Assembly: GCA_015179045.1 (NCBI GenBank) | Contig: WHUZ01000116.1 | Location: 91,039 to 155,038 of the forward strand | Length of the DNA stretch: 64,000 nt | Reading direction: 5' to 3' | Source: Kalaharituber pfeilii | Taxonomy: Eukaryota > Ascomycota > Pezizomycetes > Pezizales > Pezizaceae | In this document: positions 1-64,000 of the stretch, piece after piece | How the letters are laid out: each line of letters opens with the position of its first letter | How positions within the stretch are numbered: the first letter of the stretch is position 1 | The notes under the pieces: model-generated | What the model saw: only the letters and a program-made list of their open reading frames with translations | The model's database searches: none | Told to the model about the DNA's origin: nothing | Position numbers and translations under genes: made by a program

Positions 1-334
1 CCAGCCTTGAGACTACTTTGTCCCGTCTCAGGTGGTTGAATGCTGCTTTAATGTCGTCTCCTACCAGTGCCGTCCATTCCCTCTTTTTGAGCCGTATGTC
101 GACCTCTTTCAGAACCTGTCTCTGGAGATCCTCGCTTCCCCGGAAGGGTCGGCTGCCCAGTTGTGATTCCCTGAACAGTTCGTCCTTCCTCTGTATAGCT
201 TTGGCCATGACCTTCTGTCCCAGCTTGGCGACTGTGTTTAGAAGCGTGATGGGACGCCAGCTCCCGGGTTGATCTCGGGGCTTCCCTTTCTTGAGGATCA
301 TGACCATGTTAAAGCCTTTGGCGAACCCGTGGTT
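1..334 (-). pseudogene. LINE ORF2 reverse transcriptase fragment (Tad-like), inverted
   Basis: Minus-strand translation gives an uninterrupted reverse-transcriptase segment. It runs from MILKKGKPRDQ through GSWRPITLLNTVAKLGQKV to GDDIKAAFNHLRRDKVV at the window edge. PGSWRPITLLN is the block before the fingers/palm of non-LTR reverse transcriptases, and GDDIKAAFN contains the first catalytic aspartate region. In a LINE this enzyme copies element RNA at a nicked target. The fragment is cut by the window start. At about 330-335 it joins plus-strand LINE-A ORF2 C-terminus head to head, so the 5' part appears inverted relative to the 3' part. The family assignment to LINE-A is inferred from this adjacency. 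Confidence 0.85.
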
Positions 335-1260
335 CCCATTTCGATTAGTTCGAAAGAGAAAGGAGGAGAGGGAGCGAGCTGGGTCCGGGAAGGGCAAGTT
401 CGTGAAGTGGTGCAGAAGGGCCTTCACCAACTACACCTGGCTGCGGACCGGGAAAGGCGGAACCATGTGTGGAGGAGGAAAATCAGTGGAGAGGAGGCGC
501 GGTGCGCTTGTGGAGCAGCTTGGAGCGCAGAACATGTAGTGTTCGAGTGTGGCGAGCTGGAGCGGCCCAAGAGAAAGAAGGAGAGTGGCGAGATGGTCAC
601 CTGGCAGTGCTGGGAGGACTTAGAGGAGAAAGGGTGGAATTTTTTTTTTTTTTTTTTTATCATTACTCGCATGCCGCCCTACGGACTATGACGAGGTTTT
701 TATATTAACGCAGAAATGAGAGAATGTCTTTAAATACACCCCGCGGTACTGCTACATGGTGCGGGAGGGAATAGGAAAAAGAAAAGGGAAAAAGGGTGGA
801 ATTCCCCGAAAGATCTTGTGTGTAAGGGATTAGGGAAAGTCAAAAGTCAAGTGTCCCCGGTGCCGAGCTCGCCTAACTCCTTCCTCTACTTGGCTCGTAC
901 ACCTCCGTTCTTAACTATCTTCTCCCCAGCCTGACCCTTCCGTCCATTGTCGCGGTCTCTAGGTATAGGACTACTGAACTTGTCTGTTTGCCTTCCTCCA
1001 TCAGGATAGCTTTCTTGCGAAGCCATCTGATGCCTCGTGTAAAGGGTGGAAGCAGGAGGGAGTAGAGGGTAACCCAGTCGAGGTATGGTTCGCCAGCCTC
1101 GATCTGGGCTAGCTGAAGGGCCGGAGGGTACGTTGTGTACCAAGCGTGTACGTAGTGTAGATAGGTAGCTGCTTTAACCTGACTCGGGTATATGGGTCCC
1201 TGCCATAGGCTGGTAGCCTGTATGCGGGGTTACGTGAATAAAAAAAAAAAAAAAAAAAAA
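335..1260 (+). mobile_element. LINE-A 3' part: ORF2 C-terminal zinc finger, 3' UTR, poly(A); interrupted at 642-1040
   Basis: The plus frame encodes the end of LINE ORF2 with a Cys-His zinc knuckle (CACGAAWSAEHVVFEC). After an inserted element it resumes at 1041 with a reading equivalent to the ending EVEGNPVEEWFAGLDLG seen in the other A copies. The 3' UTR ends in tail A (GGCTGGTAGCCTGTATGCGG, then GGTTACGTGA) and a 22-base poly(A) at 1239-1260. Copies with the same 3' half lie at 10850-11375 (minus) and 39500-41717 (plus). The element is 5' inverted or truncated at about 335. Point changes make it inactive. Confidence 0.85.
642..1040 (-). mobile_element. Family-B ORF1-only retroelement inserted in LINE-A
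   Basis: A minus-orientation insert has a poly(T) start (642-658) and tail B (about 659-700). A 3' UTR follows, then at 880-1038 an ORF1 C-terminal remnant reading GIRWLRKKAILMEEGKQTSS on the minus strand, with a premature stop further on. The target repeat AAAGGGTGGAA is present at 629-639 and 1041-1051. A third copy, AAAGGGTGGAATT, lies at 791-803 inside the insert and may mark a second event at the same place. ORF1 of Tad-like LINEs is a nucleic-acid-binding gag-like protein; the part seen matches its RRM-like C-terminal region. Confidence 0.8.
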
Positions 1261-1261
1261 C

Positions 1262-1425
1262 ACTACACGTTCTTGCTTGTGGAGTCACACCTTGGACGTG
1301 ACTAGACGCACAAGAGTGCTCTATGATAAGTGAGAAACAATGTACTTTAATTCACCACAACGCGACGTTCACCACGTCCCGACACACGTTTTGCACCAGA
1401 ACTGACCACGCGCGACAACATATAT
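1262..1425. repeat. Dispersed repeat, also at about 32725-32805
   Basis: The stretch with CACGTCCCGACACACGTTTT and the following GCACCA...ACTGA...GCGCGACAAC is repeated, diverged, at about 32725-32805. Each copy lies just 3' of a LINE-A tail remnant. The shared piece may be a transposon remnant. No ORF or terminal repeat was found at this copy. Confidence 0.5.
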
Positions 1426-1573
1426 CCCAACCCCCAGAATAGAATCTTGTATGCAAGTTGTAGACTGGGTTAAATTAAGGACCATTCTTCATATTCCACA
1501 CCTGAACTTCTTCAGATATGTTGCTTTGAAGGGGTTTATCATTCATGAAATCTGCACCATAAATCAGCATAGG

Positions 1574-2830
1574 CTTGGGATATATTATATATATTTTATA
1601 TCATTAATCGCGTGCCGCCCTAAGGGCTATGGCGATATTTAGTTACATATGAAATATAAGGAAGGATAGATGCCAAAGTAGAAATCCCCGGAAACTCCTG
1701 CGTGGCGGGGAAATGAAATTAACCATAACAGTAACAGATGAGAGTAGAAATCCCCAAAACCTCCTGTGTAGGGAAAGAACAGTTCAATTACTCCAAGCCC
1801 AAACGGGGGGACCTCCTTTGCCTATTTCCGTCCTCTGTCCCACTCGTATTGGCAAGCTCTCAACCATCTTCCTCCTAGTCTCACCCGGTCTATTTCAATT
1901 GTGTCCTCCAGGTACACGACTACCGAACTTGTCTTTTTTCCTTCCTCCCTTAGTATCGTCTTGTTCCTTAGCCATCTGATCCCCGATATCTTTCCTATGT
2001 CCTTGTTGTCTGCTTCCATCCATCTCCGAACGATCCCAAGGTCCTTCCTCAGGGCTACTCCATGGGACGGGGGTTTGGCTTTGGGGGTTCGGGGGGTTTG
2101 GGTCTTCGGTGTGGTCGTGGGGGAGGGTTGGGTGCGGGAGTCGAAGGGGTGGTTGTTGGTCTCCCGACCGGTGGTGCGGTGGCTATTTTCTTTGCCTCCG
2201 CATCGTCAAGTCTTCTTTTGACGGCGTATGGGTGCGCTGACGCCGTCTTGCCTTTTCGTTTTCTCGTCTTGGTCGTGACCTCCGAGGTTGGGGCGGGAGC
2301 CGTCAGGGTGGCTGGCTCTTCCGATGTCGTTGCCACTTCTGGTTGTGTGTGTATGTACGTGATAGGGCTGAGCCCCAGTGGCTGTGGAGGTGGTGGCGGC
2401 GGTAGTACAGGAGCCTGGGGGGCCTGCTTCGGGGCGGCATTCAGCCAGCTCGGTCGGGGGTCGTCCGGATCCCCTGAGAATGCCTGAATTGTCGCGTTGA
2501 AGCGAACAGCCAAGATTGACCCGTCACTTGGGGCGAGCCCCACATCATCAGGTAGGAGTCAAATATTAGATCGTAGGTCAGTGTTTCCCAGTCTTGTGGC
2601 GGGGAACTATCCCATGATTTGAGGTGGCTGAAGGGAGTAAGGTGGATGTCCACCGGTGCCGGCGGAGGGGAGGCGGTCCTCGCGGTGGGTGGAGGTGGCA
2701 GCGGAGGAGAGTCGGTGCTCTGTTTCTTCTTTCCCTTCGGCATTTGATTGGTGGGGGAGGTGTTCTTGGCACCGGTTGATGTGTTGGTGGTGGTGGTGGC
2801 TACCGCGAGGGGGATTTTGAGGGGGGATAT
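1574..2830 (-). mobile_element. Family-B element carrying ORF1 without ORF2
   Basis: The minus-orientation element has tail B at about 1600-1632, a 3' UTR of about 190 bp with two copies of a GAAATCCCC...CTCCTG motif, and then ORF1 up to about 2743. No reverse transcriptase, endonuclease or RNase H follows ORF1 before the tail. The poly(A) tract is decayed (ATATTATATATATTTT). A short possible target repeat GGGATAT is seen at about 1574 and 2825; it is too short to be decisive. It is the longest ORF1-only copy in the window. Confidence 0.75.
1822..2743 (-). pseudogene. LINE ORF1 (gag-like), frameshifted
   Basis: Three minus frames join into one ORF1. The N-terminal part starts MPKGKKKQSTDSPPLPPPP and is rich in proline and serine. 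The middle part (from about 2543) has IQAFSGDPDDPRPSWLN, a long proline-rich linker, and a basic KTRKRKGK patch. The C-terminal part (1822-2019) reads GIRWLRNKTILREEGKKTSS and ends YEWDRGRK-stop. The last part resembles the RRM-like domain of Tad-type ORF1 proteins, which bind element RNA. The CCHC knuckles that usually follow are absent; the stop lies directly after WDRGRK, as in the copy at 26201-26598. At least two frameshifts (near 2540 and 2040) break it. Confidence 0.75.
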
Positions 2831-2997
2831 GTTTTTGCTCTAATATCACTAGCATTGAATTGCACTTACCACATCTGAATTAAATTTGATATAAATAGTA
2901 GGACACTTAAACATCAATATTCAAAGATGTGAGAAGCATATCAACAAAATTTTCAAAGAAGTGGTAGAGTTATTCACAAAATTCATACTCTTATAAA

Positions 2998-3161
2998 CGG
3001 GGACCGCACTGACAATCCACCCGCATCATTAATGAGCGCTGCGGGCACCACATGTAACTATCCGTTATTTTTCCTTTATTTCCTATGTACTTAAATCCTC
3101 GCCATAGCCCTTAGGGCGGTATGCGAGTACTGATATTAAAAAAAAAAAAAAAAAAAAAACA
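2998..3161 (+). mobile_element. Family-B truncated insertion
   Basis: A 3' UTR fragment (GCGGGCACCACATGTAAC, as in other B copies) is followed by tail B and poly(A) at about 3138-3159. Near-perfect target repeats flank it: ATACTCTTATAAA (2985-2997) and ATACTCTCATAAA (3162-3174). Confidence 0.8.
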
Positions 3162-3474
3162 ATACTCTCATAAAAACTGTATGCAAGAATTGTATAAGAA
3201 TACTACTAGCAAAGGCAATTTAATGTATGAACTACATATTAAACAGCATTAAGTCAATCAAAGTACTAAATATCAAGAGGCCTATTGAGAGACTCTCTAG
3301 TCACAATTCTATAGCTATTATAGTGAGTGTTGATAGGAAGTAGTGCATCCTACCCTCCAGTGCACTTTGTATTGGAATTCCATATAACTGCATGCCAAGC
3401 ATTAATGAAAAACTCATGATGCCATTGATCAACCACAATGTCTTCTCAGTGCAAACATGGATATCACAAGAATA

Positions 3475-3910
3475 CAGTTACACCTTGCTATACCGGACGA
3501 CAAATCCAACACTTTCTGCCCGGTTTAACCTAGCATCCGGAATAACAAATCTTGCAGGGGTGCCAATTAGGGGGGTAAAGAACTTCGTAACCCAATTGAG
3601 AGACCCAATATGCCTGGAGACTGGTATTTCAGCGGGGTATTCTCTGCTCAATCTCCCAAGATATTACAGAACTTAGAATATTGAATTCAGGATATTGAGG
3701 ATACCACTATAACACACAGAAAGTACAAAAGAAGTTTCATGGTTGAGGCCTTTATCTGGTTCAGCTAGTTAGTTTATACCTAATATCCATTTAAAAGACT
3801 ATAGTTTTGCTGTCCGGTCTGGTTTTAACTACGTGTCCGGTAGAGCTGATTGTTTTGTATGTAAATTGCGAAAACCGTCAAGGGTCGCCCGGTATAGCAA
3901 GGTATAATTG
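3475..3910. mobile_element. Tc1/mariner-type MITE with TA target sites
   Basis: Terminal inverted repeats start CAGTTACACCTTGCTATACC on the left. The complement of the right end reads CAATTATACCTTGCTATACC, with the match continuing to CCGG. The element is flanked by TA at 3473-3474 and 3911-3912. The 436-bp length and the lack of a transposase make it non-autonomous. TA duplication is typical of Tc1/mariner/Fot1 transposases; the mobilising element is not identified. Confidence 0.65.
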
Positions 3911-4562
3911 TAACCCTTTGTTGTTTATCCCTGAAAAGGGCATACAAAATTCTGTTCTGGTGGTTGAGATATATGTTGTCGCGCACAGTCAGTTCTGGTG
4001 TAAAACCTGCGTCGGGACGTGGGTTGTGGTGAAAGACAGTATGGGTGCTTCTACCAGGGGTTGCTGGACGTTGCCAAGGCATCAGAACCCTGTTCAGCTG
4101 TACAAACTTTGGGAACTTAGCAGCACATAGTCACGGCAGCGTAGCCGAGCTGCACCCTAACCATTTGATTTGATCCGCGTAGATTGTCCGGCTGCTTGTA
4201 TTCCGGTGAAATTTAATATAGGGAGATTTTGCTGGCGTCAGGGATAGTCCCAGGGAGCCATCAGGGAAAGCTGCGCCACACGCTAGAATATCATACGGAG
4301 GGAATTTTCACCCTGAGCCTGGACATTTGGGTCGACTGGATCCCTAGAATCAACCTCTTTTTAACCCCACCTAGCTTCATCATCTGAAAGCAGGAATCAA
4401 CTCTGCAAGTCGAAACACATTTTTTTTTTTTTTTTTTAATATCAATACTCGCATGCCGCCCAACGGGCTATGGCGAGGGTTTTTATTATAAGTCAAAACA
4501 AAACAAAAACAAAATAACACCTCAGCTAGATACATGTGGTGCCCGCGGTGATCCTACGTGAT

Positions 4563-6073
4563 CGGGATGACTCCGGACAAGTACTTTTTACCTGTCCGCT
4601 CAGGGACAGGTAGTTCCTTGTACGGTAAGCGGATCGCCAGTGGCGTGCGCTAATATGCAGAAGTTTTCAAGGGTTACGATTCAGAGGTACCTAAGCTAAG
4701 ATATTCTGTACAATACCTGAACTTCTAAATAGGTGCAGTGGAAGATACATGGGATCTTGATGCAACAAGAATAATATCCTGCATAGCTTGCGTATCCTCC
4801 TCAAGCTCAACTACTGTACACCTGAGGAGCCTTCCCTATAGTATTTCTTGCAGCAGCTGTTCATTCAGCCAACTCAGCAGAGGTCATCGCATGCGCTCTA
4901 GCTTTTCCCTTGGTTTTTTTCTAACGAAATTGATTTAAAGCTGGTGGTACAAATTGCTGGATAATTGGCTGAGCACCATGACTAGCAGGTGTGCTGGTGA
5001 ACATTCGTTGCATGTGGCTGGTATGAGTATGCTACAAACATGTAAAAAGCTTTGCCTTCTCACCGTTTTTTTTTTTTTTTTTCTATATCATTGATCGCTT
5101 ACCACCCATGGGGCTATGGCAATGCCTTCTCACCAGTAAGGATACCATATAACTGTTCTTGGTCATATAATGATTGTAGAAGGAGATGTCAGCCTTGATT
5201 AGTATATTGGTCCTGTGGCTGCTGTTGAGGTATTGTAATAGGTAGATCTGTAGGTACTTCTCTGCCGGTCATTGTCTATTTTATGGGTGCTATTGGACAT
5301 TTGATTTGCCAGTGTGGATGGAGAAGCTGAAGAGGAATCTGTTGATTTCCATAAACCACAACTACAAATCCAGTAACTAATGCATAGTCTTGCAGACAAT
5401 GTAATACATCATTAATAAAAGCGTACTGCTCTTCAGTAATTGGAGTACTTCAATAAAATTCAGGAATATCATATCTATCACCCATATTGCCTATTTAGGT
5501 ATCGAAAGATTTGCATAGGAGATAGGTATTGCTAAGAAGACTAAGACCGAGATGATAGGTAATGCTAAATGTTAGGTAATGCTGAGTGAGAGTGGGCATG
5601 GCAAGCTATTGAATAAGCAGAAAATATATGCCAGAACAGTTTTCAAGAGCCTTATATACTATTAAAGCTCTTCAGCCAAGTATTTACAAAATTGCGGTAA
5701 CAGCTTTTTTTTACTATTATTCAGCCATTTACTATAGTAGGACGCAGCAACAACACAAGTACATAATAAATGGTCTGTATTTCTGGTAGACTTAATGGAT
5801 GTATGGCCAACTTCGGAGGTAGTGGCAGTTGGCTTTGTTGAAAGATCACACGTCCTGGCTATCAAGTGGTAACTAGTAAATGATTCCGCGACAGCAGAGG
5901 CGAAAGAGAAAAGCTGCGAGTGAGTAGCAACCAATATCTTTGATATACATGAAGTTGTACTTGGGTATGATACTGTACATGCGAGCTCGCCACCCTTGAA
6001 AACTCTGCATATTAGCGCACGCCACTGGCGATCCGCTTACCGTACAAGGAACTACCTGTCCCGAGTCATCCCG
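4563..6073. mobile_element. MULE-like non-autonomous DNA transposon
   Basis: The termini are inverted: CGGGATGACTCCGGACAAG on the left, and the complement of the right end reads CGGGATGACTCGGGACAGG. The inversion continues for about 75 bp (TAGTTCCTTGTACGGTAAGC, then GGATCGCCAGTGGCGTGCGC). The left arm carries an extra local duplication of about 37 bp. Nine-base target repeats CTACGTGAT flank it (4554-4562, 6074-6082). Long inverted repeats with 9-bp duplications are the mark of Mutator-like elements. No transposase is recognisable inside; only short ORFs are present, and a B stub lies at 5065-5122. Confidence 0.75.
5065..5122 (-). mobile_element. Family-B stub insertion, 58 bp
   Basis: Poly(T) is followed by the B tail only, ending at the base of the tail hairpin. 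Perfect TSDs TGCCTTCTCACC lie at 5053-5064 and 5123-5134. It sits inside the MULE-like element. Confidence 0.9.
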
Positions 6074-6379
6074 CTACGTGATGCGGGACAAAACCTTCCT
6101 CAGAGGGCCAGTCTATCCGTCCTGCTTCCGTCGCCTGTCCCATTCATACTGGTCCGCTCTCACCCAACGTCCTCCCAGTCTCACTTTCTCCACCTCGATC
6201 GGCTTTTCCAAGTATACGACCACCGAACTGGTCTTCTTACCCTCCTCGACCAGTCTTGCCTTCTGTCTAAGCCAACGAATCCCTACCGTCTTCCCTATCT
6301 TGTTGCTTGCCTCCAACCACTTACGAACCTTGCCCAGGTCCTTCCTTAGGGCAATACCATGTACTAAGTCGAAACACAT

Positions 6380-7138
6380 GGGCAACCACAAATCAGGGAA
6401 TATCTGAACCCATCGAGTCACAATCTATAATTGAAAGGGACTGAATATTTCTATGGGATCCAAGCTCACATGAGAGCCTGCATATCATGCATCTACGCCG
6501 GTAGTCTCGTGCCAAGCCCAGTACTTGCACCGATCTAGTACCATCGCATACTAATAAACAACGGAAAATCTACAAGTATCCCTGACGAAGCAAAAACTCA
6601 ATTATTGCACTTTTTGCCAGGCTCAGGGTTGTGCCACACGCTAATAGACTTCAATCCCTGATGCACCCTGGGTATTAAAATCTCCCCAATAACAATAGTA
6701 AATTGAAGTCATGACATGTTAATCTGCATAAGTCGTTACAAGTTACACCAGCCGTTTCGTCAGCAAGGCAATTCACAGGGCTGAGAAGTCCTGTTTTCCT
6801 TTTTTTAAAATTACTTCATTCCTGCTTTGTGCCCTGCTAAGAACCCTGCGACTTTTTGTTCGTGAAACATAGTACAGTATGCATCGCAGTGGACGACGCG
6901 CTAGTTCCCGTCCTAAAAGTGCTCTGATTGAGTTGCTCGTTGGTAGTATTGCATTGCCTGCAATGGCCTGTTATCCCCATCAGCCCAAAAGGTTGCTATC
7001 TGCAGGACGGGGGATAACGTTCTTTTAGTCGCAATTTGCTTAGCATGTAGATGCACTGAGACTGAGCAAAGCTACTACAAGATGTATTTTGCAAATTTTG
7101 GATTGCATCTTTACCAGTTATGCTTTTGCTGCACCGTT
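6380..7138. other. No gene seen
   Basis: The right flank of the interrupted repeat runs to about 6701; plain intergenic sequence with a T-rich stretch near 6800 follows. No ORF with recognisable content was found on either strand. Confidence 0.5.
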
Positions 7139-7151
7139 TACCTCTGGATTA

Positions 7152-7371
7152 TGAAGAGAAAGGCGGAGAATGGAGAGGAATATGATATCTTAGAAAATTT
7201 CTTTTCTAGGGTCAAGTTTTAGAAGGTAGGAGAGCGGGGGTCAACGGCGCGGTGAGGTCATGTACGTAGGAATTTTCTTTTAGCCTGTCTCCGGGCTATG
7301 AGGGCTTGCCCCGGGACCCTGCCATGGCTTAGTGCCGCAAGCGGGGTTACGTGATTTAAAAAGATAAAAAA
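7152..7371 (+). mobile_element. LINE-C 3' end, Fot1 element inserted at its 3' TSD
   Basis: The first bases encode the LINE-C ORF2 C-terminus (KAENGEEYDILENFFSRVKF-stop), matching the minus-strand relic at 34440-34760. A 3' UTR, tail C (GACCCTGCCATGGCTTAGTG, then GCGGGGTTACGTGA) and an A-rich tail follow. Target repeats TACCTCTGGATTA are at 7139-7151 and 9620-9632. The right copy is displaced because a Fot1-type element entered at its first TA. Confidence 0.85.
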
Positions 7372-7373
7372 TA

Positions 7374-9619
7374 CTATACCCAACCGGACAACGATCGACC
7401 ATTGCATAACGCTCGGCGCCCAGAGATACCTACGGATATTGAACAAAAACGGCCAGTCCGGCAACCCATTATTCCAGCACATCATGACTTCGACTATAGG
7501 TAAATACAGCACGCTAAAGCTAATGGTGATGACTACATCATACAGAAACAAAAATTCAATGCTCCACAGTCAACATAATCTCCATACCATATAGTTAGAC
7601 CCCCCCCAATAGCCTCCACCACTATACCCACTACCAGAGGACTCCAGTGATATGCCTATATTGCTAATTCATACTCCCAATTGCCTTTCTGAATTCCATG
7701 GTCAGTTGAAGCCATAGGCTAACGTATTGGGATATGGTACGTACCGTATAATGACAGAAATGACATGGCACGTTCAATTCGCTGCAAATCAGCCCCTCGG
7801 CATTAAATTTCCTCTGCCGTGCTGCCCTTGATATACGTATACGCCCGCCACCACGTTTAGGCCCTTGCCCTGTACCTGCCCGTGAATTCTCTGCAGTTCT
7901 AGGATTTGCCTGCTGCTCTGCAGCCTTCTGCGCTTTGGCAGCTTTTCGCTCTGCTGCTTTGGCAGCCTTTTCGGCATCTTCAACCTCCTTGCGTGCAATA
8001 CGAGCTTTCTCACGTTCAATATAGGCGCGGTCGAGAGTGCGGGGGCCCTGAATTTGCTTAGTTGAACGCGGCTTCACAGTCTTACCATTACGCAGCTGTT
8101 TGAGCGTCTCGGCATTTGGTTCAACTATACGATGCTGTACAAGCTTGCGCTCAAGGTAATCACGATAATTGTACACCACCGCACGGGTATTTGGCGTCAA
8201 GTCCAGTTGTGATAGCTCGGTGCGGAGGGTAGCTACCTTCATAGGGGTATTGGTAGGCTCTAGTTCAGGTAATTGGAGTAATTTTGCCTCAGTCCGCCCA
8301 ATAACCTCCTCCGGCCGTAGTGGCCATATGCCAGTAGCTTTGAATGCACTAGTGATATTGGATTTGGTGAGTGCAGCATGTCTAGCAGTGCATAGGACCT
8401 CCCAGAATTCCACCTTTCCAAATGGTTGATCAGGGTGGTTGTATATGAAGTCTTGAAGCCCAGTCCGGTATGCTCGTGTCAGCGGTGAGAAACACCCTAC
8501 GTCGAGAGGCTGCATAATGTGTGTAGAGTGCGAAGGCAGGCAGAACATGATGATATTATGGTCTAGGGATACTCCACGATAGACCAGCTGACATGTGATG
8601 AGTGCCCATCGACAATAAGCAGGCGATATATTGGCTTGGTGGTGGGGGGGGTAGCGGGTCGGGTATGCGGTTCGAAATGCTTTTTCATGAAGTCTAGTCC
8701 AAGTTCATCATCCATATAGCCACTGGGTGATCGGCTAAAAGATGCTGGTGTATCATGTACACCACCTATACCGTAGAAACCAGCACAATGCACCTTATTC
8801 TTCCATACAATAAATGGTGGTATCACGTGACCTAAGGAAGAGACACTCTCGAGGACTGTGCAGAATTCTCTGCTACCATCTGTGATAGCTATCTTATGTT
8901 TTGTAGATGCCCTAACGATAGCTTTTTTGCCTACCTACTGCTAGGCCAATAATGACACCCTTTTCATCGCAATTCCACAGATTTTCAGGTAGTATATGGT
9001 ATTGCCGGAGAAGACTACGTAGCTTGATGTACCATAAACGCTGTTCCTCTATGTCCGCTGTAGCTTTCGCACGTATCTTCTCTAGGTATTGGACGTACTT
9101 AAGCTTGATATCCGGGTGTCTTGAGAGGAAACGGTTGTGCCAGTTTATACCGGGAGGATCAACCTTCTTCTTTCCCGAAGCTCTCTCACGCAGTAGAATA
9201 TATGCCATCGACCGAAGCATAAGTACCGTGACCGGAAAGCCCATATCTGACATTTTTTTTACACCAGTCAACAATTGCATCTTCCTCTGCTGTAGTAAGT
9301 AGCTGATAGTCCTGTCGGCCTTTGGCGCGGCTTTTCTGTACTCCATGGCATCGTCGGCGTAATGTTGTAGGATTAACACCAAATGCTTTAGCTATTTTCG
9401 CTTTTGACACATCTAGATGCTTATAAGCATAGTCTATAGCACGTGCTAGCTGACTGTCATGAAGCTTTAGCTCTTTTTTCGATTTGGGAGGCATCGCGGG
9501 TAGTTAATTAGGTGGTTGACAGGTATAGAAAGTCAAAACGGGGTGGGGAATGCGTTTGAAAATTGGCCAAGGAATGTCGATCGTTATGCAATGGTCGATC
9601 GTTGTCCGGTTTGGTATAG
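7374..9619 (-). mobile_element. Fot1/pogo-like DNA transposon
   Basis: The 2246-bp element has terminal inverted repeats of about 43 bp starting CTATACCCAACCGGACAACG on the left; the complement of the right end starts CTATACCAAACCGGACAACG. Both continue with ATCGACCATTGCATAACG. TA flanks both ends (7372-7373, 9620-9621). It carries a minus-strand transposase remnant. Structure, TA target and protein fit the Tc1/mariner superfamily, pogo/Fot1 branch. Confidence 0.92.
7664..9494 (-). pseudogene. Fot1/pogo-type DDE transposase, frameshifted
   Basis: Minus-strand fragments assemble into a pogo-type transposase that would cut and paste its own element at TA. The start MPPKSKKELKLHDSQ (9494) leads into an N-terminal psq-type helix-turn-helix (IAKAFGVNPTTLRRR). 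A CENP-B-like second domain follows (PGINWHNRFLSRHPDIK). The DDE_1 core then has first Asp in NCDEKG, second in VDGHSSH, and third in QPLDVGCFSPL. The C-terminal tail (about 8240-7664) is basic, with an Ala/Lys/Glu-rich helix. Frames change near 9252 (in an 8-T run), near 8930 (T run) and near 8565, so no full-length protein is made. Length is normal for the family if the frames are joined. Confidence 0.92.
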
Positions 9620-9632
9620 TACCTCTGGATTA

Positions 9633-10393
9633 GCCCAGGGGCACATCTCCCCATGCAAGCATACATCATGCTTGGCCTACCCTAAGAAATGCTTTAGAAT
9701 TTTGTAGATTACTTAGACTCAGGAATCCGCACCGAGCCTGCCAAGCCAAGGGGCGCTGGGGCCTACTGTAGGCCTCACTATTCCTAGCTGTTAACTACAA
9801 TGACAGTGACGAAGTCCAGTGTATTCCTCAGATTTACCCGGTGATTCCAACTCGGAATTGATTACTTGCGCAGATCCTGAGTTTTGTTCTGGTATTGCAG
9901 GCAAGAAATTACTTCCAAACTCCTTCGAAACTTGGGGGTCGGCTCGATGGAATTTGTTTGTATAAGACAGCGGACGTATTGTCTCTGGCTTGGTCTGTGT
10001 TTTCCCTTTCTTAGAATTTCGCAACTCGACTACGGTTTGTCTTTTAATTGTCTAGGGTTACAATATATGTAACTACGGTGGCATTACAGTATCTCCTCTA
10101 GTGGCCGACTTCCTGCGAGATCTATGGGTTTCGCTTATCCAGATTCCACTGATGGAAGGCCATGTTAAGCTCAAGTGAGTTAGGGTTAAGCTACTTGACG
10201 CATTCCAGATATTCCGGAAATAGAATATAACATTATGGTGATGAAAATCCATGACTTTTCTCCCAAGAAGATTCATCTCCCATTGCCCTCATCAAACGCC
10301 TGCAGCCTGAGGCTCCAAGTCTTTTCAGAATGGAATAGATGCTGAAGATGCTGGGAAGGTCCTCAGGAATTATTGCTGACTTTAAAAACATAC
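9633..10393. other. No gene seen
   Basis: This is unique-looking sequence between the LINE-C TSD and the hAT MITE. Short ORFs (for example minus 10073-10276) show no recognisable motif. Confidence 0.5.
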
Positions 10394-10401
10394 ATTGAGA
10401 A

Positions 10402-10743
10402 TAGTGAGCGGCACGAGCCGAGCCAGCTCGAGCTCAAACGAGCCAAGATCATGCTAGTGTTTTTCTTGCCAGCTCGCTAAAATGCTTAGCCAGTGCAAGG
10501 TTTCATAAACTGTAAATACCTAATGTAGTGATGATTAGAGACTTGGAGCTCATTCTGACCTACCAACAACTTCGAAATGCTCAATTTAGCTGATAGTAGT
10601 GAGAAAGATGAAAATTTAGCTTAGTTTAGTTTAGTTTGTCAATATAATCAATCTAGGCTCGAGCTCGAGCCGAGCTCACTTACCCACGAGCTGGCTCGAG
10701 CTCACCCTCCAGCTCGGCTCGAGCTAGCTCGTGCCGCTCACTA
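10402..10743. mobile_element. hAT-type MITE, copy 1
   Basis: The ends are inverted: TAGTGAGCGGCACGAGC at left and GCTCGTGCCGCTCACTA at right. Eight-base TSDs ATTGAGAA flank it (10394-10401, 10744-10751). It is 342 bp with no ORF. Subterminal runs of GAGCTCGAGC-type motifs are inverted repeats. The core matches copy 2 at 41137-41415 in opposite orientation. An 8-bp TSD points to hAT transposases; the autonomous partner is not in the window. Confidence 0.9.
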
Positions 10744-10849
10744 ATTGAGAAGTATGACAGAATCTTTCCGCAGCGAAGGCCATGGCGGATCTGGTGTTCC
10801 CAACAGGCCAGGCCATCTAATCAGGCATGATCCACGTTGGCCTGAAACG

Positions 10850-11375
10850 ACCTTTTTTCTTGGGGAGGGGGATCACGTAACTACGTATGCAGGCTACCAG
10901 CCTACGGCGGAACCCATATACCAGGGTCAGGTTATGCATCTATCTGTCTGTCTACCTGTCTACCTACTCTAAGTACACACATTGCGCACCTAACGTACCC
11001 TCCGGCCCTACAGCTAGCCCAGATCGAGGCCGGCGAACCATTCTTCGACCGGATTGCCCTCTACTACCTCCCACTTTGACCCTTTCTCCAATGAGTCCTC
11101 CAAGCACTGCCAGGTGACTTGGGTGCCCTCTTTATCCTTCCTCTGGGGCCGCTCCAGCTAAGTGCACCTGAGCACCACGTGCTCAGCACTCCATTCCTCT
11201 GCACATTTGCATTGCAGCTCCTCACCAGTTGCGCTTATCTTCCTCCGCCACATGGTGCTCCCTTTCCCAGTCCGCAGCCATGTGTAATTCGTGAGTGTTC
11301 CCCTACTCCACTTCACCAACTTTTCCTTTCAAAAACTAGCTCGCTCCCTCTCCTTTCTTCTTCGAAGAGTCCCTC
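10850..11375 (-). mobile_element. LINE-A 3' fragment
   Basis: Minus orientation: T-rich start, tail A (complement of GGCTGGTAGCCTGCATACG), 3' UTR, then the ORF2 C-terminus. The zinc knuckle reads CKCAEEWSAEHVVLRC, followed by LERPQRKDKEGTQVTWQCLE and the end WEVVEGNPVEEWFAGLDLG-stop. A stop after RCT and other damage make it a pseudogene. This copy best shows the natural end of the LINE-A ORF2. It is 5' truncated near 11375. TSDs were not found. Confidence 0.85.
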
Positions 11376-11550
11376 CTCTTGATGCTGAGTGGGGGTGGGA
11401 GGGGTTGTCTTCATCTTCGGTGGAGCTGTGGGGATTTGGGCAGTTGCTTCTGCATATGACAGTCACTCTGTTTGCGTATCCACATTACGTATAGGTGAAG
11501 TAGACTTTTTTGCTTCGGAAGAGTCCAGTTCCTCATCTCCATAGTACTCT

Positions 11551-11570
11551 TTTTTTTTTTTTTTTTTTTT

Positions 11571-11606
<36 letters not shown>

Positions 11607-11690
11607 CACATAACCCCACTTGTAGCACTTGGCCATGGCAGGGTTTTTTTTTTTATCATTGATCGCGTGCCGCCCTATGGGCTATGGCGA
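11551..11690 (-). mobile_element. Cluster of LINE tails: poly(T), C stub, B stub
   Basis: Two long T tracts (11551-11570, 11573-11603) precede a tail-C stub (11604-11643). Another T tract (11644-11654) and a tail-B stub (11655-11690) follow. At least two, perhaps three, insertions have used the same place, each entering beside the T tract of an older one. Confidence 0.8.
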
Positions 11691-11699
11691 TATATTACT

Positions 11700-12358
11700 T
11701 TTTGTAAATAATGCTGTAAAGAGTTGGATCATCTCAAGGTGCTAATTTGCCAGACCATGTTAGCCCTCAAGATCTACTCTTCCTGCCTTCACTATCTCAT
11801 ACAAAAGATTGTGTGTCACTTCTAAAACAAAAGCTGGCGAGGTTTTTTGAAGTTCGGCTGCCCATTCCTTGGCCGAGGAGTTCAAATTCAGTGGTAGGTG
11901 AACATGTGGTATCGATTGGTGTGGTGGTAGCGATGGTAGGGTTGTAGGTGCTGGTGGCTGTGAACGGATTTCCTCAGTGGCCACCCCTTGAGCTTCTATA
12001 GAAGCTCAGGTCGCGTGTTTGACCGACCAGTACTTAAGTGGTTTGGGTAAGCCATGTCACATGTGGAGAAGACATGTCGTGTGTGGCCAACGTGGCAGAA
12101 AAACGATTTTTCAGAATAAAATTAAATCAACAGAACCAGTGCGCTGAAAACTATTGATCCAAGTAGGTATCACGAGTAATCCTATCGTAGCTGCGAAGTC
12201 ACTCCAAAAGTTCGTTTTGTAGAGGTTGTTGCCTGTGTCATGCCTGCAGTTATTATGCGTTTCTTAGACGGCAACATATCCAGAGTGTGGTCATGAAGAG
12301 CGAGGACGGTAGCGATTTGTTTGGTCTGAGTACCATGTCTCCAAGGATTTGATGTTTC
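11700..12358. other. No gene identified
   Basis: A minus ORF at 11760-11984 (74 codons, proline-rich N-terminus) has no recognised motif. The rest is non-coding to the eye. Confidence 0.4.
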
Positions 12359-12372
12359 TCTACGTTTACAAT

Positions 12373-12430
12373 TTTTTTTTTTTTTGTTTTAATATCATTA
12401 CTCGCGTGCCGCCCTGTGGGCTATGGCGAG
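12373..12430 (-). mobile_element. Family-B stub insertion, 58 bp
   Basis: Perfect 14-bp TSDs TCTACGTTTACAAT lie at 12359-12372 and 12431-12444. Between them are a T-rich tract and tail B only. The element's 5' end is exactly CTCGCC, the first base of the tail hairpin. Confidence 0.95.
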
Positions 12431-12444
12431 TCTACGTTTACAAT

Positions 12445-13390
12445 GTACCGGTAAGGTCGTCCGCTTGGGTACCCATCACAATGATGGATCCAGAGAGGGC
12501 GTGTCCTTGGCTGTATAACACGTATTGGTTCGCTCATACTCCATTGGGCTGTTAAAAGTGTGCTGACCACAGATCAACAGGTATGCATACGGCTGCGACG
12601 AGCTAGTTTTCGATCTCATGCACATCTGGCTTTGGTAAAGTCCTTTCAGCAAGCTATTCAACTGATTCTTGACATGCAATGGTCCTTTATGTTCCAAGAT
12701 CTAGAGTCTGGGATACATCTTCTCCTACAGTACTATGCGATAACTTCTGCGCTGCGCTGCCGCTCTCCACGCCGAACTACTTCCAGGTTTGTTGGCGTAA
12801 TGGCTATTACGACAAGTTTTGTCATGGAGTATGGAGGCCTTCCTTTCAATTGTGGTTGTCTGCAGTTTGGCAGTATGGATAATGTTCATGCCTCAATGAA
12901 CATTATGACGCTAATGTGCATCATCAGGGTAACATCTACCTTGCTATTCTTCGATATCATTTGGGAAAGAAGAGTCTTATTGGCGCTCTAATCGAGAATT
13001 TCAAATGGCTCCCCTTCTTCGTCATCCTCCTCTGTGGCTTTCCTCACCTCGAGCGCGCAGTTCTCGCCCACATGCTTTCTATCAACATGACCCTGGCGCA
13101 GCGGCGAAGGAGTTCAAGACATTTAACTTCTTCAAAGAGGTCCCCAAGATTGGTAATCCTTCAGATGGATGCATCTCATCTTGCTAATTCTCTACGGGGT
13201 CATGATCTAACTTGCCCAATTTGCGCCCTCAGACTGGAGAATTAACGCATTTGCGCCCGTTGTGCCGCTCGCAACCTGCACTGCCTACCAATTCATTGCT
13301 TCCTGTAAGTTCTAGGCAGGCCTTGTCTCCTCTGCATTACACAGGCAGTGAACTAATACATTACAATTTTCATACTTTGCATTGAACCCA
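12445..13390. other. Unannotated region with a possible small coding exon
   Basis: A plus ORF at 13005-13187 (ATG to TAA, 60 codons) begins MAPLLRHPPLWLSSPRARSS. It is arginine-rich without early acidic residues, like a mitochondrial presequence, and continues DPGAAAKEFKTFNFFKEVPK. I do not recognise the family. It could be the first exon or a relic of a mitochondrial protein gene. Overlapping ORFs at 12560-12991 and 12916-13245 lack motifs. Confidence 0.25.
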
Positions 13391-13392
13391 CC

Positions 13393-13485
13393 TCTTTTTT
13401 TTTTTTTTTTTTTTTTTGGAGAGTCACGTAACCCCGCATTCAAGCTACCAGCCTATGGCCGGGACCCATGTACCTGGGCCAGGTT
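13393..13485 (-). mobile_element. Tail-A short insertion
   Basis: A poly(T) of about 23 is followed by the complement of tail A (GCGGGGTTACGTGA, AGGCTGGTAGCTT hairpin) and about 35 bp of 3' UTR. TSDs were not resolved. Confidence 0.75.
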
Positions 13486-13925
13486 AAGGAACTACGTATG
13501 ATATCTACCATCTCCATGTGCGATGAGCTTCAATCACTAACCTTACAGATTCCTTTTATATCATTGCTGTCATTTCTTTTGTTTTTCTTTCTTTTTGTTT
13601 TGGTAATTGTTTCTGGTTGTGCTGTCTTTCTTAGAGCTCCATTTTGTTTCTTAAACCTTATTTCCTCTCGTTCCTGTTTGTTCTGCTCTATCTCTGATCC
13701 ACATTTTCGATCTGTTCTTTGCTAATGATTCGCGTTTCGTACGACCCTCACATGCGGTCATTTATTCTGCTACTACTTGATCATGTACATTTCTTTTTGT
13801 ATAACTCTCTGTTATCATCGTGTCATTGCTTGTATATCAACATAAATACTAAAACACCAGGGGTTATCAGCAGGGGTACGGGCTAGGGAACAGCGCCAGT
13901 TTTTTGAATTGAATAATCAAGAGGT

Positions 13926-13986
13926 TTTTTTTTTTTTTTTTAATTTCACGTGACCCCGCTTGTAGCTGTTCGCCATGGCAGGGCCC
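13926..13986 (-). mobile_element. Family-C stub insertion, 61 bp
   Basis: Perfect 14-bp TSDs AATAATCAAGAGGT lie at 13912-13925 and 13987-14000. The insert is poly(T) plus tail C, starting (sense) GGGCCCTGCCATGG. Confidence 0.95.
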
Positions 13987-14000
13987 AATAATCAAGAGGT

Positions 14001-14920
14001 AAACACAGGAATTACTACGACTCCATTTGTGCATCCTCCATTAGCAGGATTTTCGGCAGCCATACGTCTAGGCATGCTTTTCTAGACAATAAGAAAAGTA
14101 TCTGCACTCAGCGAGTCCCACTCCAGCTTCCTACAGCACACGGACCACTTCACTACCCCTGCCGGCAACCCCTGGTGTGCCGGTATTTATGCTGCATTAC
14201 AAGTATACCTTTTCTCCACATTGGGGAAAGTATGAAGGATCAGCTGGTGGGTTCGTGACATTGTTCGTGAAAATGGATGAGCAAGGGTGGAGTTTGACTG
14301 CATCTGTTATGGCCTCCCCGCAAACTCTCCTTGTTAAAAACTACATTGGAAGCGGCTCATTTAATCGAGCTCCCTTGATTGGGATGGCTTGGCAGTTGCA
14401 ACTACTGATGATAAACTACAGCAGGGGAAATTATGGGCCGCAAAAGCACTGCTGAAATAATTGTATGCAAGGATCTAGGTGGGGGAAGAGGTCTTGAATA
14501 CCACCGCATGATAAGGCAGCACAGGATGGATAATATGGTGGAGTGCAGCTCGAAGGGACCACTTACAACCACCACGTTTGAAGACCTTCTACATTACCAA
14601 ACCACACCTTATTGAAACCTGAAGGACATTAATATGTAGTATTTTGTCTGCTCTGCAATTCTATGTCCCCTACTTAGAATGGAGTGAGTGAAAGCAGATT
14701 GAAATACAAGTACTTTGTATGGGACAGCAGGAAAATGCAACCTGCCAAGAACGCTAAATCAGTACTAGTACAGGTGGATTTACTCTATCTGGAAATGATC
14801 TACATATTCCTTTGTCACAACCATCTTGATATGCGTACTAGTACATAATAAGTAAACATCTATACAAAATGATTCATTGTGATCTGAGAAAAAGACTCAA
14901 GACTATGTACATGGAATTGT
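14001..14920. other. No gene identified
   Basis: Plus ORFs 14177-14455 (92 codons, FSPHWGKYEGSAGGFVTLFV) and 14433-14615 show no known motif. They may be a decayed gene or transposon relic. Confidence 0.3.
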
Positions 14921-14923
14921 CAA

Positions 14924-15010
14924 TTATAATGCTTCAAAGTTATACTCACAATTATTGTGAGTATAGCATTTTGCAGCTGCCCAAAAAAATTCATTAAAGT
15001 TGAGCTCACA
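14924..15010 (-). pseudogene. DDE transposase C-terminal relic
   Basis: The minus frame has LNFNEFFWAAAKCYTHNNC followed by EYNFEAL. It matches the relic at 57065-57175 (FWCAAKYYARENCRYNF). It resembles the C-terminal signature of fungal Tc1-like DDE endonucleases, LNPIE-FWG-K-Y-R. Only about 30 residues survive. Just beyond, 15116-15190 holds a decayed tail-A-like sequence (AGCTGGGAGCCTGTATGCAG, A-rich end) in plus orientation. Confidence 0.55.
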
Positions 15011-15538
15011 ATAAAAACAATGATAGAATAAAACAATGATAGAATAATACCGAATGCCCATGAGCTCCAGGTTGTCGAAGATGAGATACCAATGTGCGAG
15101 TATTGCGACCGAGGCCAGAAAGCCAGCTGGGAGCCTGTATGCAGGATTCCCCCTCCCCCCTACACACACAAAAAAAACAAAAAACAAAAGGTGTATTAGT
15201 CGGCGCGCGACGGAATGTAACAAGTCGTCCACACTTATAAATAGTGGTAATCAGTTATGCGTTTCGTAACTGTTACGTGTGGTAACATGACATAAGCAGA
15301 GGCTCTGATTGGCTGATTTCGTTATGAAAAGACAGGGATTTCCCTCACGCAGACAACGCAGACAACATAGCGATTTGGCAAAGTGATCACAATAACTCTG
15401 CGCAAGGATACAGGTATGCAACCGATTTTCAGCTAACCACAGCGTTATGTAATGAGTTCTTTAACCTAAAACAGTAATTTTTGGACAGATTGTGCATATG
15501 CATAATGCGTATTGAATCTACCAGCATACCCAATCTAC

Positions 15539-15616
15539 TTTTTTTTTTTTATTTTTTTTTTTTTATTTCATTACTCGCGTACCGCCCTGTGGGCTATGGC
15601 GAGGTTATTTTAGGTA
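15539..15616 (-). mobile_element. Family-B short insertion
   Basis: Perfect 14-bp TSDs CATACCCAATCTAC lie at 15525-15538 and 15617-15630. The insert is a T-rich tract, tail B and 15-20 bp of 3' UTR. Confidence 0.92.
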
Positions 15617-15632
15617 CATACCCAATCTACAC

Positions 15633-16797
15633 GTTAAAGCTCTGGGTAGGGACTATGAGATCAAGCATAAGCAGGTCCTCTAACACCTCATAATCATCAG
15701 AATCAGAATCAAGTAACATAGAGTCTCGATATCAGTCGTGGCCACCTGGGCCTTTTCTGACGTATCATAGGCGGCATGGTGATTGTTACGGATGTGACGA
15801 TATGCAAAGGGTAAGATTAGTAACTTGGGGAAATCAGCTGCTTTCCTCTCATTTAGGCTTAGTTGAAGGACATGGGTTAGCTAACGCAATGCAACGTAAC
15901 GCTTAACTGGTTACAATAATTTCTGTTCTTATCTGTGGCGTAAGTGATCAACGATGACAAGGTCCATGCAGCGCTAGTGGGGCCGGAATTGGTGGGTCTC
16001 AAATTCGCCATTGTGCACGACCCTGTAAGTGCAGACATGCTGCGAGTGACTTTCTGTCAACCCCAAAATCCCAAGCAAAGGAATCAGAGGCATCGATATT
16101 GATCTCTGATAAAGGCGCCTGCGCAGGGGGGTTTTTCTCGCCTAAGATCCCTGGATGGGGTAATGGGGTAATGGCCTTCTGCTGTGTCTACGTACCCCCA
16201 CTGTGAGTGGTACGAACTGTCTGACAGCGCAGCTGTGCACTGCATGGTGCTGGGTTTGCAGTGTAGATGATTGCTTTTTTCGCTCTGTCTTATCCAGGTG
16301 TTCATGAAGCTGTACTGCTCATTGACTTTCTAGCGAGACAACTTTCGAACTAAGTACAAGGTCGGCGGCATTATGCAAAAGGGACAAGGTATCGATAATT
16401 TGCTGTTCCGGAATTAGGTGGTCCCAATCTCCGAGTAACTTAGTTGTCTCCGTAAGCGAACGAGAGGAAGAGGAGCTCGCCTGATAGCCTTGATTTGCGT
16501 ACAAGGGAATATTTATAACAAAATAACTGAGTCTCTTATTTCGGACTCTCCAGAATACTCTCTAATCGTATGCAATAAAAGCAGGCAATAACGGAGTTCC
16601 CTGGTGATTGTAAAGAGTTATGTATAATATTTACGTTTCTGTCATTTGTGAATGAACCTTCTCTTGCTGGACATTCAATATGCCTGATGTCAAGTAAATG
16701 ATTGTGCGTAATGATATCCCAGCTTCTAGAGTGTGTTACGTTATACCACGGCTGCAGAACATTATAACATGGGATAGCATTGGCTGTAGTTGCTGAA
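15633..16797. other. Possible decayed gene on the minus strand
   Basis: Two minus ORFs lie in a row: 16319-16504 (ILLGDWDHLIPEQ-like helical text, no ATG at its start) and 16084-16305 (MNTWIRQSEKSNH). No known domain was found. The region otherwise shows no structure. Confidence 0.25.
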
Positions 16798-16811
16798 TAA
16801 TCATGAGGACT

Positions 16812-16870
16812 TCTTTTTTTTTAAAAAAATTTCACGTGACCCCGCATGCGACTCTTCGCCATGGCAGGGC
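16812..16870 (-). mobile_element. Family-C stub insertion
   Basis: TSDs AATCATGAGGACT (16799-16811) and AATCATGGGGACT (16871-16883) differ at one base. The insert is a T-rich tract plus tail C; its sense 5' end is GCCCTGCC. Confidence 0.88.
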
Positions 16871-17209
16871 AATCATGGGGACTAACTTCAGTTCTCACCT
16901 ACCACAGGCCTTTCAGCCTCTGCCCCGGTGTTCACCGGATGCAGGTGACCATTGAAGCCAATCAACGGAAAGATATTGCAGATGGGATGCGTATTGAGTA
17001 TGGTATCATAGAGGAAGAAAAAACCAAAGAAGCAGGCAGATAGGGCTGTGGAGGATGCAATGGGCACTGATCAAGAACCCATTGTGTGTAAGTATAGTTG
17101 GTCCACGGTCTGCAATTTTTCACCTGCAGCCATGGTGCAGTCATGTAGGTACATATGTTGTATGGAGATCTAGACCACAATCTGGTGTCACAGACATTCC
17201 TCCCGGTAG

Positions 17210-17268
17210 CAAAGGGGTCATACCATAGGCAAAGAGTCTCCATGCGGAGTTACGTTACCCCCCCCCCC

Positions 17269-17300
<32 letters not shown>

Positions 17301-17312
17301 AAGAATAAAACA
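17210..17312 (+). mobile_element. Decayed LINE tail (A-like) with poly(A)
   Basis: GGGTCATACCATAGGC...ATGCGGAGTTACGTTA followed by a C run and about 24 A resembles tail A with substitutions. No TSD was resolved. Confidence 0.5.
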
Positions 17313-17764
17313 AAAAAAACGGAAAGGCATTAATCAGGTGGTTAGCTGTTGGTCGAACTGATGGTGTGGCGGTTTGCTGGCCAAGCTTTCTGGGCAAGTA
17401 GAGTAGGCCGACCAAAAAGCCGCATTGATAAATTAAATTAGACCTCTCAGTATCATTATTATTGAGAAATCCCTTTTCAATACCATCAATGCTAATTTAG
17501 CAATACAGTGTCTGATAAAATAGTCCCATAGACTATTCTAGTTAGAAAAGCGCCCACCCCCAAATTGACGCGTTTTCAGTACCATCAATTGCAGCGAACA
17601 GATTCTGTGCCGTCTAAACGAACGTTTCAAATATGTTACGGACTCACCGCAACCGTAGGGCAGGCAGTCGGTGGATGTGCGGGTACAATTTACCCATATG
17701 CAAACACATGCGATATGCTGCGGCAAACAAGTCGAAGTCGCAAAACGTGTGCGGTAGGAAAATA

Positions 17765-18454
17765 CTAATAATATTAGTATTAAATAAGTATCAAATATAT
17801 CTTTACTAGTATAAAAAAAATTTATTTTTCTAAATATTAAGTTTTATTTGAAGTATATAGTACTATTAGGTAAAAAAACTTTTTACTAACTAAAATTATA
17901 TATTATAAGTTAAAAAATTAATTTAATTATATAATTATATTTAATTAAAAATTAAATTCTATAAATATATATTCTTAAATTTATTTTTATACTTTTTAAT
18001 ATTTCAATTAAAATATACAAAAAAAATATTAAAAAATTTTAAAAACTAAAAATATTAAATATTAGAAAAATAATAATAGTATAAAATAAAAAAGTATTAT
18101 ATATAAAAAAAATTTTATAAAAATTTAATTTAAATATAATATTAAAATTAATACTTTTTAAAATAAAAATATAGATTTAGTTTTTTTTTAAATTATAATT
18201 AAAATATAAATTAATTTTATAATAATTATATTATATATTTATAATTTTTTTTTAATATTTGTAATAAAATACTTAAAGTATATTATATTATTTTAATATA
18301 TTTAATTAAATAAATTATAAATAATAAATTAAACTTAAATTAGAATTTAAATTCTAAAAGTTTAAAAGTAGTTAAGTTATTAAATATTAGTAAAGTATAA
18401 AAAGTTAATAGTATATAGTTATATAAATAAAAATATTTATTAAAGCTAAATTAT
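17765..18454. repeat. AT-rich block, RIP-like
   Basis: Almost all bases are A or T for about 690 bp, with isolated G and C. No coding frame remains. It continues at 19476-19920 beyond an inserted LTR. Such blocks in ascomycetes commonly come from repeat-induced C-to-T mutation of old transposons; that origin is inferred. Confidence 0.7.
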
Positions 18455-18872
18455 TGTCACGCGGCGGCAAGCTGGTGCTGCTAAGGGATACGACCGGTTC
18501 AGGGTAACAGTAGTTTTGCAAGCGCTGAATGGCAGAGGTCTGACAAACTTGACAGGAGAGGCTTGACAGGAGTAGTTCAGAGGTTCCAGTTCAACGGCGA
18601 TGGCAGGCTATGGTGAAAAGGCAGAGAAGACCAAGTACTGAATTGGATCTAGAGATTGACGAGAATAACAAGAACATATAGACTGCGAGGAACCATATGG
18701 GTCTATTAAGAAGACAAGACAACAGACAAGGAGAGAAGGAACTATTTACATGAGGGCAAGATAGAGCCTATATATACATGATAGGTTCATTACCTGAGAA
18801 GCATAATACAAAGGTAGAAGCAGCGACGAGGGCAGAAGTAAGAACAGAGTGGTGAAGGCAGAGTTTTCATGG

Positions 18873-19287
18873 CAGGCGGGCGATACTGGCAGGCGGCGAT
18901 ACTAGCAGGCGGGCTGTACTGGCAGGCGGGCTATACTAGCAGGCGGGCTGTACTGGCAGGCGGGCTATACTAGCAGGCTGGTCGTACTGGCAGGCAGGCT
19001 ATACTAGCAGGCGGACTAAACTAGTAGGCGGGCTGTACTGGCAGGCGGGCTATACTGGCAGGCGGGCTGTACTGGCAGGCGGGCTATACTAGCAGGCTGG
19101 TCGTACTGGCAGGCAGGCTATACTAGCAGGCGGACTAAACTAGTAGGCGGGCTGTACTGGCAGGCGGGCTATACTGGCAGGCGGGCTGTACTGGCAGGCG
19201 GGCTATACTGGCAGGTGGACTATACTGGCAGGCGGGCTATACTGGCAGGCGGGCTGTACTGGCAGGCGGGCTATACTGGCAGGTTGC
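18873..19287. repeat. 17-bp minisatellite with 119-bp higher-order period
   Basis: About 24 head-to-tail units of GGCAGGCGGGCTATACT and variants occur. Seven-unit blocks repeat: the variant AGCAGGCTGGTCGTACT starts at 18972 and again at 19091, 119 bp apart. The array lies inside the LTR. Confidence 0.92.
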
Positions 19288-19330
19288 TAGCTACATGTAG
19301 CTAGCCGGTTCTATGAGCTTGCCGGCTGTT

Positions 19331-19435
19331 GGCAGGAGGCGGTCACGGCTTGCCGGCGGTCGTGGCTTGCCGGCGGTCGTAGCTTGCCGGTGGTCATGGC
19401 TTGCCGGCGGTCGTGGCTTGCCGGCGGCCGTGGCT
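19331..19435. repeat. Second 17-bp minisatellite
   Basis: About six units of GGCTTGCCGGCGGTCGT with point variants lie in tandem. The period equals that of the neighbouring array though the sequence differs. Confidence 0.88.
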
Positions 19436-19475
19436 TGATGTGCGGAGACTGTAGGGCGTGGGCTGTGACAATTAT

Positions 19476-19920
19476 AATTAAAAAAAAATTTAAGTTATTA
19501 TTATAAATAGTTTAAAAGAATATAAATAAATATTTTTTATAAGAAAAGTTCTTTTAAAATTAGTTTTTTTAGTAATAGTTTTTTTTTTAAAAAAAAAAAT
19601 AAAAAGTAATAAATATAATTAAAACTTAATTAAAATATTAAAAACAAGTAAGTAATAATTTTAAAAATTTATTTTTTACTAATAAAAATTTTTTTATTAT
19701 AAAATTTAGTTTAAATTTTATATAAATTCTTAGAAAAAGATATTTAATAGTTATTATTTTTTTAAAGTAATTTAATTTATTAGATATAATATTAGTAATT
19801 TACTTATAAATAAAATTTTCTAGTTTTATTTATATTTAAAGTTTACTTATATATATATATATTTTTATATTTCTATTATATAATTAAGTAATTCTTAGTC
19901 TTCTAGCTAATACTTAAGTA
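19476..19920. repeat. AT-rich block, RIP-like (continuation)
   Basis: Same composition as 17765-18454; only scattered G or C bases remain. Confidence 0.65.
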
Positions 19921-19930
19921 TACTAAAAGC

Positions 19931-19983
19931 TCTGCCATGGCGAATAGCTGCAAGCGGGGTCACGTGGAAAAAAAAAAAAAAAA
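19931..19983 (+). mobile_element. Family-C stub insertion
   Basis: Tail C (TCTGCCATGGCGAATAGCTG, then GCGGGGTCACGTGG) with poly(A). Possible diverged TSDs are AGTATACTAAAAG and AGCATACCAAAAA. Confidence 0.75.
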
Positions 19984-20841
19984 GCATACCAAAAATATGC
20001 TAGTTTATGCCAGAAACTGCATAGCGCATAAATTCCCTGTCCAAATACTTATCTTCTGGTCTAGGCAGTACTACTCTAGTATTGTGGAAGCGTGTGATGA
20101 CTAGTACCCCCAGGGTTGTCGGCTAGCAAGTCACACTCAACTTCATTTGGCGGAGCGCATACCCAAACTGCTGACAGCGAATCCAGCCGCAAGGTACCTC
20201 AAACCTAGTACGAGCATGTAGAAATCTTGACTATGGTACCAGTTGCAATATGACAATTTAGTCGGCGTCGGAACCTTCCGCTGAATGAAAAATTTCTTTT
20301 CGTTTGTTCTAATTTGAGAAGTGTTGTAAAAAAGCCACAAGCTCTTTTGTGGGCCAACACATGACATGGATTCCATTTAGGTTTAGCCACAGCCCGCCAC
20401 GAGGCTGTCATTGAACGAGACCCTGAAGCACAGCATTTTTTGCTCTCTCTCCAAAAAGAATGTAAAAAGAAGACAGGACAAATGAAATAAAAAATGAATA
20501 CCACATGCTGTGGGGCTATGAGAGATGGAGCATGTGGTCCACTTCCATCGGTTCTTTTGCACAGACACCAGCTTGGGAGCTCTGTCTTTGCTTGATTGTG
20601 AATCTGCATACAAACAACGCACACGCCCATATTTAGATATTATGAACCTCTTAACCCAGAACACGGCTCCCCAACTTCGTGTTCAGCCCAAAGTTATCGC
20701 AATCCAGATACTTGTGCAGATTATGGGGTATTTATTGGCATGTGCAAGTATAAACCCAATGTTCTTAATGTCTATAGGCTAGTCTCGTAGTATAGCTGGA
20801 CTACCACCCTCTTTAATTTTGTACTGTCATCATAGATCACT
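19984..20841. other. No gene identified
   Basis: Overlapping minus ORFs at 20143-20664 show no recognised domain or splice arrangement. Confidence 0.35.
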
Positions 20842-20893
20842 TTTATTATTTATTATCACGTAACCCCGCTTGCAGCTATTCGCCATGGCAGGG
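20842..20893 (-). mobile_element. Family-C stub insertion
   Basis: A T/A-rich start is followed by the complement of tail C, ending at GGCAGGG(C). Imperfect TSDs are CATAGATCACT (20831-20841) and CATGGATCAGT (20894-20904). The tract is already mutated, so it is an older insertion. Confidence 0.75.
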
Positions 20894-20947
20894 CATGGAT
20901 CAGTGCGATAGTTAACGCTGGCGCACTAAGAGAGGACAGGGCTGAGC

Positions 20948-20955
20948 TATATAAA
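20948..20955 (+). promoter_or_regulatory. TATA box for the 21076 gene
   Basis: TATATAAA lies 128 bp upstream of the ATG at 21076, a plausible core promoter spacing for a fungal gene with a short 5' UTR. Confidence 0.5.
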
Positions 20956-21075
20956 CCATTCGATTCCTCCCAGTAACAATTCTTTAATACCATCGACCAA
21001 GGCAAACTTACAAGATCAAGCTCTTTACCGGATCTCAACTCTCCTCTAATATAGCTCCGCACTATATCATCTAAA

Positions 21076-22247
21076 ATGAAGTCATTTTCGCTCCTTGCTT
21101 TAGCTATTTCCGCCGGCGTGGCCTTTGCGGCTCCAAGACCTATACCCTTTGCTCAAGACCTAGCAGATACTGTTGAGCTCGTTGAGACTCAGCCTGGTTC
21201 CACAGGCCCAACTGGACCCCCAGTGGGAATTGACGGTGTGTAATTATCTGATCACAAACGCTTCCATGAATGAGAATGTTTCATATATTAATTATCATGG
21301 CCGTTTCGCGCGAATCCAGCTCCACCACCACTGGCCCCATCGGAGTCTGAGATCATCGCAGATGCAAATGACAATTTTGTCACAAATGCAGACTCTGACG
21401 TGAAGGTCAAGAAGCGTGCACTCCCTCCAGCAGGATACTATACAGTTTTTGAAGGTTTGAGTGGTGCTACTCAACATCCTTCTTACATCACCTTCAAAAG
21501 TTTTCCCACATATGATCCGGTCGCTTGTACCAATTTCTGTAACTCCATTGCTGGCTGGTAAGTAAGGATAAACGACAATGGTGACAATTCCAATACGTTA
21601 CCTGACCTTTCTTACGACAGTGTTTTTGCCAACCTCTATATAGAGCATGTTGACGCTCAGGCACCGTGAAGATCAAGTGCTCGGTGTACAGCCAACCTTC
21701 ATCAGCATCCGCTGCTACCAATGAAGGTCAATGGCGCAATGGTTTAGAGTGTTTATCACCGACTCGAATGGATACTCTAAGAAAATAAACCCCGAGATTG
21801 CAGGCTGGAATGAAGAGGAGCTCAACGCGGCTATCAATGGCAAGAGGGCGAACCCCACTGACCCAGACCCATATATGGGCATGACCACCATCGAGGCTGT
21901 GAGTATTCCTATAACGATAATTTCTCACCCAAGCTACTCGCTAACACCTAGTTTACTGCTTAGGCAAACCCTCACTTTGCAAGGATCTCTGTGAGCAAAA
22001 GACCGCTTATAACTCTCGCCACCCTACAGACGGGAAATACCGCGCTTGCAACTTCTTCAACTTCTACCTCTTGTTCAAGAACGGTGAGGGTTACAAAACC
22101 GTCTGCTCCTTCTATATTATTCCATTCAATTCTAGCTATGCCACAAACACCGGCTATACCTCCAGTGGTAACGTTTACACTGTCCACGACTCATGGTCCT
22201 TCACTAGGGAACAGCTCCTTGGTGAAGGTGGCATTGTCACCATCTAA
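21076..22247 (+). pseudogene. Secreted cysteine-rich fungal protein gene, two frameshifts
   Basis: The ATG opens a signal peptide (MKSFSLLALAISAGVAFAAP, cleaved near AFA-AP). Exons are separated by introns at 21236-21319, about 21559-21620 (GTAAGT...ACAG) and about 21900-21964 (GTGAGT...TTAG). After a KVKKRAL dibasic stretch come two similar cysteine modules. The first has GYYTVFEGL, TYDPVACTNFCNSIAGC and VFANLYIEHV, then KIKCSVYSQP and TNEGQWRNG. The second has CKDLCEQKTAYNSRHPTDGK, YRACNFFNFYLLFKNGEGYK, TVCSFYIIPFNSSYATNTGY and ends EGGIVTI-stop. This doubled, apple/PAN-like cysteine layout occurs in secreted proteins of filamentous ascomycetes; function is unknown. Frames break near 21655 and near 21745. 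Either the gene is dying or the sequence has two single-base errors. Confidence 0.75.
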
Positions 22248-22636
22248 ATTTGCTTTTGAGATTATCCATTTGTGCGGGGAGGTGATGTAAAGGGCAAGGA
22301 AAAAACTGCTTGGAAAGCATTGGGTATGGTGATCATATATTGAATGTAATCCGGGAATTGGTGTTGGTTGTGTAAGTATTAACGTAGGTTGGTTTGGGTC
22401 ATGCGACAATGCGATTGTTGTGAAGGTCGGAATGGGCTCTTTGGGAAACCTTTCTCAGTCTTAAATTTCATGATTGTTCTACAATTTGTTTCAGTTCCTT
22501 GCTATGTAACTTATATGAATCAATATTGCGCATTCAGGGATTCTCATCATTTATTTTAATTGTGACAAGATGTGCCAAAATAACTCCATTGGAGAAGATC
22601 TGAATAACGGATACATTAGAGGGATTATTTCGCTGG
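22248..22636. other. 3' flank, no gene seen
   Basis: This is the downstream sequence of the secreted-protein gene. A/T-rich; no feature stands out. Confidence 0.4.
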
Positions 22637-22800
22637 CACCAGGTATGGTTTCCAGGGATCATCAGGGACGACTGCGCCACATGCTAGAGAATCGTACGGA
22701 AGGAATTTCATCACTGGGACTGGATTTCTAGGGCTGGATCCCTGGCAACGACCGCTTTTTGAGCCTCATCTATCTTCACCAGTGCTTAGTCAATTTTCAT
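22637..22800. repeat. Copy of the 4220-type dispersed repeat
   Basis: CACCAGGTATGG...CAGGGATCATCAGGGA...GCGCCACATGCTAGA and GGATCCCTGG parallel 4240-4400 in order and orientation. It is diverged. Confidence 0.5.
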
Positions 22801-22810
22801 TCTGAAAGCT

Positions 22811-22866
22811 GGCCCTGCCATGGCGAACAGCTGCACGCGGGGTCATGTGACAAAAAAAAAAATTTT
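22811..22866 (+). mobile_element. Family-C stub insertion, 56 bp
   Basis: Perfect TSDs TTCTGAAAGCT lie at 22800-22810 and 22867-22877. The insert begins GGCCCTGCCATGG and ends in poly(A) plus T. Confidence 0.88.
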
Positions 22867-23130
22867 TTCTGAAAGCTGATATCGAGTCAGCGAACTGATT
22901 CGTACGGTAAACCAAAAATCAGGCAGTGTCTGAAGGCAGCGTTGAGAATGTTGAGAAGTGATACACATAGTTCAAAGGTGCTCCATTTTCATGGGAGCAA
23001 ATGCCAACACTACGGCCTGTACTGCCTACAGTTACACCAGTTACCAGTCCAAATTGGTAGTAGTAGTCATAGCACATCTGCAGTTATGACTTAGTAAGGT
23101 TTGGATTGAGTGTTGCTATCTTGAAGTCTT

Positions 23131-23195
23131 TTTTTTTTTATTTTTTCTTTTTTAATCAAATAACCCCACTTGCAGCTGTTTGCCATGGCAGGGCA
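23131..23195 (-). mobile_element. Family-C stub insertion
   Basis: A T-rich tract is followed by the complement of tail C, with sense 5' end GCCCTGCC. Only a short GAAGT/AAAGT flank match is visible as TSD. Confidence 0.75.
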
Positions 23196-23214
23196 AAAGT
23201 AAGGAAAGTGAGAT

Positions 23215-23272
23215 CGCCATAGCCCATAGGGCGGCACGCGAGTAATGATAAAAAAAAAAAAAAAAAAAAAGC
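23215..23272 (+). mobile_element. Family-B stub insertion, 58 bp
   Basis: Perfect TSDs AAAGTGAGAT lie at 23205-23214 and 23273-23282. The insert starts CGCCATAGCCC and ends in poly(A). Confidence 0.93.
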
Positions 23273-23304
23273 AAAGTGAGATAGGTTAGCGGCTGGGCAC
23301 GAAG

Positions 23305-23432
23305 GGGCAGTATTCCTGATGCAGCAAAAACTCAAATGCATTTTTTTTGCTATTCCCAGGGTTGTGCCACATGTTAAGGGCTTTATCCCTGATAAATCCC
23401 TGGCACTAGCAAAATCCCTCTATTATTACTCG
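23305..23432. repeat. Copy of the 4220-type dispersed repeat
   Basis: TGATGCAGCAAAAACTCAA...GGGTTGTGCCACATG...ATCCCTGATAAATCCC parallels 6590-6700. Confidence 0.5.
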
Positions 23433-23717
23433 AGTACGTATGCTGTTTACGTAGAGACTCCTATTAGAGACTCCTATAATGTCTGGCGATGACATTGGGG
23501 ACATTCAGATTGTAAGATATTTGCAGGGAAACTGTCCAAGTGGTAAATTGCGAATAACTACACGACAAGTTTAGTTAGATGTCTTGTATATTTATAATAT
23601 CGCGGGTACCTCTGTATGGTACTAATACATTAAGGCGGAGGTTTAGTGCTAGGCCTGCAATTCTCAAGGACATTCCTTCATGTATGTACTCACCGGCAAT
23701 GCTCGTAGTATGTATCT

Positions 23718-23775
23718 TTTTTTTTTTTTTTTTTTTGTCACGTGACCCCGCGTGCAGCTGTTCGCCATGGCAGGG
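23718..23775 (-). mobile_element. Family-C stub insertion, 58 bp
   Basis: Perfect 14-bp TSDs CGTAGTATGTATCT lie at 23704-23717 and 23776-23789. Poly(T) and tail C only; sense 5' end CCCTGCC. Confidence 0.96.
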
Positions 23776-23799
23776 CGTAGTATGTATCTGACGGACATC

Positions 23800-24370
23800 A
23801 GGAGTACTCAGAATGGGATGTTTCAAAAAAAAATGCCGTGCGAAAATTCGCATACTTGACGATGTAAATCCGTGTTCTGAAACTGCACACATAAACACGT
23901 ATTCGAGGGGGGAAACTGTAAACGTGGATTTCCGGGTCAAATATCCACGGAAATTGGCAATTTCACCTGCGATCTGAACTTATATTCGATCAAATACCAT
24001 ACAAGCATAGGGGCTCTCTCCCCCCCAAAAAAGAGCGTCTTTGGAAGGGCGGAAAATACTCAAAAGAACAAAACAAACTCTCAAAACAAACTGACCCTGC
24101 TGTAGGTCATGCCCACCCTCGAGAATGTACGCATATAGAGTACGATGTAACGATTTACATTACACTCGGTGAAATTGGCAATTTCGATGCCCACAAGGCA
24201 TCATGGGGACCAGACACCACCCACGTTTGATGCAAATAGGTATTGGAAATGCGCGAATATGTTTTCGCATCGAAACGCCTACCCCTATGTACATTGTCAT
24301 ATTCCTATGGCAAAAGGACTCAAGTTCATATTCAATCGAGCACGTGTAGCTATTTTTTGGAAATACAGTA
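23800..24370. other. No gene identified
   Basis: AAATTGGCAATTTC occurs twice (about 23950 and 24171). No coding frame is recognised. Confidence 0.35.
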
Positions 24371-24409
24371 TCACGTAACCCCGCTTATCGCTATTCGCTA
24401 TGGCAGGGC
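24371..24409 (-). mobile_element. Tail-C stub without poly(T)
   Basis: The complement of tail C (TCACGTAACCCCGCTTATCG to GGCAGGGC) stops at the usual 5' point, but no T tract remains. It is an old or A-tail-less copy; TSDs are not visible. Confidence 0.65.
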
Positions 24410-24581
24410 ATGAGTAGCGATAGGATATAGCCTACCAAACCTAAATTGTGTAATCCAATTTGAGAAACTAGAGTCTCATGCCTAAGCCCCTAGACTTCAG
24501 GAATTGAACATGTTCGCGGCCAGTCATCTTGGCTGGGCCACTTAGAAATGGCCCGATTAGATGGCTGACCCCGAACAAACA

Positions 24582-25466
24582 TTGTAAGATAGACAGATAG
24601 TATCCACTACTGCCTTGCGATGGACCGGAGTGGTGAGAACTGGCGGAACGAAAGTACGACCAAGTGAGAGTGCGAGTGCAAAAGTGCGGGTGCGAAAAGA
24701 AGAGAAGAGAAGGTTGTTGATTGTATGTGCTACAGAACAGAAAGTCTATATATTTGATATGTACGTGCTGCCCTTATCTCCACGTGCCTTCCATGCCAAG
24801 CTTGCCTTTGACCCATTCCGTCCATCACCTCTGTTGGATGGTTCCAATTTTTGCGGGCGGAAACTCACAGTTTAGTTTCGTGCGAAATGATCCTAGCGAA
24901 ACGTAGAAATAATTTGGTTGCCATAGTTTCCACTTGAAATCTCGGCTATACAGTATGTGGTCAACCAACAGGACTTTACTTTTAAGCTCTGTTGTGGGGA
25001 CGAGACGGAATGGGTAAAGGCAAGCTTGTCATGGAAGGCACGTGGAGATAAGGGCAGCACGTGAGGCGTTTCACCGATATCATATGTATATTGAAGAAAT
25101 ATAGAGAATTATGTAGCAGACTTCGTATAGTATTCAATGAGCAATATGTGCTCCTAACATCAACCTATTTATAGACATGAGCTGCTAGAAAATTGTGCGA
25201 GTATTAAGGTTGCTCATTCTCACAACACGTATCCACAACATAGATTCCTCATCACATGGAATAACCTTATACCATAATCTCGGTTCATAATCTCGGTTCA
25301 TAGTCTCGGTTCTTGTGTGTCGCATAATCTTCAACATATATAGACTTTCTCTTCTCTTCTTTTTGCACCCGCACTATCGCACTCGCAGTCGCACTTGGTC
25401 GTACCTTCTTTCCGCCAATTCTCACCGCTCCGGTCCATCGCAAGGCAGTAGTGGATATCTTACAGT
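24582..25466. mobile_element. Inverted pair of LTR-like sequences
   Basis: TGTAAGATA...TATCCACTACTGCCTTGCG at the left is inverted at the right end (CGCAAGGCAGTAGTGGATAT, CTTACA). A second inverted block CGTGCTGCCCTTATCTCCAC (24766) recurs inverted near 25045-25070. The right arm is longer, with a TATAAATAGG-like promoter motif read on the minus strand (about 25170) and three GAACCGAGATTATG-like repeats. TG...CA borders suggest two LTR copies facing each other, the left with an internal deletion. No gene is present. Confidence 0.6.
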
Positions 25467-25636
25467 GAGTATAGCCATATATCATTTCGCTTGCTATAGC
25501 AAACTGCATCACGCTATAGCATTGCATCATGACATTGACATTGCATTGCACCACTATTATGGCAGAACTCAACCCTCACATTACCCTCACTCTGGACCTA
25601 TTATTGGCAATTGGAATAGAAATAATAGATTACATT

Positions 25637-25669
25637 CGCCATAGCCTATAGGGCGGCACGCGATTAATG

Positions 25670-25698
<29 letters not shown>
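25637..25698 (+). mobile_element. Family-B stub insertion, 62 bp
   Basis: TSDs ATAGATTACAT lie at 25626-25636 and 25699-25709. The insert starts TCGCCATAGCC and ends in about 29 A. Confidence 0.93.
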
Positions 25699-25701
<3 letters not shown>

Positions 25702-25709
25702 GATTACAT

Positions 25710-26186
25710 GCTGTCATTGTACAACACAAATCCTATGCGGACATCAGCATTGCCAGGAAATGTGTACTTACAGGAGGTCTATTTTTCAGCAAACCCGCGG
25801 CATCCTTTATAAGAGCGGGAGGGTATGCGAGGGCTGCTTTATCACGGTGAAGGCTAAATTACGAAGGGAAGATGTAGAGATACCGTTAAGTCTATTGATC
25901 TAAGAGACGCAAGAGCAGCAGGTTTATATACATGAGAAAGTATAGCATAACGTGACTTGGGAACCATAACTGAATAGGGAAATATATCAAATCAGGAAGG
26001 TGAGAAAGACACGGAGTGCGTGGCTTCCAAAGTAAAACGCCGTTGCGCAAGCTACACAAAAGTTGGCGTTGTGGCGTGATTCATATACAGTCCAGTAGTG
26101 AGACTGTGAGACTAAATGCATATGATTGGAACGAAAAGATAAAATGAAAGGGTAGCAGCAACAGGTGGCAACGGATGTAATGTTCC
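25710..26186. other. No gene seen
   Basis: Sequence between two B insertions. No ORF with recognisable content was found. Confidence 0.4.
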
Positions 26187-26200
26187 GACATCCTTTGGAA

Positions 26201-26598
26201 CGGAGTTGCTTTGAGAAAAGACTTAAGCAAGGTCCGGAAATGGCTGGAGGCCGACAACAAGGACATAGGTAAGACGGTAGGGATTCGATGGTTGAGAAAG
26301 AAGACTCTGCTGGTTGACGAAGGCAAGAAGACCAGCTCGGTGGCCGTATACGTGGAAAACATATTCGAGGGTGGGAGAGTGAGACTGGGAGGACGTTGGC
26401 TGAGGACGGACCAGTATGAACGGGACAGAGGACGGAAGTAGGAAAGGCATACAGGTCCAAAACCCGCATCACGCATGTACACCGCAGGCAGCACATGTAC
26501 TTAGTTATTCTTCTTTCCTTTCTTTTTCTGAAATAAAACCTCGCCATAGCCCATAGGGCGGCATGCGAGTATTGATATTAAAAAAAAAAAAAAAAAAA
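26201..26598 (+). mobile_element. Family-B ORF1-only element, intact reading frame
   Basis: A 398-bp insert with perfect 14-bp TSDs GACATCCTTTGGAA (26187-26200, 26599-26612). It contains an open frame (ATG at 26211 to TAG at 26441, 76 codons). The frame reads MRKDLSKVRKWLEADNK, GIRWLRKKTLLVDEGKKTSS and VRLGGRWLRTDQYERDRGRK-stop. This is the RRM-like C-terminal piece of LINE ORF1. A 3' UTR, tail B and poly(A) follow. Its 5' end nearly coincides with that of the 4421-6365 copy, so it looks like a defined unit rather than a random truncation. Whether the peptide is made is unknown. Confidence 0.9.
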
Positions 26599-26663
26599 GA
26601 CATCCTTTGGAAGGTCCACTTTGCTCGTAGTTCTGACATTTTGAGGAGGCTGATTGAGTGCTA

Positions 26664-26664
<1 letters not shown>

Positions 26665-26694
<30 letters not shown>

Positions 26695-26878
26695 CATTGT
26701 TCGAGTGCCGCCCTATGGGCTATGGCGAATTTTACGTCCATTGTGAAGGAAATTGAGAAAGGTGAAACAGTGAAGTAATTTTTTTTTTTTTTTTTTTTAT
26801 ATATCAGTACTCGCATGCCGCCCTGAGGGGAAATAGTGAAGTAAGAAAGTCCCCCTTTTTCCCATCAAGTGGAAAGTA
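26665..26878 (-). mobile_element. Family-B insertion containing a second B stub
   Basis: Perfect 13-bp TSDs GATTGAGTGCTAT lie at 26652-26664 and 26879-26891. The insert has about 28 T, tail B to about 26730, then 3' UTR-like sequence interrupted at 26779-26834. Confidence 0.9.
26779..26834 (-). mobile_element. Family-B stub, 56 bp, nested
   Basis: TSDs AGTGAAGTAA lie at 26769-26778 and 26835-26844. Only the 3' half of tail B (CCCTCAGGGCGGCATGCGAG in sense) and poly(T) are present; this is the shortest copy. Confidence 0.9.
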
Positions 26879-26990
26879 GATTGAGTGCTATAGCAGAAGG
26901 CATAGACAGTGACAGTGATAGCAGTAGTAGCTTGAGACTCGGAATGCAATAGCTGCAATTGACATGTTTGACATTGGTGGCCGCAGGATC

Positions 26991-26993
<3 letters not shown>

Positions 26994-27042
<49 letters not shown>
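26994..27042. repeat. (ATT)n microsatellite
   Basis: About 16 uninterrupted ATT units are followed by a T tract. The poly-Asn and poly-Ile frames through it are not genes. Confidence 0.98.
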
Positions 27043-27059
27043 TTTTTTTTGCACAATGA

Positions 27060-28080
27060 GAATGTAGCACACGAACTTTCAAGTTGCCGAGGTTTTTGCA
27101 CTGCATATCTGTAGGTGCGTAGTCAATTGTAGCAAACAAATACTTCCCCAGTTCCAATTGCACCTCTTATGTCGTATCCCGCCTTGGCCATTCTTACTGA
27201 TGCTGCGTCTAAACTATCTCATACGACCTACTGCAACCAAGCAGGGCCTAACTGGTATATCCTTTGGCAGTTACATGCTTTTAATAATTTTGAATCTTCT
27301 TTTATACATCTGTATTTTAGTATGATTCTCCACAATTTGCTATGGAGGATTATTTCACTGGAATGGAATTTTCACTGAAAAGAAAAGTATTGCAGTGAAG
27401 AGAAAGCATTTCGCTGAAGAGGATTTCGCATTCTTATCCGCAGTTTGCTTGGGTTCGAAGTTAACTGTAGAATGTACGCGTGTAGTGGGCGTGTACTAGG
27501 TAATGTAGTGCATCGTGCTTTGTACAGAGAAAAATAATATGAACCGTGGTGCTACTGAGTGGCCCGGGCCAGTCACCATCAGTGGTGGCTGAATCACTGT
27601 TACGAATGGCCCGGCACATCTCCATCCTGTACTAATAAAGGACATTAGTATACAGTCAAGCGATATCAAAATAACTTACCTGTATACCTGCAAAAAGCAC
27701 CTCTCAATCAAAAAAAGTCTAGATAGCTATCCGAGGATATAGAAACTGTAAAAGCACGTAGTACACGATACTCACGTTGTAGAGATATGGAACCTAGGGT
27801 GGTGGATACTTCAGAGCCACGACAACCAGGTCACAGGTTGGACTAGCGTGCTATCTGTACTGGCTATATTGGCACCGCGATAAGATGTTGCTTAACGACT
27901 TGTGTACATGAGGGGGAGGCATGAGTTAAATACAAAAGCTGTGATGCGACATAGGAAACTATCTTAGTTTTTTGAACGATGACTTATTTCCTGACCTTGG
28001 TCGATATATCCGGTGGGGCGCGGGGCATATCTTTTATTCCGGAGGGTTCGGGACTTTATTCTCTTGATGCGGATAATTCC
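27060..28080. other. No gene identified
   Basis: Splice-site-like strings occur on the minus strand (ACTTACC at about 27673, ACTCACG at about 27769), but no coding exon could be supported. Confidence 0.35.
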
Positions 28081-28084
28081 TACT

Positions 28085-28150
28085 CTTTTTTTTTTTTTTT
28101 TTTATATCATTACTCGCTTGCCGCCCTGGGGGCTATGGCGAGGGTTTATT
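28085..28150 (-). mobile_element. Family-B stub insertion
   Basis: Poly(T) and tail B (complement CTCGCCATAGCCCCCAGGGC). The 5' border and TSD are not clear. Confidence 0.8.
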
Positions 28151-28429
28151 ACAAACAAAAACCAAAAAAGTCAGATAGCTACTCGGTTGGTCTGTGACAG
28201 AAACCTTTATATTAGATCCATGTCCAAGTGACGTGAAGGTAATCCCCTGAATAGTGTCGTACCAGCCTGAAACCGCCCAGGCCATCTGGAACCTTTCCCT
28301 TGCCAGTTGGGAAGACTGCGCTGCTCTGGTGTGTCCGGATTGCTCTTCGAAGTTTTAGCAGTGATTTGTTTGAAATCACTCCATGGTTTTATCATCCACA
28401 TAGGCTCATACGAAGGTTCGCTAGCTGGC

Positions 28430-28700
28430 TGCTTCCAGAACCGGTTTGATGCCTATCAAGAATACAACAGGTGAAAAGATGTGAGCTTGCCGAGTACCAT
28501 CTGTCATGGAGGCTGATCCCCTTTGCCTTCCACGCCGTCCAGGTTCAAGTTGAAGGTCGTAGGTTGGAGGTACCCATCTACGAACGCGCTCAAACTCCAG
28601 TCCACCATGTCGATCTGCTGCACGACCTCTCGCCTCGTGAAATTGAAGGCGGACTTTATATCGTCCCCTATGATGGCCGGCCTCGTACACTTTGTATATC
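28430..28700 (-). pseudogene. LINE reverse transcriptase relic
   Basis: The minus frame reads IIGDDIKSAFNFTRREVVQQ, DMVDWSLSAFVDGYLQP and TTFNLNLDGVEG, then in another frame TDGTRQ...FSPVVFLIGIKP. It aligns with the first-Asp region of the RT at 1-334 (GDDIKAAFNHLRRDKVV) and the following QGSPLSPVLF block. One frameshift near 28500 and substitutions disable it. No tail or TSD was found. Confidence 0.75.
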
Positions 28701-28769
28701 ACACTTGCATTACAAAACATCTTACCTGATAAACATAGAAGCAAGCTATTCCCCATACTCCCAATCATG

Positions 28770-30316
28770 ACATAGACTGGATAATGGTTTTAACATTGTC
28801 GGAAATTAATCTTCACCATGCGCATTGATCCGAGAATCTCTCCACCCATATCTGAGGCCGTTCTATCGTCCATTGGCCTGATTCCTTTCTTTACTCTTAA
28901 ATAGCTACTGTCATTGAACATTTTCAATTTTCGGTTGCCCCTTCTACCACAATACTCAAATTAGGACCAAACTTGTACATATGATCTTGAACATTTGGTG
29001 ATGCATAATTGAATATGTCATTACTCTAGCTGCTCGTATATACATTACTCAATAGACGTTGTTCTCTGTTGCTTAATTAGATATATCTCCGTATACTATT
29101 CCATGTATCCTCCTATAAGTGCAGGCTGAGATGTCTAAGTTACCGTTCCCTGTATACCTAAGCTCGAGCTAAATTATGGAAACAATTGAAGCGCTCAGAA
29201 ATTTATAATATCTTAATTACTACCTCCGAACGTGTGTAGCTTCTAGGCCGGGAGCTACGCCAGAAATGGAATAAGCTTCTTAACCAGTCATAGACCACTA
29301 AGACTATACGTCTTTTGGAAGCATGACTCTGTAGCTAGCATACAGTCACTTCCCCGTGACGTTGCTTAGTCTTGAAGACAAGATGGGGGCCTCTGCCGGG
29401 CGTATTCTTGTATATCGGGTGATAATCTAACTTGCGCTATTTTATTTTATGTTATTTCTTCTATTTTAGCTTTTTGTTCGTTTGTTCTGTTTTCGTTCAG
29501 TATTCATCCGCAACCCTGCTACACTGACGAGGCACAACTTACCTACGTAAATATTGCATGATGTTCTGGACGATTCGCGCCGTCCAACCCTTGGGCTAGT
29601 GGTCAATGACTAATAACAGCCGGGCACTCACAAGATGCATATACTGTGGCATTCCCGACGAAAAAAACGTGACCTACAAAATTTCTCAGCAATCTGAATA
29701 TCCTTCTGTCTTGGATCAGACTTATATACAGCAAAATTCTGATCCACTGGGCTGTAATAAAGCCCGTTTTTAGTTGCATACTCTTGTACCGAATGGCCCT
29801 CATAGCGGTTCAAAGCAATGTTCGCTGTTATGTCTACCGGGTGTATATGAGCCTAATGGTAGGGTTATTGAGGTGGGACCGTCACGTTCGGGCTTGTGCT
29901 AAGGTAAGTGACGGACTACATCTGCACAACATGTGCACCCCATTTAGTCGCCAGTCTATGCATGAGAATATATGAGCTTCAAGCTCAGGGCCAAGCTACC
30001 GATATTTCCAAAGTATTTGTATTTGTAATAATAAATGTTATCCCAGGTGTAAACTAGCGCTGTTCTGCCAACACATACAACTAATCACCTCATTTCAGAT
30101 GCTCAGTGGTTTTTTCCGTGTGTACACTCAAATTCTCCCCACATGTCCCTTATGCCTTATAATTCTAGCTCACGACTCGTTTGTGTATATGCACAACTAT
30201 ATGTCTGCCACTTTGGTGTGTAAAACTCAGTATCCAAATTCTCTTGTTGAAGGTTACCAGAAAGAGCATTTACATACCCGGTTCGCTCTGCCCATTGATT
30301 CCGATAAGCCTACCGA
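28770..30316. other. No gene identified
   Basis: Downstream side of the beta-trefoil gene. Short ORFs at 29603-29813 and 29784-29975 have no motif. A/T-rich intergenic sequence. Confidence 0.4.
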
Positions 30317-31431
30317 TTACCCTAGAATAACTAAGTAAAACTTTTCCCAATGGCTCCTGACACCCTGAAGGCAGATGGCCTGATAATAGTTTCCATCAAG
30401 CCTAATATATCTTCCCGGATTTGCCACAGGCTCAATAGCTACTTCTCCCTGGTTTCCCGCCCCTCGAATCCAGAACTTTTCTAATGCCCCACAACCATAC
30501 TGACAATTCACTACCCCGCCGCCGTCGTTCCAAAATTGGCCAGGTCCTAAGCCCCTTGCCTCAGCACGCATGTAGACATTGAGAAAGCAGGTAGACTTGA
30601 AAGAGACGGCGCCATCAGGGTGACGTTCCAGCTGGAATGTCTCCCAGCCAGCAACAAATGTTTGCACACGGACGGAGCCGCCACCCCTCTCAACATAGGA
30701 TTTCACACACTCTCCGTTCATCTGGACATATCTGTCGCGGAAGGCAACTGATTTGAGTGCCACAAGTGTCGGTGCCATGGGACGAGTGATACTATTTGCC
30801 TTGAATTCACGGAGCTCTTGCAATTCTTCCTCACGTTCATCAAACTCTACACGGAGAGACTTGAGGCTCTGCTCCAATTGTTGTAATCTGTCTTCCTCCA
30901 TGCTCCTACTATAATGTGGTATGTTGCCAATTGATTTGCGCCCGAATCCCATGAACGAAAATCCCCATGAAGTGGTTCTAGCCGCTTTTCTGCTGAGCTC
31001 CTGCTGCTTTTCCGCGCCATCAACGGAGTTCGGTCCACTTCGCATAAAGTCGTCCTCATCCTTCACGTCGTATGATTCATCTAAACTTTCAATGATGGTT
31101 CCTTCACTTGGAGTGTAGCAGCTACTTCCGGGGCCAGCGAAGCCTCCTCGCATGGCTGCGAGCTGGTCACTGTAGGGCTTTCGGACCTGCGGAGGAACGC
31201 AAACCCAATTAATAATCTTAGGGCCGGGATGTCAGTTCCAAAAAACAGAGAGCAGAGACCAACTGAGTTAACTATCTTCACAAAAATCATTTGAGGATCG
31301 ATATTGTCCTTGTGCGCTACACGAAACCAATCCCACAAAGTGTCCAGTGCGCGTTCGGTGAGAACTTCATCTGCAACAAGGAGGTCTCGGTCACGTATAA
31401 GTGGGGGGAGCGGAAATTTCTGGGTAGACAT
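30317..31431 (-). CDS. Beta-trefoil (fascin-like) protein with coiled coil
   Basis: A two-exon gene, about 339 residues. Exon 1 runs 31431-31282 (MSTQKFPLPPLIRDRDLL... to DPQMIF). The intron is 31281-31187 (GTGAAG...CGCAG; a donor at GTTAAC would add two codons). Exon 2 runs 31186-30317 and opens VRKPYSDQLAAMRGG. Residues about 62-145 are polar and probably disordered. Residues about 146-179 form a heptad-rich coiled coil (MEEDRLQQLEQSLKSLRVEF). Residues about 190-339 show repeats typical of fascin-like beta-trefoils: VALKSVAFRDRYVQMNG, GGSVRVQTFVAGWETFQLER, VNCQYGCGALEKFWIR, VAIEPVANPGRYIRLDG and HWEKFYLVIL. Such folds bind actin, sugars or proteins; the target here is unknown. There is no signal peptide, so it is probably intracellular. 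It is one of two intact host-type genes in the window. Confidence 0.8.
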
Positions 31432-31479
31432 GGTAGGATGGAACTCGGAGGTCTATCTCTTGGACAAGTTTTGAGGTAA

Positions 31480-32630
31480 ACAGACAGACAGACAACAGAA
31501 GTTTGAAAATTTTTCAGTGCTATAATTGATTTATATCTTATTGGAATTCATGATTACGTTCGCTTAATGTTATACAGTAGGTGATCAAGTTGGAGTCGTA
31601 ACATAAGAGATGTCAGGCCTCCCATCGCCAAGAACTGTTCCATATCCAGGCCAAGAACCAAGGACATGACAAGAGTGTGAAGTAAGCATCTGGCAACCTG
31701 GCTATTGTACCTTATTGTGTCCACACACCATTACTTTAATTACCTACTGCCAATCGTGCATCTATTCATATTCTGCTTTATTGAGCAGTGAAGCAGTGTT
31801 TGTGCGGTGCGGGTCGAACGCTTACCATGACGAGGTATCAACAACCTGGCGTACTTGCTAGAACAAATTTACCACCAAAACTACGCAATTTTCGCACTGG
31901 ATATCTCAAGAACCACAACTACTTTTTTTTTATACGCTTTGCAGGGGAATTAGACAAAGGGTAATTCTTGAGCTTCGTCAAAAATTGTGAGTGTGAAGAA
32001 ATTATGGCTTGTCGCATTTCAGCCGTCATTTATTTGAATTGGATCCCCATACAAAATGTTTATAAGACTAGAATATAGCTTCAAGATTGTGTTTCTGTGT
32101 TATTAATTGTATATCTGCACTTGGCGAAAAGTTTTGCGGGACAATGATACCATAGATTGATCATAATGGGTTGTCACACATCCTATGCAACACTGGATTC
32201 TTTTTCTCCTCCATATTGCATCAGCACTCGCTTAGCCAGCTGTTAATAGTCCAATCGAGAAAGCAAATTCAATGATTTCGACTTTTTGCACACATCTCAC
32301 AAGGGTTCTGAGGCTATACCTCATTATGTGTGAGCTATATGTACGCACCACTGTTGTGTGCGCTGAATGGTGCATCAATATGTGTTTATTCGAGTTCAAT
32401 GAATGAACAAGTCTCACCTAAGCCCTGGCGCATATTGATCTTGAAACACATTAGGACTAGGCGCTGTTAGGAAATAAGGTTTTCTTTATGGTTTGTTGTT
32501 CGATAACAATTATTCAGCCGCTTAATGGATTATAACGGAGGATAAAACTCACTTTCTGTCAATTGTACATGTAACGCACATGACTTGTAGCAACAGTACA
32601 AAAAACAAATAAATTCAAATAAACAATAAT
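31480..32630. other. Upstream region of the beta-trefoil gene; no other gene
   Basis: The A/T-moderate non-coding stretch includes the likely promoter near 31450-31600. No clear TATA motif was chosen. Confidence 0.4.
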
Positions 32631-32639
32631 AGTGGTATC

Positions 32640-32883
32640 CAAAGTTGACTTTAACGACTTCGTTAAGCCCAATCTTCCGCTCTCCCTGCCATAAGCTGGC
32701 AGCCTCTACTGTATGCGGGGTTACTGTCTTTCACCACAAAGCCCGTACACTACGTCCCGGCACACGTTTTACACCAAAACTGAGCATGCGCGATAACAAT
32801 TGATCTATGGTACTTAGGAGGTTCAAGCGATCTGGATGTTGAGATATCGCTGTGGGAAAAAGCGTTAAAGTCGACTTTGAATT
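32640..32883. mobile_element. MITE-like element with CAAAGTYGACTTTAACG ends
   Basis: CAAAGTTGACTTTAACG near the left edge and CGTTAAAGTCGACTTTG at the right edge are inverted. Inside is a decayed tail-A-like piece (AAGCTGGCAGCC...ATGCGGGGTTACTG) and the repeat shared with 1262-1425. TSDs are not clear. Confidence 0.5.
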
Positions 32884-33140
32884 CCTTTAATTACAAGTTG
32901 CAAAATTACCGATACCCAGGTTCCCTCACTCCGGACTAGCGCCATAGCCCTGGGTGAATCAAATAGCTATGCGCAGCTTAATTCCGATGCACCAAGTTAC
33001 AGTAGCGAGACAATAACAAGGGTTGCGTAGGTAAGGCGTTCACGAACTTGCCTATGAGAGTGAATCAGAATACTTTACAAGGCATTCGCGCACTTTCCAA
33101 TGATGTTGAATCTTAAAGAGCAGCGCCGCGATGTCAGAGA

Positions 33141-33691
33141 TTTTTTTTTTTTTTTTTTTATATCAATACTCGCGTGCCGCCCTATGGGCTATGGCGAGGT
33201 CTAGTTACATCAAAACAAAGTACAAGTACGGAACAATAGAAGTAAATCCCCCGGGGCTAACCCCTCGCCCATTCCAAAATTCCTATCACTCCCCGAAGGC
33301 CCTCCCCTTCATCTTGGTCACCCAAGGGTCTGCACAATCCATCCTCACCTCTTGGGCATCTCTGCTTCGAGACTCTACATTGAGACAATATATGAAGGGT
33401 CGTTTCTTCAGCCTCGCCGCACCACCGGCATTCCGGGCTGTCAGCTGTGCCGACCTTGAATTTCCAGCGCCGGAGGCCCTTGCCTCCAAGGATGCCAGCT
33501 AGCGTTGCGACCCTATTGCCTAGTCTGCGTAGTGGCCTATATGACATATGCAGTCTGTTTCTTTCGGCCGCTCTCCTTGCTTTGGCCTCTTGTTTCATCC
33601 CGTCCTCCGTGACAACCTCGTTTTGATATGGCAGCTGTGTACCAACCTTGGCTGCTCGATCTGCTTCGGTGTTGCCTGGGATTCCTTTAAT
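33141..33691 (-). mobile_element. LINE-B 3' end with ORF2 C-terminus
   Basis: Perfect 13-bp TSDs GCGATGTCAGAGA lie at 33128-33140 and 33692-33704. In minus orientation the 551-bp insert encodes the end of ORF2. An RNase H tail (GIPGNTEADRAAKVG) is followed by a zinc knuckle CRWCGEAEETTLHILSQC and the end VIGILEWARG-stop, with no break from 33598 to 33257. A 3' UTR and tail B follow. This shows that an autonomous LINE carries tail B, so it is a likely donor of enzymes for the ORF1-only and stub B copies. Confidence 0.92.
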
Positions 33692-33798
33692 GCGATGTCA
33701 GAGAGCGCGGCAGGGTATCGTACAACAAGTTGTTATATTTTGGACAGGAACACACAAAAGAAGGTCAAACCGCTAACGAAGGCTTTTATTCAACAAGC

Positions 33799-33799
<1 letters not shown>

Positions 33800-33835
<36 letters not shown>

Positions 33836-34000
33836 ATCATTACTCGCGTGCCGCCCTATGGGCTATGGCGAGGTTACGTACATAAGAGATAAATAAGAGA
33901 ATAATAATAAGTCAGAAAGTGACTTAAGGAAATGACATAAGATGAGCTTAAACACGTCTTCGCTGTATAATCAATCCTCCATTTCGTGCATCAGTTTCAT
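33800..34000 (-). mobile_element. Family-B insertion
   Basis: About 30 T are followed by tail B and B 3' UTR-like sequence. The right border is unclear and runs into the LINE-A 3' UTR near 34020. Confidence 0.75.
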
Positions 34001-34439
34001 TATCGTGTCCTGCTCTCCTTTCGGCGGTTCGCCGGCCTCGAGCTGGGCTAGCAGGAGGTCGGAGGGTACGTAGGATAGGTAGGTACTGTACCAAAAAGTG
34101 CGGTGTTATTACTTCGGTATGCATCGTAGCTTAACGGAACTACCACATTACATTAGTGAATTTCAAATTCAGAAATTGCCAGCCATAAATAAAGCCGACT
34201 TGGCGTACATATACTTTCCCCGAATTTGTCCGGTATTGTCTGCATTACATACTGTGCAGTTTGTAAAATATGCCCAAATCTTATAGTGCTAGCACAACCA
34301 TAGCCATTTCGTAATGTGCTTTGTACTAAATTGAATATTATCATCATTACATATAGTATTCATACACTTTGCTATGCAATCTATAGACAAGTATTTGGCT
34401 GCTAATAGCCGACAAGTGCCGGCTACCTAGCATAGGCAG

Positions 34440-34760
34440 CTACTTCTCCTACCTTCTAGAACTTGACCCCAGTGAAGAAATTCTCTAAAATGTTATATTC
34501 CTCCCCATTCTCCGCCTTTCTTTTCCAATTCTTTCCCATGTCACTCCACCTCTCAAAACCTGTTCTCCTAGCTTCTGCATCGGAAAGCGAGATGCTCTCC
34601 CGTTTGCACCTCCCCATACCTGCACCTATCTGATTCCACCACCTCCAGCTTCTTTAACATAAAGCAGTTGTTCTCCACATGGCTATCCCTCTATACTTTT
34701 TCATAGCCAACTTATTCTCTAGATCTGGGATTTTCAGGTCCCAACATGATAAAACAGTTT
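34440..34760 (-). pseudogene. LINE-C ORF2 C-terminal relic
   Basis: The minus frame includes WKRKAENGEEYNILENFF and TGVKF-stop (about 34550-34455), matching 7152-7220. Upstream text (MGRCKRESISLSDAEARRTG) is the region before that terminus. Tail and TSD are missing. Confidence 0.65.
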
Positions 34761-34906
34761 CACAGAGTTTGTCTTAAGAGCTAGTAGGTCTTCTTCCTCT
34801 CTTATCTCTAATAGTATGTTAGCTTAATGAATCTTGATTTCTGCCTAGAGATTCTAATGATTTGAAAGATATCTTCATCAATATTTTTAAGAATATACTA
34901 CTAATA

Positions 34907-35842
34907 AGCAAAACCTCTCGGGACAGGCACTTTCTGCCTGTACGCACACTGGCCGTTTTTCCCACTTATGATCGCCTGGTCTCAGCCTGGGCCTCAGCTT
35001 GAGTCCGAGCTGGCCATGGAATTGCCCCAAAATACTGGTAGCCTCCGCTTGTCTGAGAGTGCTTTCACTTGATCTGCCAATGGTACAGCAACGCATAGGG
35101 ACGAAAGTGCAGAAAGATTTTTTGCGCACTGATGTAGTTGGTAGAGGCTTGCTACGCACGGATGAGGCTTGCAATATCCATGCATTTATTTTTTACACTA
35201 GACAAATACCTACTAGACGAGAACAACCTACTAGTAGGGATTGATTGATCGTCTCTATTTCTTTAGCCTCAAATAAATAAAATAACAACACACGGTACTA
35301 GTAATTGTTATAATAGCAATAAGTATCACAATCAGTAACTCTATACTTACTACTCTATTGTTTTCATGCCCAGATAGCAAACCTATAACTTCATTGCGTA
35401 GTTCACAATTATTGCAGAGAGTAATGTCAAGATAATCTCACAAAATTGCAAGATTGGCAAAAAAAATATGCAGTATTATAATTTATAACTTAAACAAGTA
35501 ATTTTCAAAAATAGCTAGGTAATACCCGCAGGTGGCTTGAAACTAGGGCACAGACTATGTCCTGGTGATTACCACTTGTCTCTACTTGTCTAGCGTTAGG
35601 AAAAATGCATGGGTATTGTCGGGCTACCGTTGCAAAAAAATCTTTCTGCCCTATGCGTTGCCATACTACTGGCAGATCAAGTGAAAGCACTCTCAAGCAA
35701 GCGGAGGCTACCGGTATTTTGGGGCAATTCCATGGCCAGCTCGGACTCAAGCTGAGGCCCAGGCTGAGACCAGGCGATCATAAGTGGGAAAAACGGCCAG
35801 TGTGCGTACAGGCAGAAAGTGCCTGTCCCGAGAGGTTTTGCT
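34907..35842. mobile_element. Palindromic (long-TIR) element
   Basis: The left arm starts AGCAAAACCTCTCGGGACAG (34907) and the right arm is its inverse ending at 35842. The arms run about 270-290 bp with scattered differences and surround a 370-bp A/T-rich centre. CTCGGGACAGG also occurs in the MULE-like TIR at 4563-6073, suggesting kinship. No transposase or clear TSD is present. Confidence 0.8.
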
Positions 35843-35849
35843 GAGCCCA

Positions 35850-37440
35850 TCCTCTTATATTCTGAGTCTATTACAGTCCTCCGTTCTGAGCCTACTCTTT
35901 AAGCTCAAATAGTCAATATTATTGAGCAAATTTGAGTAAGTTTTTGCTCTGCAATGATATTCTATATAATAGCTAATAATTATCTAATTCTATATAACTT
36001 ATAAATTCTTTTTATCTCATACTAGCAAAATCTCCCTATTGGCCTATTTATCTCTCTATTATCTTCTCTCAACTGTCTATTAGTATAACTATTATACTGC
36101 AACTTCTATGATTATATATGAATAAGAAACTAGATTCATATTATTCCAACAAAGTACACCTCTAGTATATATAAAACTTAAAGATATTAATGAGTCGTTC
36201 TATTTTTTCTAACTACTAGATTCTATTTAAGTAACTTTAGTAGATTTCTATAAATATATAAAGATAATTAAAGATATGTATAGAGATAAAGCTAGTTATG
36301 AGGATAAATATTTATATATATATTGAATTATTGTATGATTAGTATTAGTTTTACTTACTTAAAAAGTTATACTTTATTATCTGTATGTATTCTATATTTT
36401 AGTACATTATAACGGGGTGCTTCGTCACGGCCGATTATGTGAATAAAAAACTTAGAATATATTCTTATACAGAAATAACTTTAAGCGGGAGTGTTACAGC
36501 TTTCACTGATAATGGTTCTTCTGTCGGGGCGGGCCATCCAGCTCAAGTTAAATACTCTTACTGGATCCCATCCTAAGTGCCCTTTCTGACAGTGGCTTTC
36601 TACGGAGGCTGAGGCCTTGTTCCAATCTACTGGATACACGGTTCGGTCCGTTACCTATCAGGTTTCAGACTTATCAGCTCCTCCTAGCACTAAACCTAGC
36701 CTAGTTATCTCTTCTAGAGATAACGGAGTAGCATTTCTAATTAGGGCCCTGTGGCGGCTTACTCTGCCAAGCCGTAGGTGACTGACAGCGTCCTGTCCTG
36801 ATCAACCCTAGGCTTCCTGCTTAGTGCTTACTATTATTTCCTAATGGTGTTACACTACTAACGGAGCGACCGTTCTAGTAATGACTACCTCATTAGGAGA
36901 TCATAGACTCTCTATCGACTATGTCAACCTCCGTGACATACATGAATATAATTGAATATCTAATACAATATATTTAATATATATATTATATATCACTTTC
37001 AATATATACTACATTCTTCCTAGTATATACTTTTCTATAAATGCATTCTTTGCTGTATGTACTCTTGCTGAAGCGTATTCTTTAGTATATATACTATTTT
37101 TCAAATGTACTATCATTTTGCTGTACTTAAAATTTCATGAAGTTTAGACTAACTATATAATTGCCACTGAGTAATGTACTTAAAGCGAGAAGGATACTAT
37201 ATGTATATGGAAGTGAAGAATGTAAAATGAATGATATAACCTAAGGTACATCCAGAATAGATACTAAAGTTATGCATGTACATATTCCAACCATTACAGG
37301 ATTCAAATGGAATTGTTAGGATTATAGAATTAGCCTATACTAATTCATGAAATACGTACTCACCAGATACATCATTCTTGCTCGTGAAAGTCAATTAATA
37401 CCCGGTTAGCATGATAACCTTATCACAACCAGATCAAAAC
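35850..37440. repeat. AT-rich sequence with a GC-richer island at 36415-36945
   Basis: A/T-rich flanks surround a 530-bp island bounded by GTCACGG and CCGTGACA, resembling degenerate LTR borders. No TSD match was found, so the LTR reading is tentative. No gene. Confidence 0.45.
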
Positions 37441-37549
37441 TATAGCAATAACACCGCACTTTTTGGTACAGTAACTGCTGCAACCTTGCCCGGGTGTATC
37501 ATATGGGTCCGAGACCAAAAAACTAAAAAAGAAAAAAAAGTTGAACAGG

Positions 37550-38300
37550 GTCCTTAGTTCTACCCATCTCCACGCCGCTTGTGGTTAGTGGTTACCTCCA
37601 TCGCTGGAGACAACGGCATTCCACTTCAGCCAAAGCATACGTCAGTTCGATACTCCGGAACTCTTAACACTCTTTGCCAGCGCCTGGCCCCTAGCATAAA
37701 ATAGTAGCCGCAACACCGGCAGCCCCATTTCTAGCAGCGCCGGCAGAGGGAGACGAGGTCTAGGAGGTACGGATTTTGGGTTACAGTTACGATCCGACAT
37801 GGCGGAGATGAGAGGCTACAGCTGCAAGTCTGCTCATCTTAACTGGAAAAGCTGGGCTAGTTTCCTTTTCATCCCACTGCAGACGAGCTGCTATCACAAA
37901 CTTGCAGTTGTTAAGCACTGCCGCCTGGCATAGGCAGGTGCTCTGTATGAGGGCTGGTAGGGGAACTGTGGCAATATTGGATGCACAATGGAGCTGGCCG
38001 GAGCGTTGATACCATGGCCATCTCCCAGACATTCCGATTACTGGTACCGAAACAGGAGTAGAATGCGAAGTTGGCTGCGGAATGCCCCAGTTGGCCTTTT
38101 GCTGGCCCCCTTCCCCCGTGGTGTGGTTTAATGGCCAACGTCACTTTCAATGGCCAACGTCTGGTCACTAACGCGGATTGATGCGAATTATAAACCCCCC
38201 CCCCGACGTCGCTTTTCTAACTCAAATACCAGCAAAGACAAAGACCCATCCCAAGCGATATAATCAATCCAGTCAAAGTAAACAAAGATATACACTCTAG
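37550..38300. other. No gene; possible promoter of the 38348 gene
   Basis: Minus ORFs at 37787-38168 lack motifs. GATATAATC near 38257 lies about 90 bp before the 38348 ATG and could be a TATA-like element. Confidence 0.35.
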
Positions 38301-38347
38301 CCCAACTGTTGGCAAACGAGAATCGGCAGCGCCAATTATCCAGCGAC

Positions 38348-39043
38348 ATGAATGCCCCAACCTTACAGATTCCAATAGAGTTTCTTAGAGCTAACGCCAT
38401 TCGAAACAAGCAATATGACTTGTTCAAAATTAATCAGATGCTAACGGACGTCTTTGATCCAACGAGTTTCGGTCACAACTGGCAATACCAATGGCTCGGA
38501 GTTCTGAAAATCATCTCGGAACCTTTCCATGCGATACTTCGCGATAATCCTCCTGCTCCCCTCCGCAGGATCCCAGTTGGAGAGGTGAATCACTCATTAC
38601 AAGAGATAGGACCTGTGTATGATTGCACCCTGGCCGGCATTTTAGCTGACTACGCTCTCTGGATACTACATCGCGAAGAGGGCCCAGCTGATGCCCAGGC
38701 CTGGATGCAATATTATCCCCAGCAGAATCGGGCAAAGGATTATGTTCGTGACGCTGGGTGGCGTGGAAGGCAATGGGTGAAGATAGCTAACGACGTAGGC
38801 GCTGGACTTTTGTACGCTATCGCATGCTCACCAGGCATTGACCGCTGGGCACGCACAAAGTCCGAGAGGCTGTCGGAGCACGAATTAGATTTGGTCATTG
38901 CTTGGATTAGGACGAAGCCGAGATTGCTAGCTTATTGTTTGGATTTGACGGGACTGGTGGCTAGGATGTTGAGAGGTCAGAGGCCTGAGTATAGCGCCGC
39001 TGAAGTAGCAAAGTTTATTCAAAGGCCATTAACGGATCCTTGA
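38348..39043 (+). CDS. Hypothetical protein, 231 residues, intact
   Basis: An open frame from ATG at 38348 to TGA at 39041-39043, without introns. The frame extends 13 codons upstream but has no earlier ATG. The protein starts MNAPTLQIPIEFLRANAIRN and contains FDPTSFGHNWQYQWLGVLKI, AGILADYALWILHREEG, DVGAGLLYAIACSPGIDRW and ELDLVIAWIRTKPRLLAYCL. It is mainly helical, tryptophan-rich and soluble-looking, with no signal peptide or clear membrane span. I do not recognise the family. Its intact frame between decayed transposons suggests a functional gene; an upstream exon cannot be excluded. Confidence 0.65.
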   Translation: MNAPTLQIPIEFLRANAIRNKQYDLFKINQMLTDVFDPTSFGHNWQYQWLGVLKIISEPFHAILRDNPPAPLRRIPVGEVNHSLQEIGPVYDCTLAGILADYALWILHREEGPADAQAWMQYYPQQNRAKDYVRDAGWRGRQWVKIANDVGAGLLYAIACSPGIDRWARTKSERLSEHELDLVIAWIRTKPRLLAYCLDLTGLVARMLRGQRPEYSAAEVAKFIQRPLTDP

Positions 39044-39146
39044 GGGTCTAGGGCGAGCAGTAGGGTTTTTGTTCCCCTGTGTCTATCTTGATCAGAATCC
39101 TTTTTTTTTTAATGCAGGTCATTCATTTCTAGCCGAACTCACACCT

Positions 39147-39212
39147 CGCCATAGCCCTTAGGGCGGCATGTGAGTATATATATATATATTAGAAAAAAAA
39201 AAAAAAAAAAAA
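39147..39212 (+). mobile_element. Family-B stub insertion
   Basis: CTCGCCATAGCCCTTAGGGC with GTGAGTATATATAT and about 22 A. Only a short AACTC repeat is seen as possible TSD. Confidence 0.8.
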
Positions 39213-39217
39213 ACTCC

Positions 39218-39380
39218 TTTCAGCGATTCCGTATGTCCTCCCTTCTACCGTGCCATATTCTGTCTTTCCATACCCTGCACTCATCCAGGAGGTGCTCCGT
39301 TGTCTCATCTTGTTCCCCGCACCATCTACATTCGGGGCTATCATTCTTCCCATTGAACAAGCGTATATGGGCCCTGAGAG
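39218..39380 (-). pseudogene. LINE ORF2 C-terminal zinc-knuckle relic
   Basis: The minus frame reads NGKNDSPECRWCGEQDETTE and HLLDECRVWKDRIWHGRRED, a C-x2-C...H...C knuckle close to LINE-B at 33141-33691. It runs antisense to the neighbouring stub and LINE-A, so it is a separate insertion. Confidence 0.75.
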
Positions 39381-39524
39381 GAAGAGTTTTGTAGCGTCAA
39401 CATATATTCAGCGATAATTTGCGTGGAGGAAACATCGTTCGATTCTCACAGTTCGCTTCAGTAGTAATAATCTGAAGGAGATTGATTAAAGCAACCACCT
39501 CCCATGATCTCTAGGCCGAGACTA

Positions 39525-41130
39525 AGGATATGAAGCGGATTGGGGACAGGATAGCAGGCTTAATTAGGGAGGCGGCCCAAGCCAATGAGCTGCCTCTCGA
39601 GGCCTCAAAGGAGGAGGTCCTGGTCATCGGCAAGAAGGCCAGGAGGGCAGACATCAAAAGGAGTAAGTGGTTAGGTGTGTGACAGCACCCTTGATTTTGA
39701 TCACCATTGGAGAAGCCGGATTGATAAGCCAGAAAACTTCTGGGGGTTCTTTCTGAGCTGGGGAACTCTCAATGAGGGACGAGCCCTCTCTCATGGCGGA
39801 AGGCATATACCAGTATGGTGAGGGCAGTGGCTCTGTGGGGTTCCGAGATCTGCTGGAGAGGCCAGAGGAAATGGAGAGAGGAGGTTGAGAGGCTTCAGTA
39901 CCAGGCCCTTCGCAAGTGCACAGGGGCAGTTCAGGCGGCCGCGAGGGAGAACGTTGAGGCAATCACAGGTGTCGAAAGCGTGCCCACATTCCTTGACCAG
40001 TGCTAGGCGAGGTATGCATTAAGGTCTTTAAGGGACCCTTCAGGAGTGGGGGACCCATAATCTGAGAACTTCAGAGGGGTATAGGCTGCAGGACCAGACC
40101 GGGAGGGTGAAAAAGGCCGGAACTGGAGAGATTATGGGCTAAATTGGGCAGAGGATGTGAGCAAAGTGGATGGCTTTGAATCAGTACCAGGGCGAATTGC
40201 ACTCGAGGTTGACGAGGAGGAGAGAGTGTCTTGGGGGCGAGATGTACACCCACTTGGACCAGAAATTGAGGTCATTGACGTTACGCTGGGTGAGGAGGAT
40301 ACTCCTGCCCAGGGCGAGAAGGCTATCAACAAGGCCAAGGGCAATTCGTAGCTATATTCACAGATGGCAGTCACAGTGAGGATGGAGGAGTTGGAGGCAG
40401 ATGGTGCTGGAGGCAGGTGGTAGCAGGTGAGTTCGAAGGTTCCCAGTGGGTAGGCACAAATGCTACAATGTAGGACGGCGATGTCTCAGGCATGAGAGGT
40501 GCCCTTGAAGCTATTGATGGCAGGGCAAAAGTGCTACTGCTTGCAGACTGTCAGGCAGCCATCAGTGCAGTCCAGTGAGCAGGGAAAATTGAAAAGGTAA
40601 GGACGGCAGACCTAGCGAATGTGGTAGAGGGTTGTATCAGGAACGGTTGTATCAGGAACTAGTCCGAAATTTTTTTTATTTTTTTTTTTTATTTTTTTTT
40701 TTTTTTTATCATTAATCGCATGCCGCCCTAAGGGCTATGGCGATTTAAGGTACATAAGAATTAAAAGGGAAACAAACCCAAAATAAATTCCGTCTCCTGT
40801 GCTGCCCATGGCTGTCTCTGTGTTACAGGCTAAGGAAAAAAGGAAAAAAGGCTTAAGCCGGTCAGGTCCGTCTTTTGTCCCATTCATACTCGCATGAAAC
40901 TTAACTAGTCCGAAAGAGAAAGGAGGAGAGGGGAGCGAGATGAATTTGGGAAGGGTAAAGTTGTGAAGTGGGGAAGGAGAGCACTGACAAGTTGCACCTG
41001 GCTGAGCACTGGGAAAAGGTGGGGCTATGTGGAGGAGGAAGATCAGTGGTGAGGATGTGCAATGCACCTGTGGAGTGCGGGACACGTGGTGTTCAGGTGT
41101 GCTGATCTGGAGCAGCCCCAGAGGAAGGAT
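39525..41130 (+). pseudogene. LINE-A ORF2: RT thumb, RNase H, zinc knuckle
   Basis: Broken frames read LIREAAQANELPLEASKEEV, KKARRADIKRSKWLGV, then VRAVALWGSEICWRGQRKWR and YQALRKCTGAVQAAARENVE, the post-catalytic RT region of Tad-like LINEs. RNase H follows with AIFTDGSHSEDGG (first Asp), a GMRGALEAI helix and VLLLADCQAAI (second Asp site). The zinc knuckle appears at about 41060-41110. Many stops and frameshifts are present. RNase H would remove template RNA during integration in an active copy. Confidence 0.75.
40670..40902 (-). mobile_element. Family-B insertion with ORF1 end
   Basis: Perfect 13-bp TSDs AACTAGTCCGAAA lie at 40657-40669 and 40903-40915. The insert has a T-rich tract, tail B, 3' UTR, and the last codons of ORF1 (complement of GTCTTTTGTCCCATTCATAC). 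It interrupts LINE-A ORF2. Confidence 0.92.
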
Positions 41131-41136
41131 ATGGAT

Positions 41137-41415
41137 TAGTGAGCGGCACGAGCTAGCTCGAGCCAGGATTGATTATATACATAATATTGACAACCTAAAC
41201 TAAACTAAGCTAAATTTTCATCTTTCTCACTACTATCAGCTAAATTGTGCATTTCGAAGTTGTTGGTAGGTCAGAATGAGCTCCAAGTCTCTAATTAGGT
41301 ATTTACAGTTTATGAAACCTTGCACTGGCTAAGCATTTTAGCGAGCTCTCAAGAAAAACACAGCTCGAGCTCATGCCAGGCCAGCTCGAGCTGGCTCGGC
41401 TCGTGCCGCTCACTA
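41137..41415. mobile_element. hAT-type MITE, copy 2
   Basis: TIRs TAGTGAGCGGCACGAGC and GCTCGTGCCGCTCACTA. Eight-base TSDs ATATGGAT lie at 41129-41136 and 41416-41423. It is 279 bp with no ORF; the core matches 10402-10743 inverted. Confidence 0.92.
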
Positions 41416-41673
41416 ATATGGATGATGGGGTGCAAGTCACCTGGTAGTGCTGGGAGGACATAGAGGAGAAATGGTGGAGAGAGGAGGAAGTAGAGGGCAA
41501 CCCGGCCGAGGAGTGGTTCGCCGGCCCCGACCTGGGCTACAGTAGCCGAAGGCCGGGGGGGTACGTTGGCTACTCAAAGCGTGTACAACGGGTAGATATG
41601 TGGTTGTTTTAACGTCACCCGGGTATATGGGTCCCTGCCGCAGGCTGGTAGCCCGTATTCGGGGTTATGTGAT

Positions 41674-41718
<45 letters not shown>

Positions 41719-42159
41719 TCTCGAGGCCACCAGCACAACTAGAGCCAGCCATGGTAGAAAACAAAACCATCTTCTACCTCTTCTGTTGACTACTCATCTT
41801 CTGTATCATCATTTTGCCCACCTCCCTCGAACTAACCATCAACTTCAATTCAACCTATCGCCTCCCCCGCAGCTCGCTGTCCTATTCCGATCTCAATGTC
41901 GAGGACAGCATTCACAAGCTTTATCCGCAGAAAGGCAGCCGCGGAGGGGGTGGAGGCGGCGGTGATTTTGGGAGGGCAGTTCCATCCAGCTTGCGTGGAG
42001 CCTAGTTTGCGACCTGTCTATTGGTTATATCCTGTACCTGTCCTTGCTCTATACTGTATCACGTCCAGCAACCTCCTCGAGCCACGCCTAGCATCACGTG
42101 ACTTGAAGGCAATACTCGTACGGCAGGAGACAGGCGGAACAGAAATATCCACCCAGGGT

Positions 42160-44347
42160 GGAGTTCAGCTCAACTCACCAGCTCTATGCTCCTCAACAGC
42201 AGATGCATGACCTCCCACACCTCAACACCTCACCAGAACCCACGGCCAGCGCAACGCTCGTGGACCAACGGATTCGCTTTGACCCAGAGCACGGTCAAGC
42301 TAGACACAGACACGAGGATATCAGGATCGACCCAACGAGAATAGAGACAAACCGGCTCAATCAGAAACACACGCCAGCCACCACCCAAGCGGCGGACGGC
42401 CACAACACTACGCGGCGATCCCCACACGCACACTCGACGAACTCCACGCGCCACGACACAGCCACCGGACCGGAACGAGCGCGCCACCCAGCAACCGGAA
42501 CAGGCCGAACTGGCGACCCAGACACAGCCACACCCGATTCAGACGCCATGGTAGGAACCAAGGAAGGAGCCGCGAAGGCGAGGGCCAGAAATGCGAAGGG
42601 TAAAGAGAAAGAGATCCAGTTTCGGCCCTTCTCGGCTGGAAGCCAGGGGATACACTAGATCTGGTGGGGGAGGATAGAGATTGGTTCTTCCACTTGGAAT
42701 AAAAGGACCAAGAGAAGTTTTTTTTTTTTCTTTTTTTTTCTTTTGGGTCACGTAACCCCGCATACAGGCTACTGGCCTATGATATGGCAGGGAAGCAAGA
42801 GAAGATTGACCCGAGGATCAACGAGGCAGCAGCCCGAGGGCAGTTAAATGACAGGAAATACGGCAAGTGGTCCCAAGACACCCACACGCGGAGGATCGCC
42901 CTAGGAGGGGAAGCGGTGAGAGGGGGAGCGGCCGACCGGGAAAAGGAAGTCTTCGCCTTCCTGGAGGAGAATGGGGGCGCACAACTGGTCGTAGTGAAGA
43001 GCGCGTACAGCACCATCGAGGTCAAAGGGACCATCCCGGACACCTGCACAGACTCCGCCCAGACGGAAAGGGGCATTCACATGGATACCTCCCTGCCAAG
43101 AAGGGGCTCCCAGCATCTCACGACCATTGCGGATGCCCAGGGGGAGAGTACGGACGCAGCCCAGGATACTCAGCACACCGTGCTCACACCGTGCTCACAC
43201 CAGACTCCCCAGGGGAGATTCCCGGACAAATACGACAGTGATGGCTCGGACCAGGAATCAGTTAGGACAGCCATCCCAGCAACCCCAGAGCCACGGTAGG
43301 AACAGGCGAAAGCGGAGGCCTATACACGCCGCCCCCGTCGCACGCCACCACCCCACCATCACCTCTCCTAACGATACCGGACCGGGAGATCAAGGCACCA
43401 TCCCCGCCGCCACCGCTGAAGCCTCCGACTCCGGGAACCAGAGCCCAGGCACCCTACGGGCAGGCTGGAAGGAACTCAATGGGTTCGGACAGCAGAGACT
43501 AGATCGAGAAGCGGAGGAGAGGGCCCGAATGGCAGAGGAGAACCGGAGGACCTGCATAGCCCAACGCCTGGAGCAGGTCAGTGACTGGGCCTACGAGGGC
43601 ATGAGGATGGCCCTGGCAAAGAAGGACAGGACGGCTCGCATCGACATCATGGCAGCGGACCACCAAGCCACACCAGGGCTAGTGATGAAGCTAGGGAATG
43701 AAATGAACGTAATGAAGGAGGACTTCCAGAGACAGCTATGGCTGATCAGGCAAATGCTGGTCCCATTGGTAACCGACAGCCCACCCACACGAGTACACGG
43801 GGACGAGGCCCAACACAACAGCAGGTCCCACCAGGTCAAGCCAGGAGCCCAGACCACAACACCAGAAACGGACAAAGCCACAGAAGGGGCAGAGCCAGAG
43901 AAGATGGAGGGGATCGACCACGGTGGACTGGGGAACAGCAGGCACGCCCCAGCGGCAGCGAGGCTAAGGAAGCAGGAGAAGAACCAGGCACCGGCCCCGA
44001 TGGACTGGGAACCGACACAGGGCCATGAAGGAACGGCCAGCAAAGGAGAACAACGCCCCTCACCTCCGCCAGGGGCGCCGAAAGGATCCAAAGCAAAGCG
44101 AAGCCGACCCAGAGAAGGGAATGGTTCACCAGGGGACGAACACATGAGCAATGACCACCGCAAAGACCAGCAGAGTGGGAGTGGTCATGAAACCTACGGG
44201 AATTATAACCCCCTCGGCATCCTGAAACCAGCGGCCCGCCTTCTACTGGGTGTCGAGGCCCAGACCCTGGTGGAAGGCAGTGTGAGATATATTCTGGCCA
44301 CCACTCGGTGGGATGGGGATGAGTCAGAGCCTAGGGAAACCGTATAG
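42160..44347 (+). pseudogene. LINE ORF1-like (gag-like) coding region
   Basis: Three plus frames form a low-complexity, polar protein. Part 1 (to 42658) is Thr/His/Arg-rich. After a stop and a tail-A insertion comes KIDPRINEAAARGQLNDRKY and FAFLEENGGAQLVVVKSAYS. A frame change near 43200-43280 leads to a 406-codon open frame ending at 44347. That frame holds a charged coiled coil (GQQRLDREAEERARMAEENR, LEQVSDWAYEGMRMALAKKD), a Pro/Gly-rich linker and the end LLGVEAQTLVEGSVRYILAT. It looks like the ORF1 of a LINE starting after the LINE-A poly(A) near 41760; composition and position are the evidence. No RRM or CCHC motif was seen. A host gene is less likely. Confidence 0.55.
42718..42795 (-). 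mobile_element. Tail-A short insertion, 78 bp
   Basis: TSDs CAAGAGAAG lie at 42709-42717 and 42796-42804. The insert is a T/C-rich tract and the complement of tail A. It interrupts the ORF1-like frame. Confidence 0.85.
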
Positions 44348-47300
44348 GTAAAGTACTCACGCCATCCTGAAAGTGCAGGCTAGTTAGACGGACACGCCAA
44401 CCTCTGGGGGCCTACATGGCGAGCGAAGTGGAGCTCCCACGGCCGTCAATGGGTCTTTGGTTAGCCTTAGATAGGACCGGCAGTTAGGACAGATCCGCGG
44501 CATCACCGCCATCTGAAGCGGTTAGGGCCCGGGGTAAGGGTCCCAGCACGCAAAGGGTTGGAGGTTAGAGCCTGATAAGCTCCAATAGACTCTCCCCAGG
44601 CTTGACCCTTGTGTGGAACGGGAACCTTTGCTAAATACAGAGCGAGCCGTGGCATTGGAACTTGTGGGGAGTCCAATGGTCCAAGAGGACAGATGCTTAC
44701 GACGGTGCCAGCGGTCGGAGTGGCTTCATCTGTAGTCGCGAGCTTAGCGAGGGCGCTTAATATTCAAGGCATCTTTATATAGGAGATATAATCATATATC
44801 CTTTGAGCAGGCATTATCAGACCCTTCTAAGAGTTTCTATATAATAACTTAAGAGCCTTTAGGTTATATTTCTCAAGTTTCATAGCTCAGAACTACAGCA
44901 TTTATACATGGTACATTGAGGAGAATATATTACCTAATTAGGTATAGATCAATAGATATCCGTATCGATTTCTACTTTGTATCAATACCTATACCTACAA
45001 GCTACCCAGGATATGTTCTTTTATGTTGTGAAGTTATATTCTAGAGATGTTTCATATTTTTAGGATTATATACAAACTGAATATCAAAATTTACTTTTAG
45101 CAGTCAAAAATATACCTATGGGTATTAGCTCACCACTTGTTCCATATGTATCCAATTATCATGCAATATTCAAGATCTCTTGAATACATACTATAGAGGG
45201 TATATGCACTTGCTTAAGGTTATAAATAGCCATCTTGCTATTTTACACGTGCATAGGGTTCAGATGCCTAATTGGGCAACTACCACTATAGAGTATCATT
45301 CAAAATTTGCAATAGGCTAACTGAGGTGCGGAAGTTACTTTCCTATACCCCTCCAAGCTGTATGTGCAATTTGGTCATTGTTGTTTGAATTCCGGAAGTG
45401 AGCCGGATCCCGGTTAGTGACGTTAGCATGATCAGACGAATTCCGGCAACGCTGAACCAATACATATATAGCTGTATTGGACGACAAGAGATAATTTAAG
45501 CAATATTAGCGGCGCCAAAAGCAATGGCACTGGAAGATTACAGTACTGAAGTCTTATGTGCTTCCGAGGTACTTAATAACTATCGCATTCATCATTTTAT
45601 TACAATGAAGTTTCGGTTAATAACCACAATTATTTCGTTGACTATTTCGCTATAGGTATGAATATTGGATACCTATTTGAACCAACCTATGCCGTACTTG
45701 CCAGAGAAAACTAGTCACTTGTTTCTAGGCCTCTTGTCATGGTAAGCAAAGTTTTCTGAGATGAAAGCGGCCCAAGATTGGATCTTTTAATATCAACCTC
45801 TGAGATTCGCAATGTATTCTGCTACCGTTGTGTGCAAAGAACATCGTCCCGGAATCCTAGCATGGGCAACCAATCCATGGTCATTTCATATACATCACCA
45901 CCCACATAATTAAAGTACCCTACCAATGACGATTCTTGCCCAACAGGGGTTAAGTTAGAATTAATGGTCTAACCCTTGACATATTGCCTAATAAATCCCC
46001 CGCGCTCCTGTAACGCCTAGACTGACTACCGCATGTGGACGGCCGATTCCGGTAGCCAAGACAGGAAACACACATTGAGCAGTCTGGACCAAGGAGGTGG
46101 CAGCGACGGTTCCAGGCTCAGATTTTCTTTCTTATGGATTGTAAGTGCGGGAGCTAGTGTTCTTATAGTAACGCTCTGGGAGTGTTAGTGCTTAATTGGT
46201 TAGTAACTGTTTCTATTGGCGTCCACCGAGATGACAATGGATTCGGGATAATTAACACCGTTTCACCCGTAATTCCGATAGGGATGCAGCACGCCTTGAT
46301 TATTGAAGTATCTAGCTCAAGAAGTCGTTTTTTAGATTCTTCATACATAGACGATAAGCATGCACATTAGAAATTCAATTTACTGTTCAATTTTCTCGCC
46401 ACGCGTGTCAGCGCTGGACTGTTACTCAAATTTACCTTTGTGAAGATCCGCGTAGAAAATTTAATACACAGCATGACACGAACTCTTGGGTCCTGACAAC
46501 CACTGGTTTTGTTCCCATCCAAGGTACCGTGCTTTGCCATCAAAATGTTTTATAAAACCACACTTTCAAGAAGCAAACGGAAGATATTTTCGGAGGAACA
46601 CAAGTCACGTTGTGGTGGTAACCACAGTACCGATGAAAAGAATAAGGTCAACGCGGCCCGGAGCGGTACTCATCGGTAAGGCCATATGATGATACATGCA
46701 TAGGATCAGGAAGCGAGTTACATTTAAGAAGCGAGATGTGGATGTATAGGAAGGTGAAGGTGGTCTATATAAATTGTATGTAGATAGGACTGTGGAAGCA
46801 AGAAAGCAAGCAGCAACAGACATGGATACGCAGATATAGGTTAGACAGACCAGAAATCGCAGGCAAGACTACAGACCACACATGATCCTTTTCTTGACAT
46901 TCAACCATTGAGACCGCCCTTGAGACTTCGTTCCGCCAGCTCTAGATACCGGTACCCTGTGCGAAACAGTGGATGCTGTTGAGCCGTCATCACAACATGT
47001 ATTGGCAATGAACTTGGTTTCCCCGCCCAAACTGGAATTCCCTAATATCGGCACACATGCTACACCCTTAATCTTGTTTAGTTTGAGAAGCCCCACAACC
47101 TCGTCATATACAGAAGGCTGAAAACTAACATTTCGGAAACCATCAACGAGGCTTCCGGCCAGGCATGGTATTAATCTCAGGGTAAAGGCTGAACTTCATA
47201 GCTGGCTTGCTTGATGAGTTCAAGTGATAGGCTGCACCGAAATCACTAGGAAATTTTCATCTGACCTAGTCACGATAATAAGGTGTTTGTCCTAATTTTT

Positions 47301-47550
47301 CAGTTTGCGGTGGTATGCAATGGCAATTGAAAGTTCTTTGGGTATCATTAGTTAGAGGCATTAGCACATTCTAGGGATGTTTCTGTAACAGGGAGGGGGG
47401 GCCGCGCCACGGCGGTTTCCGTAGCAACCACAACTGATCCCCAGTATCCCGCTTGCTTTTACTAGCTTCTAACACCAGTCCCCTAGGGATGTCTTTATAA
47501 ATCCAGATTGGTATACCTGGCAGGGAGGAACCGGTCCATCGAAGTGTGCA
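44348..47550. other. No supported gene
   Basis: 44348-44760 is GC-rich and may be LINE spacer or 5' ORF2 remnant. After 44760 the sequence is A/T-rich. ATATATAGC near 45465, then ATG at 45523 (MALEDYSTEVLCASE) and a GTACTT...TATAG interval, could be a promoter and first exon, but no continuing frame was found. Short ORFs at 46163-47096 have no motif. Confidence 0.35.
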
Positions 47551-47569
47551 CAATCAAGGACAATCGACC

Positions 47570-48786
47570 TTTTCTTTTCTTTTCTTTTCTTTTTCTTTTT
47601 TTTTTTTTATTTTCACGTAACCCCGCTTGCAGCTGTTCGCCATGGCAGGGTCCCTGCAATGAGGCGGCAGACGTCAAGGCGAAGAGAGCGGCGGACAAGA
47701 TAGGAAGGTCAGTGGTGACCGAAGGGGCGCTGCAGCAGAAGTGGAGGAGACTGCGCGCAGCGGAGAGAAGGGAGCCAGGCTTCGGAGGGGGTGTGGTGAT
47801 GGGGTGGAGCAGGGGAGCAGCTACCACCTTCACAAGACTGAGAACGAGGAAGGGGATGGGTAAGGAGTGGGAAGTGAAAATAGGGAAAGCGGCGGAGGGG
47901 AGCGTGTGGAGGTGCAGGCAGAAACAAACGGCGGACCACCTGGCATTCAGGTGTGAAGAGGTGATATATCCGGAAGGCTGGGGAGGAGTGGCTGGATATA
48001 GACAGAAGGAAGTGGGTGGAGCGGCAGGAGAACGGGGAGGAAGTCGACATGCTGGAGGAGTTTTTTAGGGCGCTGAGAACATGAAAAGGGGATGGGGCGT
48101 TATTTCGTTTGTTCGAAGGTGGCGGCGGAGGCTTGATGTAGTTATTTTTAGTGCCACGGGGAGGCGTGGCGGAGAGGGGGTGAGATTTTCGTTTGTAGAG
48201 GAGGCGGTGGAAGGGTAGTTAGATAAGCCTGCCTCCGGGCTTTGAGGGTTGAGACCCAGGGGCCCTGCCATGGCGAATAGCCGCATGCGGGGTCATGTGA
48301 TATTTAAAAAAAAAAAAAAAAAAAAAAATGGCAGGGTCCCTAGACTGAAGTCCTTATGGCCCAGAGACAGGCACCTGTGCAACTACCTACAAAATCGCCC
48401 CCTGTAAAGGCACACAACAATACCACGACTTCGGTGATGCAGAGGAAACACAAAGCGAAAGCCCAATCCTCCAAGAGATCAATCAAGCACAAATACCCAA
48501 ATATCCCCCAGAAAATCAAGCAGTCATGTCCATCTCCTCCACATCCCTCCCCTTCCCCTTTCTGTCCACCTTTGTATCTATCCCAGTCATACAGGCACGA
48601 ATCGTACCACTTGCCTGACAACCTTACCTTCGCTGGTGTTTGGCTATCCGATTCCACCTCCCTCTCCAGGAAGATAACAACCGAGCTAGCCTTCTTTCCC
48701 TCCCTCCTCTCTTTCGTCACCAACCATCTTGCCGCAACAATCTTTCCCATCCCTGGATTCCCATTCTCCATCCAATCTCTTACCTT
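47570..48786 (-). mobile_element. Family-C ORF1-only element, interrupted
   Basis: Fourteen-base TSDs AAGGACAATCGACC (47556-47569) and AAGGACAATTGACC (48787-48800) differ at one base. In minus orientation: T/C-rich tail, tail C, then (after a nested LINE-C at 47656-48327) a 3' region and an ORF1 C-terminal frame. The frame reads KVRDWMENGNPGMGKIVAAR, WLVTKERREGKKASSVVIFL and VRLSGKWYDSCLYDWDR. This is homologous to the family-B ORF1 piece and begins at the same aligned codon. No ORF2. Confidence 0.85.
47656..48327 (+). mobile_element. LINE-C 3' end with ORF2 C-terminus
   Basis: Perfect 14-bp TSDs ATGGCAGGGTCCCT lie at 47642-47655 and 48328-48341. The frame encodes NEAADVKAKRAADKIGRS (end of RNase H), a basic stretch, and a zinc knuckle (CRQKQTADHLAFRC). 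It ends near 48068, followed by a 3' UTR, tail C (GGGCCCTGCCATGGCGAATA) and 22 A. It entered an antisense family-C element within that element's own tail C. Confidence 0.92.
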
Positions 48787-48804
48787 AAGGACAATTGACC
48801 GGTT

Positions 48805-49436
48805 TCACAAGCAACCAAAGCAAGCGGCCATAGCGAACTTTACCTTGTCCCAGTAACGCCGCATCTGAACAGTGCCGCCCAGACCACGTTCACAACCAAT
48901 GGTGAAGAGAGAGCGATTGATTCAGCTCAGTTCAGTCCAACACACCTACGTAGAGGAGGAATTCGAGGCCCTATTTATACCTGTGTCTCGGGTACAAATT
49001 TGAATGTAGAAATTTCCAAATGAGGAATAGGAGCAGTGCTGAGAGTGTCAAAGTCATTCTATGCAAAGTTTGGTTGTGAAGTTATGACCTCTCCACTGAA
49101 TGGCTCAGGTGTGTGGCATTGGTGAACAGGCTGATATTTAACAGGCTGGTTGTATGACTGCATATACGGGAAATGGGAGAGAATCACTGTTGTGAGAGTA
49201 ATTCTTGGCAATCCGACACTGGCCAGAGCAACAGCACCTAATGCATTCTTATGTTCCGATCTGCTCATGAATTACAGCTTTAGTAATGAATTTTCTTTCT
49301 TTTTTCCCCCTCTCTATCCTTGTTCATAAGAAAGGCACCTCTAGGCTTAATGCATTCTTGCTCAATGTTGAAGCTACAACAATTCTCAGAATATTATATT
49401 AACAAAATAAAAGGAACCTATAGTATACATGACTTC
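48805..49436. other. No gene seen
   Basis: Non-coding flank. A minus ORF at 49059-49268 has no motif. Confidence 0.4.
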
Positions 49437-49446
49437 ACATCTAACT

Positions 49447-49516
49447 ATATCCTGCTATAGCGAACAGCTGCAAGCAGGATTACGTGAAATAAAAAAAATA
49501 AAAATAAAAATAAAAA
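49447..49516 (+). mobile_element. Family-C stub insertion with C-to-T changes
   Basis: TSDs ACATCTAACT lie at 49437-49446 and 49517-49526. The tail reads ATCCTGCTATAGCGAACAGC...GCAGGATTACGTGA with an A-rich tail containing T. Against tail C it shows C-to-T and G-to-A changes. Confidence 0.85.
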
Positions 49517-49529
49517 ACATCTAACTCCA

Positions 49530-49747
49530 GTAGCCTTCTTAGTACTATTAATACTCATCTCGTTTTCTGAACTATAATAGCAAGTATAAAGGTACAGCTG
49601 GTATAAAATAGTGGATATAAAGGATATAATTTTTAATAGAATTAAGTACCTATTTTAATAATAAATATAAAACTTTAATTGAATTTATAAACTTTTAATA
49701 ATAAATATAGTTTTTTTAAAACTTATTATCAAAGTTAACTTATTATT
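49530..49747. repeat. AT-rich block, RIP-like; continues at 50211-50880
   Basis: Nearly all A/T on both sides of the solo LTR; no coding frame. Confidence 0.6.
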
Positions 49748-50210
49748 TGTCACGACCCGATGCCTGCATCGCCGCACTCAGGGTAACGGTTACCGGCTAC
49801 CGCCCAGATAAACCGGCTACCGCTCGATCGCTGAACTTCCATGATAAGCCGGCTGCCGAACCACCAAGAGAGGCCGGTTACTGATCGTCCGCTAGATGTG
49901 AAAAGTCTGCTTTCGCCGCGCGTCCTTGTTGCGCGTCCTTGTTGTGAAAATTCTGTGTTTCGCCGCCATGTCTTTGCTTCTTGGCACAGGGCCCACCATG
50001 TATATAAGGGCCCAATATGGCCGCCTTGTAGATAGTTCTTTCCTTCCTCATCTGTTGTCTTGTCAATCAACGATCCGCCTGGCCTGAGTCCATGACACCT
50101 CCGAACTCCTGAACCGTGACACCTCTGAACTCCTGAACCTTGACACCTCCGAAATCGCTAGAATCCGCTAGAACGTATTCCTTGGTCGTTTAGACAGCCT
50201 GCTTGTGATA
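49748..50210 (+). mobile_element. Solo LTR, 463 bp
   Basis: Starts TGTCACGACCCG and ends GCTTGTGATA, where a canonical end would be TGACA; a single C-to-T change explains it. Five-base TSDs TTATT lie at 49743-49747 and 50211-50215. A TATATAAG promoter motif is at 50001-50008. Repeated CCGGCTACCG and GACACCTCCGAACTCCTGAA motifs are present. No internal genes. Confidence 0.75.
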
Positions 50211-50880
50211 TTATTACTACTTATTAAAAAGTATTTTATTATATAATTTAGTATTATTATTATTTAATTTTAAATAAGTATTTATTATTATAGTAATAAT
50301 ATTATAAGTAAATAACTTATTTTAAAATTTTTTTCAAACTTCTAACTATATAAGAATCTTATATTTTCTTTTTTATAGTTTATATTAGTATCTTTATTAC
50401 TAATACTATTTAAAAAAACTATATCAAGTAGAAAAATAAAAATAAAAATAAAACTAATTTATATAGAGTAGTATTATTATTATAAATAAATAGTTTATTT
50501 ATAATAATATATAAAAATCTCTTATATTAGAGTTTTAGTTACTAAATATTAGCTACTATTAGATATAGACTCTTGTTCTAATTTTAAAACTATAAAAAGT
50601 ATTAAATATTTAAAAGTTATTAAATAAATTAGCTATTTAAGTAGCTTAGATAAAGATAATACTAGCAATTTATTTCTGTCATACTAGATAGTACTATAAA
50701 CTTACTATTATAGTTTTTATAATAATATTATAATAGCAGAATATAACTTAAAACAATACTTAGTACTTGATCTTTTAATAGAGTAGCTCTTGCTGACCTC
50801 TCTTATAGTCAATTCTGTGTACCTTCCATCTATTATTGTCTATCTATTCTATGCTATATACCATGATGCTCTATCTATAG
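50211..50880. repeat. AT-rich block, RIP-like
   Basis: Same composition as the left flank; fades out near 50780. Confidence 0.6.
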
Positions 50881-51239
50881 ATGTACCTCAGCTACTGCCT
50901 CGCTTCATCCAGAGGCCCTCCCAGTGGCTCTGCTCCTGGAGGTCCATTCGGTGGCTTTGCTCCTAGAGTTCGTCCGGTAGCTTTGTATTCTGTTGGTGGC
51001 TTGCACTATGCTATGGCCATGCTGTCAGACCCTTCCTATACACGTCCGTACCCAACCCATGTTTCATTGCCAGACTGTAGTTTTCGGTTGATCAGGCCGA
51101 AGTATCACTGGCAGCTTTACAGGTCAAATATACCCTTTGTACACCCTAACACAGACTACCTTAGTATACGGTGCTACTTACAAGTATTATACAATGCTTG
51201 AGATTCATACAGAAGCAGATATTTATAATGTAGATGAGA

Positions 51240-51556
51240 ACAAAGACGTACTGGCAGACATTCTAAATTGGGCTGGACAATAACAGCCAGACTGATACTC
51301 ACTCCCTCGCCATAGCCCTTAGGGCGGCATGCGAGTATTGATATATAAAAAAAAAAAAAAAAAAATGACCCTCACTAATTTTGCTTCTCATTCGTCATTT
51401 ATATTCTATTTCATATTCGGAAGGGGTGAAGCCGGGGAGAAGATCAAATTATTCTGCATCTATCTCGTAATTTTGGATTTCCTTATTTCGTATTTTGTAT
51501 CTAACCTCGCCATAACCTTTAGGGCGGCATGCGAGTACTGATATAAAAAAAAAAAA
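51240..51556 (+). mobile_element. Family-B insertion containing a nested B stub
   Basis: TSDs AATGTAGATGAGA (51227-51239) and AATATAGATGAGA (51557-51569) differ at one base. Plus orientation; tail B at about 51505-51545 and poly(A). Interrupted at 51311-51364. Confidence 0.8.
51305..51364 (+). mobile_element. Family-B stub, nested
   Basis: CTCGCCATAGCCCTTAGGGC to GCGAGTATTGATAT and poly(A). Possible TSDs are TGATACTCACT and TGACCCTCACT. Confidence 0.8.
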
Positions 51557-51569
51557 AATATAGATGAGA

Positions 51570-52300
51570 CTGCATTATTATACAAACAGCTCCTACAACG
51601 CAAACCGACAGTGAACCCGAAGCATAATAAGTTCACTACTCCTCTTGGAGAGACTAATGGCTTCCTTCAAACTTACCTGCCCTGTTCGTCTAGTTGCAAT
51701 CATCAACTACTTCACAGCTAGTCTGGGATGTCAGTTAACTACCAAACCTGTATATCATTAATTTGTCTCTATTCGTGTATTGACACCAGTGTATGTAGAT
51801 AGACTCTCCACTCAATAAACCTCTCTTACTGGATATCGGATAGAGAGCCCATCCCCGAAGATATCCAATATGAGACGTTCCTCTGTATAGCTCGCAAGCT
51901 CATAAGCGAGTAATTAATATTATTACAATACACAGCATAGGTACATGAAGGTACATTCATGTTCTTCACCAGTCCAGGTGTTCCTGGGCAGGCCAGCTCC
52001 ATGGGAAACACCATATATTCTCCACGGGGCTGGCCTGTTCGCAAACAAAAAAGTTCGTAGGGAGGTTACAACAAAAAAAAAAGGTGTGCAGATGATGAAG
52101 AGAATCAAAGTCAATAATGCTGTGTATAAACTCCATTGTATCCACCACTGAATACAAAAAGTTTTATTCGCGAGGGGACCGGAACAAGATGCACAGCCCA
52201 AGAGAAATGTTAATTGAGGTGGGGAGGAAATGTAATTGGTGCTGACACTTCAGGGTATGCGGCCGAAGATACCGCATCAGCATTAGGAGCGTTAGTATCT
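51570..52300. other. No gene identified
   Basis: Overlapping ORFs at 51826-52201 on both strands have no motif. Confidence 0.35.
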
Positions 52301-52306
52301 ATTTAT

Positions 52307-54729
52307 CTTGACATATACTCTATTACCTATTCGGGGGCGGCGGCGGCGGCGGCCGCCGCCAGTCTGAGGAAGCGTATCTAGTTTGGTAGTGTTTGGCAGT
52401 CGTATTTGGCTACGTCATGGGGTCATCATGGCTATAGAGTACTGTATTTTATGGTGAAGCGGGTCACGACGCAGAAGCGGGTCACATATTTTTACAGAAT
52501 TGAAAATTAAATTTATTCCCCCTATGCTCTTAATACCTTCATATTACTACTTTCTCCACTTGCTCAAGGTAGTTCAATGGCACGAGAGTGGGGTATTGGA
52601 GTTGGTGAGACATGTGGGGTGGTAGTGGTCTGTGTGCTGGAGTGGGTGGGGGCCAATAGGTAGGTTACCGAGAAAGCAGGAATTCTGACCATAATTATAC
52701 CCAGAATGTCTTTCTATGCAATTTTTAACCCGGTAGAGGTTCAATTCCATAAAGGCAATAATCTAACATAATTATAGCATGCTGTGGAAATTCTAGCAGA
52801 AGTTACATGCCTGGAACTAGAGGTAGAAGTTAGCCGAGCAGGTAATGAGGAGGAGTTTCAGGTATTTTAGGCCATTGTGCATCCAATAATTTAGTGAAGC
52901 TTTAGCAATTGAGGATATGCATTTATGACATCTGTAATAAGTTTTTTACATCTTCACCACTTAGACTTTTGTATTATGTTATGTAGGTATACATCCTATA
53001 ATGTGTGGAAATTAAAACTAGGAAGCCGGGTATTATACACTAGCTAAATCCTTTACTACTGCCAACTGCATTAACTATATAATGGCGATTATAGCCCAAT
53101 AATACTAGTGGTAGAATAGAATAAACAGCAGGTTCAATTTATAGGTATTCAAAAATACAGAATAGTATTATGAAACTACCTATGAGTGCTTAGGTGAGCA
53201 ATAGTATAGAGATATGAATGATGCTGCAGATCGCACATATAATAATGAATATGTAATATATGATAGTTTGTAAGTATTGCAATAATCAGCAGCACATACA
53301 TGACCTGACACGGAGTTGCTCATGACTCCTAGATAGATGATATAGAGCAGTGCACAAGAGCGGGTATATAGCATATGCGACGTCATGCACATGCAATATA
53401 TAAAGTTGTGAGGTGCTATACTGGCAGCTAGCGAGCAGTAGTTCATACTTATCAATTGCCGTTTTGGTCTAACAACTGGTAGATAGTAATTTTCTGCACT
53501 TACAACCTCCGGTCTTATATAAGCTACAGAGGTTACTAGTTATATGTCTTTTTACATCAATAGAAAACAGCTCGCTTACTAACTCAGATATATTCCACTG
53601 ACCAGGATTATTTGGCCAAATAGCTATTATATAGTTGATGCAGTTGGCAGTAGTAAAGGATTTAGCTAGTGTATAATACCCGGCTTCCCAGTTTTAATTT
53701 CCACACATTATAGGATGTATACCTACATAACATAATACAAAAGTCTAAGTGGTGAAGATGTAAAAAACTTATTACAGATGTCATAAATGCATATCCTCAA
53801 TTGCTAAAGCTTCACTAAATTATTGGATGCACAATGGCCTAAAATACCTGAAACTCCTCCTCATTACCTGCTCGGCTAACTTCTACCTCTAGTTCCAGGC
53901 ATGTAACTTCTGCTAGAATTTCCACAGCATGCTATAATTATGTTAGATTATTGCCTTTATGGAATTGAACCTCTACCGGGTTAAAAATTGCATAGAAAGA
54001 CATTCTGGGTATAATTATGGTCAGAATTCCTGCTTTCTCGGTAACCTACCTATTGGCCCCCACCCACTCCAGCACACAGACCACTACCACCCCACATGTC
54101 TCACCAACTCCAATACCCCACTCTCGTGCCATTGAACTACCTTGAGCAAGTGGAGAAAGTAGTAATATGAAGGTATTAAGAGCATAGGGGGAATAAATTT
54201 AATTTTCAATTCTGTAAAAATATGTGACCCGCTTCTGCGTCGTGACCCGCTTCACCATAAAATACAGTAAGCAGCCTATCTATATTAGGTATGCTACACC
54301 GTAACTAGTTTTTAGCTACCCAAAACCATTATCCCATACTACCAGCTATTATAACATATCTTCTTCTGTATATCTTTATATTTGTAGCTTTAGAGAGTAT
54401 CTATGCATCCGTTATACTCTACAACAGTGCAGTACTAATATGTACCTGCATAACTGACAATATACTATTGATATGATAGCTCTACTCTAGATATTAATCT
54501 AGATACCTATAGTTTGTGCCAGTTTTAAGACTGTGTACAGCTCATATAGCACTACATGATGATAATAATGCAATTATTACTGTTGTATACTTTACATATA
54601 TGATACTGCATATCTGACATATTTGACATATACAGGCTACTCACTCTACAGTCATAACGACTTCTTAATATCACTAAACTTACTATACTTCCTCAGAATA
54701 GGTAATAGAGTATATGTCAAGATGAATAA
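52307..54729. mobile_element. Fold-back element with inverted arms of about 650 bp
   Basis: The sequence from 52440 (TACTGTATTTTATGGTGAAG) to about 53095 is repeated, inverted and almost perfectly, at about 53620-54269. Outside these arms a second inverted pair, ATCTTGACATATACTCTATT (52307) and its complement (ending 54729), extends to CTGAGGAAG on both sides. The left outer arm has an extra GC-rich (GGC)n block at 52332-52361; the right side has about 420 bp of unrelated DNA between its outer and inner arms. The 53095-53620 centre has no transposase. It is a long-TIR or fold-back transposon, superfamily unknown. Confidence 0.85.
52332..52361. repeat. (GGC)n self-complementary insert
   Basis: GGGGGCGGCGGCGGCGGCGG is followed at once by CCGCCGCC. 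It is absent from the matching right arm and can fold as a hairpin. Confidence 0.9.
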
Positions 54730-54734
54730 GATCT

Positions 54735-57020
54735 CAGGTAGAATTATTGACACTTGGCAGCTCAGAGTATGTCTAGTATAGGATTTGGGATATTCCAAAT
54801 GGGTCACTACTCAACTCCTAAAAATTACCTCAATAAATATGCGGAAGATAATCCCATGTATTCTGCCATGCTCTGGCTTCAATTTGAGCCCCCTTGAGAG
54901 CTATTTGTACTCACAGGAATTTTTTGTTATCATATCCGGAAAATGCTCAATTTCTTAGTTATGCACAATTTCTTGCTAGAGAAGCATACAGTGCTATGTT
55001 ACAGGTCTCAAGCTGTTACTACTCATGTATTGTAATATAGCACTGGTAGTACCATTGCTACCATTCCTACTATTGCATGAGCAGGTAGAGCGTTGCAGTG
55101 AGTTGGTATATGCTGGTAATGCACGCTACCGGGATATTGCGCACTTCCGGATACCACAACAAAAAGTTACTATGAGTGCAAATAGCCCTCAAATTGAAGC
55201 CAGAGCATGGGAGAGTATATTAAATTATCTTTTATATATTTCCTAGGCTTATTTGTAGCACATTAGTGATGACTTATTTGGTATATACAAAATCTTATAC
55301 TGTACATCTTTCAAGCTGCCATGTGTTAATGATTCTATCCTGGGACCTTATTGACCTCACTGTATACTCTGCTGTCTATTTACATGAAGTATAGGATGTT
55401 TGGTGGTGCTCAGGCTATTCTGTAAAGAATTGCACTATTATATTGAAGCATATATCTTTTCTGATGCATATATACAGCAATTCTGGGCTACTATACAGCA
55501 TAAAAGCATTGTGTGGAGAATCCCTGAGGCTATAAAATAGAAACACATATATAATAAGGTACTTGCTGAACTGCTGGCAGCACCAGTTAATGGATTTAGA
55601 TGTTACATGGCCACTTGAGTGGAGAGGCATGCAGGATGTAGTGAGAGAGCATATATACATTAGATATAGATGATAATAGGTGATGACATAAGTAATAGCA
55701 GTCATTGCTAAATTAGGTATCTATAGCTAGCGTTTGCTGTATCATTGAGGCAGACCACCCACAAATTCTTCACATGGACGTATATCCAGCAGCCGATTCA
55801 CCCCCCCCCAGGTGCAAGGAATATTTGTAGAGGTCATGGATTCTAAAAACCATAACAAACCAAGTCAGGCTTCTTCCGCTGACCATGTTATTAGACCTGG
55901 GCCTGTCTAGATCCCCCATGCACCCACAACCCCCTTGGTATTCAGGCAATGTGGTACGAGGAACAAAAAATCCAGAAACAATGAACTGTCAGATAAAACG
56001 AAAACAGTAGAAAAAATAAAGAGACATGAGAGTCGTTAACCTATCAGAGAGTAATTTGCATTATCCGGGAAGAGAGGAGCATTTGAAGTTGTTATTGAAC
56101 AGGCTATTCGAGTGGCTGTTTGAGCAGTTACTGGAGGGAGCGCGAGAAAGGCTTCTGGAGTGGGGGGCGGAGAGGCTGCTGGAGTGGCCGCCGATGAAGA
56201 AGCTGTATGAACGACTGCTGGAGAAGAAGGGGTGGGGATGCTGGCGGGGGCGGCCGCTGAAAAACTAATTGTGGGACTGCCCGAGAGTTTGCTGGAGGAG
56301 GCTGTTGAAGGGGCTGTCGAAGCGGCAGTGGGACGGCGGAGTGGTGGGATGATGGGGTAGGGAAAAGGCGCGGGAGTTATGCACTGCTCAAACTGACCTA
56401 GAGCTTAGCGATGGACGTTGTCTGTTGTGCGAGTGAGAAGCTGTAACGTTGAGGACGTGCTAGAAAGTGCTGTGGGGGCGGGGGAATGGAGTGGGGTCCA
56501 GAGAAGGCGGAGTTGTCAACTTTTTTAGCTGACTATAGCTTGATGACGTGTGTGCTGTTCTCTGTAGTTACAGACTTGAGCTTACAACCAGGCGGCACGT
56601 CAAGGTATAGATGAAAGATCCGTCCTGCGGTTCGGTTACTAGAACTAGCCAATTAAGGCACTGCGGGAACAAAACGTTCTTACCTTTTGGTCTACATTGT
56701 GCGATTGTGTTCTGTGTGAGCGGTATGATTAGAAGACCCGTTCTCCTCCTTAGTTCCGTTCACAATTCGGCACAATCTCGACTGGTGCAAGCTAACTCGT
56801 TGGGCCTCAGCGTACCAGTACCGTATGGGTAACGATGTGCACACTGGTAACGCTGGGCACCTTGGCGCCGGTTTTGCACCCTCCCCAACATCAAAATGTA
56901 AGGCATATCTCACAGAATATATTTCTAATATGTATGATAAATTAATTATAGACCATATTAACTGCGCTGATTCTGAATTTGAAGGGAAAAAAGTGAAAAT
57001 GCTACTCCTACAGCATCTAC
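54735..57020. other. No supported gene; low-complexity segment at 56060-56340
   Basis: 56060-56340 reads on the plus strand as repeated LLE(W/R) units (LLEGARERLLEWGAERLLEW). On the minus strand it reads as an Ala/Ser/Pro/Thr-rich frame (AASPPPTPEAFLALPPVTA) like a mucin-type linker. Neither has a recognised domain. The remainder is A/T-rich or unstructured. Confidence 0.35.
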
Positions 57021-57064
57021 AGTTGCCTCACCCCTCTCCCTTATGAAATAACCTCCTCTGGCAC

Positions 57065-57290
57065 CTAATTACTGTACTTCGTAAGTCTTCAAAGTTGTAT
57101 CGACAGTTCTCACGAGCATAATATTTTGCTGCACACCAGAATCTTTCAGTGAAATTTAACTGGTGCAGTATTCCGTACGGTAGGGGCGAGGAAGCGAAGC
57201 GCGAAAGGTGTGGTATTCTGTAAGGTAGAGGCACAGCAGAGCGAAGAGCCGTATTTCCCAGGGAACGAAGAGCAAAAAAAAAAAAAAAGG
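57065..57290 (-). pseudogene. DDE transposase C-terminal relic
   Basis: The minus frame reads LNFTERFWCAAKYYARENC and RYNFEDLRSTV, close to 14924-15010. A diverged internal duplication around GTATTCCGTACGGTAGGGGC / GTATTCTGTAAGGTAGAGGC and an A run at 57272-57287 have altered the flank. Confidence 0.6.
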
Positions 57291-58047
57291 ACTGTATTAG
57301 TAAGCAGAATGAAGTGTCGATTAAAGGAGTCCGCAACCACACAGTACCTTACTAGTCTATGTAGTTAGTAGGGCAGCTGGAACCCCTGTCGACACCCCTG
57401 CTTGTGAATCTAGAGCGAATTCGCAACTTCTGAGGAAACTCGGTGATGGGGGGAGAGTGCCAATGTGCTTAGCGATACCCATGCGCCCATCATTACCCCA
57501 GCGGATTGTTAATGAAGTCCCTCTGATCTCAAAATATTCAATGAATATTCCTTTTGAAGGAGTAGTTGAATTTTCTACAGAGTGCCGCGCCACTGCATGC
57601 CTAACACATCCAAAGCTCAGTACACAATGAGAGTGGGCCTGCGGGATAGTATCATAAAACACAGAAAACATCTCTCATGTACATTCGTGACAATATGCAC
57701 GGGGATCTGAGGGGTCAGTACTGTCTCGAGGTGGACGCCATTAAAAACTGGTGCAATGCACAATACAATATGGAATGCATTCCTGATTGGTTCTCAAAGT
57801 TGACCCCTGCTCACCGAAGTCACCACCTCGTATTTACAGATTGGTTTCTTTTTCAGTTCTTGAGCCTCTTATCGCTTGCGGGGTAGGGGTTATTTGACAT
57901 TTTGAGCAAGAGAACTCCAAAAATCGAAAGCTCATCAGAAGAACTAGTTCCGCTATTATCAAAACGATCTGAACCTGTACATCCAAACTCCAGATCCTCT
58001 TTGCAGTACTTTTAAACCACACCAGCTGAATATCCAATCCCATTAAC

Positions 58048-61000
58048 ATGGACGCTGTAGGACTTGCATTCGGTATTATACCAGCAGCCGTCAAACTGGT
58101 TCAATATCTCCAGAACGTCAAAGATGCTCCAGCATCCTGCCAAGAACTTATTGAACAGTTCAACTTATATATACAATATGCACAGCAGGTAGCTGACAGA
58201 AAGCAAAACAACAAAATTCCAAACGAAGTGCAGAAGAGCCTTGAGCCGCAGCACCTTGTCCTCCAGAAGCTAAATGCAATTCTTCAAGATCCAAAGCTAC
58301 AGAATCTCCTAAACAAGCCGGAAATTATTGTTGAGGCTCAAAGTTCGACAATTGTGGAGAGTCAAGCTACCATCACAATTTCCGATGCAAGTTCCATTAT
58401 ATCTACCGATGGGTCGATTTCCGGAGGCCTCACTGCCAATGCAACCTCTGGGAAAGCGTCTACCAATGCTAGTGTCAAGAGGCAGCGAAAGAGAGATATT
58501 TTCAAGAAATTTATCCCATCGCGGGCCTCAACCCCCATGACTACTGGTGGTAAAATTTCTCAACCTTACCTGAGTTCTCCCACTGGTTTCAATCCGGCGC
58601 AATTCGAACCTGGTTCGGAGGGCTCTCTGGCTTTTTCTACTACCACTTCCGCCGCTGCGGAAAAATCGACTACCATCAGAACACTGGTCGATCGATTGGT
58701 TTGGCCATTCCAAGAGGATGAATTCAAAGAAATTTCACAGTCTCTTGAAACGATCACGAACATTCTGCACAAGATGCTGCAGCTTGAGATCAGGTAATCC
58801 ACTTTGAAACGAGCCATTTATATGCTGTTTATGGACAGTTCTGCTAATATGCACCTAAAATTGTAGGGAAGTTGTATTGGACTCTCAGGTTAAAATGACT
58901 GATGTTAGCAACGATGTAGCAGAAGTGAAGTATGTTTCCTCTCCTTAATACAGCCTGCCTCTATGGAAAATGTGACACGTTTCTCGAGTTGAGTTCCGTT
59001 TCTATAGGTAGCAAAACACTTGCTAATAGTGGTAATCTATACATTTGGATTGCTGTGGTACAAACTAGAGCTATTGCAGTTAGCAAGCATGAAGGTACGA
59101 TAGAACACTGGAAGACCAAGAGGATTATCCTGACATTCAAGTTAAGTAACTAAACTCATTTTATTTGAACAGATGATGCCAGAGAAAACGCATATAAACG
59201 GCTGTCGCCATTGACATTTTGGAGCACGCAAGATAATGTTTATGGGAAGGTCGAGCATGGTACTGGAACGTGGCTCCTGGAGGATGAAAAATTTGCCAAA
59301 TGGCTACGAGGGGAGTCGAGGGCACTGTTTTGTTATGGAATGCGTTAGTCTTCTATTGTTCGAGGTGCCAAAGCAGAGGAAACAGCTAACATTCAAAACT
59401 ATAGCTGGTGCAGGAAAGACTACACTCACGTATCTCCCTTCAACAAGGCTTCTTTGCTTTGCCACCTACTAAGCAAAACCTTTTAGGTCTCTTGTCATTC
59501 AGCATTTGAACGATAACTATGGCATCAATGAAGCAATAGGCAAGGAGCAGGTTGGAATTGCATTCTTGTATTGTAACTATGGCGACCAACAAGTGCAGAC
59601 TCTGCAGAACCTCCTTGGAAGCATTTTGCGCCAACTGGAAAAGCAATGCTATATTACACCTGATATCAGCAAGCTTTACACTGAATATTGGAAGAAAGAG
59701 GAACGCTATTTGCCTGTCAACGAGATTATGGAGCGGGTCAAAAAATGTGCTTCAGCTCTGGAGAGAATCTTTCTTGTAGTTGATGCTTTAGATGAATGCC
59801 TTTCTCAACGTGACCTATTGCGCATCCACTTGTTTAATCTTATCCAGTGTGCTGGCAATGTGCAGCTTTTCGCAACATCTCGACCTGATCCTAGTACTGT
59901 TAATTTCTTTATGGAAAAGGGGTACTCAAGCTTGGAAATAACAGCCAAAGACAGTGATATCAGGATATATCTTGAGGCAAGAATAGAACAGTTTGCAAAA
60001 ACGGGTGAAAATCTTTACCGCCTCATCGGTGCTAATGCTGAACTTCGGAACGAGGTAATTAATAGGATTTCACAACAGGCAAATGGAATGTAAGTATTAT
60101 TCTGTTGAAAATAATTCTTTTCTCTAACTAACATTTGCACGCACTTGTGGAGGTTCTTGATTGCTCAACTTCACATAGCCTCCATTGCCAACACTCCGAA
60201 CCGCAAAAAGCTTAAGCTGGCTTTAGGTAATCTTCCTAAAGGTTTGGACAGTACCTATCATGATGCAATTCAGCGAATTCAAGAGCGCAATGTGGATCCT
60301 GGGAAATAATTCAGAAAGCTCTCATGCTAGTCACGTTTACCTTGGACTGGTTAGAGCCTGATGCACTTTTGGATGCAATTGCTACGCATGAGGACACTGG
60401 CTTTGACAGGGATGATAGAGTGGATACAGCATACTTGCTTTCTAACTGTGGGGTTTGCTGATTGAGGAAGAGTTGAAAGATAACCTGCAGAGTAAGGGGT
60501 GAGTAATATTCATTGTCTTAGATAATAGGAATCGACATTGACCGAACTCTGCTCTTGTTAGAAATAAATTTATTCATCCGTTTCATTCATCAAAGTGCTA
60601 AAGAGTTCTTTGAGAAGAATCAACTCTATTATTTCCAAGCACTAATAACTCAAGTTCACTCACCATTTTAACTGCTGAAGCACACTCCATCATTACACAT
60701 GTGTGTCTAGAGTACCTAACAACAGACCGAGGTGATGCATATCAGAATGCTCAGTTGGATGGCAAGAACCTGAGCTGTGATTTCCCTTTCTTACGGTACT
60801 CCTTTTGCCATTGGGGAATCCATGCCTCTAAAGCTTTGAAGGATCGAATCCAAAGTAAACTATTCCAGTACTTCGAGCATGAGCAGGATGCAGGGTCCTC
60901 GAATGGCCACCACCACTACCAGGCATTTGATACGCACTGGGAGTTTGATAGGTCTCCATCGATGTTTAATTGGGTCTCAGATCGAGTATATCCATGCAGC

Positions 61001-63278
61001 TCTGGGTGTGGGTCGATCTTTGTGGCATCAGTGGTATTTGATTTGAGGGTGTTAGTTGAGGGATACGTTCTGCAGAATCCAAACTTCATTCCAACTCTAC
61101 CAAAACCCTTCCTTGGAATCTGTTTGACAGCGGCAGCATGGAGTGGAAATATAGACCTCTTCAGACGACTTTGGATTAGGGCCGATGATATCAATATAAA
61201 TGCCACATCAATGATGCGTTGGCTCATGTATAACGAGCCATCACTCCTGTATGGGCAGCAGCATATAATGGGCATAGCAAGGTAGTTGAGCTGCTGCTAG
61301 TGAATTCGAATGACAGGGTCGACGTCAATATAGCTACTACAAGTGGCGTGACACCACTGTATGTAGCTGCTTGGAATGGACATCAGCAAGTGGTTGAGCT
61401 GCTGCTGGCGAATACCAAGGCCGATGTCAATATGGCTACCAAAAACGGTCTTACACCACTGAATGTTGCAGCTTTCCATGGGCATGAAAAGGTGGTCGAG
61501 CTGCTGCTGGCGCATACCAAGGTCGATGTCAATGTAGCCAGCAACAGTGGCTGGACACCACTCAATAGTCGCAGCTAACAATGGGCATGGCAAGCTGGTC
61601 GAGCTGCTGCTGGCGAATACCAAGGTCGATGTCAATATGGCTAACAAAGGTGCGTGACACCACTGAATAGTGCAGCTAACAACGGGCATGAGCAAGGTGG
61701 TCGAGCTGCTGCTGGCGAATACCAAGGTCGATGTCAATATTGCTAACCAAAACGGCTTTACACCACTCAATGTGCAGCTACCATGGGCATGGCAACGTGG
61801 TCAGAGCTGCTGCTTGCGCATACCAAGGTCGATGTCAATATGGCTAAGCAAAACGGCTGTACACCACTGGATATTGCAGCTAACAATGGGCATGGCAAGG
61901 TGGTCGAGCTGCTGCTGGCGCATACCAAGGTCGATGTCAATATGGCTAATGAAAACGGCTTTACACCACTGAATAGTGCAGCTAACAATGGGCATTGGCA
62001 AGGTGGTCGAGCTGCTGCTGGCGAATACCAAGGTCGATGTCAATATAGCCGACGAAATTGGCTGGACACCACTCAATAATGCAGCTAACAACGGGCATGG
62101 CAAGGTGGTCGAGCTGCTGCTGGGGAATACCAAGGTCGATGTCAATATAGCACCAACAATGGCTGGACACCACTCAATAGTGCAGCTTGATGAAGGGCAT
62201 GAAAAGGTGGTCGAGCTGCTGCTGGCGCATCCCAAGGTCGATGTCAATATATGCCGACGAAATTGGCTGGACACCACTGAATGTCGCCGCTAGCAATGGG
62301 CATGGCAAGGTGGTCGAGCTGCTGCTGGCGAATACCAAGGTTGATGTCAATATAGCTAACAAACACGGCCTTTACACCACTGAATAGTGCAGCTGACAAA
62401 GGGCATGGCAAGGTGGTCGAGCTGCTGCTGGCGAATACCAAGGTCGATGTCAATATAGCTGACGAAATTGGCTGGACGCCACTCAATAATGCAGCTAACA
62501 ACGGGAATGACAAGATGGTCGAGCTGCTGCTGGCGAATACGAAGGTCGATGTCAATATGGCTGAGGAAATTGGCTGGACACCACTGCATTGTGCAGCTAA
62601 CAACGGGAATGACAAGGTGGTCGAGCTGCTGCTGGCGAAATACCAAGGTCGATGTCAATATGGGTAACCATAAATGGCTGGACACCACTGAATAATGCAA
62701 GCTAACAATGGGCATGACAAGGTGGTCGAGCTGCTGCTGGCGAATACCAAGGTCGATGTCAATATGCTAACGAAAATGGCTTACACCACTGAATATGCAG
62801 CTAACAACGGGAATGACAAGGTAGTCGAGCTGCTGCTGGCGAATACCAAGGTCGATGTCAATATGCCTAACAAAAACGGCTTTACACCACTGAATAGTGC
62901 AGCTAACAATGGGCATGACAAGGTGGTCGAGTTGCTGCTGGCGAATACCAAGGTCGACGTGAATACGGGTACCAAAAACGGCTGGACACCACTGCATCAC
63001 GCAGCTCATGAAGGGCATGACAAGGCTGTTGAGCTGCTGCTTGCAGACAGTAGGATTAATGTTAACTGTGGTGATACAGATGGTGACACCCCGCTGCATA
63101 TATAACAGCTTACCATGGGCTCACCCACATAGCAAAGCAACTTCTTGCACATGACAAAATCGACTCTACCCAGGCCAATGCCGCTTCTGAGACTGCCATA
63201 GATATTGCCACCAAGCGTGGGCACCATGAAATTGTCACAATGTTACGTTCAAAACTCGAAAACGACAACGAGGCATAG
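58048..63278 (+). pseudogene. NACHT-ankyrin NOD-like receptor (STAND), many frameshifts
   Basis: The first exon (58048-58793) starts MDAVGLAFGIIPAAVKLVQY, typical of the Fungal_N-like N-terminal domain of fungal STAND proteins, then a Ser/Thr-rich linker. Introns lie at 58794-58866 and from 58930; the join to 59173 is out of phase. LSPLTFWSTQDNVYGKVEHG precedes the NACHT domain: Walker A GAGKTTLT (59404-59427, an intron on each side), Walker B FLVVDALDEC (about 59770-59800), then LFATSRPDPSTVNFF. More introns are 60090-60152 and about 60500-60560. The WHTH-like region (LVTFTLDWLEPDALLDAIAT) is followed by AKEFFEKNQ and LEYLTTDRGD. Ankyrin repeats run 61257-63105; a last repeat ends at TAG 63276-63278. 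Frameshifts occur near 60305, 60450 and at over ten sites in the repeats. Such proteins sense non-self and trigger incompatibility-type cell death. It is either a dying gene or a functional one with sequence errors. Confidence 0.85.
61257..63105 (+). repeat. Array of about 18 near-identical 102-bp ankyrin repeats
   Basis: Each unit encodes 34 residues of the form GWTPLNNAANNGHGKVVELL plus LANTKVDVNIADEI. Units are nearly identical at DNA level (GGTCGAGCTGCTGCTGGCGA recurs in most). Variable residues cluster after VDVN and around TPL and AA. Single-base shifts lie near 61566, 61648, 61775, 61795, 61990, 62150, 62250, 62366, 62637, 62670, 62697, 62767, 62780 and 62797. Confidence 0.93.
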
Positions 63279-64000
63279 CCGATTGCTAGTCTCCATCCCT
63301 TGGCTCTCTATCCCTCTGCTCTTCACGTTGACTTCAATCCTTATGTTTTGTACTTTGTTTCATTTTCTGTTGGCAAGGAAGTTGTGACAGAGCGGGCGTT
63401 CTCCCGGGTATGTGCTTCGAAGTAGGATTTGATTTTCAACATTGGATCTATGTTCTATGTATTCATCAATCATTTTCAGAAAGCTTTTTTTTTTCTCTAC
63501 GTCACTAGCATTTATAAATTTTGGGTATTTAGCAAGCGATAGAGGCAACCCACGTGGACGTTTTTCACCATTTTTCACCAGCTCATCTCGTTGTTCACTG
63601 TTTCTCCTGTTATTCTCTTGAGTTGCCGTTTTGTTGATTGTTCCGCATTGACTTATTGCTTCTGACTGTTTTGTATTTTACATTTCCCATAGAAAGCCAC
63701 AAAGAACTGAACCCTCCTTTGTCGTTCACCAACTCGTTTGCTCCACTTGTTTCTCCTCTCCACTTCCTAGTATAGTACCCATTGTGTCGAGTAGCTGTTG
63801 AAACTATTCGTCTCATAAAATTTTGTCGTCCGTATTCCTCATCTTTTTCCACCTGCTGTGACGTGTTATCTTGTACGTAAACCCTACCTCTGGGAAAATT
63901 ACCCATGACAATACCGAATTCAGAGCTGATAGTTATGATGCACTAGCTACAGTCGGTCTCTTGATTGTCTTCCTACTGGAATGGGTGTTTGGCTTACGGA
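63279..64000. other. 3' flank of the receptor gene; no gene identified
   Basis: Minus ORFs at 63360-63578 and 63610-63906 have no recognised motif. T/C-rich sequence at 63480-63560. Confidence 0.4.

Follow-up and report, generated by a model that had tools for sequence, protein, structure and literature searches.

Hairpin-sized LINE copies with a shared 5' endpoint in the genome of Kalaharituber pfeilii

Hairpin copies in the window and their source LINEs

The window, by which we mean the whole stretch of 64,000 nucleotides analysed here (Kalaharituber pfeilii contig WHUZ01000116.1, positions 91,039 to 155,038), contains minute copies of LINE 3' ends that carry one of two tails, C or B. Eight tail-C and four tail-B stubs had been named in the original prediction, and all 12 were found as a hairpin plus an A-tail. 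Their 5' ends lie at the first stem base, with GG, TTT or AT in front in three of the tail-C stubs, and the proposal that they are complete insertions is supported by their TSDs, which were called at 10 bp or longer for 9 of the 12. In the following list coordinates give the hairpin part of each mini, as we call these copies, and TSD calls allow up to two mismatches.

13946..13984, minus strand: tail-C mini; TSD ACCTCTTGATTATT; GG precedes the first stem base
16832..16870, minus strand: tail-C mini; exact start; TSD 13 bp, 1 mismatch
20856..20894, minus strand: tail-C mini; exact start; no TSD called, 8 bp, 1 mismatch, seen by eye
22812..22850, plus strand: tail-C mini; exact start; TSD 16 bp, 2 mismatches
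23156..23194, minus strand: tail-C mini; TSD 7 bp; TTT precedes the first stem base
23738..23776, minus strand: tail-C mini; TSD 14 bp, one base common to the hairpin
24371..24409, minus strand: tail-C mini; no TSD called, start from the sequence match alone
49449..49487, plus strand: tail-C mini with diverged hairpin; TSD ACATCTAACT; AT precedes the first stem base
19929..19967, plus strand: likely tail-C mini, additional to those named earlier; exact start; TSD about 12 bp, 2 mismatches, seen by eye and not script-called
11606..11644, minus strand: likely tail-C mini directly behind the A-run of a tail-B copy; 10 A then hairpin; the A-run precludes a TSD call
5086..5123, minus strand: tail-B mini; TSD GGTGAGAAGGCA, one base common to the hairpin
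12393..12430, minus strand: tail-B mini; TSD ATTGTAAACGTAGA; exact start at CTCGCC
23213..23250, plus strand: tail-B mini; TSD 14 bp, 1 mismatch, two bases common to the hairpin
25635..25672, plus strand: tail-B mini; TSD AATAGATTACAT, one base common to the hairpin
51306..51343, plus strand: tail-B copy, probably a mini; no TSD called; flank repeat imperfect, by eye
48262..48300, plus strand: comparison locus, tail-C hairpin within a longer LINE 3' copy; upstream homology exceeding 180 nt
26540..26577, plus strand: comparison locus, tail-B hairpin within a longer LINE 3' copy; upstream homology about 290 nt

Proteins encoded in the window match DDE_1 and NPHP3_N, and a SesA match fell below the cut-off. 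Rfam models gave no match within the window at gathering thresholds, and a self-cleaving ribozyme or other known RNA was rejected as a candidate.

The LINEs of fungi usually go by the name of the Tad1 clade. A LINE origin of the stubs is supported by the LINE 3' regions, which carry the same tails: tail C or tail B was present in sense in seven of the eight that were fetched. Endonuclease-RT-RNase H frames are open in LINEs ending in tail-C or tail-B hairpins, and the domains of endonuclease-RT LINEs were identified in two loci (L207 and L208). The RT loci with the best scores (L009-L038), which by their motif we take to be Ty3/gypsy-like and not LINE, were excluded from the endpoint counts. 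Core matches numbered 14 for tail C, against 0.25 expected by chance, and 7 for tail B, against 0.00. Genome-wide, the tail core CAWGCGGGGTYAYGTGA has 2855 exact matches and the tail core AGGGCGGCAYGCGANTAMTGATA has 4863 at no more than one mismatch, with none for the reversed-pattern control of either.

The minis begin at the first base of the outer stem of this hairpin, which has 7 bp in tail C and 5 bp in tail B, so that folds and start positions together bear out an endpoint at the foot of a predicted 3' hairpin. According to the folds, three tails have the same architecture. In tail B the outer pair covaries (C-G in 53 of 87 rows, A-T in 21) and is canonical in 79 of the 87, compared with 48.8 in shuffles, whose maximum was 62; the paired columns of tail C hardly vary, and covariation therefore says little there. 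Given more flanking sequence, RNAfold extends the tail-C stem by one outer pair (G-U or G-C), in which case the minis start one base inside it, and when the upstream sequence native to the LINE is included, the minimum-energy fold of tail B differs, the hairpin appearing only as centroid. Shuffle z-scores for ten folds ranged from -0.49 to -2.95, which makes folding energy alone weak evidence.

Distribution of 5' endpoints among sampled genome copies

Copies of both tails were picked by their 3' core only, so that all longer 5' ends were visible and inserts shorter than the search core were not; the distributions describe these samples rather than a full-genome plot. Among 95 pooled tail-C rows, TSD-supported 5' ends fell 21-28 nt upstream of the core in 47 (38 of them at 21-23 nt), at 29-54 nt in none and at 61-300 nt in four, and the density at 61-300 nt predicts 0.13 where 47 were observed. 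A TSD was called in 62 of these rows, three of the calls being false owing to nested copies. In three loci (L089, L090 and L180) nested insertion seems to underlie the apparent ends at 0-17 nt, which were not taken as truncations. A second fixed tail-C class, of five rows, starts at AAGCC, where pairing begins in H1, a hairpin further upstream; no row ends at H2, a small hairpin that lies between these two start points.

Precision was assessed in 70 TSD-backed tail-C minis that fall within 16-33 nt (median TSD 13 bp, median insert 63 nt). In 65 of them the start fits one and the same template nucleotide, the base that opens the 7-bp stem: 36 start exactly there, 13 do so when TSD-shared bases are assigned to the element, and 16 have one to six untemplated bases before the same nucleotide. 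Three others have a leading G or GG that is possibly templated, and two are short. Of the untemplated letters, 28 of 33 are pyrimidines in the sense strand and hence purines in the cDNA; for R2 RT, a preference for purines in untemplated additions after template copying is reported in PMC11789487.

Tail B has a weaker form of the same peak on a broad distribution. In 57 rows from unselected sets, 5' ends lay at the hairpin base in seven (0.4 expected from background), within the hairpin at 8-13 nt in six and at 41-300 nt in 15; further ends lie inside the hairpin at 0-6 nt, and ends inside it were also seen by eye in L147, L157, L159 and L184. The "nearly fixed" 5' end of the original prediction thus holds for tail C and not for tail B, while its claim that the endpoint is not random stands for both, and a smooth distribution without a peak was not seen in the sampled genome copies. 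The second tail-C class, the tail-B ends inside the hairpin and the broad background of longer tail-B copies are additional to what the original prediction described.

Templates, rival explanations and related elements

Missing 5' parts of LINE copies are usually ascribed to incomplete reverse transcription. Two causes had been offered for the present endpoint, a hairpin that stops RT and a discrete short polyadenylated RNA. The former fits poorly, because the enzyme approaches from 3' and reaches the endpoint only after the entire hairpin has been copied; the latter would fit better, because of the single-base precision and the untemplated purines. We judge it slightly more probable than not that LINEs made the stubs as complete insertions of no more than the 3'-terminal hairpin and poly(A), and that the template was a short LINE RNA fragment consisting of hairpin and poly(A). 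LINE transcripts would be cut or trimmed down to this fragment, most simply by 5'-to-3' decay halting at the stem, and bound ORF2 protein could perhaps guard it. Such a short RNA would suffice for all needs of target-primed reverse transcription; copying would run right through to its 5' terminus, untemplated purines would sometimes be added and the product would be joined to the target. The endpoint peaks in both tails, the covarying outer pair of tail B, the hairpins carried by LINE 3' ends and the second class at the first paired base of H1 count for a short template, as do the young-subfamily copies without the adjoining LINE word, of which 18 of the 20 fetched were minis sharing one start. 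On the other side, H2 has no fixed start, the CTTAGTG LINE subfamily gave five longer copies and no mini in our samples, the folds shift with longer or upstream context as described above, and the tail-B ends inside the hairpin would not be expected if a nuclease halted at the stem. In human cells L1 retrotransposition is reported to fall when XRN1 is lost (PMC11014359), an effect that is neutral for a template made by decay.

The main rival, which we consider possible and on the whole doubtful, holds that the template is full-length LINE RNA and that RT, by copying the terminal hairpin, loses the RNA contact by which ORF2 holds it and departs at the 5' foot; the second class and the inner tail-B ends would then reflect release at the borders of other stems. 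It requires no processing step, the tail-B ends within the hairpin also fall at stem borders, and the proteins of stringent LINEs are reported to bind their own 3' stem-loop (PMC4176376). Nevertheless, the single-base precision and the untemplated purines resemble run-off at a template end, and the empty 29-54 nt interval of tail C leaves no smear of templated positions past the foot. A stem, moreover, is expected to stall RT at its 3' side.

Minis could also be an independent SINE-like family with transcribed source copies of its own, mobilised in trans by LINEs, which we find improbable. Minis dominate the TCACG class, in which the one LINE copy located close to an RT domain (L063) is decayed. 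Among the first 100 CTTGG-GCAT hairpins listed, the upstream word next to the hairpin is missing from 84, and all seven of these that were fetched are minis; the other 16, matched by eye, nonetheless have it. The young variants CCAAGTG and CCACGTG likewise occur in long LINE copies and minis alike, and in the subfamilies where comparison was possible diagnostic bases are common to both, so that minis look LINE-made rather than a separate SINE. Among the first 100 listed exact hairpins 48 have the adjoining upstream word in exact form and 52 do not, and the first 26 of the latter comprised 22 minis, three longer copies with one change and one copy in a tandem repeat that was left uncalled. Word counts along the LINE end (730, 741 and 742) were dropped as a measure in favour of a place-by-place join, since upstream words match more subfamilies. 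Furthermore, by inspection against the Pol III B-box consensus the 39-nt unit holds no B-box-like word, which leaves no room for an internal promoter. Ordinary random 5' truncation, with a peak due to chance or to recognition of whole hairpins only, could draw on the broad tail-B background, the ends inside the hairpin and the invisibility of inserts below core length, and is very improbable given that both tails are peaked above expectation with longer ends visible, where a broad, peakless spread is expected.

We regard hairpin-sized copies as a probably new form of LINE 5' truncation. They have the LINE 3' end, A-tail, TSD and lost 5' part in common with the 5'-truncated LINE copies reviewed in PMC2881922, from which they differ in that a large share has one start nucleotide and the terminal hairpin alone remains. 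Stringent LINEs such as ZfL2 and UnaL2 likewise have a family-typical terminal 3' stem-loop, a predicted one in our case, and stem-loop-only inserts are not described in the sections of PMC4176376 concerned. SINEs with a LINE tail are similarly short, non-coding, provided with a LINE 3' end and moved by LINE enzymes, whereas minis lack a head region and a recognisable internal promoter. Truncation points grouped by RNA secondary structure, together with TSDs, are reported for mammalian 3'-truncated snRNA pseudogenes in PMC4476161; there the 3' ends of a host snRNA vary and no A-tail is needed, whereas in minis it is the 5' end of a LINE RNA. A limited search of open-licence literature, a weak test of absence, returned no such hairpin-sized element, and common repeat annotation probably overlooks inserts of such small size.

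Significance for LINE biology

We give about even weight to the broader proposal that several LINE families of one genome routinely convert their transcripts into discrete RNAs of hairpin and poly(A), one kind measuring about 40 nt and a second about 78 nt before the A-tail. These would serve as complete retrotransposition templates, form the smallest regular retroposon class known to us and record in the genome the points at which decay of LINE RNA stops. With about 39 nt plus A-tail, the unit may approach the minimum of RNA needed for target-primed insertion. Because so many natural inserts share one exact endpoint, two answers can be told apart, a short template and programmed release; the endpoint names the nucleotide to look for and makes the cause of LINE shortening testable.

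Tail sequences and source LINEs

On the sense strand, tail C reads RCCCTGCCATGGCNNNNNGCTRCAWGCGGGGTYAYGTGA-An and tail B reads [C/A]TCGCCATAGCCNNNNNGGCGGCAYGCGA[G/T]TAATGATA-An. Across the 78.03 Mb assembly, of apparently fungal origin (360 contigs; the window is C20:91039-155038), matches to the tail cores were abundant, with no genome match to the reversed-pattern controls, and they exceeded chance in the window, where all 12 stubs named in the original prediction were present. The last letters of tail B plus the A-tail occurred at 1758 places genome-wide and, with nine further upstream letters, at 935, a gap in which mutated and truncated copies are mixed. Among the matches listed, the first 0.55 Mb of C1 (2.99 Mb) contained 19 of the contig's 21 tail-B places and 31 of its 39 for tail C, a crowding that suggests repeat-rich compartments.

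In the predicted hairpin an internal loop separates the inner stem from the outer one, which is 7 bp long in C and 5 bp in B, and a similar fold is predicted for the third tail, A. The paired bases of tail B covaried (n=87), with both sides changed in 24 rows for outer pairs and 7 for inner pairs; tail-C columns were almost invariant. Folding predictions in longer context allowed one extra outer pair in tail C; when the upstream sequence of its own LINE was included, tail B had a minimum-energy fold that differs from the hairpin.

Five of eight fetched LINE 3' regions (L059-L062, L065) carried the TTATG-class tail-C hairpin, 120-150 nt past the end of the longest frame; the decayed LINE L063 had a tail C of the midi type, L066 a tail B and then a tail-C copy, and L064 neither tail B nor tail C. 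Tail-C copies directly following a tail-B A-run in the same orientation, seen at L066, L044 and window 11606-11691, could have arisen either by insertion into the A-run or by a template jump between RNAs. Two open LINE frames encode endonuclease, reverse transcriptase (RT) and RNase H domains:

L207:272-4015, 1248 codons
L208:385-3837, 1151 codons

L1 and R2 proteins were among the best-matching solved chains for the L207 product.

Endpoints of the short insertions

Tail-C copies were sampled by their 3' core only (48 TCACG-class places, L001-L008, L039-L058 and L167-L186; 20 TTATG and 20 TTACG places, L067-L106; and the window), and 95 rows were left after removal of identical flanks, which cost some long TTATG copies, too short flanks and variant cores. 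For tail B, 40 genome places gave 39 rows, to which 18 window rows were added; a selected set comprised 38 places picked for absence of exact AGGGCGGCA.

Table. 5' ends, in nt upstream of the 3' search core
Tail C (95 rows)
0-17 nt: 3, all of them apparently nested
18-20 nt: 3
21-23 nt: 38
24-28 nt: 9
29-54 nt: 0
55-60 nt: 5
61-300 nt: 4
No TSD call: 33, 25 of them flagged by a loose test as continuing into LINE sequence
Tail B, unselected (57 rows)
Hairpin base: 7
Within hairpin, 8-13 nt: 6
28-40 nt: 2
41-300 nt: 15
No TSD: 27
Tail B, selected (38)
Hairpin base: 9
0-18 nt: 8 (1 nested, 1 with internal deletion)
28-40 nt: 2
101-300 nt: 2
No TSD call: 17

The endpoint peak is common to both tails but smaller in tail B; the nearly fixed 5' end claimed originally stands for tail C, and in tail B the peak rises from a broad distribution. 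Exceptions in tail C were L044, ending within the hairpin, L184, ending by eye 3 nt ahead of GCGGGG, and the B/C mixed copy L048; L170 was flagged as LINE read-through by the loose test, yet appeared mini-like by eye. Near position 266 of L048, LINE-B-like upstream sequence meets the tail-C 3' end at the common letters CGCCAT, a junction that looks like the result of a template switch.

Starts were classified for 70 TSD-backed tail-C minis (insertions of terminal hairpin and A-tail alone) ending at 16-33 nt, a range chosen after the peak was seen; the set takes in the selected young-subfamily places described below. Insert length had a median of 63 nt (49-87 nt) and TSD length a median of 13 (8-18).

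Table. Starts of the 70 tail-C minis
Exact: 36
Exact once TSD-shared bases are assigned to the element: 13
1-6 untemplated bases in front: 16
G or GG in front, possibly templated: 3
Short by 1 and 3 nt: 2 (L200, L106)

In the young subfamily with the exact hairpin CCCTGCCATGGCCAMGTGCTACAAGCGGGG, 20 places without an exact match to the adjoining LINE word were fetched, and 18 of them were minis with a single common start; the others were a longer copy with a changed LINE word and an uncalled place within a tandem repeat. By extrapolation (26 of 52 copies without the word inspected), minis would make up about 44% of the exact-hairpin copies. By eye, the minis L089, L090, L123 and L180 are apparently nested in other copies of the same hairpin, with TSDs of hairpin sequence, and L089 and L090 look like one locus duplicated.

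Additionally, a second fixed-length class (L007, L008, L057, L077, L173) started about 37 nt further out than the minis, at most one base from AAGCC, the first paired base of an upstream hairpin, H1. The module of H1 and the small hairpin H2 occurred 291 times in the genome at up to 3 mismatches.

Origin and template of the minis

The minis are complete insertions of LINE origin with their 5' endpoint at the stem foot. The CCAAGTG and CCACGTG variants were present in minis and long copies alike. The CTTAGTG variant was found in five long copies and no minis among the sampled loci. The CTTGG-GCAT variant had the upstream word in 16 of the first 100 copies among the matches listed, and all seven fetched copies were minis. 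Taken together, these results favour production from LINE RNA; the TCACG class possibly contains a mini-only lineage.

Two mechanisms had been offered originally, an RT stop at the hairpin and a discrete short RNA, and we infer the latter: an RNA starting at the hairpin foot would be the template, its 5' end left by a 5'-to-3' nuclease that would halt at the 5' side of the stem. This reading rests on the one-base precision, on the untemplated bases, which are mostly purines in the cDNA, as a report on the R2 RT likewise describes (PMC11789487), and on direction, since the stem should stop an RT at its 3' side and such a nuclease at its 5' side. Release of the RT after it has copied the hairpin is the serious rival, and the tail-B ends inside the hairpin, together with the silence of H2 (no tail-C row at 29-54 nt), count against a short template.

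Truncated LINE copies, stem-loops at LINE 3' ends and SINEs that share a LINE tail are already known; a limited literature search turned up no regular class whose members all start at one exact point and comprise just the stem-loop and the A-tail. We file the minis under LINE 5' truncation. Furthermore, a third LINE type may also make minis, because one tail-A stub starts within a few bases of its hairpin foot:

Window 42746-42780, tail-A stub, 9-bp TSD (CTTCTCTTG)
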